Assembly: GCA_036925085.1 (NCBI GenBank)
Contig: JAUPFP010000082.1
Span: forward strand, 372,501 to 436,500
Direction: 5' to 3'
Source: Brachycybe producta
Taxonomy: Eukaryota > Arthropoda > Diplopoda > Playtdesmida > Andrognathidae
Length of the DNA stretch: 64,000 bases
Shown here in pieces: positions 1-64,000 of the stretch (positions are counted from its first letter, which is position 1; each line of letters opens with the position of its first letter). The notes below the pieces were generated by a model. That model worked only from the letters and a program-made list of their open reading frames with translations, was not told where the DNA came from and did not search any database. Made by a program: the position numbers and the translations under genes.

Positions 1-167
1 GCGGGTGCTACCCAGATGGCACTGACGGTACGATTTTGCGCTAAGCCTAACGGTTAACATGGGAGATAGGCCTTTAAGATAAGAAAAAGCAGTTCGATGA
101 ATGCCTATGAAGAGTGCTACTCTTGATCATAGACTTGTAAAATCTCTTGATCAAGTGGATCTCTTTG
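1..167. other. IGS A linker before the 139-bp array
   Basis: This non-repetitive spacer matches 31797-31963 in the next unit nearly base for base and gives a clean anchor for comparing the two spacers. It joins the block downstream of 28S to the 139-bp repeats. Towards its end (about 135-180) it resembles the stretch just after 28S at 30467-30515, including the palindrome TTGATCAA in one copy. I see no gene or rRNA fragment in it. Confidence 0.7.
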
Positions 168-262
168 AAGAGAAAGTTCCTAAAAGGCTTATTTTTGAAT
201 AGGCCTACTTTCTTGGACTTTGAAGAAAAAGTTCCTGAAAGGCTTATTTTCAATAGGCCTAC
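168..262 (+). terminator. Terminator-like palindromes (two copies), IGS A
   Basis: Two copies of an element of about 50 bp end in an imperfect inverted repeat of the form AGGCTTATT, T-rich loop, AATAGGCCT. The inverted repeats lie at 185-206 and 240-260. The same element occurs three times directly after 28S (30499-30652), where a Pol I terminator is expected. Here it lies upstream of the 139-bp array and of the promoter-like motifs, which would suit a terminator that shields a promoter. That role is inferred only from position and symmetry. Confidence 0.35.
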
Positions 263-811
263 TCGTCCTCGGCAAGACGTTAAACTGCATCGGCGATGGA
301 TCAAAGACGCGTAAGTCAGTAACAATTGAACGGATGGTCGGAGAGCCCTGAAAATGAAATTTAGGGTGGCCACCGTGGTCCTGTATAATACATATACTGA
401 AATGGACTTAGAAAATTTTTGAGTCGAACACGACTTTCGAGAATGTGCGTAATGCCGTAACAATTGAACGGATGGTCGGAGAGCCCTGAAAATGAAATTT
501 AGGGTGGCCACCGTGGTCCTGTATAATACATATACTGAAATGGACTTAGAAAATTTTTGAGTCGAACACGACTTTCGACAATACGCGTAAGTCGGTAACA
601 ATTGAACCGTTGGTCGGAGAGCTCCGAAAATGAAATTTAGGGGAGCCACCGAGGTCCTCTATATATATATGTAATGAAATGGACTTAGAAAATTTTTGAG
701 TCGAACACGACTTTCGACAATACGCGTAAGTCGGTAACAATTGAACCGTTGGTCGGAGAGCTCCGAAAATGAAATTTAGGGGAGCCACCGTGGTCCTCTA
801 TATATATATGT

Positions 812-3800
812 AAACAGTTTGAAAAAAAGTTAAAGTCGAAAAACTGTTTCATGCATATGAAGCGTGGCGATCGACGCGTTATGCCGTTTTCGGTTAATTG
901 CGTCGGCCTAGTCGTCGCCCAATGTGCGGTAGTGCTGAACATGATAAAGTGTTATGTTCTCCTCTAAAATGAGGTGTTTTCTATACTATAGGGGGTTGAT
1001 GGTGCTCGATGAGACCTCACCCCAAAACAGTCCTCGGCAAGACGTTAAAGTGCATCGGCGGTGGAGTGCGCAGATACACCCGGGTGAGATAAAAAGGCAA
1101 TATTTTGCCTAAGTCCATTTCGAAGACACAAATTGTGCGTAAGTGCATAACATTTGAACGGATGGTCGGAGAGCTCCGAAAATGAAATTTAGGGGAGCCA
1201 CCGTGGTCCTCTATATGTATATGTAATGAAATGGACTTAGAAAATTTTTGAGTCGAACACGACTTTCGACAATACGCGTAAGTCGGTAACAATTGAACCG
1301 TTGGTCGGAGAGCTCCGAAAATGAAATTTAGGGGAGCCACCGTGGTCCTCTATATGTATATGTAATGAAATGGACTTAGAAAATTTTTGAGTCGAACACG
1401 ACTTTCGACAATACGCGTAAGTCGGTAACAATTGAACCGTTGGTCGGAGAGCTCCGAAAATGAAATTTAGGGGAGCCACCGTGGTCCTCTATATGTATAT
1501 GTAATGAAATGGACTTAGAAAATTTTTGAGTCGAACACGACTTTCGACAATACGCGTAAGTCGGTAACAATTGAACCGTTGGTCGGAGAGCTCCGAAAAT
1601 GAAATTTAGGGGAGCCACCGTGGTCCTCTATATATATATGTAAACAGTTTGAAAAAAAGTTAAAGTCGAAAAACTGTTTGATGCATATGAAGCGTGGCGA
1701 TCGACGCGTTATGCCGTTTTCGGTTAATTGCGTCGGCCTAGTCGTCGCCCAATGTGCGGTAGTGCATAACATGATAAAGTGTTATGTTCTCCTCTAAAAT
1801 GAGGTGTTTTCTATACTATAGGGGGTTGATGGTGCTCGATGAGACCTCACCCCAAAACAGTCCTCGGCAAGACGTTAAAGTGCATCGGCGGTGGAGTGCG
1901 CAGATACACCCGGGTGAGATAAAAAGGCAATATTTTGCCTAAGTCCATTTCGAAGACACAAATTGTGCGTAAGTGCATAACATTTGAACGGATGGTCGGA
2001 GAGCTCCGAAAATGAAATTTAGGGGAGCCACCGTGGTCCTCTATATATATATATGTAATGAAATGGACTTAGAAAATTTTTGAGTCGAACACGACTTTCG
2101 ACAATATGCGTAAGTCGGTAACAATTGAACCGTTGGTCGGAGAGCTCCGAAAATGAAATTTAGGGGAGCCACCGTGGTCCTCTATATGTATATGTAATGA
2201 AATGGACTTAGAAAATTTTTGAGTCGAACACGACTTTCGACAATACGCGTAAGTCGGTAACAATTGAACCGTTGGTCGGAGAGCTCCGAAAATGAAATTT
2301 AGGGGAGCCACCGTGGTCCTCTATATGTATATGTAATGAAATGGACTTAGAAAATTTTTGAGTCGAACACGACTTTCGACAATATGCGTAAGTCGGTAAC
2401 AATTGAACCGTTGGTCGGAGAGCTCCGAAAATGAAATTTAGGGGAGCCACCGTGGTCCTCTATATATATATGTAAACAGTTTGAAAAAAAGTTAAAGTCG
2501 AAAAACTGTTTGATGCATATGAAGCGTGGCGATCGACGCGTTATGCCGTTTTCGGTTAATTGCGTCGGCCTAGTCGTCGCCCAATGTGCGGTAGTGCATA
2601 ACATGATAAAGTGTTATGTTCTCCTCTAAAATGAGGTGTTTTCTATACTATAGGGGGTTGATGGTGCTCGATGAGACCTCACCCCAAAACAGTCCTCGGC
2701 AAGACGTTAAAGTGCATCGGCGCTGGAGTGCGCAGATACACCCGGGTGAGATAAAAAGGCAATATTTTGCCTAAGTCCATTTCGAAGACACAAATTGTGC
2801 GTAAGTGCATAACATTTGAACGGATGGTCGGAGAGCTCCGAAAATGAAATTTAGGGGAGCCACCGTGGTCCTCTATATATATATATGTAATGAAATGGAC
2901 TTAGAAAATTTTTGAGTCGAACACGACTTTCGACAATATGCGTAAGTCGGTAACAATTGAACCGTTGGTCGGAGAGCTCCGAAAATGAAATTTAGGGGAG
3001 CCACCGTGGTCCTCTATTTGTATATGTAATGAAATGGACTTAGAAAATTTTTGAGTCGAACACGACTTTCGACAATACGCGTAAGTCGGTAACAATTGAA
3101 CCGTTGGTCGGAGAGCTCCGAAAATGAAATTTAGGGGAGCCACCGTGGTCCTCTATATATATATGTAAACAGTTTGAAAAAAAGTTAAAGTCGAAAAACT
3201 GTTTGATGCATATGAAGCGTGGCGATCGACGCGTTATGCCGTTTTCGGTTAATTGCGTCGGCCTAGTCGTCGCCCAATGTGCGGTAGTGCATAACATGAT
3301 AAAGTGTTATGTTCTCCTCTAAAATGAGGTGTTTTCTATACTATAGGGGGTTGATGGTGCTCGATGAGACCTCACCCCAAAACAGTCCTCGGCAAGACGT
3401 TAAAGTGCATCGGCGGTGGAGTGCGCAGATACACCCGGGTGAGATAAAAAGGCAATATTTTGCCTAAGTCCATTTCGAAGACACAAATTGTGCGTAAGTG
3501 CATAACATTTGAACGGATGGTCGGAGAGCTCCGAAAATGAAATTTAGGGGAGCCACCGTGGTCCTCTATATATATATATGTAATGAAATGGACTTAGAAA
3601 ATTTTTGAGTCGAACACGACTTTCGACAATATGCGTAAGTCGGTAACAATTGAACCGTTGGTCGGAGAGCTCCGAAAATGAAATTTAGGGGAGCCACCGT
3701 GGTCCTCTATATGTATATGTAATGAAATGGACTTAGAAAATTTTTGAGTCGAACACGACTTTCGACAATACGCGTAAGTCGGTAACAATTGAACCGTTGG

Positions 3801-5118
3801 TCGGAGAGCTCCGAAAATGAAATTTAGGGGAGCCACCGTGGTCCTCTATATGTATATGTAATGAAATGGACTTAGAAAATTTTTGAGTCGAACACGACTT
3901 TCGACAATACGCGTAAGTCGGTAACAATTGAACCGTTGGTCGGAGAGCTCCGAAAATGAAATTTAGGGGAGCCACCGTGGTCCTCTATATATATATGTAA
4001 ACAGTTTGAAAAAAAGTTAAAGTCGAAAAACTGTTTGATGCATATGAAGCGTGGCGATCGACGCGTTATGCCGTTTTCGGTTAATTGCGTCGGCCTAGTC
4101 GTCGCCCAATGTGCGGTAGTGCATAACATGATAAAGTGTTATGTTCTCCTCTAAAATGAGGTGTTTTCTATACTATAGGGGGTTGATGGTGCTCGATGAG
4201 ACCTCACCCCAAAACAGTCCTCGGCAAGACGTTAAAGTGCATCGGCGGTGGAGTGCGCAGATACACCCGGGTGAGATAAAAAGACAATATTTTGTCTTCG
4301 AAGACGCAATTTGCGTAAGTCGGTAACAATTGAACGGATGGTCGGAGAGCCCTGAAAATGAAATTTAGGGGAGCCACCGTGGTCCTCTATATATATATGT
4401 AATGAAATGGACTTAGAAAATTTTTGAGTCGAACACGACTTTCGACAATATGCGTAAGTCGGTAACAATTGAACCGTTGGTCGGAGAGCTCCGAAAATGA
4501 AATTTAGGGGAGCCACCGTGGTCCTCTATATGTATATGTAATGAAATGGACTTAGAAAATTTTTGAGTCGAACACGACTTTCGACAATACGCGTAAGTCG
4601 GTAACAATTGAACCGTTGGTCGGGGAGCTCCGAAAATGAAATTTAGGGGAGCCACCGTGGTCCTCTATATGTATATGTAATGAAATGGACTTAGAAAATT
4701 TTTGAGTCGAACACGACTTTCGACAATACGCGTAAGTCGGTAACAATTGAACCGTTGGTCGGAGAGCTCCGAAAATGAAATTTAGGGGAGCCACCGTGGT
4801 CCTCTATATGTATATGTAAACAGTTTGAAAAAAAGTTAAAGTCGAAAAACTGTTTCATGCATATGAAGCGTGGCGATCGACGCGTTATGCCGTTTTTGGT
4901 TAAATGCGTCGGCCTAGTCGTCGCCCAATGTGCGGTAGTGCATAACATGATAAAGTGTTATGTTCTCCTCTAAAATGAGGTGTTTTCTATACTATAGGGG
5001 GTTGATGGTGCTCGATGAGACCTCACCCCAAAACAGTCCTCGGCAAGACGTTAAAGTGCATCGGCGGTGGAGTGCGCAGATACACCCGGGTGAGATAAAA
5101 AGGCAATATTTTCTCTAA
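812..5118. repeat. Higher-order spacer modules (six copies), IGS A
   Basis: Each higher-order unit has one spacer module of about 300 bp, beginning at 812, 1642, 2474, 3167, 3999 and 4818. In order it carries an inverted repeat AAACAGTTT/AAACTGTTT, a GC-richer stretch with GCGATCGACGCG, a perfect inverted repeat CATAACA/TGTTATG, a small CCTC/GAGG stem, the motif CTATACTATAGGGGG, and a hairpin AGGCAA-TATT-TTGCCT (AGACAA/TTGTCT in one copy). The order is the same in all copies. A diverged copy of its second half recurs in block III, and another lies at 30653-30745, just after 28S. It may be a duplicated regulatory region, but I have no functional proof. Confidence 0.8.
981..5001 (+). promoter_or_regulatory. 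Candidate spacer-promoter motifs CTATACTATAGGGGG (six), IGS A
   Basis: An identical 15-bp motif occurs once per higher-order unit, at 981-995, 1811-1825, 2643-2657, 3336-3350, 4168-4182 and 4987-5001. Invertebrate Pol I start sites often have a TATA-like run that passes into G at the start, and duplicated spacer promoters are known in fly and frog IGS. The motif here is + strand, like the rRNA genes. It could equally be a non-functional part of the repeat. The last copy lies about 15.5 kb upstream of 18S, which is far for a gene promoter. Confidence 0.3.
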
Positions 5119-8100
5119 GTCCATATAATAAATGATGGACAAAAGAAGCCCGTAAAGAAGTAATATGCACGGGGGCGATCGAGTGCGAAGACACTCGGCA
5201 TAAGAGAAAGATTGAAAGTTGAATAAAAGTTAAAGTCCAACTTTGAAGTGCTCACGGGAGCCAACTAGTTCGGAAAGAAGTAAAACTAGTCGGCAGTAGA
5301 GTACGAACACATGCCAAAAAAGTGGTGCATTTTGACCCCCAAGCTCTACTCGCTCTGCCTTGTAGAGTTAATTGTGGCGGACCAAATGTCACTATATTTG
5401 CGGTATGTTGTCTCGCGGAGAGCTCTTACTTGCTGCACCAAAACTGTCTGAAAACGGTATATTAGGGGGATGTAGATGTGCGTGCAGTCATGCCGCCTGA
5501 GACTACACCCGATAACGGGGACACTTTCTCAAGAAGAACCGTTGAAAACAAAAGTCCTGGGCATGACATTAAAAGGCACCCTGGAGAATGAGGAGCACGC
5601 CTGTTGGATGTTTTTGCGGACAGAATATCTCTGACCCTCTGCATTGCAAGTGTTCGCTTCGGCTCTGAAGTCTGACTGCCTCAACACACATCTAAGCAGA
5701 ATACATGGTAATATACTCGATAGAGTGTATTCAATTCTGTATATGGTGATGCTTTGGTATAGGACTTTGGTGTTTTTCTCTAATGCACGCACTCATGTGT
5801 CTGATTTCACATATGAAGTGGAGAAGCACGCCTGTTTGTGATGTTTTTGCGGACAGAAGATGTCTTTGGCGACTTTGCGACTAGTTGTCATTTGATTCCT
5901 CTGACCCTCTGCATTGCACAGTGCCTGTTGCTTTGAAACTCAGTCATGTGAGTCTATCCTTGAGTGTGTGTAAAAAAGCACGCCTGTTTGATGCTTTTGC
6001 GGACAGAAGGTCCCCCTTGACTCGTGCGTCGGAACGAAATTCGATGAGAATCGTACAACTTACCGGGACTCGGTCGATACTCTTATCTTCCACCCTCGTT
6101 GTCTCGAAAACCGTTCACTACGATTGCATATGCGAGTCATATTCACGGGGATTCTCCTCTGACCCACTGCATTGCAAGTTTTGCTTCGACTCTGAAGTCT
6201 GACTGCCTCAACACACATATAAGCAGAATACATGGTAATATACTCGATAGAGTGTATTCAAGTGTTTGTTCTGTATATGATGATGCTTTGGCTTAGGACT
6301 TTGGTGTTTTTCTCTAACACACTCATGTGTCTGATTTCACATATGAAGTGGAGAAGCACGCCTGTTTGCGATGTTTATGCGGACAGAAGATGTCTTTGGC
6401 AGCTTTGCGACTTTGTTGTCATTTGATTCCTCTGACCCTCTTCATTATTGTACAGTGCTGTTGCTTGGAAACTCCATAATGTGAGTCTATCCTTGGGTGT
6501 GTGTAGAAGCACGTCTGTTTACGATTGCTTTTGCGGACAGAAGGTCCCCCTTGACTCGCGCGTCGGAACGAAATTCGATGAGAATCGTACAACTTACCGG
6601 GACTCGGTCGATACTCTTATCTTCCACCCTCGTTGTCTCGAAAACCCGTTCATATACGATAGCATATGCGAGTCATTTACAAGGGGATGTCTGACCCACT
6701 GCATTGCCGAAGCAGCAACGTCGCTTTGAAAAAAGTTTAGAGTCCAACTTTGAAGTGCTCACGGCAGAGATCTTGGCCGTAAGACAGTAAATCTGGTCGG
6801 CAGTTGGAGCCGGACACTTGCCAAAAAAGTGGTGCATTTTGACCCCCAAGCTCTACTCGCTCTGCCTTGTAGAGTTAATTGTGGCGGACCAAATGTCACT
6901 ATATTTGCGGTATGTTGTCTCGCGGAGAGCTCTTACTTGCTGCACCAAAACTGTCTGAAAACGGTATATTAGGGGGATGTAGATGTGCGTGCAGTCATGC
7001 CGCCTGAGACTACACCCGATAACGGGGACACTTTCTCAAGAAGAACCGTTGAAAACAAAAGTCCTGGGCATGACATTAAAAGGCACCCTGGAGAATGAGG
7101 AGCACGCCTGTTGGATGTTTTTGCGGACAGAATATCTCTGACCCTCTGCATTGCAAGTGTTCGCTTCGGCTCTGAAGTCTGACTGCCTCAACACACATCT
7201 AAGCAGAATACATGGTAATATACTCGATAGAGTGTATTCAATTCTGTATATGGTGATGCTTTGGTATAGGACTTTGGTGTTTTTCTCTAATGCACGCACT
7301 CATGTGTCTGATTTCACATATGAAGTGGAGAAGCACGCCTGTTTGTGATGTTTTTGCGGACAGAAGATGTCTTTGGCAACTTTGCTACTCTGTTGTCATT
7401 TGATTCCTCTGACCCTCTGCATTGCACAGTGCCTGTTGCTTTGAAACTCCATAATGTGAGTCTATCCTTGGGTGTGTGTAAAAAAGCACGCCTGTTTGAT
7501 GCTTTTGCGGACAGAAGGTCCCCCTTGACTCGCGCGTCGGAACGAAATTCGATGAGAATCGTACAACTTACCGGGACTCGGTCGATACTCTTATCTTCCA
7601 CCCTCGTTGTCTCGAAAACCGTTCACTACGATTGCATATGCGAGTCATATTCACGGGGATTCTCCTCTGACCCACTGCATTGCAAGTTTTGCTTCGACTC
7701 TGAAGTCTGACTGCCTCAACACACATATACGCAGAATACATGGTAATATACTCGATAGAGTGTATTCAAGTGTTTGTTCTGTATATGATGATGCTTTGGC
7801 ATAGGACTTTGGTGTTTTTCTCTAACACACTCATGTGTCTGATTTCACATATGAAGTGGAGAAGCACGCCTGTTTGCGATGTTTATGCGGACAGAAGATG
7901 TCTTTGGCAGCTTTGCGACTTTGTTGTCATTTGATTCCTCTGACCCTCTTCATTATTGTACAGTGCTGTTGCTTGGAAACTCCATAATGTGAGTCTATCC
8001 TTGGGTGTGTGTAGAAGCACGTCTGTTTACGATTGCTTTTGCGGACAGAAGGTCCCCCTTGACTCGCGCGTCGGAACGAAATTCGATGAGAATCGTACAA

Positions 8101-9571
8101 CTTACCGGGACTCGGTCGATACTCTTATCTTCCCTTACCCTCGTTGTCTCGAAAACGCGTTCATATACGATAGCATATGCGAGTCATTTACAAGGGGATG
8201 TCTGACCCACTGCATTGCCGAAGCAGCAACGTCGCTTTGTCGGTCTCACGTGAGTAATCAATAGAAATAACTTTAGAGTCCAACTTTGAAGTGCTCACGG
8301 CAGAGATCTTGGCCGTAAGACAGTAAATCTGGTCGGCAGTTGGAGCCGGACACTTGCCAAAAAAGTGGTGCATTTTGACCCCCAAGCTCTACTCGCTCTG
8401 CCTTGTAGAGTTAATTGTGGCGGACCAAATGTCACTATATTTGCGGTATGTTGTCTCGCGGAGAGCTCTTACTTGCTGCACCAAAACTGTCTGAAAACGG
8501 TATATTAGGGGGATGTAGATGTGCGTGCAGTCATGCCGCCTGAGACTACACCCGATAACGGGGACACTTTCTCAAGAAGAACCGTTGAAAACAAAAGTCC
8601 TGGGCATGACATTAAAAGGCACCCTGGAGAATGAGGAGCATGCCTGTTGGATGTTTTTGCGGACAGAATATCTCTGACCCTCTGCATTGCAAGTGTTCGC
8701 TTCGGCTCTGAAGTCTGACTGCCTCAACACACATCTAAGCAGAATACATGGTAATATACTCGATAGAGTGTATTCAATTCTGTATATGGTGATGCTTTGG
8801 TATAGGACTTTGGTGTTTTTCTCTAATGCACGCACTCATGTGTCTGATTTCACATATGAAGTGGAGAAGCACGCCTGTTTGTGATGTTTTTGCGGACAGA
8901 AGATGTCTTTGGCAACTTTGCTACTCTGTTGTCATTTGATTCCTCTGACCCTCTGCATTGCACAGTGCCTGTTGCTTTGAAACTCCATAATGTGAGTCTA
9001 TCCTTGGGTGTGTGTAAAAAAGCACGCCTGTTTGATGCTTTTGCGGACAGAAGGTCCCCCTTGACTCGCGCGTCGGAACGAAATTCGATGAGAATCGTAC
9101 AACTTACCGGGACTCGGTCGATACTCTTATCTTCCACCCTCGTTGTCTCGAAAACCGTTCACTACGATTGCATATGCGAGTCATATTCACGGGGATTCTC
9201 CTCTGACCCACTGCATTGCAAGTTTTGCTTCGACTCTGAAGTCTGACTGCCTCAACACACATATAAGCAGAATACATGGTAATATACTCGATAGAGTGTA
9301 TTCAAGTGTTTGTTCTGTATATGATGATGCTTTGGCATAGGACTTTGGTGTTTTTCTCTAACACACTCATGTGTCTGATTTCACATGTGAAGTGGAGAAG
9401 CACGCCTGTTTGCGATGTTTATGCGGACAGAAGATGTCTTTGGCGACTTTGCGACTAGTTGTCATTTGATTCCTCTGACCCTCTGCATTGCACAGTGCCT
9501 GTTGCTTGGAAACTCAGTCATGTGAGTCTATCCTTGAGTGTGTGTAAAAAAGCACGCCTGTTTGATGCTAA
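5119..9571. repeat. Block III: long tandem repeats of about 1.5 kb, IGS A
   Basis: Three units begin near 5224, 6727 and 8267 at an AAAGTT...AACTTT hairpin followed by GAAGTGCTCACGG, so the first two are about 1,503 and 1,540 bp. The third is cut off at about 9571, where it joins the 307-bp array. Each unit has a half related to the block II spacer module and then several segments bounded by TGCGGACAGA on the left and TCTGACCCTCTGCA (or TCTGACCCACTGCA) on the right. A long segment running from CCCCCTTGACTCG to GCGAGTCAT is shared with block V. The stretch from 5119 to 5217 is a transition with an inverted repeat GTCCAT/ATGGAC. I find no convincing rRNA fragment or gene here. Confidence 0.88.
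5458..8512 (+). promoter_or_regulatory. Diverged promoter-like modules in block III (three), IGS A
   Basis: TATATTAGGGGG occurs at 5458-5469, 6965-6976 and 8501-8512. About 110 bp downstream of it follows the block II spacer module with substitutions: GAGAC, then a C-rich stretch, then AGTCCTGGGCATGACATTAAA where block II has AGTCCTCGGCAAGACGTTAAA. The collinear match shows that the two modules descend from one sequence. The conserved TATA-to-G5 element is the best shared candidate for a functional site, but its role is unproven. Confidence 0.35.
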
Positions 9572-10995
9572 AATTCTGCAATATTATTATTGCGGGAAAT
9601 TGTTCACGAGGGACAAACGGGGCAAATCCAATACTCGGCGAGAGGTGAAACTCTGAGACCCTTGTAACGATGCCACGAATGTCTTTCCGTTGAACAAAAG
9701 TGAATGTCGCCCAGCATTCACGTAACAATACCAGCAAGAGGTGTCAGTGAATAAGGTTGCCAACGGTAACCTAACAAACAGGGATAACTTTACTTACGGG
9801 TCTTGTTCCCTACTTCGCCTTAAAAAGTGAGGTAGATGGAGCTTGTTCCCTGAACAGTGGTAGACGGACTTGAGACACCCGTCTACGTCGTTCTAAAACT
9901 GCTCGCAAAAAGAAGGACAAACGGGGCAAATCTAATACTCGGCGAGAGGTGAAACTCTGAGACCCTTGTAATGACATGCCATGAATGTCTTTTCTTCGAA
10001 ACAAAAGTGAATGTCGCCCAGCATTCACGTAACAATACCAGCAAGAGGTGTCAGTGAATAAGGTTGCCAACGGTAACCTAACAAACAGGGATAACTTTAC
10101 TTACGGGTCTTGTTCCCTACTTCGCCTTAAAAAGTGCGGTAGATGGAGCTTGTTCCCTGAACAATGGTAGACGGACTTGAGACACCCGTCTACGTCGTTC
10201 TAAAACTGCTCGCAAAAAGAAGGACAAACGGGGCAAATCTAATACTCGGCGAGAGGTGAAACTCTGAGACCCTTGTAATGACATGCCATGAATGTCTTTT
10301 CTTCGAAACAAAAGTGAATGTCGCCCAGCATTCACGTAACAATACCAGCAAGAGGTGTCAGTGAATAAGGTTGCCAACGGTAACCTAACAAACAGGGATA
10401 ACTTTACTTACGGGTCTTGTTCCCTACTTCGCCTTAAAAAGTGAGGTAGATGGAGCTTGTTCCCTGAACAGTGGTAGACGGACTTGAGACACCCGTCTAC
10501 GTCGTTCTAAAACTGCTCGCAAAAAGAAGGACAAACGGGGCAAATCTAATACTCGGCGAGAGGTGAAACTCTGAGACCCTTGTAATGACATGCCATGAAT
10601 GTCTTTTCTTCGAAACAAAAGTGAATGTCGCCCAGCATTCACGTAACAATACCAGCAAGAGGTGTCAGTGAATAAGGTTGCCAACGGTAACCTAACAAAC
10701 AGGGATAACTTTACTTACGGGTCTTGTTCCCTACTTCGCCTTAAAAAGTGAGGTAGATGGAGCTTGTTCCCTGAACAGTGGTAGACGGACTTGAGACACC
10801 CGTCTACGTCGTTCTAAAACTGCTCGCAAAAAGAAGGACAAACGGGGCAAATCTAATACTCGGCGAGAGGTGAAACTCTGAGACCCTTGTAATGACATGC
10901 CATGAATGTCTTTTCTTCGAAACAAAAGTGAATGTCGCCCAGCATTCACGTAACAATACCAGCAAGAGGTGTCAGTGAATAAGGTTACCAACGGT
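9572..10995. repeat. 307-bp composite array (18S, ITS1 and 28S pieces), IGS A
   Basis: A 307-bp unit repeats exactly, with the 18S-like marker GGACAAACGGGGCAAATC near 9610, 9915, 10222, 10529 and 10836, giving about 4.5 copies. The middle is a diverged copy of 18S positions about 22129-22190, including CGGCGAGAGGTGAAA. It then switches at AGCAAG to a 28S piece (AGCAAGAGGTGTCAG, as at 29653-29666, and ACAGGGATAACT, as at 29677-29688). In between lies the perfect hairpin GGTT(G/A)CCAACGGTAACC. The same composite is present in ITS1 (24140-24420), so ITS1 and IGS have exchanged sequence. The first copy starts beside a hairpin of GCAATA and TATTGC. Confidence 0.9.
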
Positions 10996-11096
10996 AACCT
11001 AACACATAGATTGACAGCTATGTGTAGTGGGTCTACTCACACGACCTGGTGCAGTCGGCTATCCTATCATGCTGCAAGGTGTGTGGTGGAGGCTCA

Positions 11097-11200
11097 CGGC
11101 GGTGCGTGATGAAGGGCTTAGTGGCACCCTTCTCAGCCGCCGTCAATGGTGATGACGATCTTGGTGGAAGTGAATGGATGTGAATTGCAGAACACATTCA
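11097..11200 (+). pseudogene. 28S-5.8S composite fragment
   Basis: Positions 11097-11170 are a diverged, shortened copy of 28S 27568-27641 (CGGCGGTG, a GAAGGG stretch, AGCCGCCGTC, then GATCTTGGTGGAAGT). Directly after it, 11179-11199 matches 5.8S 25305-25325 with no mismatch that I can see. Two different mature rRNAs are thus joined within 10 bp. The composite recurs in the other block IV copies (near 12470-12555, 39835-39925, 51175-51262 and 52520-52615). Confidence 0.85.
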
Positions 11201-11306
11201 AAGCAGAAAAAACACATAGAAGATGATGAGGATGACTATGTGTAGTGGGTCTACCCACTCGAAGGCAGACAAGCAGTTAATGAATAACCTGCCTAGAAAG
11301 ACTAAT

Positions 11307-11475
11307 CGAGATTCTCACTTGTGAATTGGTAAGCAGAAATTGTAAACGGGTTACGGCGCCCGAATGATGGTTATCCGTGAACGACAGACTCCTATCGCTA
11401 AAGTCGTTGCATGGACTCACTTTTTGAAGTGAAAAAAGTTAAAGTACAAACTTTTGAATGTCAAGGTGAAGAAAT
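11307..11475 (+). pseudogene. Cluster of four short 28S fragments
   Basis: Four pieces of 28S occur in scrambled order: 11307-11319 matches 28952-28964; 11328-11340 matches 27292-27304 (GGTAAGCAGAAAT); 11346-11362 matches 27329-27345 (ACGGGTTACGGCGCCCG); and 11453-11475 is a 23-bp identity with 28635-28657 (TTGAATGTCAAGGTGAAGAA at its core). None could yield a working rRNA. The same cluster recurs in each full block IV unit. Confidence 0.85.
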
Positions 11476-11827
11476 AGTCCGGAATGACGATAAACTAGGC
11501 CGCGATCGAGTGCGAACACTTGCCAAAAAAGTGGTGCATTTTGAGCCCCAATCTCTACTCGCTCTGCCTTGTAGAGTTAATTGTGGCGGACCAAATGTCA
11601 CTATATTTGCGGTATGTTGTCTCGCGGAGAGCTCTTACTTGCTGCCCCAAAACTGACTAAAAACGGTAAATTGGGGGCGAGAGAGAGTTCGTGGCTTGTG
11701 CCGTGTAAAGCTCTGCCAAAAGCGGCTGTCTGTTACATGTTTTTGCGGACAGAAGAGGATCTCCGTGATCATCTCTTCTGACCCTCTGCATTTTAGCAGT
11801 CTTGTCGTTTTAACGGTAAAGAGTGGC

Positions 11828-11948
11828 TTGAAACACGGACCCGAAGTGCCATGAACAACGACTAAACTCAGTCCCAATATAGAGTCGTTGGGCATGGCTT
11901 AAAACAGTTACACGGAAAATGACTGTGGTAATTCTGGAGCTAATACTA
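11828..11948 (+). pseudogene. 28S snippet joined to an 18S 5'-domain fragment
   Basis: Positions 11828-11842 match the 28S sequence CTTGAAACACGGACC found at about 26757-26771. From about 11868 to 11948 the sequence is a diverged copy of 18S 20574-20650, including ACTGTGGTAATTCTGGAGCT and GCTAATAC. The copy is repeated near 13154-13280 and 14113-14240, and at the matching places in IGS B. Confidence 0.85.
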
Positions 11949-12264
11949 TGTGGGGTCGCTATGGATGCTCATAGCGAAAGCGATGATCTTGGTGGAAGTA
12001 AATGAATGGATGTGAAATTGCAGAACACATTCAAAGGGAATCGGACATGGCGAAATAAGTGGTGCATTTCTGTGCCGTGTAAAGCTCTTCCAAAAGCGGC
12101 TGTCTGTTACATGGTTTTGCGGACAGAAGAAGATCTCTGTGATCATCTCCTCTGACCCTCTGCATTGCAGCAGTCTTGTCGCTTTAACGGTGAAGTAGTA
12201 CTGAAACACGGACAGAATGAAATGCACGGAAAAACACTAATCGAGATTCTCACTTGGTGGTGAA

Positions 12265-12351
12265 TAAAGAGTAACGTAGGTGTCCTGAGGCTTGCTCAAG
12301 AATAGGGCAAGGATATACAAGAGGTGTCTGTTAAGGTTACCAATGGTAACC
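12265..12351 (+). pseudogene. 28S fragment pair ending at a perfect hairpin
   Basis: Positions 12265-12285 match 28S 29461-29481 (AAAGAGTAACGTAGGTGTCC). A short piece like 28S CAAGAGGTGTC (about 29654) follows near 12319-12329, and then the hairpin GGTTACCAATGGTAACC. In 28S the two pieces lie about 170 nt apart, so the fragment has an internal deletion. Copies lie near 39640-39725 and 52335-52415. Confidence 0.8.
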
Positions 12352-13294
12352 TAACACATAGAGGGGCAGCTATGTGTAGTGGGTCTACCCACACGACCTG
12401 TTGCAGTCGGCTATCCTATCATGCTGCAAGGTGTGTGGTGGAGGCTCACGGCGGTGCGTGATGAAGGGCTTAGCGCACCCTTCTCAGCCGCCGTCAATGG
12501 TGATGACGATCTTGGTGGAAGTGAATGGATGTGAATTGCAGAACACATTCAAAGCATAGTGGATGACTATGTGTAGTGGGTCTACCCACACGAAGGCAGA
12601 CAAGCAGTTAATGAATAACCTGCCTAGAAAGACTAATCGAGATTCTCACTTGTGAATTGGTAAGCAGAAATGGCACACGGGTTACGGCGCCCGAATGATG
12701 GTTATCCGTGAACGACAGACTCCTATCGCTAAAGTCGTTGCATGGACTCACTTTTTGAAGTGAAAAAAAGTTAAAGTACAAACTTTTGAATGTCAAGGTG
12801 AAGAAATAGTCCGGAATGACGATAAACTAGGCCGCGATCGAGTGCGAACACTTGCCAAAAAAGTGGTGCATTTTGAGCCCCAATCTCTACTCGCTCTGCC
12901 TTGTAGAGTTAATTGTGGCGGACCAAATGTCACTATATTTGCGGTATGTTGTCTCGCGGAGAGCTCTTACTTGCTGCCCCAAAACTGACTGAAAACGGTA
13001 AATTGGGGGCGAGAGAGAGTTCGTGGCTTGTGCCGTGTGAAGCTCTGCCGAAAGCGGCTGTCTGTTACATGTCTTTGCGGACAGAAGAGGATCTCCGTGA
13101 TCATCTCTTCTGACCCTCTGCATCGCAGCAGTCTTGTCGCTTCAACGGTAAAGAGTGGCTTGAAACACGGACCCGAAGTGCCATGAACAACGACTAAACT
13201 CAGTCCCAATATAGAGTCGTTGGGCATGGCTTAAAACAGTTACACGGAAAATGACTGTGGTAATTCTGGAGCTAATACTATGTGGGGTCGCTAT

Positions 13295-13542
13295 GGATGC
13301 TCATAGCGAAAGCGATGATCTTGGTGGAAGTAAATGAATGGATGTGAAATTGCAGAACACATTCAATGGAAACGGACATGGCGAAATAAGTGGTGCCGTG
13401 TAAAACTGTGGTAATTCTGGATGCTCATAGCGAAAGCGATGATCTTGGTGGAAGTAAATGAATGGATGTGAAATTGCAGAACACATTCAATGGAAACGGA
13501 CATGGCGAAATAAGTGGTGCCGTGTAAAACTCTGCCAAATTC
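13295..13542. repeat. 124-bp chimeric sub-repeat, two copies
   Basis: A 124-bp unit starts at 13295 and 13419. In order it holds an 18S piece (ACTGTGGTAATTCTGGA, at the unit boundary), a 28S piece (GATCTTGGTGGAAGTA, 28S near 27627), a 5.8S piece (GAATTGCAGAACACATT with one inserted A) and a 28S piece like 28999-29020 (CGGACATGGCGAAATAAG against CGGACTTGGCGAAATCAG). All are in sense orientation. Confidence 0.9.
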
Positions 13543-14253
13543 GGCTGTCTGTTTAATGTTTATGCGGACAGAAGAAGATCTCCGTGATCGTCTTATCTGA
13601 CCCTCTGCATTTTAGCAGTCTTGTCGTTTTAACGGTAAAGAGTGGTATTGAAACACGGACAGTGAAAGTGATTTGCGTGTTTACATAAAGTGTTAGTGTG
13701 TGGGGTTCACTTTATGTAAGCAGAAAAAGTTAAAGTACAAACTTTTGAATTCCAAGGTGAAGAAACAGTCCGGAATGACGATAAACTAGGCCGCGATCGA
13801 GTGCGAACACTTGCCAAAAAAGTGGTGCATTTTGAGCCCCAATCTCTACTCGCTCTGCCTTGTAGAGTTAATTGTGGCGGACCAAATGTCACTATATTTG
13901 CGGTATGTTGTCTCGCGGAGAGCTCTTACTTGCTGCCCCAAAACTGACTGAAAACGGTAAATTGGGGGCGAGAGAGAGTTCGTGGCTTGTGCCGTGTGAA
14001 GCTCTGCCGAAAGCGGCTGTCTGTTACATGTCTTTGCGGACAGAAGAGGATCTCCGTGATCATCTCTTCTGACCCTCTGCATCGCAGCAGTCTTGTCGCT
14101 TCAACGGTAAAGAGTGGCTTGAAACACGGACCCGAAGTGCCATGAACAACGACTAAACTCAGTCCCAATATAGAGTCGTTGGGCATGGCTTAAAACAGTT
14201 ACACGGAAAATGACTGTGGTAATTCTGGAGCTAATACTATGTGGGGTCGCTAT

Positions 14254-14625
14254 GGATGCTCATAGCGAAAGCGATGATCTTGGTGGAAGTAAATGAATGG
14301 ATGTGAAATTGCAGAACACATTCAATGGAAACGGACATGGCGAAATAAGTGGTGCCGTGTAAAACTGTGGTAATTCTGGATGCTCATAGCGAAAGCGATG
14401 ATCTTGGTGGAAGTAAATGAATGGATGTGAAATTGCAGAACACATTCAATGGAAACGGACATGGCGAAATAAGTGGTGCCGTGTAAAACTGTGGTAATTC
14501 TGGATGCTCATAGCGAAAGCGATGATCTTGGTGGAAGTAAATGAATGGATGTGAAATTGCAGAACACATTCAATGGAAACGGACATGGCGAAATAAGTGG
14601 TGCCGTGTAAAACTCTGCCAAATTC
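14254..14625. repeat. 124-bp chimeric sub-repeat, three copies
   Basis: The 18S/28S/5.8S/28S chimeric unit described at 13295 recurs here at 14254, 14378 and 14502. The neighbouring block IV unit has two copies, so the copy number has changed by exactly one 124-bp step, as expected from slippage or unequal exchange. Confidence 0.9.
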
Positions 14626-15332
14626 GGCTGTCTGTTTAATGTTTATGCGGACAGAAGAAGATCTCCGTGATCGTCTTATCTGACCCTCTGCATTTTAGCA
14701 GTCTTGTCGTTTTAACGGTAAAGAGTGGTATTGAAACACGGACAGTGAAAGTGATTTGCGTGTTTACATAAAGTGTTAGTGTGTGGGGTTCACTTTATGT
14801 AAGCAGAAAAAGTTAAAGTACAAACTTTTGAATTCCAAGGTGAAGAAACAGTCCGGAATGACGATAAACTAGGCCGCGATTGAGTGCGAACACTTGCCAA
14901 AAAAGTGGTGCATTTTGAGCCCCAATCTCTACTCGCTCTGCCTTGTAGAGTTAATTGTGGCGGACCAAATGTCACTATATTTGCGGTGTGTTGTCTCGCG
15001 GAGAGCTCTTACTTGCTGCCCTAAAACTGACTAAAAACGGTAAATTGGGGGCGAGAGAGAGTTCGTGGCTTGTGCCGTGTAAAGCTCTGCCAAAAGCGGC
15101 TGTCTGTTACATGTTTTTGCGGACAGAAGAGGATCTCCGTGATCATCTCTTCTGACCCTCTGCATTTTAGCAGTCTTGTCGTTTTAACGGTAAAGAGTGG
15201 TATTGAAACACGGACCGTGAAAGTGATTTGCGTGTTTACATAAAGTGTTATGTAAGCAGAAAAAGTTTAAGTACAAACTTTTGAATTCCAAGGTGAAGAA
15301 ACTGTCCGGAATGACGATAAACTAGGGGGCTG

Positions 15333-15614
15333 GCGGTGTCGCAATGCGCGCACTGGGAGTCTGACTCCTATCGAAGCTCCACGTGAGCCTTGACGTCCGC
15401 AATAATGGGGGGTTTATCACAGCAGACAGAGATGCAAGCGGTGTCGCAATGCGCGCACTGGGAGTCTGACTCCTATCGAAGCTCCACGTGAGCCGAGACG
15501 TTATGCGGGCTGTCAGGGCGGGGGGTTATTCACAGCATTTGTCAGTAGCAGGCGGTGTCGCAATGCGCGCACTGGGAGTCTGACTCCTATCGGAGCTCCA
15601 CGTGAGCCGAGACG
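15333..15614. repeat. Trio of 62-bp palindromic repeats, IGS A
   Basis: Three near-identical copies of 62-63 bp start at 15333, 15438 and 15552, separated by unrelated spacers of about 40-50 bp. Each has GCGGTGTCGCAATGCGCGCA, the near-perfect palindrome GGAGTCTGACTCC and an E-box-like CACGTG. The copies are far more alike than their spacers, which suggests a constraint or recent exchange. A weak resemblance to 28S near 26019-26035 (AGTCCTATCGAA) may point to its origin. A protein-binding role is only a guess. Confidence 0.85.
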
Positions 15615-18600
15615 CCTTGCAATACCTGACCAACCTTTATGAACTTGTTTCACAGTGAGAGTTTAAAAAGCTCGATGAAAGACAGATCTTGCACGGCACA
15701 CTATATGCAATTGTGCACAAGTATTATATCTTGAGCCCTTTGCAGATTGTACTGAAACAGATCCTGGTCTCTGATAAATCTTTCTTTAAGAAAGGAAAGC
15801 ACGCCTGTTTGATGCTTTTGCGGACAGAAAATGGTCTCCCTTGACTCGTGCGTCGGAACAAAATTCGATGAGAATCGTACAACTTACCGGGACTCGGTCG
15901 ATACTCTTATCTTCCACCCTCGTTGTCTCGAAAACCTGTTCACTACGATAGCATAAGCGAGTCATTTACAAGGGGGTATCTCCTCTGACCCACTGCGTTG
16001 CAGACCGTCGCTTTATCCGAGAGTCTCTTTCGACTTTCTGCCTTAGTGCATATAACAGTTTGGTATTTATACATCGTGTTTCATGAACCAATTTTGGGTT
16101 GTAAATCGTGAGCGCAGGCACGTATTCTCGAAAGGCCATATGAACACAGTATTTTACCGTGACTTTATTGTGTACTCTGGTAGGAACTGATGGAGATTTT
16201 CTCTTTGCGAGAAAAAGAAGCACGCCTGTTTGATGCTTTTGCGGACAGAATTTGGTCCCCCTTGACTCGTGCGTCGGAACAAACTTCGATGAGAATCGTA
16301 CAACTTACCGGGACTCGGTCGATAGCCTTATCTTCCACCCTCGTTGTCTCGAAAACCTGTTCACTACGATTGCATATGCGAGTCATTTTAACGGGGATTC
16401 TACTCTGACCCACTGCATTGCCAGTCCCCGTCGCTTCGACTCTGAAGTTTTTCTCTTTTGCTGCCTTAACACACATATAAGCAGTTCGAAATACATGGTA
16501 AACTTATATACTTCTTGCTCTATGAACTGATTTCCAATGAGAAGCGTGAGCACAGGCACGTATTCTCGGGAAAAGACGTTCTCCAAATGGGCCCAATAGA
16601 GTATATTCTACTGTGGTAGTTCTGTGGTTATGATGATGCTCTGGTAGAAACTGCGAAAACTTTGGTTGTTCTCGAACACACTCATGCGTCTGATTCTAAC
16701 CTTGAGGGAGAATAAAAAGCACGCCTGTTTAATGTTTTTGCGGACAGAAAAAGTGTTAACTTTGACGTCGTCGTGCTACGAAGTCATTTTAACAGTATCT
16801 CTTCTGACCCTCTGCATTGCATGTTTCGCTTTGACTCTGAAGTAATTCTCTCGGTCTTGCTGCCTTAACACACATATAAGCAGTTCGAAATACATGGTAA
16901 ACATATACTTCTTGCTCTATGAACTGATTTCCAATGAGTAATGAACGTCATCTTGTAGACGCATTCTCGCGAAAGACGTTCTCCAAATGGGCCCAATAGA
17001 GTATATTCTACCGTGGTAGTTCTGTGGTTATGATGCTTTGGTGGAAACTGCGAGAACTTTGGTTATTCTCGAACAAATACTCATGAGTCTGAATCTAACC
17101 TTGAGAGAGAATGAAAAGCACGCCTGTTTAATGTTTTTGCGGACAGAAAAAGTGTTAACTTTGACGTCGTCGTGCTACGAAGTCATTTTAACGGTATCTC
17201 TTCTGACCCTCTGCATTGCATGTGTTGCTTTGAATCCGAAGTTATTCTCTCGGTCTTGCTGCCTTAACACACATATAAGCAGTTCGAAATACATGGTAAA
17301 CTTATATACTTCTTGCTCTATGAACTGATTTCCAATGAGAAGCGTGAGCGCAGGCACGTATTCTCGGGAAAAGACGTTCTCCAAATGGGCCCAATAGAGT
17401 ATATTCTACCGTGGTAGTTCTGTGGTTATGATGATGCTCTGGTAGAAACTGCGAGAACTTTGGTTATTCTCGAACACACTCATGCGTCTGATTCTAACCT
17501 TGAGGGAGAATAAAAAGCACGCCTGTTTAATGTTTTTGCGGACAGAAAAAGTGTTAACTTTGACGTCGTGCTACGAAGTCATTTTAACAGTATCTCTTCT
17601 GACCCTCTGCATTGCATGTTTCGCTTTGACTCTGAAGTAATTCTCTCGGTCTTGCTGCCTTAACACACATATAAGCAGTTCGAAATACATGGTAAACTTA
17701 TATACTTCTTGCTCTATGAACTGATTTCCAATGAGTAATGAACGTCATCTTGTAGACGCACTCTCGCGAAAGACGTTCTCCAAATGGGCCCAATAGAGTA
17801 TATTCTACCGTGGTAGTTCTGTGGTTATGATGATGCTCTGGTAGAAACCGTGAGAACTTTGGTTATTCTCAAACAAATACTCATGCGTCTGAATCTAACC
17901 TTGAGGGAGAATAAAAAGCACGCCTGTTTGATGCTTTTGCGGACAGAGAAGGTCCCCCTTGACTCGTGCGTCGGAACAAACTTCGATGAGAACCGTACAA
18001 CTTACCGGGATTCGGTCGATACTCTTATCTTCCACCCTCGTTGTCTCGAAAACCGTTCACCACGATTGCATATGCGAGTCATATTCACGGGGATTCTCCT
18101 CTGACCCACTGCATGGCAGACCATTGCTTTGACTAATGTTTTCTCGTCTTGCTGCCTTAACACAGTAGCAGTTCGATTTGGTACACTTATACTCGTGCTC
18201 GAACAAATGCCTTTGAGAATCGTGAGTCGCAACACGTGTAATCTCATAAAGTTCGCCAAATGGGCACGAAAGAGTATATTTTACCGTCGTTCTGCGGTGC
18301 TCTGGTAGGAACCGAGACTTTGGTTATTCTCCAACACACACTCGTGTGTCTGAATCTAACCTTGAGGGAAAATAAAAAGCACGCCTGTTTGATGCTTTTG
18401 CGGACAGAAGGTCCCCCTTGACTCGTGCGTCGGAACAAACTTCGATGAGAATCGTACAACCCACCGGGATTCGGTCGATACTCTTATCTTCCACCCTCGT
18501 TGTCTCGAAAACTGTTCACTACGATTGCATATGCGAGTCATATTCACGGGGATTCTCCTCTGACCCACTGCATGGCAGACCGTTGCTTTGACTAAGGTTT

Positions 18601-18831
18601 TCTCGTCTTGCTGCCTTAACACAGTAGCAGTTCGATTTGGTAAACTTATACTCGTGCTCGAACAAATGCCATTGAGAATCGTGAGTCGCAACACGTGTAA
18701 TCTCATAAAGTTCGCCAAATGGGCACGAAAGAGTATATTTTACCGTCGTTCTGCAGTGCTCTGGTAGGAACCGAGACTTTGGTTATTCTCACCCTCGTGT
18801 GTCTGATTCTTTCCCATGAGAAAGAAGAATA
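15615..18831. repeat. Block V: repeats of about 0.4 kb, IGS A
   Basis: After about 180 bp of unique sequence (15615-15800), segments of about 400 bp recur, marked by GCACGCCTGTTTAATGTTTT or GCACGCCTGTTTGATGCTTT near 15798, 16219, 16720, 17116, 17516, 17917 and 18378. Each passes into TGCGGACAGA, an interior of either a short AAAAGTGTTAAC type or a long CCCCCTTGACTCG type, and a right end TCTGACCC(T/A)CTGCA. A tail with CACACATATAAGCAG, CCAAATGGGC and AGAGTATATT follows in many copies. I recognise no rRNA fragment or gene. The long interior is shared with block III and is the site of one recombination junction in IGS B. Confidence 0.87.
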
Positions 18832-20402
18832 AAGATTAAGCCGTGCAAGGGAATCTGGTTAACAATTTTCCAGAACTTGGTTGCAGGGATCGCCCGTGAG
18901 TCCTTCGGAGACTTTCGGCGAAAGGGCCTGAGAGACTAACGTCTTCTGTTTGTGTAAGTCTGACTGCATCTCCCCCGAGAGGGACCAAGAGTCAGCGATA
19001 AGCACCGCACTCGTTGCGGTGTCAGGTACCTCCGTCGAACTATAAGTATCCGGGGCAGGGAGTACGATTCTCGCACCAGGCCAAAGAAAATCTGTTTGAC
19101 AGTTTTCCAGAACTTGGTTGAAGTCATCGCCCGTGAGTCCTTCGGAGACTTTCGGCGAAAGGGCCTGAGAGACTAACCGTCTTCTGTTTGTGTAAGTCTG
19201 ACTGCATCTCCCCCGAGAGGGACCAAGAGTCAGCGATAAGCACCGCATTCGTTGCGGTGTCAGGTACCTCCGTCGAACTATAAGTCTCCGGGGCAGGGAG
19301 TACGACTCTCGCACCATGTTCTAACTAACGCTGCGTGCGTGCTTGGTGAGTCTGATTCTTTCTCGTGAGGGGGAAAAAAAGATTAAGCCGTGCAAGGGAA
19401 TCTGGTTAACAATTTTCCAGAACTTGGTTGCAGGGATCGCCCGTGAGTCCTTCGGAGACTTTCGGCGAAAGGGCCTGAGAGACTAACGTCTTCTGTTTGT
19501 AAGTCTGACTGCATCTCCCCCGAGAGGGACCAAGAGTCAGCGAGAAGCACCGCACTCGTTTCGGTGTCAGGTACCTCCGTCGAACTATAAGTATCCGGGG
19601 CAGGGAGTACGATTCTCGCACCAGGCCAAAGAAAATCTGTTTGACAGTTTTCCAGAACTTGGTTGAAGTCATCGACCGTGAGTCCTTCGGAGACTTTCGG
19701 CGAAAGGGCCTGAGAGACTAACGTCTTCTGTTTGTGTAAGTCTGACTGCATCTCCCCCGAGAGGGACCAAGAGTCAGCGATAAGCACCGCACTCGTTGCG
19801 GTGTCAGGTACCTCCGTCGAACTATAAGTCTCCGGGGCAGGGAGTACGACTCTCGCACCATGTTCTAACTAACGCTGCGTGCGTGATTGGTGAGTTTGTT
19901 CTTTCTCATGAGGGAAGAATAAAGATTAAGCCGTGCAAGGGAATCTGGTTAACAATTTTCCAGAACTTGGTTGCAGGGATCGCCCGTGAGTCCTTCGGAG
20001 ACTTTCGGCGAAAGGGCCTGAGAGACTAACGTCTTCTGTTTGTGTAAGTCTGACTGCATCTCCCCCGAGAGGGACCAAGAGTCAGCGATAAGCACCGCAC
20101 TTGTTGCGGTGTCAGGTACCTTCGTCGAACTATAAGTATCCGGGGCAGGGAGTACGATTCTCGCACCAGGCCAAAGAAAATCTGTTTGACAGTTTTCCTG
20201 AACTTGGTTGAAGTCATCGCCCGTGAGTCCTTCGGAGACTTTCGGCGAAAGGGCCTGAGAGACTAACGTCTTCTGTTTGTGTAAGTCTGACTGCATCTCC
20301 CCCGAGAGGGACCAAGAGTCAGCGATAAGCACCGCACTCGTTGCGGTGTCAGGTACCTCCGTCGAACTATAAGTCTCCGGGGCAGGGAGTACGACTCTCT
20401 TA
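18832..20402 (+). repeat. Block VI: six 28S-derived half-repeats upstream of 18S, IGS A
   Basis: Three double units begin at 18832, 19379 and 19922 (547, 543 and about 481 bp). Each holds two half-repeats of about 236 bp. Every half-repeat is a shortened sense copy of 28S about 27884-28235: GGGAATCTGGTTAA, GATCGCCCGTGA, GTAAGTCTGACTG, CCAAGAGTCAGCGA, AAGCACCGCAC and GATTCTCGCACC are all kept in order, while about 110 nt of a 28S variable stretch is missing. Each double unit opens with AAGATTAAGCCGTGCAAG, a copy of the 18S 5' region (AAGATTAAGCCATGCAAG near 20510), fused to the 28S piece at a shared AAG. Being next to 18S, the block is probably part of the 5' external transcribed spacer. Confidence 0.92.
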
Positions 20403-20468
20403 CCAAGTTCAAACTAAAGCTGCGTGCTTGCATCGTGAGACATGCAAAAAGCACATGAGAGAGGCAGC
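20403..20468 (+). other. Leader immediately before 18S
   Basis: This short non-repeated stretch lies between the 28S-derived half-repeats and the 18S gene. It is identical to 62401-62466 and holds an imperfect palindrome around CATGCAAAAAGCACATG. It is presumably the 3' end of the 5' external transcribed spacer. I see no promoter-like element in it. Confidence 0.6.
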
Positions 20469-22394
20469 TACACTGGTTGATCCTGCCAGTAGTCATATGC
20501 TCGTCTCAAAGATTAAGCCATGCAAGTGTAAGTACGGTCCATGAAAGTCTGGGCCTACCGCAAACTGCTCACTAACTCAGTCTCAATATAGTCGCTGGTC
20601 ACGACTATAAACAGTTAAACGGATAACTGTGGTAATTCTGGAGCTAATACGATGATGAGGCAGAACCCGTGAACTATGAGTGAGATCACCCTCGATCACC
20701 GGTGCCGTTTTCAGAAACCCCGCTTTTTGGAACGCACCAAGAACGTAAGTGAATCTCGCGAAACGGCCGATCACCGATCAACCGAGTCGTCCTCGCGACA
20801 CTCGCGGTGACATTTCGAGAAACGGGTCTGCCTTATCAACCTTAGACGGTGTAGCCATTGTTTCTCGTAGTGCTCACGAGTACCGGGGAATCAGTGTTCG
20901 ATACCGGAGAGGGAGCACGAGAAACGGCTACCACATCTAAGGAAGGCAGCAGGCACGCAAATTACTCAATGCTGGCTCAGTGAAGTAGTGACGATAAATA
21001 ACGATGCGGAACTCGATCGAGGCTCCGTTTATCGGAATGAGTTGATGTCAAATCTCTTTCCGAGAAGCTACTGGAGGGCAAGCCTAGTGCCAGCAGCCGC
21101 GGTAACTCTAGCTCCAGTAGCATATATTAAAGTTGTTGCGGTTAAAAAGCTCGTAGTCGATTCTGGGTCGGTCCGCCGCAATCTGCAGCTATCGTTCGTT
21201 CCTTCTCGATTCTCCTTTCTCGACCCCGAAAAAGAATGAGTTTGGTTATTCCGTGCGTGTGTGACTCCGTGTCATTGCGTGTGGGTTTTCCCTACTTCAT
21301 TTCTTCTAGGGAGAAGAATGTGTTTATCTGTTGGTTATCGTTCGTTAGAGGCTGTTGCGAAACGAGGACCGCACCTAGGACGGATGACGGATAGGAGCCC
21401 GTCCTCTCTGTGACGGTTCTAACAATTCGCCCTGCTTCCATTGCCCCCGCCATCGTGTGTGCGTGCGCTCACTCGTTTAGATGTACGTGTTACTGCCTTG
21501 TTTGTGTTCGCACTCACACAGTTCATTACATCTCTTCTGTTCGTGATGCCACCACACTTACCGATGGAAAGGGTGGTAAAAATGGACTCAAAGCTTGTGG
21601 CCGTTAAACTGTGAAAAAACAGAGTGTGTCGGGTTTTTCTTTCCCGTAAGTGTTCATCCGTCGGAGTTACTTTGACAAAATCTCAATGCTCAAAGTAGGC
21701 TCTCGCAAATTACGTTGAACTATGCCTGAAAGATACAAGCATGGAATAACGAAGACGACCTCCCGAATAAGATTGAACGGTAGCATATAATTTTATTTCG
21801 GTCTAAAGAGGTCACGATCTTCTCGTTGGTCTTGATCCAATAAAAAGCCACCTAGTCCGATGCGCGGTCTCTACCCGAATCTAAAAGACGTCGATTTGTT
21901 ACGGAACACAACCTCGCACTCTCGCATCTGCGATTGCCGTGTTGCTGTGGAACTAGTGAACTTCGTCTTATTTACGGATGAACCGTCGCCGGGCGCCAAA
22001 CCTCTTTGATGCGGGGAGAGCTCGCCACTTACCGTCGCACACACAATCCTAGCGATTGTTGTTGTGACGTGCGTGGCATTCTACGGGCTCTCCATCGATG
22101 CATCGCAAAGGGGAGGTAATGTTCAAAAGGGACAGACGGGGGCAAACGTATTACGGGGCGAGAGGTGAAATTCGAAGACCCTCGTAAGACGACCAAGAGC
22201 GAAAGCATTTGCCAAGAATGTTTTCTTTGATCAAGAGCGAAAGTTAGAGGATCGAAGGCGATCAGATACCGCCCTAGTTCTAACCATAAACGATGCCAAC
22301 CAGCAATCCGCCGTGGTTCCTCCAATGACCCGGTGGGCAACTATTCCTCGGGAAACCAAAGTTTTTGGGTTCCGGGGGTAGTATGGTCGCAAAA

Positions 22395-22442
<48 letters not shown>

Positions 22443-23010
22443 GCGGCTTAATTTGACTCAACACGGGAAAACTTACCCGGCCCGGACACTGCAAGGATTG
22501 ACAGATTGAAAGCTCTTTCATGATTCAGTGGTTGGTGGTGCATGGCCGTTCTTAGTTGGTGGGGTGACTTGTCTGCTTGATTGCGATAACGAACGAGACT
22601 CCAGCCTGCTAATTAGACCGACGACCCTCGTCACTTCGGGAGCAACCCTACTTCGCATCTTGGCATTGAGGCCCATGTCTCCTTGCTAGCGGGGTTTGTG
22701 TTTGTCTCTCGTCGATCGACGAACAGGGCGCTCGGCAAAAAATACCAACTTCTTAGAGGGACGGGAGGCGTCTAGCCTTACGAGAACGAGCAATAACAGG
22801 TCTGTGATGCCCTTAGATGTCCGGGGCCGCACGCGTGCTACAATGTGGGACGCATCGCGTCCATTCTCGAGAGCCCAGCTCGAGAGAGTTACCCTTCTTC
22901 GAGGGGGTAACCGCTGAAATTCCAAAGTACGTGATTGGGACTGTGGCTTGCCAACTTTCCCACACGAACCTGGAATTCCTAGTAGCCGTGAGTCACTATC
23001 TCGTGGAGAT

Positions 23011-23054
<44 letters not shown>

Positions 23055-23144
23055 CGAATGGTTTAGCAAGGTCTTCGGACTGCAGAACGGTCGTGAAATT
23101 CGCTTTCATCGACTCCTGTGGAAAGTTGCCCGAACTTAACCATT

Positions 23145-23202
<58 letters not shown>
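20469..23202 (+). rRNA. 18S (small subunit) ribosomal RNA, complete
   Basis: This is the RNA of the 40S ribosomal subunit. The 5' end reads CTGGTTGATCCTGCCAG and the 3' end GTAGGTGAACCTGCGGAAGG followed by ATCATTA. Core landmarks are in order: GCCAGCAGCCGCGGTAA (near 21089), AGAGGTGAAATTC (near 22161), AAACTTAAAGGAATTGACGG (near 22399), GTACACACCGCCCGTC (near 23027) and the 3' AAGTCGTAACAAGG. At about 2,734 nt it is some 900 nt longer than the usual 1.8 kb, mostly because of V4. The core looks intact and functional. Sequence type is bilaterian animal. The start was set at the usual TAC before CTGGTTG and may be off by a few bases. Confidence 0.97.
21185..22125 (+). other. Expanded V4 region of 18S
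   Basis: Between the end of the conserved central domain (GTCGGTCCGCCGC) and the return of conserved sequence (GGGACAGACGGGGGCAAACG) lie about 940 nt, where most animal 18S genes have roughly 200-300 nt. The region is rich in GT/CT runs such as GTGCGTGTGTGACTCC. It holds most of the differences between the two 18S copies in the window. Such V4 growth is known in some arthropods, for example Strepsiptera and isopods, but is unusual. It could be an expansion segment kept in the mature RNA or a removable insert; the sequence alone does not tell. Confidence 0.8.
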
Positions 23203-23527
23203 TTTATAAGGACTTAGTCTTAAATATTGAAGGATCGTTTAAGATTATCTAAGTTGCTTATCAGGTCTGACGGTGCCCTGAAAAATTGGCCGAGTCGGTT
23301 CCATGAATAGGTGGATGAAGCGTAACCATCCACTGACTTCAAAAACCATCACCACAAGGTTTTTTGTTCGCTACTACTACTACAAAAGTGTGGTAGATCA
23401 ACGAACTTTTTTTCCTTGAACGCTGGTGGACGCAAGTGCGGCGCGAGTGGTGATAGACGTTGACCGTCGCACCCGTCAACCACCGTTCTAAAAACTCCGC
23501 AATATCATTGCGAGAAACTGTTCACGA

Positions 23528-24056
23528 GGGACAAACGGGGCAAATCTAATACTCGGCGAGAGGTGAAACTCTGAGACCCTTGTGATGACATGCCATGAAT
23601 GTCTTTTTGTTGAACAAAAGTGAATGTCGCCCAGCATTCACGTGAAGATCAGATCCGCCCTAAATCAAAACCATAAACGATACCAGCAAGACCTGCAATC
23701 TGCCGTGGTTCCTCCAATGACCACCGGTGGGAAAAACTATTCTTACGGGAGTAGTCTGGTCGCCAACAAAAGTACTGTCGCAAAACTGAAACTAAGGAAT
23801 TGACGGAAAGGCACCACCACCAAGAGTGGAAAAGGTAGCCTTCTCACAGGGATAACGAACGAGACTCCAGCCTGCTATTCAGGCCGACGACCGTCATCGT
23901 CACTTCGGAGAAGAAGCAGCCCTGCTACGCACCTTGGCATTGAGGCCCATGTCTCCTTGCTCGCGTTTGGGTTGCTGTCTCTCGTTGATGATCGATGAAC
24001 TCAGGGTCGCTCGGCAATAACAAATCCGCTAATAAAACTTGACATCTAAGGAAGGC
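23528..24056 (+). pseudogene. 18S-derived module 1 in ITS1
   Basis: This is a diverged, shortened copy of 18S about 22129-22740: AGAGGTGAAA, a CATAAACGAT stretch, GCCGTGGTTCCTCCAATGAC, AGGAATTGACGGAAAGGCAC, GATAACGAACGAGACTCCAG, TTGGCATTGAGGCCCATGTC and GGTCGCTCGGCAATA appear in 18S order. A gap replaces about 22440-22575. It ends with ACATCTAAGGAAGGC (24042-24056), a piece from much further 5' in 18S (20933-20947), so the order is rearranged. Missing core elements mean that it cannot act as 18S. Confidence 0.92.
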
Positions 24057-24305
24057 GGAAAAAGGTCGTGTGCCAGAAAGATTCACACCAGTACGGCAGG
24101 GTGTGGAACTTTGGCATACTTTGAAGCACATATGTGTCCGTGAATAAGGTTACCAACGGTAACCTAACAAATCCAGGGATAACTTAACATATGGGTCTTG
24201 TTCCCTACTTCGCCTTAAAAAGTGAGGTAGATGGAACTTGTTCCCTGAACAATAGTAGACGGACTTGATACCACCGTCTACATCGTTCTAAAACCGCTCG
24301 CAAAA

Positions 24306-24653
24306 AAGACAAACGGGGCAAATCTAATACTCGGCGAGAGGTGAAACTCTGAGACCCTTGTAATGACATGCCATGAATGTCTTTTCTTCGAAACAAAAGT
24401 GAATGTCGCCCAGCATTCACGTAAAGATCAGATCCGCCCTAGATCGAAACCATAAACGATACTCCAGCCTGCTGATGAGACCGACGACCCTCATCATCAC
24501 TTCGGAGAAGAAGCAGCCCTGCTACGCACCTTGGCATTGAGGCCCTTGTCTCCTTGCTCGCGTTTGGGTTGTTGTCTCTCGTTGATGATCGATGAACTCA
24601 GGGTCGCTCGGCAATAACTAATCCGCTAATAAAACTGAACATCTAAGGAAGGC
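24306..24653 (+). pseudogene. 18S-derived module 2 in ITS1
   Basis: A second copy of the 18S module has a larger internal deletion. It jumps from the CATAAACGATACC stretch directly to CCAGCCTGCT and lacks the GCCGTGGTTCCTCC-to-AACGAACGAG part. It again ends with the displaced ACATCTAAGGAAGGC (24639-24653) and the same unique tail (GCCAGAAAGATCCACACCAGTACGG-type) as module 1. The shared tail shows that modules 1 and 2 arose by tandem duplication after the rearrangement. Confidence 0.9.
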
Positions 24654-24921
24654 GGAAAAAGGTCGTGTGCCAGAAAGATCCACACCAGTACGGCAGGGTG
24701 TGGAACTTTGGCATACCTTGAAGCGCAGAGGTGTCAACAAATAAGGTTACCAACGGTAACCTAACACATAGAGGTGGGACTATGTGTATGGGTCTTGTCC
24801 TCTACTTCGCCTTAAAAAGTGCGGTAGTTGGAGCTTGTTCCCTGAACGGTGATAGACGGACTTGGAGCACCCGTCTACGCCGTTCTAAAACCGCAATACT
24901 GCGGGAGCTGTTCGTAAGGTA

Positions 24922-25200
24922 GACAAACGGGGCAAATCTAATACTCGGCGAGAGGTGAAACTCTAAGACCCTTGTAATGACATGCCATGAATGTCTTTTC
25001 TTCGAACAGCTGGGTCCCGTTTCCCTGAACGGTGATAGACGGACTTGAAGCACCCGTCTACGCCGTTCTAAAACCGCAATACTGCGGGAGCTGTTCGTAA
25101 GGCAGACAAACGGGGCAAATCTAATACTCGGCGAGAGGTGAAACTCTAAGACCCTTGTAATGACATGCTATGAATGTCTTTTCTTCGAACAGAATGGTAG
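24922..25200 (+). pseudogene. Two short 18S-derived modules near the end of ITS1
   Basis: Truncated modules 3 (24922-25008) and 4 (25105-25193) keep only the 5' part of the 18S-derived sequence, from GACAAACGGGGCAAATC to GAATGTCTTTTCTTCGAACA. They repeat with a 183-bp period together with a linker holding CCGTCTACGCCGTTCTAAAA. Module 4 ends about 45 bp before 5.8S. Confidence 0.85.
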
Positions 25201-25240
25201 ACGGACTTTGGACATCCGTCTCCACGTCGTTGTAAAATAC

Positions 25241-25398
25241 CACTCTGGACGGTGGATCACTCGGCTCGTGGGTCGATGAAGAACGCAGCCACTTGCGTGA
25301 ATTAATGTGAATTGCAGAACACATTGATCATTGACCATTCGAACGCACATTGCGGACTCGAGGCGTAAAAGCCTCTTGTCCACGTCCGAACGAGAGGA
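25241..25398 (+). rRNA. 5.8S ribosomal RNA
   Basis: This is the short RNA that pairs with the 28S 5' end. GGTGGATCACTCGGCTCGTG and TCGATGAAGAACGCAGC near the 5' end, TGAATTGCAGAACACATT in the middle and GAACGCACATTGCGG towards the 3' end are diagnostic. A GC stem follows (GAGGCG...GCCTC). Length is about 158 nt, as usual. Both ends are set by comparison with the family and are good to a few bases. Confidence 0.95.
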
Positions 25399-25850
25399 TG
25401 GGTAAAAAACGTCTAACCTAACGTAAAAAACCAGAAGCTCCTTTTGTGGGGTGTCCGTGCTGTTGTGTGTTGGTATGTGTTTAGTTGTGCGTGTAAGTAA
25501 GTTGGTTTCGAAAACATAGTACAAGCTTGACCCAAAAGCACAATCGACGACTGCACTGCCGCATACAAACAGTCATTTGCACCACTCATTGGAGACGAAA
25601 GTGATCTACGTTGGTTATCGGGCCTTTCCGTTTATCGTCCTGCGCCTTGGATAAACGGTGGCTTTAGAAAAGACGCTTCCTCTAACCATGGGTGAAACAT
25701 GCCAGTTATTGGACCCTTGTCTGCATCCTTTTTCGAAAGTTTTGTAGTCTTGGCGGTTTCAATATAATTGTTACCTTGTTCGATGCTGGTCGTGCTTCGT
25801 GCGCGATTGTTTTTTACCTGATGGTGGGGAAAAAAAGAATATCTTTTCCC
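25399..25850 (+). other. ITS2
   Basis: The spacer of about 452 nt between 5.8S and 28S has an ordinary length. Unlike ITS1, it contains no rRNA-derived fragment that I can find. Stretches rich in G and T near 25441-25500 and in A and T near 25735-25855 stand out. Confidence 0.88.
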
Positions 25851-27067
25851 TCGTTTCGGACGTGAATACCCGCTGAACTTAAGCATATCATTAAGCGGAG
25901 GACAAGAAACCAACTCGGATACCCTTAGTAACTGCGAGTGAACAGGGCAATTCAGTCCAGCACCGAAGCCTCTTTTCCCCTCGTAAGCGGGACTGAGTGC
26001 AATGTGGTGTACGGAAGTGCGAGTCCTATCGAACTCTACGATCTCCGAGGTAGGAGTCTTCCCCGAGAGGAAGCTATTACCGAAGATGGTGCAAGTCCCA
26101 TGTTGGACCTCTGCCGTAGTCGTGGTTTCGTTTACGGAATTCTCGCTTACGAGACCTTCCAAGAGTCGGGTTGTTTGAGAGTGCAACCTGAAGAAGGGTG
26201 GTAAATTCCATCCAAGACTGAATACCGATCACGAGACCGATAGCAAACTAGTACCGTGAGGGAAAGTTGCAAAGAACTTTGAAGAGAGAGTTCAAGAGAG
26301 CGTGAAACCGTCCAGAGGTAAACGGGTGGGACCCCGAAAGTCGAACGGGAGCGGCGGGTGAGATTCACTTTTGCGTCGATCATCATCACTTTTCATTTCT
26401 GCTAATACGTCCTGTTACAGAAAGAAAGTGTCTTGTTGCATCGTCGTAGGTTTTTCTACATCCCCCCTTCTTCCTAGTAGGACGCCGCGAGCCAGTTGCG
26501 GGTCGATCTCATGGAACAACTCGTGTGTTTGCGACGATGGTCTTTCTCTCTCAATCTTTTGCGAGAGAAGTCATCGCTGCCCCTTGACTCCAGATCTTCC
26601 CACTTGCAAACTGCTGCTCTCTCTCACCATGGATCGATAACAAAGAGTGCTCACGTTATGTCGTCCAGCATAAACTTTATGCGAGACCGACTCCTGTTGT
26701 AGACGTGAGCGACTTGTTTTCGGCGGCGAGTAGGTCGGTACCCCACCCGACCCGTCTTGAAACACGGACCAAGGAGTCCAACAAGTAAGCGAGTCATCGG
26801 TTTTCCAGATTAAAACCGAAGGCGAAACGAAAGTGACACTCTCTGTTATTATAAGAATATAATAACCCTGATGGCGAGATCCTCTACGGGAGGCGCATCG
26901 CCGGCCCGTCCGCAATTCTAAGGACGGAGCTCGAGCTTACTTGTTGGCACCCGAAAGATGGTGAACTATGCTTGGGCGGGATGAAGCCAGAGGAAACTCT
27001 GGTGGAGGTCCGCAGGGGTTCTGACGTGCAAATCGATCGTCAGACCTGAGTATAGGGGCGAAAGACT

Positions 27068-27120
<53 letters not shown>

Positions 27121-29721
27121 TACTCGGAGAAAAATGCAGTCTCATTCCGGTAAAGCGAATGATTAGAGGAATACGGTGTCGCAAGTGGCGTCGACCTATT
27201 CTCAAACTATGAACGGGTGAGAAACAAGAACCCATGCCTAAAATGAAGTCTTGTATTCGGATGAAGTGGAGTATCTAGTGGGCCACTTTTTGGTAAGCAG
27301 AAATGGCGATGTGGGATGAACCAAAAGTACGGGTTACGGCGCCCGATGATGGTTTTCGACGCTCATTAGAGCCCATGAAAAGTGTCGGTAGCTAAAGACA
27401 GCAGGGCAGTGGCCATGGAAGTCGGAATCTGCTAAGGAGTGTGTAAAAACTCACCTGCCGAAGCTACCGGCCTTGAAAATGGATGGCGCTCGAGCGTGGA
27501 GCCTACACCCGACCGTTGCGGCAGAACTTTTGAGAGGTGTCATATGCCGCAACGTGTAGGAGGGTCGCGGCGGTGTGCGCTGAAGGGTTTTTGACGTGAG
27601 TCAGCCTGGAGCCGCCGTCGGTGCAGATCTTGGTGGAAGTAGCAAATACTCAAGTGAGAACCTTGAGGACCGAAGTGGAGAAGGGTTCCATGTGAACAGT
27701 GCTTGATCATGGGTTAGTCGGTCCTGAGGAGTCGATTGCCGTTCTCTTAATTGATGCATCTTGGCTCCCCAATCTCTCCTACCGTGCGTGGGGGTTAGAT
27801 GCCTACGAGTGTCTCTCCCTCCTCCACACGATATAACTTGGGATTGTAAGAAGCCTCTGCACAAAATTGACGGAATTGCTCCGAAAGGGAATCTGGTTAA
27901 TATTCCAGAACTCGGTTGCGGAGATCGCCCGTGATTCCTCTGTTTCTCCCGTACTTCCTAGTAGGCTAGCCCTATGCTCGAAAGAAGACATTACGTGGGT
28001 GTAAACGCAAAAGAGGACGAGGGCCGAGGCGGTAACGCAAACGAACTCGGAGACTGTCGGCGGGAGTGCCTGGAAGAGTTGTCTTTTCTTTGTAAGTCTG
28101 ACTGAATCTCCCCTGAATCGGTTCAACCGGAGACGGGGTCCAAGAGTCAGCGAAAAGCACCGCACTTGTCGCGGTGTCAGGTCCATCTCCCGTCGTCCCG
28201 TGAAAATCCGAGGGAGCTAGTATGATTCTCGCACCGAACCGTACCCTATATCCGCAGCAGGTCTCCAAGGTGAACAGCCTCTGGTCGAAAGATTAATGTA
28301 GGTAAGGGAAGTCGGCAAGTCAGATCCGTAACTTCGGGAAAAGGATTGGCTCTGAGGGCCGTTGCGGCACGAGAAATGCTTACTCTTGAACTTATTTTGC
28401 TGCTGCCCACCCCCTTCTGTCTAGTGCGTCTTTAAAAAAGATTTGCCCTAGACTTGGATGTGTGGAAGCAAGTGGTTAAGAAAAAAAGAGTGCTTAGATG
28501 GTCTCTCGCAACTCACGCCTACTCAGAACTGGCACGGACCAGGAGAATCCGACTGTCTAATTAAAACAGAGCATTGCGATGACCGCCTGACACAAGTGTT
28601 AAGGCCTCGACGCAATGTGATTTCTGCCCAGTGCTTTGAATGTCAAGGTGAAGAAATTCAACGAAGCGCAGGTAAACGGCGGAAGTAACTATGACTTTTT
28701 TGCGGTCGAACAGCGCCTGCCGATCCCGGCCGGTTAGGACCCGGCATGGGGATGGGCAACCCCGGGCCCACATTTGACCAGCCGTGGTCATAAGTGGTCC
28801 GACGACGGTCAGAAGTGACCACGGGTGCCATTGGTTGGGTAACGGTAAAAAGAGTTACGCCTCAGGGGAGTAAACCCCTCGCAAAATTATGACTTTCTTA
28901 AGGTAGCCAAATGCCTCGTCATTTAATTGGTGACGTGCACGAATGAATTAACGAGATTCTCACTGTCCCTACCTACTTTCTTGCGAAACCGCAGCCAAGG
29001 GAACGGACTTGGCGAAATCAGCGGGGAAAGAAGACCCTGTTGTGTTTGACTCTAATCTGATTTTGTAAAGGCACGTGTAAGATGTAGAATAAGTGGGAGA
29101 CGGCAGCGTCAACTCCGATCCCGCTCTTTTGCTCGCATCGGAGGCTGCCGTCACCGGTGAAATACCACTACTTACATTGTCCCTTCACTCACTCGGTGAT
29201 GGGAAGCAAGTCTTATGCCGAACAGATATCCACGTGTTGTTTACCTGTAACCTTTTTTTCCGAAAATTGGTTGGTTTTCAGACGTGCACGATCTAGGCGT
29301 AACTTGTCCGTGAATAAAGCGATGCAAATTTCGCAAAGATTCTCCTCCTGGGCAAAAAATGCTCGATGGCTGATGAATGAGTCCAAGCCGTGAAAGAGAA
29401 TCGCAACTCCTACCGAGGACAGAATCTGGTGGGGAGTTTGACTGGGGCGGTACATCTACCAAAGAGTAACGTAGGTGTCCTAAGGCCAGCTCAGCGAGGA
29501 CAGAAACCTCGGCGTAGAGCAAAAGGGCAAATGCTTGGCTTGATCAGCCATTCTCAGTACGAATGAAGACCGCGAAAGCGGGGCCTATCGATCCTTTTGA
29601 AAGTTACGATGGTGCCTTATAATAAGTACTCCAAAGTCTTTGAGAGTTTCAAGCAAGAGGTGTCAGAAAAATTACCACAGGGATAACTGGCTTGTGGCGG
29701 CCAAGCGTTCATAGCGACGTC

Positions 29722-29758
<37 letters not shown>

Positions 29759-29801
29759 ATCCCGCAGAAGAGATAAAGCGTTGGATTGTTCACCCACCAA
29801 C

Positions 29802-29852
<51 letters not shown>

Positions 29853-30394
29853 CCTGATGACAAAACTGACGATGATGATAATCGTACACGGTCGCCGCGA
29901 CGGTAGTCCCGCTCAGTACGAGAGGAACGGCGTGGACCGGACCAATGGTGCTCGTGCTTGGTCGATCGGCCAGTGGCGCGAGGCTAAGTCCGTCGAGATA
30001 ACGACTGAAAGCCTCTAAGTCGGAATCCGTGCCGGTCATTGCGGCGATAAGAGTTTCTATGTTGGCCTCGCGTCCTTGGAACCCAAAGAGTTGGAAAGGT
30101 AGGACTAATATAATTAGTCCAATATACCCCACGAACTCGAAGTAAGTTCCTAGGAGACCTGCTACTTTCTCGTAAATCCGTCTTCCACACCGTGAGTCAT
30201 TTCTTGGTGGAAGGTTCGGTTACCTGGATGTGCGTCTCTCCGGCTCTTATTTAAGAGCAAGAGCGTCCGTTCTCAAGGAAGAGGCATTAAATCGTCTGTA
30301 GACGACTCGAGTACCGGTCGGGGTGTCGTACTTAGTAGAGCTCGCTTCTTCAAGCTGCGATCTATTGAGACTAATCCCTGTCTTTTCATTAAGA
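25851..30394 (+). rRNA. 28S (large subunit) ribosomal RNA, complete but interrupted
   Basis: The gene opens with GAATACCCGCTGAACTTAAG and runs through CTAGTACCGTGAGGGAAAGT, CTTGAAACACGGACCAAGGA, GTAGCTGGTTCCCTCCGAAG, GCATTGCGATG, CTTAAGGTAGCCAAATGCCT, AGTAACGTAGGTGTCC, CCACAGGGATAACTGGCTTG (peptidyl-transferase region), the sarcin-ricin loop AGTACGAGAGGAAC and TACTTAGTAGAG near the 3' end. Length is about 4.54 kb. The gene carries a 198-nt insertion at helix 69. R1 and R2 retrotransposon target sites are unoccupied. The 3' end was placed by comparison and may be off by 15 nt. This copy is functional only if the insertion is removed or tolerated. Confidence 0.95.
28690..28887 (+). other. 198-nt structured insertion in helix 69 of 28S
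   Basis: The universal run GTAACTATGACTCTCTTAAGG is split. The left side ends AAGTAACTATGACTTTTTT (to 28701). The right side starts TATGACTTTCTTAAGG at 28888. TATGACTTT is thus repeated on both sides (28690-28698 and 28888-28896), with 198 nt between equivalent bases. The insert is GC-rich and has several perfect stems: GGGG/CCCC, GACCA/TGGTC, GTAAC/GTTAC and AGGGG/CCCCT. Removing one repeat and the insert restores the core exactly. Candidates are a small intron-like element, a short non-autonomous transposon with a 9-bp target duplication, or a processed-out spacer. I see no group I core signature and no coding potential. Confidence 0.85.
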
Positions 30395-30498
30395 GACCGA
30401 TACGGATTTGCTCCCTGCCCGAGTGCTAGGAGCAACATCCACCTTTGAAATCGTGTTTAAACTGTTCATACTTGGAAAATCTCTCGATCAAGTGGATC
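30395..30498 (+). other. Immediate 3' flank of 28S
   Basis: This stretch of about 100 bp lies between the 28S 3' end and the first terminator-like palindrome. It is presumably the 3' external transcribed spacer. Its second half resembles 1920-2000 bp further on (31930-31963), which introduces another palindrome cluster. Confidence 0.55.
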
Positions 30499-30652
30499 AC
30501 TTGGAAGAGAAAGTTCCTGAAAGGCTTATTTTCAATAGGCCTACTCTCTTGGACTTTGAAGAAAAAGTTCCGAGAAGGCTTATTTTTCAATAGGCCTCTT
30601 GGACTTTGAAGAAAAAGTTCCGAGAAGGCTTATTTTTCAATAGGCCTACTAA
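30499..30652 (+). terminator. Terminator-like palindromes downstream of 28S (three copies)
   Basis: Three tandem copies of about 51 bp each end in AGGCTTATT, a short T/C-rich loop and AATAGGCCT. The inverted repeats are 30522-30542, 30576-30597 and 30626-30647. They begin about 130 bp after 28S, where Pol I terminators lie in other animals. Repetition and symmetry suit a terminator-protein site. The inference rests on position, as the motif is not one of the known vertebrate or yeast terminators. Confidence 0.45.
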
Positions 30653-30750
30653 TAGGTCGTCCTCGGTAAGACGTTAAAGTGCATCGGCGGTGGAGTGCGC
30701 AGATACACTCGGGTGAGAGAAAGAGAGTAAAATCTTTTTCTAAGTCCCAA
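30653..30750. repeat. Partial copy of the block II spacer module
   Basis: The sequence from GTCCTCGGTAAGACGTTAAA to CGGGTGAGA is the second half of the block II spacer module, without its TATACTATAGGGGG start. It shows that the region downstream of 28S and block II share ancestry. It leads straight into the 71-bp array. Confidence 0.75.
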
Positions 30751-31744
30751 AGTGCGGTTTTTTACCGTAGAAGGAGGGCCTTCGATATGCGGCATGAAAC
30801 TCTAGTCTCCGGCAAAGACAGAGTGCGGTTTTTTACCGTAGAAGGAGGGCCTTCGATATGCGGCATGAAACTCTAGTCTCCGGCAAAGACAGAGTGCGGT
30901 TTTTTACCGTAGAAGGAGGGCCTTCGATATGCGGCATGAAACTCTAGTCTCCGGCAAAGACAGAGTGCGGTAGTCTACCGTGGAAGGAAGGCCTTCGATA
31001 TGCGGCATGAAACTCTAGTCTCCGGCAAAGACAGAGTGCGGTAGTCCACCGTGGAAGGAAGGCCCACGATATGCGGCATGGGACTCTAGTCACCGGTAAA
31101 ACCAGAGTGCGGTAGTCCACCGTGGAAGGAAGGCCCACGATATGCGGCATGGGACTCTAGTCACCGGTAAAACCAGAGTGCGGTAGTCCACCGTGGAAGG
31201 AAGGCCCACGATATGCGGCATGGGACTCTAGTCACCGGTAAAACCAGAGTGCGGTAGTCCACCGTGGAAGGAAGGCCCACGATATGCGGCATGGGACTCT
31301 AGTCACCGGTAAAACCAGAGTGCGGCAGTCCACCGTGGAAGGAAGGCCCTCGATATGCGGCATGGGACTCTAGTCACCGGTAAAACCAGAGTGCGGCAGT
31401 CCACCGTGGAAGGAAGGCCTTCGATATGCGGCATGGGACTCTAGTCACCGGTAAAACCAGAGTGCGGCAGTCCACCGTGGAAGGAAGGCCTTCGATATGC
31501 GGCATGGGACTCTAGTCACCGGTAAAACCAGAGTGCGGCAGTCCACCGTGGAAGGAAGGCCCACGATATGCGGCATGGGACTCTAGTCACCGGTAAAACC
31601 AGAGTGCGGTAGTCCACCGTGGAAGGAAGGCCCACGATATGCGGCATGGGACTCTAGTCACCGGTAAAACCAGAGTGCGGTAGTCCACCGTGGAAGGAAG
31701 GCCCACGATATGCGGCATGGGACTCGAGTTTCCGCCAAAACAAC
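30751..31744. repeat. 71-bp tandem array (14 copies) downstream of 28S
   Basis: Fourteen units of exactly 71 bp start at 30751, 30822, 30893 and so on to 31674. Each has AGTGCGG near the start, a small CGGT/ACCG stem, GATATGCGGCATG and the inverted repeat GACTCTAGTC (AACTCTAGTC in early copies). The first three copies have a T-run (GGTTTTTTACCG). The fourth has AGTCTACC. Later ones have AGTCCACC, with CACGATATG and TTCGATATG variants interspersed. The graded change from the 28S side is typical of arrays homogenised from one end. No open frame or rRNA fragment is evident. Confidence 0.95.
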
Positions 31745-31963
31745 CTGCGTGGAATTTTGGCGGGAAATGTTACCGTAAGGGGTGGCGTTTAGTTGTGCGG
31801 GTGCTACCCAGATGGCACTGACGGTACGATTTTGCGCTAAGCCTAACGGTTAACATGGGAGATAGGCCTTTAAGATAAGAAAAAGCAGTTCGATGAATGC
31901 CTATGAAGAGTGCTACTCTTGATCATAGACTTGTAAAATCTCTTGATCAAGTGGATCTCTTTG
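31745..31963. other. IGS B linker before the 139-bp array
   Basis: The first 52 bp (AATTTTGGCGGGAAATGTTA and on) follow the 71-bp array. From 31797 the sequence is the same as the start of the window, so it marks the exact phase of the repeat unit. I see no gene or rRNA fragment here. Confidence 0.7.
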
Positions 31964-32058
31964 AAGAGAAAGTTCCTAAAAGGCTTATTTTTGAATAGGC
32001 CTACTTTCTTGGACTTTGAAGAAAAAGTTCCTGAAAGGCTTATTTTCAATAGGCCTAC
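31964..32058 (+). terminator. Terminator-like palindromes (two copies), IGS B
   Basis: The inverted repeats are at 31981-32002 and 32036-32056, the same as in IGS A at 185-260. They lie about 1.4 kb beyond the trio after 28S and upstream of the promoter-like motifs of block II. Confidence 0.35.
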
Positions 32059-32105
32059 TCGTCCTCGGCAAGACGTTAAACTGCATCGGCGATGGATCAA
32101 AGACG

Positions 32106-35100
32106 CGTAAGTCAGTAACAATTGAACCGTTGGTCGGAGAGTTCCGAAAATGAAATTTAGGGGAGCCACCGTGGTCCTGTATAATACATATACTGAAATG
32201 GACTTAGAAAATTTTTGAGTCGAACACGACTTTCGACAATGTGCGTAATGCCATAACAATTGAACGGATGGTCGGAGAGCCCTGAAAATGAAATTTAGGG
32301 TGGCCACCGTGGTCCTGTATAATACATATACTGAAATGGACTTAGAAAATTTTTGAGTCGAACACGACTTTCGACAATATGCGTAAGTCGGTAACAATTG
32401 AACCGTTGGTCGGAGAGCCCTGAAAATGAAATTTAGGGTGGCCACCGTGGTCCTGTATAATACATATACTGAAATGGACTTAGAAAATTTTTGAGTCGAA
32501 CACGACTTTCGACAATACGCGTAAGTCGGTAACAATTGAACCGTTGGTCGGAGAGCTCCGAAAATGAAATTTAGGGGAGCCACCGTGGTCCTCTATAATA
32601 CATATGTAATGAAATGGACTTAGAAAATTTTTGAGTCGAACACGACTTTCGACAATATGCGTAAGTCGGTAACAATTGAACCGTTGGTCGGAGAGCTCCG
32701 AAAATGAAATTTAGGGGAGCCACCGTGGTCCTCTATATATATATGTAAACAGTTTGAAAAAAAGTTAAAGTCGAAAAACTGTTTGATGCATATGAAGCGT
32801 GGCGATCGACGCGTTATGCCGTTTTCGGTTAATTGCGTCGGCCTAGTCGTCGCCCAATGTGCGGTAGTGCATAACATGATAAAGTGTTATGTTCTCCTCT
32901 AAAATGAGGTGTTTTCTATACTATAGGGGGTTGATGGTGCTCGATGAGACCTCACCCCAAAACAGTCCTCGGCAAGACGTTAAAGTGCATCGGCGGTGGA
33001 GTGCGCAGATACACCCGGGTGAGATAAAAAGGCAATATTTTGCCTAAGTCCATTTCGAAGACACAAATTGTGCGTAAGTGCATAACATTTGAACGGATGG
33101 TCGGAGAGCTCCGAAAATGAAATTTAGGGGAGCCACCGTGGTCCTCTATAATACATATGTAATGAAATGGACTTAGAAAATTTTTGAGTCGAACACGACT
33201 TTCGACAATATGCGTAAGTCGGTAACAATTGAACCGTTGGTCGGAGAGCTCCGAAAATGAAATTTAGGGGAGCCACCGTGGTCCTCTATATATATATGTA
33301 AACAGTTTGAAAAAAAGTTAAAGTCGAAAAACTGTTTGATGCATATGAAGCGTGGCGATCGACGCGTTATGCCGTTTTCGGTTAATTGCGTCGGCCTAGT
33401 CGTCGCCCAATGTGCGGTAGTGCATAACATGATAAAGTGTTATGTTCTCCTCTAAAATGAGGTGTTTTCTATACTATAGGGGGTTGATGGTGCTCGATGA
33501 GACCTCACCCCAAAACAGTCCTCGGCAAGACGTTAAAGTGCATCGGCGGTGGAGTGCGCAGATACACCCGGGTGAGATAAAAAGGCAATATTTTGCCTAA
33601 GTCCATTTCGAAGACACAAATTGTGCGTAAGTGCATAACATTTGAACGGATGGTCGGAGAGCTCCGAAAATGAAATTTAGGGGAGCCACCGTGGTCCTCT
33701 ATATATATATGTAATGAAATGGACTTAGAAAATTTTTGAGTCGAACACGACTTTCGACAATGTGCGTAATGCCATAACAATTGAACGGATGGTCGGAGAG
33801 CCCCGAAAATGAAATTTAGGGGAGCCACCGTGGTCCTCTATATGTATATGTAATGAAATGGACTTAGAAAATTTTTGAGTCGAACACGACTTTCGACAAT
33901 ATGCGTAAGTCGGTAACAATTGAACCGTTGGTCGGAGAGCTCCGAAAATGAAATTTAGGGGAGCCACCGTGGTCCTCTATATGTATATGTAATGAAATGG
34001 ACTTAGAAAATTTTTGAGTCGAACACGACTTTCGACAATACGCGTAAGTCGGTAACAATTGAACCGTTGGTCGGAGAGCTCCGAAAATGAAATTTAGGGG
34101 AGCCACCGTGGTCCTCTATATATATATGTAAACAGTTTGAAAAAAAGTTAAAGTCGAAAAACTGTTTGATGCATATGAAGCGTGGCGATCGACGCGTTAT
34201 GCCGTTTTCGGTTAATTGCGTCGGCCTAGTCGTCGCCCAATGTGCGGTAGTGCATAACATGATAAAGTGTTATGTTCTCCTCTAAAATGAGGTGTTTTCT
34301 ATACTATAGGGGGTTGATGGTGCTCGATGAGACCTCACCCCAAAACAGTCCTCGGCAAGACGTTAAAGTGCATCGGCGGTGGAGTGCGCAGATACACCCG
34401 GGTGAGATAAAAAGGCAATATTTTGCCTAAGTCCATTTCGAAGACACAAATTGTGCGTAAGTGCATAACATTTGAACGGATGGTCGGAGAGCTCCAAAAA
34501 TGAAATTTAGGGGAGCCACCGTGGTCCTCTATATATATATGTAATGAAATGGACTTAGAAAATTTTTGAGTCGAACACGACTTTCGACAATATGCGTAAG
34601 TCGGTAACAATTGAACCGTTGGTCGGAGAGCTCCGAAAATGAAATTTAGGGGAGCCACCGTGGTCCTCTATATGTATATGTAATGAAATGGACTTAGAAA
34701 ATTTTTGAGTCGAACACGACTTTCGACAATACGCGTAAGTCGGTAACAATTGAACCGTTGGTCGGAGAGCTCCGAAAATGAAATTTAGGGGAGCCACCGT
34801 GGTCCTCTATATGTATATGTAAACAGTTTGAAAAAAAGTTAAAGTCGAAAAACTGTTTGATGCATATGAAGCGTGGCGATCGACGCGTTATGCCGTTTTC
34901 GGTTAATTGCGTCGGCCTAGTCGTCGCCCAATGTGCGGTAGTGCATAACATGATAAAGTGTTATGTTCTCCTCTAAAATGAGGTGTTTTCTATACTATAG
35001 GGGGTTGATGGTGCTCGATGAGACCTCACCCCAAAACAGTCCTCGGCAAGACGTTAAAGTGCATCGGCGGTGGAGTGCGCAGATACACCCGGGTGAGATA

Positions 35101-36643
35101 AAAAGGCAATATTTTGCCTAAGTCCATTTCGAAGACACAAATTGTGCGTAAGTGCATAACATTTGAACGGATGGTCGGAGAGCTCCGAAAATGAAATTTA
35201 GGGGAGCCACCGTGGTCCTCTATATATATATGTAATGAAATGGACTTAGAAAATTTTTGAGTCGAACACGACTTTCGACAATATGCGTAAGTCGGTAACA
35301 ATTGAACCGTTGGTCGGAGAGCTCCGAAAATGAAATTTAGGGGAGCCACCGTGGTCCTCTATATGTATATGTAATGAAATGGACTTAGAAAATTTTTGAG
35401 TCGAACACGACTTTCGACAATACGCGTAAGTCGGTAACAATTGAACCGTTGGTCGGAGAGCTCCGAAAATGAAATTTAGGGGAGCCACCGTGGTCCTCTA
35501 TATATATATGTAAACAGTTTGAAAAAAAGTTAAAGTCGAAAAACTGTTTGATGCATATGAAGCGTGGCGATCGACGCGTTATGCCGTTTTCGGTTAATTG
35601 CGTCGGCCTAGTCGTCGCCCAATGTGCGGTAGTGCATAACATGATAAAGTGTTATGTTCTCCTCTAAAATGAGGTGTTTTCTATACTATAGGGGGTTGAT
35701 GGTGCTCGATGAGACCTCACCCCAAAACAGTCCTCGGCAAGACGTTAAAGTGCATCGGCGGTGGAGTGCGCAGATACACCCGGGTGAGATAAAAAGGCAA
35801 TATTTTGCCTAAGTCCATTTCGAAGACACAAATTGTGCGTAAGTGCATAACATTTGAACGGATGGTCGGAGAGCTCCGAAAATGAAATTTAGGGGAGCCA
35901 CCGTGGTCCTCTATAATACATATGTAATGAAATGGACTTAGAAAATTTTTGAGTCGAACACGACTTTCGACAATGTGCGTAATGCCATAACAATTGAACG
36001 GATGGTCGGAGAGCCCTGAAAATGAAATTTAGGGTGGCCACCGTGGTCCTGTATAATACATATACTGAAATGGACTTAGAAAATTTTTGAGTCGAACACG
36101 ACTTTCGACAATACGCGTAAGTCGGTAACAATTGAACCGTTGGTCGGAGAGCTCCGAAAATGAAATTTAGGGGAGCCACCGTGGTCCTCTATATGTATAT
36201 GTAATGAAATGGACTTAGAAAATTTTTGAGTCGAACACGACTTTCGACAATACGCGTAAGTCGGTAACAATTGAACCGTTGGTCGGAGAGCTCCGAAAAT
36301 GAAATTTAGGGGAGCCACCGTGGTCCTCTATATATATATGTAAACAGTTTGAAAAAAAGTTAAAGTCGAAAAACTGTTTGATGCATATGAAGCGTGGCGA
36401 TCGACGCGTTATGCCGTTTTCGGTTAATTGCGTCGGCCTAGTCGTCGCCCAATGTGCGGTAGTGCATAACATGATAAAGTGTTATGTTCTCCTCTAAAAT
36501 GAGGTGTTTTCTATACTATAGGGGGTTGATGGTGCTCGATGAGACCTCACCCCAAAACAGTCCTCGGCAAGACGTTAAAGTGCATCGGCGGTGGAGTGCG
36601 CAGATACACCCGGGTGAGATAAAAAGACAATATTTTCTCTAAG
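32106..36643. repeat. Block II: 139-bp repeats in higher-order units, IGS B
   Basis: Fifteen copies of the 139-bp repeat (against 17 in IGS A) are arranged in six higher-order units. The spacer modules start at 32747, 33300, 34130, 34821, 35512 and 36342, so the periods are 553, 830, 691, 691 and 830 bp. Again, most differences are one 139-bp step. The first few copies are a distinct subtype with ATAATACATATACTG and GAGAGCCCTGAAAATG. That subtype also appears once inside the array (near 35950-36060), a sign of internal exchange. Confidence 0.93.
32916..36525 (+). promoter_or_regulatory. Candidate spacer-promoter motifs CTATACTATAGGGGG (six), IGS B
   Basis: Exact copies lie at 32916-32930, 33469-33483, 34299-34313, 34990-35004, 35681-35695 and 36511-36525, one per higher-order unit. 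The last lies almost 26 kb upstream of the following 18S gene, against 15.5 kb in IGS A. If one of these is the true rRNA promoter, the external transcribed spacer would be enormous. If they are spacer promoters, the distance does not matter. Confidence 0.3.
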
Positions 36644-38887
36644 TCCATATAATAAATGATGGACAAAAGAAGCCCGTAAAGAAGTAATATGCACGGGGGC
36701 GATCGAGTGCGAAGACACTCGGCATAAGAGAAAGATTGAAAGTTGAATAAAAGTTAAAGTCCAACTTTGAAGTGCTCACGGGAGCCAACTAGTTCGGAAA
36801 GAAGTAAAACTAGTCGGCAGTAGAGTACGAACACATGCCAAAAAAGTGGTGCATTTTGACCCCCAAGCTCGACTCGCACTGCCTTGTAGAGCTAAGTGTG
36901 GCGGCCCAAATGTCACTATATTTGCGGTATGTTGTCTCGCGGAGAGCTCTTACTTGCTGCCCCAAAACTGTCTGAAAACGGTATATTAGGGGGATGTAGA
37001 TGTGCGTGCAGTCATGCCGCCTGAGACTACGCCCGATAACGGGGACACTTTCTCAAGAAGAACCGTTGAAAACAAAAGTCCTGGGCATGACATTAAAAGG
37101 CACCCTGGAGAATGAGGAGCACGCCTGTTGGATGTTTTTGCGGACAGAATATCTCTGACCCTCTGCATTGCAAGTGTTCGCTTCGGCTCTGAAGTCTGAC
37201 TGCCTCAACACACATCTAAGCAGAATACATGGTAATATACTCGATAGAGTGTATTCAATTCTGTATATGGTGATGCTTTGGTATAGGACTTTGGTGTTTT
37301 TTTCTAACACACTCATGTGTCTGATTTCACATATGAAGTGGAGAAGCACGCCTGTTTGCGATGTTTATGCGGACAGAAGATGTCTTTGGCAACTTTGCGA
37401 CTCTGTTGTCATTTGATTCCTCTGACCCTCTGCATTGCACAGTGCCTGTTGCTTTGAAACTCCATAATGTGAGTCTATCCTTGGGTGTGTGTAAAAAAGC
37501 ACGCCTGTTTGATGCTTTTGCGGACAGAAGGTCCCCCTTGACTCGCGCGTCGGAACGAAATTCGATGAGAATCGTACAACTTACCGGGACTCGGTCGATA
37601 CTCTTATCTTCCACCCTCGTTGTCTCGAAAACCGTTCACTACGATTGCATATGCGAGTCATATTCACGGGGATTCTCCTCTGACCCACTGCATTGCAAGT
37701 TTTGCTTCGACTCCGAAGTTTGACTGCCTCTACACACATATAAGCAGAATACATGGTAATATACTCGATAGAGTGTATTCGAGTGTTTGTTCTGTTTTTA
37801 TATGATGATGCTTTGGCATAGGACTTTGGTGTTTTTCTCTAACACACTCATGTGTCTGATTTCACATATGAAGTGGAGAAGCACGCCTGTTTGTGATGTT
37901 TTTGCGGACAGAAGATGTCTTTGGCAACTTTGCGACTCTGTTGTCATTTGATTCCTCTGACCCTCTGCATTGCACAGTGCCTGTTGCTTTGAAACTCCAT
38001 AATGTGAGTCTATCCTTGGGTGTGTGTAAAAAAGCACGCCTGTTTGATGCTTTTGCGGACAGAAGGTCCCCCTTGACTCGCGCGTCGGAACGAAATTCGA
38101 TGAGAATCGTACAACTTACCGGGACTCGGTCGATACTCTTATCTTCCACCCTCGTTGTCTCGAAAACCGTTCACTACGATTGCATATGCGAGTCATATTC
38201 ACGGGGATTCTCCTCTGACCCACTGCATTGCAAGTTTTGCTTCGACTCTGAAGTCTGACTGCCTCAACACACATATAAGCAGAATACATGGTAATATACT
38301 CGATAGAGTGTATTCAAGTGTTTGTTCTGTATATGATGATGCTTTGGCATAGGACTTTGGTGTTTTTCTCTAACACACTCATGTGTCTGATTTCACACAT
38401 GAAGTGGAGAAGCACGCCTGTTTGCGATGTTTATGCGGACAGAAGATGTCTTTGGCAATTTTGCGACTTGTCATTTGATTCCTCTGACCCTCTGCATTGC
38501 ATAAAGCCTGTTGCTTGGAAACTCCATAATGTGAGTCTATCCTTGGGTGTGTGTAGATGTTCTGTTTACGCTTTTGCTTTTGCGGACAGGATATCCCCCT
38601 TGACTCGTGCGTCGGAACGAAATTCGATGAGAATCGTACAACTTACCGGGACTCGGTCGATACTCTTATCTTCCACCCTCGTTGTCTCGAAAACCCGTTC
38701 ATATACGATAGCATATGCGAGTCATTTACAAGGGGATGTCTGACCCACTGCATTGCCGAAGCAGCAACGTCGCTTTGTCGGTCTCACGTGAGTAATCAAT
38801 AGAAAAAAGTTTAGAGTCCAACTTTGAAGTGCTCACGGCAGAGATCTTGGCCGTAAGACAGTAAATCTGGTCGGCAGTTGGAGCCGG
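36644..38887. repeat. Block III, first set in IGS B
   Basis: The unit from about 36749 to 38806 is 2,057 bp, longer than the 1.5-kb units of IGS A, because a segment of about 535 bp is doubled (matching points 37327 and 37862). A promoter-like TATATTAGGGGG lies at 36982-36993. The next unit starts at 38806 and is cut off after about 80 bp, where it changes into block IV. Confidence 0.88.
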
Positions 38888-38915
38888 ACACTTGCCAAAA
38901 AAGTGGTGCATTTTG
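38888..38915. other. Recombination junction III to IV
   Basis: To the left the sequence is block III type (GGAGCCGGACACTTGCC). To the right it is block IV type (TTTTGAGCCCCAATCTC instead of TTTTGACCCCCAAGCTC). The exchange must lie in the stretch common to both types, ACACTTGCC through GCATTTTGA. IGS A has no such junction: there, block III passes into the 307-bp array. Confidence 0.8.
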
Positions 38916-41745
38916 AGCCCCAATCTCTACTCGCTCTGCCTTGTAGAGTTAATTGTGGCGGACCAAATGTCACTATATTTGCGGTATGTTGTCTCGCGGA
39001 GAGCTCTTACTTGCTGCCCCAAAACTGACTGAAAACGGTAAATTGGGGGCGAGAGAGAGTTCGTGGCTTGTGCCGTGTGAAGCTCTGCCGAAAGCGGCTG
39101 TCTGTTACATGTCTTTGCGGACAGAAGAGGATCTCCGTGATCATCTCTTCTGACCCTCTGCATCGCAGCAGTCTTGTCGCTTCAACGGTAAAGAGTGGCT
39201 TGAAACACGGACCCGAAGTGCCATGAACAACGACTAAACTCAGTCCCAATATAGAGTCGTTGGGCATGGCTTAAAACAGTTACACGGAAAATGACTGTGG
39301 TAATTCTGGAGCTAATACTATGTGGGGTCGCTATGGATGCTCATAGCGAAAGCGATGATCTTGGTGGAAGTAAATGAATGGATGTGAAATTGCAGAACAC
39401 ATTCAAAGGGAATCGGACATGGCGAAATAAGTGGTGCATTTCTGTGCCGTGTAAAGCTCTTCCAAAAGCGGCTGTCTGTTACATGGTTTTGCGGACAGAA
39501 GAAGATCTCTGTGATCATCTCCTCTGACCCTCTGCATTGCAGCAGTCTTGTCGCTTTAACGGTGAAGTAGTACTGAAACACGGACAGAATGAAATGCACG
39601 GAAAAAGACTAATCGAGATTCTCACTTGGTGGTGAATAAAGAGTAACGTAGGTGTCCTGAGGCTTGCTCAAGAATAGGGCAAGGATATACAAGAGGTGTC
39701 TGTTAAGGTTACCAATGGTAACCTAACACATAGAGGGGCAGCTATGTGTAGTGGGTCTACCCACACGACCTGTTGCAGTCGGCTATCCTATCATGCTGCA
39801 AGGTGTGTGGTGGAGGCTCACGGCGGTGCGTGATGAAGGGCTTAGCGCACCCTTCTCAGCCGCCGTCAATGGTGATGACGATCTTGGTGGAAGTGAATGG
39901 ATGTGAATTGCAGAACACATTCAAAGCATAGTGGATGACTATGTGTAGTGGGTCTACCCACACGAAGGCAGACAAGCAGTTAATGAATAACCTGCCTAGA
40001 AAGACTAATCGAGATTCTCACTTGTGAATTGGTAAGCAGAAATGGCACACGGGTTACGGCGCCCGAATGATGGTTATCCGTGAACGACAGACTCCTATCG
40101 CTAAAGTCGTTGCATGGACTCACTTTTTGAAGTGAAAAAAAGTTAAAGTACAAACTTTTGAATGTCAAGGTGAAGAAATAGTCCGGAATGACGATAAACT
40201 AGGCCGCGATCGAGTGCGAACACTTGCCAAAAAAGTGGTGCATTTTGAGCCCCAATCTCTACTCGCTCTGCCTTGTAGAGTTAATTGTGGCGGACCAAAT
40301 GTCACTATATTTGCGGTATGTTGTCTCGCGGAGAGCTCTTACTTGCTGCCCCAAAACTGACTGAAAACGGTAAATTGGGGGCGAGAGAGAGTTCGTGGCT
40401 TGTGCCGTGTGAAGCTCTGCCAAAAGCGGCTGTCTGTTACATGTCTTTGCGGACAGAAGAGGATCTCCGTGATCATCTCGTCTGACCCTCTGCATCGCAG
40501 CAGTCTTGTCGCTTCAACGGTAAAGAGTGGCTTGAAACACGGACCCGAAGTGCCATGAACAACGACTAAACTCAGTCCCAATATAGAGTCGTTGGGCATG
40601 GCTTAAAACAGTTACACGGAAAATGACTGTGGTAATTCTGGAGCTAATACTATGTGGGGTCGCTATGGATGCTCATAGCGAAAGCGATGATCTTGGTGGA
40701 AGTAAATGAATGGATGTGAAATTGCAGAACACATTCAATGGAAACGGACATGGCGAAATAAGTGGTGCCGTGTAAAACTGTGGTAATTCTGGATGCTCAT
40801 AGCGAAAGCGATGATCTTGGTGGAAGTAAATGAATGGATGTGAAATTGCAGAACACATTCAATGGAAACGGACATGGCGAAATAAGTGGTGCCGTGTAAA
40901 ACTGTGGTAATTCTGGATGCTCATAGCGAAAGCGATGATCTTGGTGGAAGTAAATGAATGGATGTGAAATTGCAGAACACATTCAATGAAAACGGACATG
41001 GCGAAATAAGTGGTGCCGTGTAAAACTCTGCCAAATTCGGCTGTCTGTTTAATGTTTATGCGGACAGAAGAAGATCTCCGTGATCGTCTTATCTGACCCT
41101 CTGCATTTTAGCAGTCTTGTCGTTTTAACGGTAAAGAGTGGTATTGAAACACGGACAGTGAAAGTGATTTGCGTGTTTACATAAAGTGTTAGTGTGTGGG
41201 GTTCACTTTATGTAAGCAGAAAAAGTTAAAGTACAAACTTTTGAATTCCAAGGTGAAGAAACAGTCCGGAATGACGATAAACTAGGCCGCGATTGAGTGC
41301 GAACACTTGCCAAAAAAGTGGTGCATTTTGAGCCCCAATCTCTACTCGCTCTGCCTTGTAGAGTTAATTGTGGCGGACCAAATGTCACTATATTTGCGGT
41401 GTGTTGTCTCGCGGAGAGCTCTTACTTGCTGCCCTAAAACTGACTAAAAACGGTAAATTGGGGGCGAGAGAGAGTTCGTGGCTTGTGCCGTGTAAAGCTC
41501 TGCCAAAAGCGGCTGTCTGTTACATGTTTTTGCGGACAGAAGAGGATCTCCGTGATCATCTCTTCTGACCCTCTGCATTTTAGCAGTCTTGTCGTTTTAA
41601 CGGTAAAGAGTGGTATTGAAACACGGACCGTGAAAGTGATTTGCGTGTTTACATAAAGTGTTATGTAAGCAGAAAAAGTTTAAGTACAAACTTTTGAATT
41701 CCAAGGTGAAGAAACTGTCCGGAATGACGATAAACTAGGGGGCTG
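38916..41745. repeat. Block IV, first set in IGS B
   Basis: This is a second, shorter set of the rRNA-fragment mosaic, with the same fragments as in IGS A: 28S/18S composites near 39190-39320 and 40525-40660, a 28S/5.8S composite near 39835-39925, scrambled 28S pieces near 40010-40185, and the 28S pair with hairpin GGTTACCAATGGTAACC near 39640-39725. It lacks the leading part next to the 307-bp array. Unit spacing is 1,332 bp and 1,109 bp. Confidence 0.87.
40667..41038. repeat. 124-bp chimeric sub-repeat, three copies
   Basis: Copies start at 40667, 40791 and 40915. They are nearly identical to those at 14254-14625. The last has AATGAAAACGG instead of AATGGAAACGG. Confidence 0.9.
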
Positions 41746-42027
41746 GCGGTGTCGCAATGCGCGCACTGGGAGTCTGACTCCTATCGAAGCTCCACGTGAG
41801 CCTAGACGTCCGCAATAATGGGGGGTTTATCACAGCAGACAGAGATGCAAGCGGTGTCGCAATGCGCGCACTGGGAGTCTGACTCCTATCGAAGCTCCAC
41901 GTGAGCCGAGACGTTATGCGGGCTGTCAGGGCGGGGGGTTATTCACAGCATTTGTCAGTAGCAGGCGGTGTCGCAATGCGCGCACTTGGAGTCTGACTCC
42001 TATCGGAGCTCCACGTGAGCCGAGACG
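41746..42027. repeat. Trio of 62-bp palindromic repeats, first set in IGS B
   Basis: This has the same arrangement as 15333-15614, with three copies at 41746, about 41850 and 41965. The third has CTTGGAGTC in place of CTGGGAGTC, which leaves the palindrome GGAGTCTGACTCC intact. The conservation of the palindrome and CACGTG in all nine copies in the window is notable. Confidence 0.85.
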
Positions 42028-44790
42028 CCTTGCAATACCTGACCAACCTTTATGAACTTGTTTCACAGTGAGAGTTTAAAAAGCTCGATGAAAGACAGAT
42101 CTTGCACGGCACACTATATGCAATTGTGCACAAGTATTATATCTTGAGCCCTTTGCAGATTGTACTGAAACAGATCCTGGTCTCTGATAAATCTTTCTTT
42201 AAGAAAGGAAAGCACGCCTGTTTGATGCTTTTGCGGACAGAAAATGGTCTCCCTTGACTCGTGCGTCGGAACAAAATTCGATGAGAATCGTACAACTTAC
42301 CGGGACTCGGTCGATACTCTTATCTTCCACCCTCGTTGTCTCGAAAACCTGTTCACTACGATAGCATAAGCGAGTCATTTACAAGGGGGTATCTCCTCTG
42401 ACCCACTGCGTTGCAGACCGTCGCTTTATCCGAGAGTCTCTTTCGACTTTCTGCCTTAGTGCATATAACAGTTTGGTATTTATACATCGTGTTTCATGAA
42501 CCAATTTTGGGTTGTAAATCGTGAGCGCAGGCACGTATTCTCGAAAGGCCATATGAACACAGTATTTTACCGTGACTTTATTGTGTACTCTGGTAGGAAC
42601 TGATGGAGATTTTCTCTTTGCGAGAAAAAGAAGCACGCCTGTTTGATGCTTTTGCGGACAGAATTTGGTCCCCCTTGACTCGTGCGTCGGAACAAACTTC
42701 GATGAGAATCGTACAACTTACCGGGACTCGGTCGATAGCCTTATCTTCCACCCTCGTTGTCTCGAAAACCTGTTCACTACGATTGCATATGCGAGTCATT
42801 TTAACGGGGATTCTACTCTGACCCACTGCATTGCCAGTCCCCGTCGCTTCGACTCTGAAGTTTTTCTCTTTTGCTGCCTTAACACACATATAAGCAGTTC
42901 GAAATACATGGTAAACTTATATACTTCTTGCTCTATGAACTGATTTCCAATGAGAAGCGTGAGCACAGGCACGTATTCTCGGGAAAAGACGTTCTCCAAA
43001 TGGGCCCAATAGAGTATATTCTACTGTGGTAGTTCTGTGGTTATGATGATGCTCTGGTAGAAACTGCGAAAACTTTGGTTGTTCTCGAACACACTCATGC
43101 GTCTGATTCTAACCTTGAGGGAGAATAAAAAGCACGCCTGTTTAATGTTTTTGCGGACAGAAAAAGTGTTAACTTTGACGTCGTCGTGCTACGAAGTCAT
43201 TTTAACAGTATCTCTTCTGACCCTCTGCATTGCATGTTTCGCTTTGACTCTGAAGTAATTCTCTCGGTCTTGCTGCCTTAACACACATATAAGCAGTTCG
43301 AAATACATGGTAAACTTATATACTTCTTGCTCTATGAACTGATTTCCAATGAGTAATGAACGTCATCTTGTAGACGCACTCTCGCGAAAGACGTTCTCCA
43401 AATGGGCCCAATAGAGTATATTCTACCGTGGTAGTTCTGTGGTTATGATGCTTTGGTGGAAACTGCGAGAACTTTGGTTATTCTCGAACAAATACTCATG
43501 AGTCTGAATCTAACCTTGAGAGAGAAAGAAAAGCACGCCTGTTTAATGTTTTTGCGGACAGAAAAAGTGTTAACTTTGACGTCGTCGTGCTACGATGTCA
43601 TTTTAACGGTATCTCTTCTGACCCTCTGCATTGCATGTGCTGCTTTGAATCCGAAGTTATTCTCTCGGTCTTGCTGCCTTAACACACATATAAGCAGTTC
43701 GAAATACATGGTAAACATATACTTCTTGCTCTATGAACTGATTTCCAATGAGAAGCGTGAGCGCAGGCACGTATTCTCGGGAAAAGACGTTCTCCAAATG
43801 GGCCCAATAGAGTATATTCTACCGTGGTAGTTCTGTGGTTATGATGCTTTGGTGGAAACTGCGAGAACTTTGGTTATTCTCGAACAAATACTCATGCGTC
43901 TGAATCTAACCTTGAGGGAGAATAAAAAGCACGCCTGTTTAATGTCTTTGCGGACAGAAAAAGTGTTAACTTTGACGTCGTGCTACGAAGTCATTTTAAC
44001 AGTATCTCTTCTGACCCTCTGCATTGCATGTTTCGCTTTGACTCCGAAGTAATTCTCTCGGTCTTGCTGCCTTAACACACATATAAGCAGTTCGAAATAC
44101 ATGGTAAACTTATATACTTCTTGCTCTATGAACTGATTTCCAATGAGAAGCGTGAGCGCAGGCACGTATTCTCGGGAAAAGACGTTCTCCAAATGGGCCC
44201 AATAGAGTATATTCTACCGTGGTAGTTCTGTGGTTATGATGATGCTCTGGTAGAAACCGTGAGAACTTTGGTTATTCTCAAACAAATACTCATGCGTCTG
44301 AATCTAACCTTGAGGGAGAATAAAAAGCACGCCTGTTTGATGCTTTTGCGGACAGAGAAGGTCCCCCTTGACTCGTGCGTCGGAACAAACTTCGATGAGA
44401 ACCGTACAACTTACCGGGATTCGGTCGATACTCTTATCTTCCACCCTCGTTGTCTCGAAAACCGTTCACTACGATTGCATATGCGAGTCATATTCACGGG
44501 GATTCTCCTCTGACCCACTGCATGGCAGACCATTGCTTTGACTAATGTTTTCTCGTCTTGCTGCCTTAACACAGTAGCAGTTCGATTTGGTACACTTATA
44601 CTCGTGCTCGAACAAATGCCTTTGAGAATCGTGAGTCGCAACACGTGTAATCTCATAAAGTTCGCCAAATGGGCACGAAAGAGTATATTTTACCGTCGTT
44701 CTGTGGTGCTCTGGTAGGAACCGAGACTTTGGTTATTCTCCAACACACACTCGTGTGTCTGAATCTAACCTTGAGGGAGAATAAAAAGCA
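42028..44790. repeat. Block V, first set in IGS B
   Basis: This is the same repeat family as 15615-18831. It is collinear with the second set at 56818 onwards, at a shift of 14,790 bp as far as about 43,400, after which single repeats are missing or added. It ends within the shared GCACGCCTGTTTGATGCTTT region and switches to block III without reaching block VI. Confidence 0.86.
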
Positions 44791-44833
44791 CGCCTGTTTG
44801 ATGCTTTTGCGGACAGAAGGTCCCCCTTGACTC
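44786..44833. other. Recombination junction V to III
   Basis: The left flank is block V type (CTTGAGGGAGAATAAAAAGC). The right flank is block III type (GACTCGCGCGTCGGAACGAA instead of the block V form with CTCGTGCGTCGGAACAAAC). The exchange lies within CACGCCTGTTTGATGCTTTT and the following GCGGACAGAAGGTCCCCCTT, which both blocks share. Together with the III-to-IV junction, it frames the material that IGS A lacks. Confidence 0.8.
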
Positions 44834-47800
44834 GCGCGTCGGAACGAAATTCGATGAGAATCGTACAACTTACCGGGACTCGGTCGATACTCTTATCTTC
44901 CACCCTCGTTGTCTCGAAAACCGTTCACTACGATTGCATATGCGAGTCATATTCACGGGGATTCTCCTCTGACCCACTGCATTGCAAGTTTTGCTTCGAC
45001 TCTGAAGTCTGACTGCCTTAACACACATATAAGCAGAATACATAGTAATATACTCGATAGAGTGTATTCAAGTGTTTGTTCTGTATATGATGATGCTTTG
45101 GCATAGGACTTTGGTGTTTTTCTCTAACACACTCATGTGTCTGATTTCACATATGAAGTGGAGAAGCACGCCTGTTTGCGATGTTTATGCGGACAGAAGA
45201 TGTCTTTGGCAATTTTGCGACTTGTCATTTGATTCCTCTGACCCTCTGCATTGCATAAAGCCTGTTGCTTGGAAACTCCATAATGTGAGTCTATCCTTGG
45301 GTGTGTGTAGAAGCACGTCTGTTTACGATTGCTTTTGCGGACAGAAGGTCCCCCTTGACTCGCGCGTCGGAACGAAATTCGATGAGAATCGTACAACTTA
45401 CCGGGACTCGGTCGATACTCTTATCTTCCCTTACCCTCGTTGTCTCGAAAACCCGTTCATATACGATAGCATATGCGAGTCATTTACAAGGGGATGTCTG
45501 ACCCACTGCATTGCCGAAGCAGCAACGTCGCTTTGTCGGTCTCACGTGAGTAATCAATAGAAAAAAGTTTAGAGTCCAACTTTGAAGTGCTCACGGCAGA
45601 GATCTTGGCCGTAAGACAGTAAATCTGGTCGGCAGTTGGAGCCGGACACTTGCCAAAAAAGTGGTGCATTTTGACCCCCAAGCTCGACTCGCACTGCCTT
45701 GTAGAGCTAAGTGTGGCGGCCCAAATGTCACTATATTTGCGGTATGTTGTCTCGCGGAGAGCTCTTACTTGCTGCCCCAAAACTGTCTGAAAACGGTATA
45801 TTAGGGGGATGTAGATGTGCGTGCAGTCATGCCGCCTGAGACTACGCCCGATAACGGGGACACTTTCTCAAGAAGAACCGTTGAAAACAAAAGTCCTGGG
45901 CATGACATTAAAAGGCACCCTGGAGAATGAGGAGCACGCCTGTTGGATGTTTTTGCGGACAGAATATCTCTGACCCTCTGCATTGCAAGTGTTCGCTTCG
46001 GCTCTGAAGTCTGACTGCCTCAACACACATCTAAGCAGAATACATGGTAATATACTCGATAGAGTGTATTCAATTCTGTATATGGTGATGCTTTGGTATA
46101 GGACTTTGGTGTTTTTCTCTAACACACTCATGTGTCTGATTTCACATATGAAGTGGAGAAGCACGCCTGTTTGCGATGTTTATGCGGACAGAAGATGTCT
46201 TTGGCAACTTTGCGACTCTGTTGTCATTTGATTCCTCTGACCCTCTGCATTGCACAGTGCCTGTTGCTTTGAAACTCCATAATGTGAGTCTATCCTTGGG
46301 TGTGTGTAAAAAAGCACGCCTGTTTGATGCTTTTGCGGACAGAAGGTCCCCCTTGACTCGCGCGTCGGAACGAAATTCGATGAGAATCGTACAACTTACC
46401 GGGACTCGGTCGATACTCTTATCTTCCACCCTCGTTGTCTCGAAAACCGTTCACTACGATTGCATATGCGAGTCATATTCACGGGGATTCTCCTCTGACC
46501 CACTGCATTGCAAGTTTTGCTTCGACTCCGAAGTTTGACTGCCTCTACACACATATAAGCAGAATACATGGTAATATACTCGATAGAGTGTATTCGAGTG
46601 TTTGTTCTGTTTTTATATGATGATGCTTTGGCATAGGACTTTGGTGTTTTTCTCTAACACACTCATGTGTCTGATTTCACATATGAAGTGGAGAAGCACG
46701 CCTGTTTGTGATGTTTTTGCGGACAGAAGATGTCTTTGGCAACTTTGCGACTCTGTTGTCATTTGATTCCTCTGACCCTCTGCATTGCACAGTGCCTGTT
46801 GCTTTGAAACTCCATAATGTGAGTCTATCCTTGGGTGTGTGTAAAAAAGCACGCCTGTTTGATGCTTTTGCGGACAGAAGGTCCCCCTTGACTCGCGCGT
46901 CGGAACGAAATTCGATGAGAATCGTACAACTTACCGGGACTCGGTCGATACTCTTATCTTCCACCCTCGTTGTCTCGAAAACCGTTCACTACGATTGCAT
47001 ATGCGAGTCATATTCACGGGGATTCTCCTCTGACCCACTGCATTGCAAGTTTTGCTTCGACTCTGAAGTCTGACTGCCTCAACACACATATAAGCAGAAT
47101 ACATGGTAATATACTCGATAGAGTGTATTCAAGTGTTTGTTCTGTATATGATGATGCTTTGGCATAGGACTTTGGTGTTTTTCTCTAACACACTCATGTG
47201 TCTGATTTCACATATGAAGTGGAGAAGCACGCCTGTTTGCGATGTTTATGCGGACAGAAGATGTCTTTGGCAATTTTGCGACTTGTCATTTGATTCCTCT
47301 GACCCTCTGCATTGCATAAAGCCTGTTGCTTGGAAACTCCATAATGTGAGTCTATCCTTGGGTGTGTGTAGATGTTCTGTTTACGCTTTTGCTTTTGCGG
47401 ACAGGATATCCCCCTTGACTCGTGCGTCGGAACGAAATTCGATGAGAATCGTACAACTTACCGGGACTCGGTCGATACTCTTATCTTCCACCCTCGTTGT
47501 CTCGAAAACCCGTTCATATACGATAGCATATGCGAGTCATTTACAAGGGGATGTCTGACCCACTGCATTGCCGAAGCAGCAACGTCGCTTTGTCGGTCTC
47601 ACGTGAGTAATCAATAGAAAAAAGTTTAGAGTCCAACTTTGAAGTGCTCACGGCAGAGATCTTGGCCGTAAGACAGTAAATCTGGTCGGCAGTTGGAGCC
47701 GGACACTTGCCAAAAAAGTGGTGCATTTTGACCCCCAATCTCTACTCGCTCTGCCTTGTAGAGTTAATTGTGGCGGACCAAATGTCACTATATTTGCGGT

Positions 47801-49937
47801 ATGTTGTCTCGCGGAGAGCTCTTACTTGCTGCCCCAAAACTGTCTGAAAACGGTATATTAGGGGGATGTAGATGTGCGTGCAGTCATGCCGCCTGAGACT
47901 ACACCCGATAACGGGGACACTTTCTCAAGAAGAACCGTTGAAAACAAAAGTCCTGGGCATGACATTAAAAGGCACCCTGGAGAATGAGGAGCACGCCTGT
48001 TGGATGTTTTTGCGGACAGAATATCTCTGACCCTCTGCATTGCAAGTGTTCGCTTCGGCTCTGAAGTCTGACTGCCTCAACACACATCTAAGCAGAATAC
48101 ATGGTAATATACTCGATAGAGTGTATTCAAGTGTTTGTTCTGTATATGGTGATGCTTTGGTATAGGACTTTGGTGTTTTTCTCTAACACACTCATGTGTC
48201 TGATTTCACATATGAAGTGGAGAAGCACGCCTGTTTGCGATGTTTATGCGGACAGAAGATGTCTTTGGCAACTTTGCGACTCTGTTGTCATTTGATTCCT
48301 CTGACCCTCTGCATTGCACAGTGCCTGTTGCTTTGAAACTCCATAATGTGAGTCTATCCTTGGGTGTGTGTAAAAAAGCACGCCTGTTTGATGCTTTTGC
48401 GGACAGAAGGTCCCCCTTGACTCGCGCGTCGGAACGAAATTCGATGAGAATCGTACAACTTACCGGGACTCGGTCGATACTCTTATCTTCCACCCTCGTT
48501 GTCTCGAAAACCGTTCACTACGATTGCATATGCGAGTCATATTCACGGGGATTCTCCTCTGACCCACTGCATTGCAAGTTTTGCTTCGACTCTGAAGTCT
48601 GACTGCCTTAACACACATATAAGCAGAATACATGGTAATATACTCGATAGAGTGTATTCAAGTGTTTGTTCTGTATATGATGATGCTTTGGCATAGGACT
48701 TTGGTGTTTTTCTCTAACACACTCATGTGTCTGATTTCACATATGAAGTGGAGAAGCACGCCTGTTTGCGATGTTTATGCGGACAGAAGATGTCTTTGGC
48801 AACTTTGCGACTCTGTTGTCATTTGATTCCTCTGACCCTCTGCATTGCATAAAGCCTGTTGCTTGGAAACTCCATAATGTGAGTCTATCCTTGGGTGTGT
48901 GTAGAAGCACGTCTGTATACGATTGCTTTTGCGGACAGAAGGTCCCCCTTGACTCGCGCGTCGGAACGAAATTCGATGAGAATCGTACAACTTACCGGGA
49001 CTCGGTCGATACTCTTATCTTCCCTTACCCTCGTTGTCTCGAAAACCCGTTCATATACGATAGCATATGCGAGTCATTTACAAGGGGATGTCTGACCCAC
49101 TGCATTGCCGAAGCAGCAACGTCGCTTTGTCGGTCTCACGTGAGTAATCAATAGAAAAAAGTTTAGAGTCCAACTTTGAAGTGCTCACGGCAGAGATCTT
49201 GGCCGTAAGACAGTAAATCTGGTCGGCAGTTGGAGCCGGACACTTGCCAAAAAAGTGGTGCATTTTGACCCCCAATCTCTACTCGCTCTGCCTTGTAGAG
49301 TTAATTGTGGCGGACCAAATGTCACTATATTTGCGGTATGTTGTCTCGCGGAGAGCTCTTACTTGCTGCACCAAAACTGTCTGAAAACGGTATATTAGGG
49401 GGATGTAGATGTGCGTGCAGTCATGCCGCCTGAGACTACACCCGATAACGGGGACACTTTCTCAAGAAGAACCGTTGAAAACAAAAGTCCTGGGCATGAC
49501 ATTAAAAGGCACCCTGGAGAATGAGGAGCACGCCTGTTGGATGTTTTTGCGGACAGAATATCTCTGACCCTCTGCATTGCAAGTGTTCGCTTCGGCTCTG
49601 AAGTCTGACTGCCTCAACACACATAAGCAGTTCGAATAATGGTAATATACTCGATAGAGTGTATTCCAGTGTTTGTTCTGTCTATGGTGATGCTTTGGTA
49701 TAGGACTTTGGTGTTTTTCTCTAATGCACGCACTCATGTGTCTGATTTCACATGTGAAGTGGAGAAGCACGCCTGTTGAATGTTTTTGCGGACAGAAGAT
49801 GTCTTTGGCGACTTTGCGACTAGTTGTCATTTGATTCCTCTGACCCTCTGCATTATTGTACAGTGCCTGTTGCTTGGACACTCCGTAATGTGAGTCTATC
49901 CTTGAGTGTGTGTAAAAAAGCACGCCTGTTTGATGCT
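44791..49937. repeat. Block III, second set in IGS B
   Basis: Units start near 45566, 47623 and 49160, so they are 2,057 and 1,537 bp long, the last cut off at the 307-bp array. Promoter-like TATATTAGGGGG lies at 45797-45808, 47854-47865 and 49391-49402. From about 45,660 to 47,740 the sequence repeats 36,845-38,925 at a constant shift of 8,815 bp with only a few differences, which marks a recent duplication. Confidence 0.9.
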
Positions 49938-51064
49938 AAAAACTCCGCAATATTATTATTGCGGGAAATTGTTCACGAGGGACAAACGGGGCAAATCCAA
50001 TACTCGGCGAGAGGTGAAACTCTGAGACCCTTGTAACGATGCCACGAATGTCTTTCCGTTGAACAAAAGTGAATGTCGCCCAGCATTCACGTAACAATAC
50101 CAGCAAGAGGTGTCAGTGAATAAGGTTGCCAACGGTAACCTAACAAACAGGGATAACTTTACTTACGGGTCTTGTTCCCTACTTCGCCTTAAAAAGTGAG
50201 GTAGATGGAGCTTGTTCCCTGAACAGTGGTAGACGGACTTGAGACACCCGTCTACGTCGTTCTAAAACTGCTCGCAAAAAGAAGGACAAACGGGGCAAAT
50301 CTAATACTCGGCGAGAGGTGAAACTCTGAGACCCTTGTAATGGCATGCCATGAATGTCTTTTCTTCGAAACGAAAGTGAATGTCGCCCAGCATTCACGTA
50401 ACAATACCAGCAAGAGGTGTCAGTGAATAAGGTTGCCAACGGTAACCTAACAAACAGGGATAACTTTACTTACGGGTCTTGTTCCCTACTTCGCCTTAAA
50501 AAGTGAGGTAGATGGAGCTTGTTCCCTGAACAGTGGTAGACGGACTTGAGACACCCGTCTACGTCGTTCTAAAACTGCTCGCAAAAAGAAGGACAAACGG
50601 GGCAAATCTAATACTCGGCGAGAGGTGAAACTCTGAGACCCTTGTAATGACATGCCATGAATGTCTTTTCTTCGAAACGAAAGTGAATGTCGCCCAGCAT
50701 TCACGTAACAATACCAGCAAGAGGTGTCAGTGAATAAGGTTGCCAACGGTAACCTAACAAACAGGGATAACTTTACTTACGGGTCTTGTTCCCTACTTCG
50801 CCTTAAAAAGTGAGGTAGATGGAGCTTGTTCCCTGAACAGTGGTAGACGGACTTGAGACACCCGTCTACGTCGTTCTAAAACTGCTCGCAAAAAGAAGGA
50901 CAAACGGGGCAAATCTAATACTCGGCGAGAGGTGAAACTCTGAGACCCTTGTAATGGCATGCCATGAATGTCTTTTCTTCGAAACGAAAGTGAATGTCGC
51001 CCAGCATTCACGTAACAATACCAGCAAGAGGTGTCAGTGAATAAGGTTGCCAACGGTAACCTAA
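49938..51064. repeat. 307-bp composite array, IGS B
   Basis: The repeat is the same as in IGS A, but with about 3.5 copies instead of 4.5. Copies here share small differences from IGS A (GAAACGAAAGTG against GAAACAAAAGTG; TAATGGCATGCC in two copies), so each array has been homogenised separately. The entry hairpin CCGCAATA/TATTGCGG is perfect here. Confidence 0.9.
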
Positions 51065-52849
51065 CACATAGATTGACAGCTATGTGTAGTGGGTCTACTC
51101 ACACGACCTGGTGCAGTCGGCTATCCTATCATGCTGCAAGGTGTGTGGTGGAGGCTCACGGCGGTGCGTGATGAAGGGCTTAGTGGCACCCTTCTCAGCC
51201 ACCGTCAATGGTGATGACGATCTTGGTGGAAGTGAATGGATGTGAATTGCAGAACACATTCAAAGCAGAAAAAACACATAGAAGATGATGAGGATGACTA
51301 TGTGTTGTGGGTCTACCCACACGAAGGCAGACAAGCAGTTAATGAATAACCTGCCTAGAAAGACTAATCGAGATTCTCACTTGTGAATTGGTAAGCAGAA
51401 ATGACAAACGGGTTACGGCGCCCGAATGATGGTTATCCGTGAACGACAGACTCATATCGCTAAAGTCGTTGCATGGACTCACTTTTTGAAGTGAAAAAAA
51501 GTTAAAGTACAAACTTTTGAATGTCAAGGTGAAGAAATAGTCCGGAATGACGATAAACTAGGCCGCGATTGAGTGCGAACACTTGCCAAAAAAGTGGTGC
51601 ATTTTGAGCCCCAATCTCTACTCGCTCTGCCTTGTAGAGTTAATTGTGGCGGACCAAATGTCACTATATTTGCGGTATGTTGTCTCGCGGAGAGCTCTTA
51701 CTTGCTGCCCCAAAACTGACTGAAAACGGTAAATTGGGGGCGAGAGAGAGTTCGTGGCTTGTGCCGTGTGAAGCTCTGCCGAAAGCGGCTGTCTGTTACA
51801 TGTCTTTGCGGACAGAAGAGGATCTCCGTGATCATCTCTTCTGACCCTCTGCATCGCAGCAGTCTTGTCGCTTCAACGGTAAAGAGTGGCTTGAAACACG
51901 GACCCGAAGTGCCATGAACAACGACTAAACTCAGTCCCAATATAGAGTCGTTGGGCATGGCTTAAAACAGTTACACGGAAAATGACTGTGGTAATTCTGG
52001 AGCTAATACTATGTGGGGTCGCTATGGATGCTCATAGCGAAAGCGATGATCTTGGTGGAAGTAAATGAATGGATGTGAAATTGCAGAACACATTCAAAGG
52101 GAATCGGACATGGCGAAATAAGTGGTGCATTTCTGTGCCGTGTAAAGCTCTTCCAAAAGCGGCTGTCTGTTACATGGTTTTGCGGACAGAAGAAGATCTC
52201 TGTGATCATCTCCTCTGACCCTCTGCATTGCAGCAGTCTTGTCGCTTTAACGGTGAAGTAGTACTGAAACACGGACAGAATGAAATGCACGGAAAAAGAC
52301 TAATCGAGATTCTCACTTGGTGGTGAATAAAGAGTAACGTAGGTGTCCTGAGGCTTGCTCAAGAATAGGGCAAGGATATACAAGAGGTGTCTGTTAAGGT
52401 TACCAATGGTAACCTAACACATAGAGGGGCAGCTATGTGTAGTGGGTCACCCACACGACCTGTTGCAGTCGGCTATCCTATCATGCTGCAAGGTGTGTGG
52501 TGGAGGCTCACGGCGGTGCGTGATGAAGGGCTTAGCGCACCCTTCTCAGCCGCCGTCAATGGTGATGACGATCTTGGTGGAAGTGAATGGATGTGAATTG
52601 CAGAACACATTCAAAGCATAGTGGATGACTATGTGTAGTGGGTCTACCCACACGAAGGCAGACAAGCAGTTAATGAATAACCTGCCTAGAAAGACTAATC
52701 GAGATTCTCACTTGTGAATTGGTAAGCAGAAATGGCACACGGGTTACGGCGCCCGAATGATGGTTATCCGTGAACGACAGACTCCTATCGCTAAAGTCGT
52801 TGCATGGACTCACTTTTTGAAGTGAAAAAAGTTAAAGTACAAACTTTTG

Positions 52850-53560
52850 AATTCCAAGGTGAAGAAATAGTCCGGAATGACGATAAACTAGGCGGTAATT
52901 GAGTGCGAACACTTGCCAAAAAAGTGGTGCATTTTGACCCCCAATCTCTACTCGCTCTGCCTTGTAGAGTTAATTGTGGCGGACCAAATGTCACTATATT
53001 TGCGGTATGTTGTCTCGCGGAGAGCTCTTACTTGCTGCACCAAAACCGACTAAAAACGGTAAGTTAGGGGGATGTAGATGTGCGGGCAGTCATGCCGCCT
53101 GACACTACGCCCGATAACGGGGACACTTTCTCAAGAAGAACCGTTGAATAAAAAGCACGCCTGTTTAATGTTTTTGCGGACAGAAAAAGTGTTAACTTGT
53201 TAACAATATCTCTTCTGACCCTCTGCATTGCAGCAGTGTGCCTGAACATATGCTCGTCTGCCCAAAGCGGCGGTCTGTTTAATGTTTTTGCGGACAGATT
53301 TCCTCTGACCCTCTGCATTAAAGCAGTCTTGTCGCTTAATCGGTAGAAACGTTGGATTGACAGATTGTGTTGTGAACGCGTTCACTTCTGAGGCAATCGT
53401 GATTCTCGGCGAGAAGTAAAATTCTACGACCCCGGATAAGCGCATGCCCGAGTTGTGATTTGCGTGTTCACGTAAATAAAGTGTGGGGTAGCACTTTTTG
53501 GTAAGCAGAAATGGTAAACGAATGGATGTGAAATTGCAGAACACATTCAAAATTCTGGAG
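52850..53560 (+). pseudogene. Private mosaic segment with 18S and 28S fragments
   Basis: This stretch has no counterpart in IGS A or in the first block IV set. It starts as block IV, takes on a block III promoter-like module (GTTAGGGGGATGTAGATGTG near 53062), then two TGCGGACAGA segments with very short interiors, then a piece like 18S GAGAGGTGAAATTCGAAGACC (here GAGAAGTAAAATTCTACGAC near 53411), then 28S CACTTTTTGGTAAGCAGAAA (near 53490, matching 27285 on) and a 5.8S piece near 53528-53548. It shows that new fragment combinations are still arising. Confidence 0.75.
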
Positions 53561-54519
53561 CTAATACTATGTGGGGTCGCTATGGATGCTCATAGCGAAA
53601 GCGATGATCTTGGTGGAAGTAAATGAATGGATGTGAAATTGCAGAACACATTCAAAGGGAATCGGACATGGCGAAATAAGTGGTGCATTTCTGTGCCGTG
53701 TAAAGCTCTTCCAAAAGCGGCTGTCTGTTACATGGTTTTGCGGACAGAAGAAGATCTCTGTGATCATCTCCTCTGACCCTCTGCATTGCAGCAGTCTTGT
53801 CGCTTTAACGGTGAAGTAGTACTGAAACACGGACAGAATGAAATGCACGGAAAAAGACTAATCGAGATTCTCACTTGTGAATTGGTAAGCAGAAATGGCA
53901 AACGGGTTACGGCGCCCGAATGATGGTTATCCGTGAACGACAGACTCCTATCGCTAAAGTCGTTGCATGGACTCACTTTTTGAAGTGAAAAAAAGTTAAA
54001 GTACAAACTTTTGAATGTCAAGGTGAAGAAATAGTCCGGAATGACGATAAACTAGGCCGCGATCGAGTGCGAACACTTGCCAAAAAAGTGGTGCATTTTG
54101 AGCCCCAATCTCTACTCGCTCTGCCTTGTAGAGTTAATTGTGGCGGACCAAATGTCACTATATTTGCGGTATGTTGTCTCGCGGAGAGCTCTTACTTGCT
54201 GCCCCAAAACTGACTGAAAACGGTAAATTGGGGGCGAGAGAGAGTTCGTGGCTTGTGCCGTGTGAAGCTCTGCCGAAAGCGGCTGTCTGTTACATGTCTT
54301 TGCGGACAGAAGAGGATCTCCGTGATCATCTCTTCTGACCCTCTGCATCGCAGCAGTCTTGTCGCTTCAACGGTAAAGAGTGGCTTGAAACACGGACCCG
54401 AAGTGCCATGAACAACGACTAAACTCAGTCGAAATATAGAGTCGTTGGGCATGGCTTAAAACAGTTACACGGAAAATGACTGTGGTAATTCTGGAGCTAA
54501 TACTATGTGGGGTCGCTAT

Positions 54520-54710
54520 GGATGCTCATAGCGAAAGCGATGATCTTGGTGGAAGTAAATGAATGGATGTGAAATTGCAGAACACATTCAATGGAAACGG
54601 ACATGGCGAAATAAGTGGTGCCGTGTAAAACTGTGGTAATTCTGGATGCTCATAGCGAAAGCGATGATCTTGGTGGAAGTAAATGAATGGATGTGAATTG
54701 CAGAACACAT
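54520..54710. repeat. 124-bp chimeric sub-repeat, 1.5 copies
   Basis: The first copy starts at 54520. The second, at 54644, changes after about 65 bp into the 28S/5.8S composite (GGATGTGAATTGCAGAACAC without the extra A). The switch point lies in the shared 5.8S-derived stretch, so the rRNA fragments themselves serve as recombination sites. Confidence 0.85.
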
Positions 54711-55456
54711 TCAAAGCATAGTGGATGACTATGTGTAGTGGGTCTACCCACACGAAGGCAGACAAGCAGTTAATGAATAACCTGCCTAGAAAGACTAATC
54801 GAGATTCTCACTTGTGAATTGGTAAGCAGAAATGGCACACGGGTTACGGCGCCCGAATGATGGTTATCCGTGAACGACAGACTCCTATCGCTAAAGTCGT
54901 TGCATGGACTCACTTTTTGAAGTGAAAAAAAGTTAAAGTACAAACTTTTGAATGTCAAGGTGAAGAAATAGTCCGGAATGACGATAAACTAGGCCGCGAT
55001 CGAGTGCGAACACTTGCCAAAAAAGTGGTGCATTTTGAGCCCCAATCTCTACTCGCTCTGCCTTGTAGAGTTAATTGTGGCGGACCAAATGTCACTATAT
55101 TTGCGGTATGTTGTCTCGCGGAGAGCTCTTACTTGCTGCCCCAAAACTGACTGAAAACGGTAAATTGGGGGCGAGAGAGAGTTCGTGGCTTGTGCCGTGT
55201 AAAGCTCTGCCGAAAGCGGCTGTCTGTTACATGTCTTTGCGGACAGAAGAGGATCTCCGTGATCATCTCTTCTGACCCTCTGCATCGCAGCAGTCTTGTC
55301 GCTTCAACGGTAAAGAGTGGCTTGAAACACGGACCCGAAGTGCCATGAACAACGACTAAACTCAGTCCCAATATAGAGTCGTTGGGCATGGCTTAAAACA
55401 GTTACACGGAAAATGACTGTGGTAATTCTGGAGCTAATACTATGTGGGGTCGCTAT

Positions 55457-55828
55457 GGATGCTCATAGCGAAAGCGATGATCTTGGTGGAAGTAAATGAA
55501 TGGATGTGAAATTGCAGAACACATTCAATGGAAACGGACATGGCGAAATAAGTGGTGCCGTGTAAAACTGTGGTAATTCTGGATGCTCATAGCGAAAGCG
55601 ATGATCTTGGTGGAAGTAAATGAATGGATGTGAAATTGCAGAACACATTCAATGGAAACGGACATGGCGAAATAAGTGGTGCCGTGTAAAACTGTGGTAA
55701 TTCTGGATGCTCATAGCGAAAGCGATGATCTTGGTGGAAGTAAATGAATGGATGTGAAATTGCAGAACACATTCAATGGAAACGGACATGGCGAAATAAG
55801 TGGTGCCGTGTAAAACTCTGCCAAATTC
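55457..55828. repeat. 124-bp chimeric sub-repeat, three copies
   Basis: Copies start at 55457, 55581 and 55705, as at 40667 and 14254. Confidence 0.9.
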
Positions 55829-56535
55829 GGCTGTCTGTTTAATGTTTATGCGGACAGAAGAAGATCTCCGTGATCGTCTTATCTGACCCTCTGCATTTTA
55901 GCAGTCTTGTCGTTTTAACGGTAAAGAGTGGTATTGAAACACGGACAGTGAAAGTGATTTGCGTGTTTACATAAAGTGTTAGTGTGTGGGGTTCACTTTA
56001 TGTAAGCAGAAAAAGTTAAAGTACAAACTTTTGAATTCCAAGGTGAAGAAACAGTCCGGAATGACGATAAACTAGGCCGCGATTGAGTGCGAACACTTGC
56101 CAAAAAAGTGGTGCATTTTGAGCCCCAATCTCTACTCGCTCTGCCTTGTAGAGTTAATTGTGGCGGACCAAATGTCACTATATTTGCGGTATGTTGTCTC
56201 GCGGAGAGCTCTTACTTGCTGCCCCAAAACTGACTGAAAACGGTAAATTGGGGGCGAGAGAGAGTTCGTGGCTTGTGCCGTGTGAAGCTCTGCCGAAAGC
56301 GGCTGTCTGTTACATGTCTTTGCGGACAGAAGAGGATCTCCGTGATCATCTCTTCTGACCCTCTGCATTTTAGCAGTCTTGTCGTTTTAACGGTAAAGAG
56401 TGGTATTGAAACACGGACCGTGAAAGTGATTTGCGTGTTTACATAAAGTGTTATGTAAGCAGAAAAAGTTTAAGTACAAACTTTTGAATTCCAAGGTGAA
56501 GAAACAGTCCGGAATGACGATAAACTAGGGGGCTG

Positions 56536-56817
56536 GCGGTGTCGCAATGCGCGCACTGGGAGTCTGACTCCTATCGAAGCTCCACGTGAGCCTAGACGTC
56601 CGCAATAATGGGGGGTTTATCACAGCAGACAGAGATGCAAGCGGTGTCGCAATGCGCGCACTGGGAGTCTGACTCCTATCGAAGCTCCACGTGAGCCGAG
56701 ACGTTATGCGGGCTGTCAGGGCGGGGGGTTATTCACAGCATTTGTCAGTAGCAGGTGGTGTCGCAATGCGCGCACTGGGAGTCTGACTCCTATCGAAGCT
56801 CCACGTGAGCCGAGACG
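56536..56817. repeat. Trio of 62-bp palindromic repeats, second set in IGS B
   Basis: Three copies start at 56536, about 56640 and 56755. The third has GTGGTGTCGC in place of GCGGTGTCGC. The palindrome and CACGTG are unchanged. Confidence 0.85.
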
Positions 56818-59800
56818 CCTTGCAATACCTGACCAACCTTTATGAACTTGTTTCACAGTGAGAGTTTAAAAAGCTCGATGAAAGACAGATCTTGCACGGC
56901 ACACTATATGCAATTGTGCACAAGTATTATATCTTGAGCCCTTTGCAGATTGTACTGAAACAGATCCTGGTCTCTGATAAATCTTTCTTTAAGAAAGGAA
57001 AGCACGCCTGTTTGATGCTTTTGCGGACAGAAAATGGTCTCCCTTGACTCGTGCGTCGGAACAAAATTCGATGAGAATCGTACAACTTACCGGGACTCGG
57101 TCGATACTCTTATCTTCCACCCTCGTTGTCTCGAAAACCTGTTCACTACGATAGCATAAGCGAGTCATTTACAAGGGGGTATCTCCTCTGACCCACTGCG
57201 TTGCAGACCGTCGCTTTATCCGAGAGTCTCTTTCGACTTTCTGCCTTAGTGCATATAACAGTTTGGTATTTATACATCGTGTTTCATGAACCAATTTTGG
57301 GTTGTAAATCGTGAGCGCAGGCACGTATTCTCGAAAGGCCATATGAACACAGTATTTTACCGTGACTTTATTGTGTACTCTGGTAGGAACTGATGGAGAT
57401 TTTCTCTTTGCGAGAAAAAGAAGCACGCCTGTTTGATGCTTTTGCGGACAGAATTTGGTCCCCCTTGACTCGTGCGTCGGAACAAACTTCGATGAGAATC
57501 GTACAACTTACCGGGACTCGGTCGATAGCCTTATCTTCCACCCTCGTTGTCTCGAAAACCTGTTCACTACGATTGCATATGCGAGTCATTTTAACGGGGA
57601 TTCTACTCTGACCCACTGCATTGCCAGTCCCCGTCGCTTCGACTCTGAAGTTTTTCTCTTTTGCTGCCTTAACACACATATAAGCAGTTCGAAATACATG
57701 GTAAACTTATATACTTCTTGCTCTATGAACTGATTTCCAATGAGAAGCGTGAGCACAGGCACGTATTCTCGGGAAAAGACGTTCTCCAAATGGGCCCAAT
57801 AGAGTATATTCTACTGTGGTAGTTCTGTGGTTATGATGATGCTCTGGTAGAAACTGCGAAAACTTTGGTTGTTCTCGAATACACTCATGCGTCTGATTCT
57901 AACCTTGAGGGAGAATAAAAAGCACGCCTGTTTAATGTTTTTGCGGACAGAAAAAGTGTTAACTTTGACGTCGTCGTGCTACGAAGTCATTTTAACAGTA
58001 TCTCTTCTTACCCTCTGCATTGCATGTTTCGCTTTGACTCTGAAGTAATTCTCTTGGTCTTGCTGCCTTAACACACATATAAGCAGTTCGAAATACATGG
58101 TAAACATATACTTCTTGCTCTATGAACTGATTTCCAATGAGTAATGAACGTCATCTTGTAGACGCATTCTCGCGAAAGACGTTCTCCAAATGGGCCCAAT
58201 AGAGTATATTCTACCGTGGTAGTTCTGTGGTTATGATGCTTTGGTGGAAACTGCGAGAACTTTGGTTATTCTCGAACAAATACTCATGAGTCTGAATCTA
58301 ACCTTGAGAGAGAATGAAAAGCACGCCTGTTTAATGTTTTTGCGGACAGAAAAAGTGTTAACTTTGACGTCGTCGTGCTACGAAGTCATTTTAACGGTAT
58401 CTCTTCTGACCCTCTGCATTGCATGTGTTGCTTTGAATCCGAAGTTATTCTCTCGGTCTTGCTGCCTTAACACACATATAAGCAGTTCGAAATACATGGT
58501 AAACTTATATACTTCTTGCTCTATGAACTGATTTCCAATGAGAAGCGTGAGCGCAGGCACGTATTCTCGGGAAAAGACGTTCTCCAAATGGGCCCAATAG
58601 AGTATATTCTACCGTGGTAGTTCTGTGGTTATGATGATGCTCTGGTAGAAACTGCGAAAACTTTGGTTGTTCTCGAACACACTCATGCGTCTGATTCTAA
58701 CCTTGAGGGAGAATAAAAAGCACGCCTGTTTAATGTTTTTGCGGACAGAAAAAGTGTTAACTTTGACGTCGTGCTACGAAGTCATTTTAACAGTATCTCT
58801 TCTGACCCTCTGCATTGCATGTTTTGCTTTGACTCCGAAGTAATTCTCTCGGTCTTGCTGCCTTAACACACATATAAGCAGTTCGAAATACATGGTAAAC
58901 ATATACTTCTTGCTCTATGAACTGATTTCCAATGAGTAATGAACGTCATCTTGTAGACGCATTCTCGCGAAAGACGTTCTCCAAATGGGCCCAATAGAGT
59001 ATATTCTACCGTGGTAGTTCTGTGGTTATGATGCTTTGGTGGAAACTGCGAGAACTTTGGTTATTCTCGAACAAATACTCATGCGTCTGAATCTAACCTT
59101 GAGAGAGAATGAAAAGCACGCCTGTTTAATGTTTTTGCGGACAGAAAAAGTGTTAACTTTGACGTCGTCGTGCTACGAAGTCATTTTAACGGTATCTCTT
59201 CTGACCCTCTGCATTGCATGTGTTGCTTTGAATCCGAAGTTATTCTCTCGGTCTTGCTGCCTTAACACACATATAAGCAGTTCGAAATACATGGTAAACT
59301 TATATACTTCTTGCTCTATGAACTGATTTCCAATGAGAAGCGTGAGCGCAGGCACGTATTCTCGGGAAAAGACGTTCTCCAAATGGGCCCAATAGAGTAT
59401 ATTCTACCGTGGTAGTTCTGTGGTTATGATGATGCTCTGGTAGAAACTGCGAGAACTTTGGTTATTCTCGAACACACTCATGCGTCTGATTCTAACCTTG
59501 AGGGAGAATAAAAAGCACGCCTGTTTAATGTTTTTGCGGACAGAAAAAGTGTTAACTTTGACGTCGTGCTACGAAGTCATTTTAACAGTATCTCTTCTGA
59601 CCCTCTGCATTGCATGTTTCGCTTTGACTCTGAAGTAATTCTCTCGGTCTTGCTGCCTTAACACACATATAAGCAGTTCGAAATACATGGTAAACTTATA
59701 TACTTCTTGCTCTATGAACTGATTTCCAATGAGTAATGAACGTCATCTTGTAGACGCACTCTCGCGAAAGACGTTCTCCAAATGGGCCCAATAGAGTATA

Positions 59801-60829
59801 TTCTACCGTGGTAGTTCTGTGGTTATGATGATGCTCTGGTAGAAACCGTGAGAACTTTGGTTATTCTCAAACAAATACTCATGCGTCTGAATCTAACCTT
59901 GAGGGAGAATAAAAAGCACGCCTGTTTGATGCTTTTGCGGACAGAGAAGGTCCCCCTTGACTCGTGCGTCGGAACAAACTTCGATGAGAACCGTACAACT
60001 TACCGGGATTCGGTCGATACTCTTATCTTCCACCCTCGTTGTCTCGAAAACCGTTCACTACGATTGCATATGCGAGTCATATTCACGGGGATTCTCCTCT
60101 GACCCACTGCATGGCAGACCATTGCTTTGACTAATGTTTTCTCGTCTTGCTGCCTTAACACAGTAGCAGTTCGATTTGGTACACTTATACTCGTGCTCGA
60201 ACAAATGCCTTTGAGAATCGTGAGTCGCAACACGTGTAATCTCATAAAGTTCGCCAAATGGGCACGAAAGAGTATATTTTACCGTCGTTCTGCGGTGCTC
60301 TGGTAGGAACCGAGACTTTGGTTATTCTCCAACACACACTCGTGTGTCTGAATCTAACCTTGAGGGAGAATAAAAAGCACGCCTGTTTGATGCTTTTGCG
60401 GACAGAAGGTCCCCCTTGACTCGTGCGTCGGAACAAACTTCGATGAGAACCGTACAACTTACCGGGATTCGGTCGATACTCTTATCTTCCACCCTCGTTG
60501 TCTCGAAAACCGTTCACTACGATTGCATAAGCGAGTCATATTCACGGGGATTCTCCTCTGACCCACTGCATAACAGACCGTTGCTTTGACCAATGTTTTC
60601 TCGTCTTGCTGCCTTAACACAGTAGCAGTTCGATTTGGTAAACTTATACTCGTGCTCGAACAAATGCCATTGAGAATCGTGAGTCGCAACACGTGTAATC
60701 TCATAAAGTTCGCCAAATGGGCACGAAAGAGTATATTTTACCGTCGTTCTGCAGTGCTCTGGTAGGAACCGAGACTTTAATTATTCTCACCCTCGTGTGT
60801 CTGATTCTTTCCCATGAGAAAGAAGAATA
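56818..60829. repeat. Block V, second set in IGS B
   Basis: This set has two more repeats of about 400 bp than the first set and one or two more than IGS A (for example an extra copy near 58,240-59,035). It runs into block VI at 60830 as in IGS A. Confidence 0.87.
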
Positions 60830-62400
60830 AAGATTAAGCCGTGCAAGGGAATCTGGTTAACAATTTTCCAGAACTTGGTTGCAGGGATCGCCCGTGAGTC
60901 CTTCGGAGACTTTCGGCGAAAGGGCCTGAGAGACTAACGTCTTCTGTTTGTGTAAGTCTGACTGCATCTCCCCCGAGAGGGACCAAGAGTCAGCGATAAG
61001 CACCGCACTCGTTGCGGTGTCAGGTACCTCCGTCGAACTATAAGTATCCGGGGCAGGGAGTACGATTCTCGCACCAGGCCAAAGAAAATCTGTTTGACAG
61101 TTTTCCAGAACTTGGTTGAAGTCATCGCCTGTGAGTCCTTCGGAGACTTTCGGCGAAAGGGCCTGAGAGACTAACCGTCTTCTGTTTGTGTAAGTCTGAC
61201 TGCATCTCCCCCGAGAGGGACCAAGAGTCAGCGATAAGCACCGCACTCGTTGCGGTGTCAGGTACCTCCGTCGAACTATAAGTCTCCGGGGCAGGGAGTA
61301 CGACTCTCGCACCATGTTCTAACTAACGCTGCGTGCGTGCTTGGTGAGTCTGATTCTTTCTCGTGAGGGGGAAAAAAAGATTAAGCCGTGCAAGGGAATC
61401 TGGTTAACAATTTTCCAGAACTTGGTTGCAGGGATCGCCCGTGAGTCCTTCGGAGACTTTCGGCGAAAGGGCCTGAGAGACTAACGTCTTCTGTTTGTAA
61501 GTCTGACTGCATCTCCCCCGAGAGGGACCAAGAGTCAGCGAGAAGCACCGCACTCGTTGCGGTGTCAGGTACCTCCGTCGAACTATAAGTATCCGGGGCA
61601 GGGAGTACGATTCTCGCACCAGGCCAAAGAAAATCTGTTTGACAGTTTTCCAGAACTTGGTTGAAGTCATCGACCGTGAGTCCTTCGGAGACTTTCGGCG
61701 AAAGGGCCTGAGAGACTAACGTCTTCTGTTTGTGTAAGTCTGACTGCATCTCCCCCGAGAGGGACCAAGAGTCAGCGATAAGCACCGCACTCGTTGCGGT
61801 GTCAGGTACCTCCGTCGAACTATAAGTCTCCGGGGCAGGGAGTACGACTTTCGCACCATGTTCTAACTAACGCTGCGTGCGTGATTGGTGAGTTTGTTCT
61901 TTCTCGTGAGGGAAGAATAAAGATTAAGCCGTGCAAGGGAATCTGGTTAACAATTTTCCAGAACTTGGTTGCAGGGATCGCCCGTGAGTCCTTCGGAGAC
62001 TTTCGGCGAAAGGGCCTGAGAGACTAACGTCTTCTGTTTGTGTAAGTCTGACTGCATCTCCCCCGAGAGGGACCAAGAGTCAGCGATAAGCACCGCACTT
62101 GTTGCGGTGTCAGGTACCTCCGTCGAACTATAAGTATCCGGGGCAGGGAGTACGATTCTCGCACCAGGCCAAAGAAAATCTGTTTGACAGTTTTCCTGAA
62201 CTTGGTTGAAGTCATCGCCCGTGAGTCCTTCGGAGACTTTCGGCGAAAGGGCCTGAGAGACTAACGTCTTCTGTTTGTGTAAGTCTGACTGCATCTCCCC
62301 CGAGAGGGACCAAGAGTCAGCGATAAGCACCGCACTCGTTGCGGTGTCAGGTACCTCCGTCGAACTATAAGTCTCCGGGGCAGGGAGTACGACTCTCTTA
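60830..62400 (+). repeat. Block VI: six 28S-derived half-repeats upstream of 18S, IGS B
   Basis: Double units start at 60830, 61377 and 61920. Length and order are almost the same as in IGS A (constant shift near 41,998). Block VI is thus the most stable part of the spacer, in contrast to blocks III-V. The 18S 5' tag AAGATTAAGCCGTGCAAG heads each double unit here too. Confidence 0.92.
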
Positions 62401-62466
62401 CCAAGTTCAAACTAAAGCTGCGTGCTTGCATCGTGAGACATGCAAAAAGCACATGAGAGAGGCAGC
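62401..62466 (+). other. Leader immediately before the second 18S
   Basis: The sequence is the same as 20403-20468. It is presumably the 3' end of the 5' external transcribed spacer. Confidence 0.6.
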
Positions 62467-64000
62467 TACACTGGTTGATCCTGCCAGTAGTCATATGCTC
62501 GTCTCAAAGATTAAGCCATGCAAGTGTAAGTACGGTCCATGAAAGTCTGGGCCTACCGCGAACTGCTCACTAACTCAGTCTCAATATAGTCGCTGGTCAC
62601 GACTATAAACAGTTAAACGGATAACTGTGGTAATTCTGGAGCTAATACGATGATGAGGCAGAACCCGTGAACTATGAGTGAGATCACCCTCGATCACCGG
62701 TGCCGTTTTCAGAAACCCTGCTTTTTGGAACGCACCAAGAACGTAAGTGAATCTCGCGAAACGGCCGATCACCGATCAACCGAGTCGTCCTCGCGACACT
62801 CGCGGTGACATTTCGAGAGACGGGTCTGCCTTATCAACCTTAGACGGTGTAGCCATTGTTTCTCGTAGTGCTCACGAGTACCGGGGAATCAGTGTTCGAT
62901 ACCGGAGAGGGAGCACGAGAAACGGCTACCACATCTAAGGAAGGCAGCAGGCACGCAAATTACTCAATGCTGGCTCAGTGAAGTAGTGACGATAAATAAC
63001 GATGCGGAACTCGATCGAGGCTCCGTTTATCGGAATGAGTTGATGTCAAATCTCTTTCCGAGAAGCTACTGGAGGGCAAGCCTAGTGCCAGCAGCCGCGG
63101 TAACTCTAGCTCCAGTAGCATATATTAAAGTTGTTGCGGTTAAAAAGCTCGTAGTCGATTCTGGGTCGGTCCGCCGCAATCTGCAGCTATCGTTCGTTCC
63201 TTCTCGATTCTCCTTTCTGGACCCCGAAAAAGAATGAGTTTGGTTATTCCGTGCGTGCGTGACTCCGTGTCATTGCGTGTGGGTTTTCCCTACTTCATTT
63301 CTTCTAGGGAGAAGAATGTGTTTATCTGTTGGTTATCGTTCGTTAGAGGCTGTTGCGAAACGAGGACCGCACCTAGGACGGATGACGGATAGGAGCCCGT
63401 CCTCTCTGTGACGGTTCTAACAATATGCCCTGCTTCCATTGCCCCCGCCATCGTGTGTGCGTGCGCTCACTCGTTTTGATGTACGTGTTACTGCCTTGTT
63501 TGTGTTCGCACTCACACAGTTCATTACATCTTCTCTGTTCGTGATGCCACCACACTTACCGATGGAAAGGGTGGTAAAAATGGACTCAAAGCTTGTGGCC
63601 GTTAAACTGTAAAAAAACGGAGTGCGTCGGGGTTTTCTTTCCCGTAAGTGTTCATTCGTCGGAGTTACTTTGACAAAATCTCAATGCTCAAAGTAGGCTC
63701 TCGCAAATTACGTTGAACTATGCCTGAAAGATACAAGCATGGAATAACGAAGACGACCTCCCGAATAAGATTGAACGGTAGCATATAATTTTATTTCGGT
63801 CTAAAGAGGTCACGATCTTCTCGTTGGTCTTGATCCGATAAAAAGCCACCTAGTCCGATGCGCGGTCTCTACCCGAATCTAAAAGACGTCGATTTGTTAC
63901 GGAACACATCCTCGCACTCTCGCATCTGCGATTGTCGTGTTGCTGTGGAACTAGTGAACTTCGTCTTATTTACGGATGAACCGTCGCCGGGCGCCAAACC
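62467..64000 (+). rRNA. 18S ribosomal RNA, 5' part, cut by the window end
   Basis: This is the start of the next transcription unit, with CTGGTTGATCCTGCCAG at the 5' end and GCCAGCAGCCGCGGTAA near 63087. The window ends inside V4. Compared with 20469-22002 it differs at about 20 positions. Three lie in the conserved first 720 nt (20562 A/G, 20721 C/T and 20821 A/G, first copy/second copy). The others lie in or just before V4. Confidence 0.96.

Follow-up and report, generated by a model that had tools for sequence, protein, structure and literature searches.

Tandem subrepeats of 200 and 123 bp have been described in the intergenic spacer (IGS) of Daphnia (PMC3849761). The rDNA of the millipede Brachycybe producta likewise has tandem IGS subrepeats of variable copy number, which here are alike between units. 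Unlike the Daphnia repeats, for which the accessible part of that source describes no rRNA coding sequence, three of the arrays reported here hold decayed 18S, 5.8S, and 28S sequence. The 5' repeats of the Pokey transposon are made of IGS and ITS2 pieces (PMC3849761). As in Pokey, pieces from different rDNA spacers have been combined, repeated, and apparently kept similar by exchange with the array; however, the Pokey pieces lie inside a transposon, whereas those of B. producta lie inside rDNA spacers and include mature rRNA sequence. 5S pseudogenes of Gnetum and Ephedra are carried and amplified inside rDNA units (PMC6526317). There too, pseudogene copies are locked into the unit, and in Ephedra they are homogenised with it, but only 5S is involved and the available text describes no chimeric joins, whereas here partial 18S, 5.8S, and 28S copies carry such joins. 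R2 elements have a 28S-derived 3' UTR (PMC5035012). The capture of rRNA sequence in a new context is common to R2, rRNA-derived SINEs, and our locus, although the former two are mobile elements, of which none came to notice at the joins here. Hancock and Dover reportedly described slippage and cryptic simplicity in rDNA expansion segments. In both settings internal copying and deletion shape non-core rDNA sequence, but expansion-segment slippage acts on short motifs within one segment, whereas here pieces of different genes are joined. No animal spacer built of 18S/5.8S/28S chimeras was evident from titles and the opening lines of abstracts in the open-licence literature.

The rDNA array

The window (i.e., the whole stretch of DNA analyzed, 64,000 nt of contig JAUPFP010000082.1) lies inside a large rDNA array in which neighbouring 18S genes are 28-52 kb apart. 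The interval at issue, positions 9572-20402 (10,831 bases), belongs to the first IGS of the window (IGS1), and the following features were used as sources or for comparison:

20470..23202, plus strand: 18S rRNA gene, source (Rfam RF01960)
25241..25399, plus strand: 5.8S rRNA gene, source (Rfam RF00002)
25846..30394, plus strand: 28S rRNA gene, source (Rfam RF02543), a copy with a 187-bp insert
38885..62425, plus strand: next IGS (IGS2) with the same block types, i.e., mosaic blocks, a 307-bp array (49980-51066), and a 28S-derived array (60845-62425)

No duplicated pieces were found within the mature rRNA genes themselves (E <= 0.05). The mitochondrial COX1 of this genome translates with table 5 and has an arthropod look.

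rRNA-derived pieces in the spacers

The three genes were queried against four spacers by sensitive blastn at E <= 1e-3. Plus/minus matches numbered 38/0 in IGS1, 6/0 in ITS1, 0/0 in ITS2, and 53/0 in IGS2 (97/0 in sum), while ten dinucleotide shuffles of each spacer gave no match at this threshold. When one copy per repeat block was kept (4,451 bp), a threshold of E <= 0.1 gave 14 plus and no minus matches, whereas 200 shuffles of the same non-redundant blocks averaged 0.055 for either strand. Five more IGS stretches on the contig, two of them partial, yielded 232 plus and no minus matches. The presence of 18S, 5.8S, and 28S pieces, claimed earlier by a model that saw only the letters (hereafter the sequence-only reading), is thus borne out beyond chance, both by the excess over shuffles and by the inequality of the strands. 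The "dozens" of pieces it counted include tandem copies, and distinct pieces number about 14. Their tandem amplification is evident in the 307-bp array, the 1.35-kb and 124-bp repeats, and a six-copy 28S array.

At E <= 1e-3, rRNA similarity covered 2,320 of the 10,831 bases, and about 79% of the interval had no recognisable similarity to rRNA. The description of the spacer as assembled from rRNA therefore applies to part of it. Coverage amounted to 315 of 1,433 bases in the 307-bp array, 629 of 4,326 in 11005-15330, 0 of 3,460 in 15331-18790, and 1,376 of 1,612 in 18791-20402. The blocks of IGS1, all on the plus strand, are the following:

9601..11004: 307-bp tandem array; the unit is an ITS1-related piece with decayed 18S 1656-1721 and 1740-1775 plus 28S 3606-3620 (TRF, blastn, chimera alignment)
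11005..15330: scrambled block of 1.35-kb and 124-bp repeats
11153..11198: join of 28S (to 1792) to 5.8S (from 57) in non-genomic order, 2-bp overlap
11861..11950: 18S 102-185 piece, 82-83% identity (E 2.1e-15 for 105-185)
11985..12062: chimera of 28S 1778-1793, 5.8S 58-87, and 28S 2950-2977, core of the 124-bp unit
15331..18790: repeat blocks of 399 and 459 bp, no rRNA at E <= 1e-3
18847..20404: array adjoining 18S (putative 5' ETS), six copies of the 28S 2036-2386 stretch

Order within the blocks was assessed with a chimera alignment under strict penalties and six shuffles per block, in which the mature rRNA regions were the only ones searched. A lenient version was discarded as overfitted, for it assigned rRNA to most of every block listed, control blocks and minus strand included. 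The non-genomic order proposed for blocks IV and VI and the 307-bp array was found only in 11005-15330, where 28S 1706-1792, 5.8S 57-85, 28S 1442-1509, 28S 2786-2808, 18S 102-185, 28S 2950-2977, and 28S 3413-3446 are joined. The 307-bp unit is mostly collinear 18S with a 15-bp 28S piece (its 18S matches have E values of 9.5e-11 to 2.4e-9), and the array before 18S, of which the alignment covered the first two copies and blastn all six, starts with a short 18S piece and continues as collinear 28S interrupted by deletions. These 28S copies lack 2092-2197 and most of 2268-2286, and two versions (A and B) alternate. Under the strict alignment, rRNA accounted for 141 of 951 bases in the tail15k block, hardly above chance (up to 104 in shuffles), and assignments in blocks U459, I, and III, in ITS2, and in the stretch after 28S did not exceed shuffles. 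The sole weak match in 15331-18790 was 18S 157-204 at 16610-16657 (E 8e-3). Rfam cmscan of 9572-20440 returned nothing at E <= 0.5, so covariance models fail to recognise the pieces.

The same altered 28S-5.8S join occurs in two contexts (11153-11198 and 11985-12062). Its pattern was found 418 times in the genome, with no occurrence of the reversed control, and among the matches listed all were on rDNA contigs C57 and C82.

ITS1 and its relationship to the 307-bp unit

ITS1, which is not part of the interval, provides the strongest case: there the chimera alignment assigned 1,062 of 2,038 bases to decayed 18S, mostly in gene order (23512-25191):

23512..24020, plus strand: decayed collinear 18S 1644-2272, the least decayed copy
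24301..25191, plus strand: three more copies of this 18S stretch with larger deletions (chimera alignment)

The sequence-only reading saw rRNA pieces in the 307-bp array, correctly, but missed its kinship to ITS1. Bases 1-112 of the unit are identical to ITS1 24313-24424, even though the 18S piece within this stretch has only about 80% similarity to the gene, and we count this identity in support of the main explanation below as a putative mark of ITS1-IGS exchange. Bases 124-298 are 84-91% like ITS1 24134-24306 and 24727-24894, which are spacer with no rRNA assigned by the strict alignment. Because the unit contains ITS1 spacer sequence, the comparison favours DNA (or pre-rRNA) over mature rRNA as the template for that step.

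Origin, decay, and turnover of the pieces

Sites at which the gene departs from the Rfam consensus were used to polarise changes in the ITS1 18S copies, the 307-bp unit, and the six 28S copies. At 61 such sites the ITS1 18S copy was gene-like at 49, consensus-like at 4, and neither at 8. The corresponding figures for the first copy in the 28S array adjoining 18S were 41, 2, and 8 of 51 sites, and the other five copies were gene-like at 40-41 of 50-52 sites. Since the pieces compared mostly agree with the gene where it is non-consensus, they were copied later, from the genes of this animal itself. Copying from within the array, as first proposed, accordingly stands, given the shared gene-specific sites, the excess over shuffles, and the unequal strands. 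Changes confined to the piece occurred at 46 sites in the ITS1 18S copy and at 21 in the first 28S copy. The gap between 18S 1721 and 1740 occurs in the 307-bp unit as well as in each of the four ITS1 copies, and that after 28S 2091 (2094 in another numbering), where conserved core is lost too, is common to all six 28S copies. The pieces so compared resemble rRNA pseudogenes in that they derive from functional genes and have decayed by substitution and deletion.

One piece set occurs in both IGSs of the window and is shared by the five further stretches, although single pieces are absent from some of them. The 28S piece is present in 8, 6, 8, 4, 4, 6, and 6 copies before seven 18S genes, and the 42 copies have a mean pairwise identity of 0.976. 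Matches to the 307-bp unit ranged from 0 to 12 across the five stretches (two partial), with none in the stretch u2 (18,216 bp). These are tandem spacer repeats that are alike between units and vary in copy number between them, as in subrepeats under concerted evolution.

Orientation

Comparison of the whole window with itself at E <= 1e-6 revealed 1,884 direct matches over 57,732 of the 64,000 bases and no inverted match, so the orientation rule covers non-rRNA spacer sequence as well. Sense-only pieces therefore require neither the selection for sense fragments nor the rRNA template that were suggested earlier on the strength of constant orientation. The claim that all pieces share the orientation of the genes holds at strict cut-offs (97/0 and 232/0), but weak minus matches appear at looser ones. 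In the non-redundant blocks there were 17 plus and 3 minus matches at E <= 1, the latter above the largest count in 200 shuffles (2), and 25 plus and 4 minus at E <= 10, the latter within the shuffle range (largest 7). One of the weak minus matches is 28S 500-534 at 10030-9996 (E 0.004 against the unit alone, 0.31 against the whole IGS), and two strictly assigned IGS pieces are also minus (18S 565-542 in U1352 and 28S 2614-2580 in tail15k). Such antisense similarity could arise from rRNA stems matching their partner strand.

Formation of the chimeric spacers

We consider it probable that the pieces arose as partial copies of genes of the same array and have since decayed, the outcome of in-line duplication, trimming, and concerted evolution, with no need for a function. 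Duplication and joining would occur at the DNA level within the head-to-tail array, through unequal exchange, slippage, or replication restart between units. Deletions, many of them small and some large, would then trim the copies, which would be re-copied in part and spread array-wide by concerted evolution as functionless passengers. Because in-line events never invert pieces, orientation would be kept for every array sequence; where the order runs backward (28S to 5.8S, or 28S to 18S), a duplication join would be indicated, and where it skips forward, a deletion. Counted against this model are several pieces of only 15-30 bp, which short template switches would yield more easily than repeated deletion, together with the large non-rRNA share of the interval, the weak antisense similarity, and the pairing and folding of the first 28S copy. 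The spacers would thus offer a readable record of their origin from genes, in which segments were duplicated and deleted in line and homogenisation fixed their decayed remains across units, and sense-only orientation would be accounted for without selection. Relatives with versions at an earlier stage of decay, if they exist, would let the succession of steps be read directly. These findings also suggest that primers and rRNA read counts in such species could hit the pseudo-18S of ITS1 and the pseudo-28S adjoining 18S.

Chance similarity or misassembly is an extremely improbable source of the pieces: rRNA was assigned even to controls by the lenient alignment, but the shuffles were empty at E <= 1e-3, a query with the ITS1 copy gave at least 40 full-length matches of 98-100% identity on 14 contigs (40 of 227 candidates scored), and a mosaic query at least 40 matches on 7 contigs (40 of 311 scored). 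Replication-based template switching, in which a stalled fork repeatedly resumes on short same-strand stretches of neighbouring rRNA genes (a process that we take to be of the FoSTeS/MMBIR kind), is a possible, though tentative, account of the main scrambling step in the 11.0-15.3 kb block. It refines the in-line explanation, and the confidence given to the two overlaps. Uniform orientation at strict cut-offs agrees with it, as do pieces of 16-90 bp. So does the tightness of the few joins whose two partners were directly assigned, where neighbouring pieces overlap or are separated by no more than 3 bp (28S/5.8S, overlap 2 and gap 2; 5.8S/28S, gap 0-2; 18S/28S, overlap 3). However, switching could also use the other strand, and the window holds no inverted match at E <= 1e-6; moreover, much of the decay (that of ITS1 and of the array adjoining 18S) is plain collinear deletion, and later duplication made renewed use of the chimeric join. 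The template switching first suggested within the array may apply to the scrambled block. Reverse transcription of rRNA or its fragments (e.g., by the enzyme of a resident retrotransposon) and insertion of the cDNA into the spacer would fit the sense strand at strict cut-offs and the origin of assigned pieces in mature rRNA regions, the only ones searched. We nevertheless find it very unlikely, as the 307-bp unit includes ITS1 spacer sequence, no piece assigned by the strict alignment begins or ends at a mature rRNA terminus, and random cDNA insertion would be expected in both orientations.

Sense fragments in transcribed spacers might be retained by selection because they act as decoys for processing or ribosomal proteins, assist folding, or form chimeric non-coding RNAs. 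That only sense pieces are seen at strict cut-offs, and that they lie in ITS1 and adjoining 18S, is in keeping with this idea, but uniform orientation also characterises the remainder of the window, the copy number of the 28S piece ranges between 4 and 8, and u2 has no 307-bp match, and we judge such a function unlikely. A bolder variant, in which the array continually builds spacers from its own genes by in-line capture, cutting, shuffling, and amplification, and in which every pre-rRNA transcript includes the sense chimeras of ITS1 and those preceding 18S, retained for a role in ribosome assembly or rDNA stability, seems to us improbable too. The decoy or chimeric-RNA function finds no support in ITS1, where 14 of the 21 changed pairs of the 18S copy no longer pair, 7 still do, and pairing persists in 1 of the 5 cases in which both partners have changed. 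A weak constraint is possible in the first 28S copy of the array adjoining 18S: 32 of 38 compared pairs are unchanged (10 more are without a partner), and folding is slightly better than in shuffles (z -1.97 and -2.03; for z -1.97, 6 of 200 shuffles were as good). Across the six 28S copies, the changed pairs that still pair were 4 of 6 (the first copy), 4 of 7, 4 of 7, 4 of 7, 5 of 6, and 4 of 8.

rDNA unit organization

The window (C82:372501-436500, on an rDNA contig of the 295-Mb assembly) holds an rDNA unit of ~42.0 kb, measured from 18S to next 18S. A 301-bp 18S query was 100% identical in all of the best 40 of 56 candidate genome matches, and among the matches listed 18S neighbours on C82 were spaced 28-52 kb apart. 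At 2.73 kb (Rfam score 1381 bits), its 18S gene is long for an animal.

Genes of the unit (Rfam)
20470-23202: 18S gene
25241-25399: 5.8S gene
25846-30394: 28S gene
62471 (start): next 18S gene

rRNA-derived pieces in the spacers

The genes were compared with each spacer by sensitive blastn (E<=1e-3), with ten dinucleotide shuffles of each of the four spacers as control. Plus/minus matches numbered 38/0 in the first intergenic spacer (IGS1), 6/0 in ITS1, 0/0 in ITS2 and 53/0 in the next intergenic spacer (IGS2), versus zero in the shuffled spacers. This plus-strand excess, obtained by strand-aware local alignment, confirmed the sequence-only reading in its claim that the spacers carry pieces of 18S, 5.8S and 28S beyond chance. 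In a non-redundant set with a single copy per repeat block (4,451 bp; 200 shuffles), we found 14 plus and 0 minus matches at E<=0.1, where shuffles averaged 0.055 on either strand; the counts were 17 and 3 at E<=1 and 25 and 4 at E<=10. Read backwards, the same blocks gave no match at E<=1. Control blocks (I, III and after 28S; 4,068 bp) gave none at E<=1 and 6 plus and 0 minus at E<=10. Since the 3 minus matches at E<=1 exceed the shuffle maximum of 2, slight weak antisense similarity is present, which could come from rRNA stems matching the partner strand. At E<=1e-3 the pieces in the four spacers are all sense, as proposed.

That the spacer at 9572-20402 was assembled from rRNA fragments is an overstatement: pieces cover 2,320 of its 10,831 bases, and none was found in 15331-18790 at E<=1e-3. 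The reported dozens of pieces come from about 14 distinct ones repeated in tandem. Their order was examined by strict chimera alignment, allowing either strand and using six shuffles per block.

Order of pieces (chimera alignment; positions in the window's own genes)
1.35-kb unit, pieces 1-6: 28S 1706-1792; 5.8S 59-85; 28S 2873-2917, 1442-1461, 1481-1509, 2786-2808
1.35-kb unit, pieces 7-10: 18S 565-542 (minus); 28S 1901-1932, 910-924; 18S 102-185
1.35-kb unit, pieces 11-16: 28S 1778-1793; 5.8S 58-87; 28S 2950-2977, 2884-2917, 3150-3158, 3413-3446
307-bp unit: 18S 1670-1721, 1740-1775 and 28S 3606-3620
Array before 18S (two copies): 18S 39-54, then 28S 2036-2091, 2198-2267, 2286-2386, in order
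ITS1 first copy, 23512-24020: collinear 18S from 1644 to 2272, interrupted by deletions
ITS1 after first copy: order steps back to 18S 464-480, 675-685
ITS1 further copies, at 24301, 24909, 25092: three shorter versions of the first 18S stretch

The claimed non-genomic order applies to the 1.35-kb unit, which is the only real scramble; the array before 18S follows 28S order (gene matches gave the same collinear pattern in all six copies), and the rRNA pieces of the 307-bp unit are mostly collinear 18S. In the 1.35-kb unit 552 bases were explained, versus 0 to 120 in six shuffles, and because shuffles reach 120 its shortest pieces are individually unsafe. Explained bases were 81/700 in the 399-bp block (shuffles up to 25), 141/951 at 15.2-16.15 kb (up to 104) and 0/851 in the 459-bp block. 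Downstream of the 28S gene they were not above shuffles; a weak repeated match to 28S 431-455 in this stretch (30499-30650 and 31959-32037; E about 0.2-0.6) may be another captured piece.

ITS1, overlooked previously, is the clearest case of rRNA-derived spacer, with 1,062 of 2,038 bases assigned to 18S (six shuffles, 0 to 183). The IGS 307-bp unit is related to it: ITS1 24313-24424 matches bases 1-112 of the unit without a difference, while ITS1 24727-24894 and 24134-24306 show 84-91% identity to its bases 124-298.

Origin, spread and orientation

For the ITS1 18S copy and the six 28S copies before 18S, we compared the positions at which gene and Rfam consensus differ. The ITS1 copy agreed with the gene at 49/61 sites, with the consensus at 4 and with neither at 8 (55/68 with the gene over the wider 18S stretch); the first 28S copy agreed at 41/51, 2 and 8, respectively, and the other five with the gene at 40-41 of 50-52. 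Piece-only changes numbered 46 in the ITS1 copy (48 in the wider stretch) and 21 in the first 28S copy. The 28S piece also retains the first part of an insertion that the consensus does not have, and is missing conserved core beside it. The ITS1 and 28S pieces are copies of this animal's own genes that postdate most gene peculiarities and have decayed since.

Five further C82 IGS stretches (two incomplete, with masked bases) gave 232 plus and 0 minus matches to the same piece set; one of them (u2, 18,216 bp) was without the 307-bp and 28S 1442-1509 pieces at that search's cut-off. Tandem amplification, as proposed, is evident in the 28S piece, present in 8, 6, 8, 4, 4, 6 and 6 copies before seven 18S genes, with A and B versions in alternation (42 copies, identity averaging 0.976). 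Genome-wide, the 28S-5.8S join pattern has 418 occurrences (371 in forward and 47 in reverse contig orientation; reversed control 0), and those places listed (first of 418) all lie on the rDNA contigs C57 and C82. Misassembly is no serious option: among the matches listed, a 301-bp mosaic query hit seven contigs (40 matches, best of 311 candidates) and an ITS1 query hit 14 (40 full-length, best of 227).

The constant orientation had been taken to suggest either copying by template switching within the array or selection for sense pieces. Self-comparison of the whole window (E<=1e-6) gave 1,884 direct matches (57,732 of 64,000 bases covered) and none inverted, so that repeats share one orientation whether or not they derive from rRNA. 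Selection is not needed, because in-line duplication and exchange in a head-to-tail array would produce one orientation throughout. Repeat blocks lacking rRNA pieces hold most of the 34 occurrences of a 19-bp module, AAAGCACGCCTGTTTRATG (<=1 mismatch; 5975-60392, all plus strand; shuffles 0), which may belong to promoter or enhancer repeats of the spacer.

A possible function found no support in ITS1, where 36 of 57 followed pairs were unchanged and only 7 of the 21 changed still pair (1/5 among those changed on both sides); a further 7 had one side deleted. The first of the 28S copies before 18S mostly keeps its helices (32 of 38 pairs unchanged, 4 of 6 changed still pairing, 10 further pairs with a partner outside the piece), and the other copies are alike. 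This copy folded somewhat better than shuffles (z -1.97; 6/200 as good), as did the ITS1 18S copy (z -2.03; 3/100), as rRNA-derived sequence may do. Weak constraint is possible in the array before 18S; on the whole the spacer pieces most likely have no function.

The array is a genuine, uncommonly rich case of rDNA building spacer from its own genes. The portions of open-licence literature consulted yielded no animal spacer of 18S/5.8S/28S chimeras, and an older description may exist. Nearest in kind are the IGS and ITS2 repeats captured by Pokey (PMC3849761) and 5S pseudogenes amplified within rDNA units (PMC6526317); 5S pseudogenes also feature in PMC8928438, and R2 elements with a 28S-derived 3' UTR (PMC5035012) were compared as a case of captured rRNA sequence.

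Inserts in 28S genes and mitochondrial copies

This unit's 28S gene carries a 187-bp insert (28698-28885; ends TTTTGCG/CGCAAAA) with repeated TATGACTTT at its borders; the 6 other 28S copies examined lack this insert. It sits in the conserved 28S region where R2-type elements insert. Genome matches numbered 41 (best 40 of 430 candidates scored); those listed comprised 7 full (the window's included) and one partial on rDNA contigs and 33 on other contigs (81-99% identity). It is a dispersed element whose ends resemble those of a DNA transposon. Another insert of ~142 bp, in 2/6 28S copies (loci L024 8297-8438 and L027 6414-6555), falls between positions 2122 and 2124 of the window's 28S, where the Rfam consensus has no counterpart. 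Translation table 5 fits the mitochondrial COX1, which looks arthropod, and its near-complete and broken copies on C1 and C17 (L010-L012; contigs of 22 and 4.6 Mb) are probably nuclear mitochondrial insertions.
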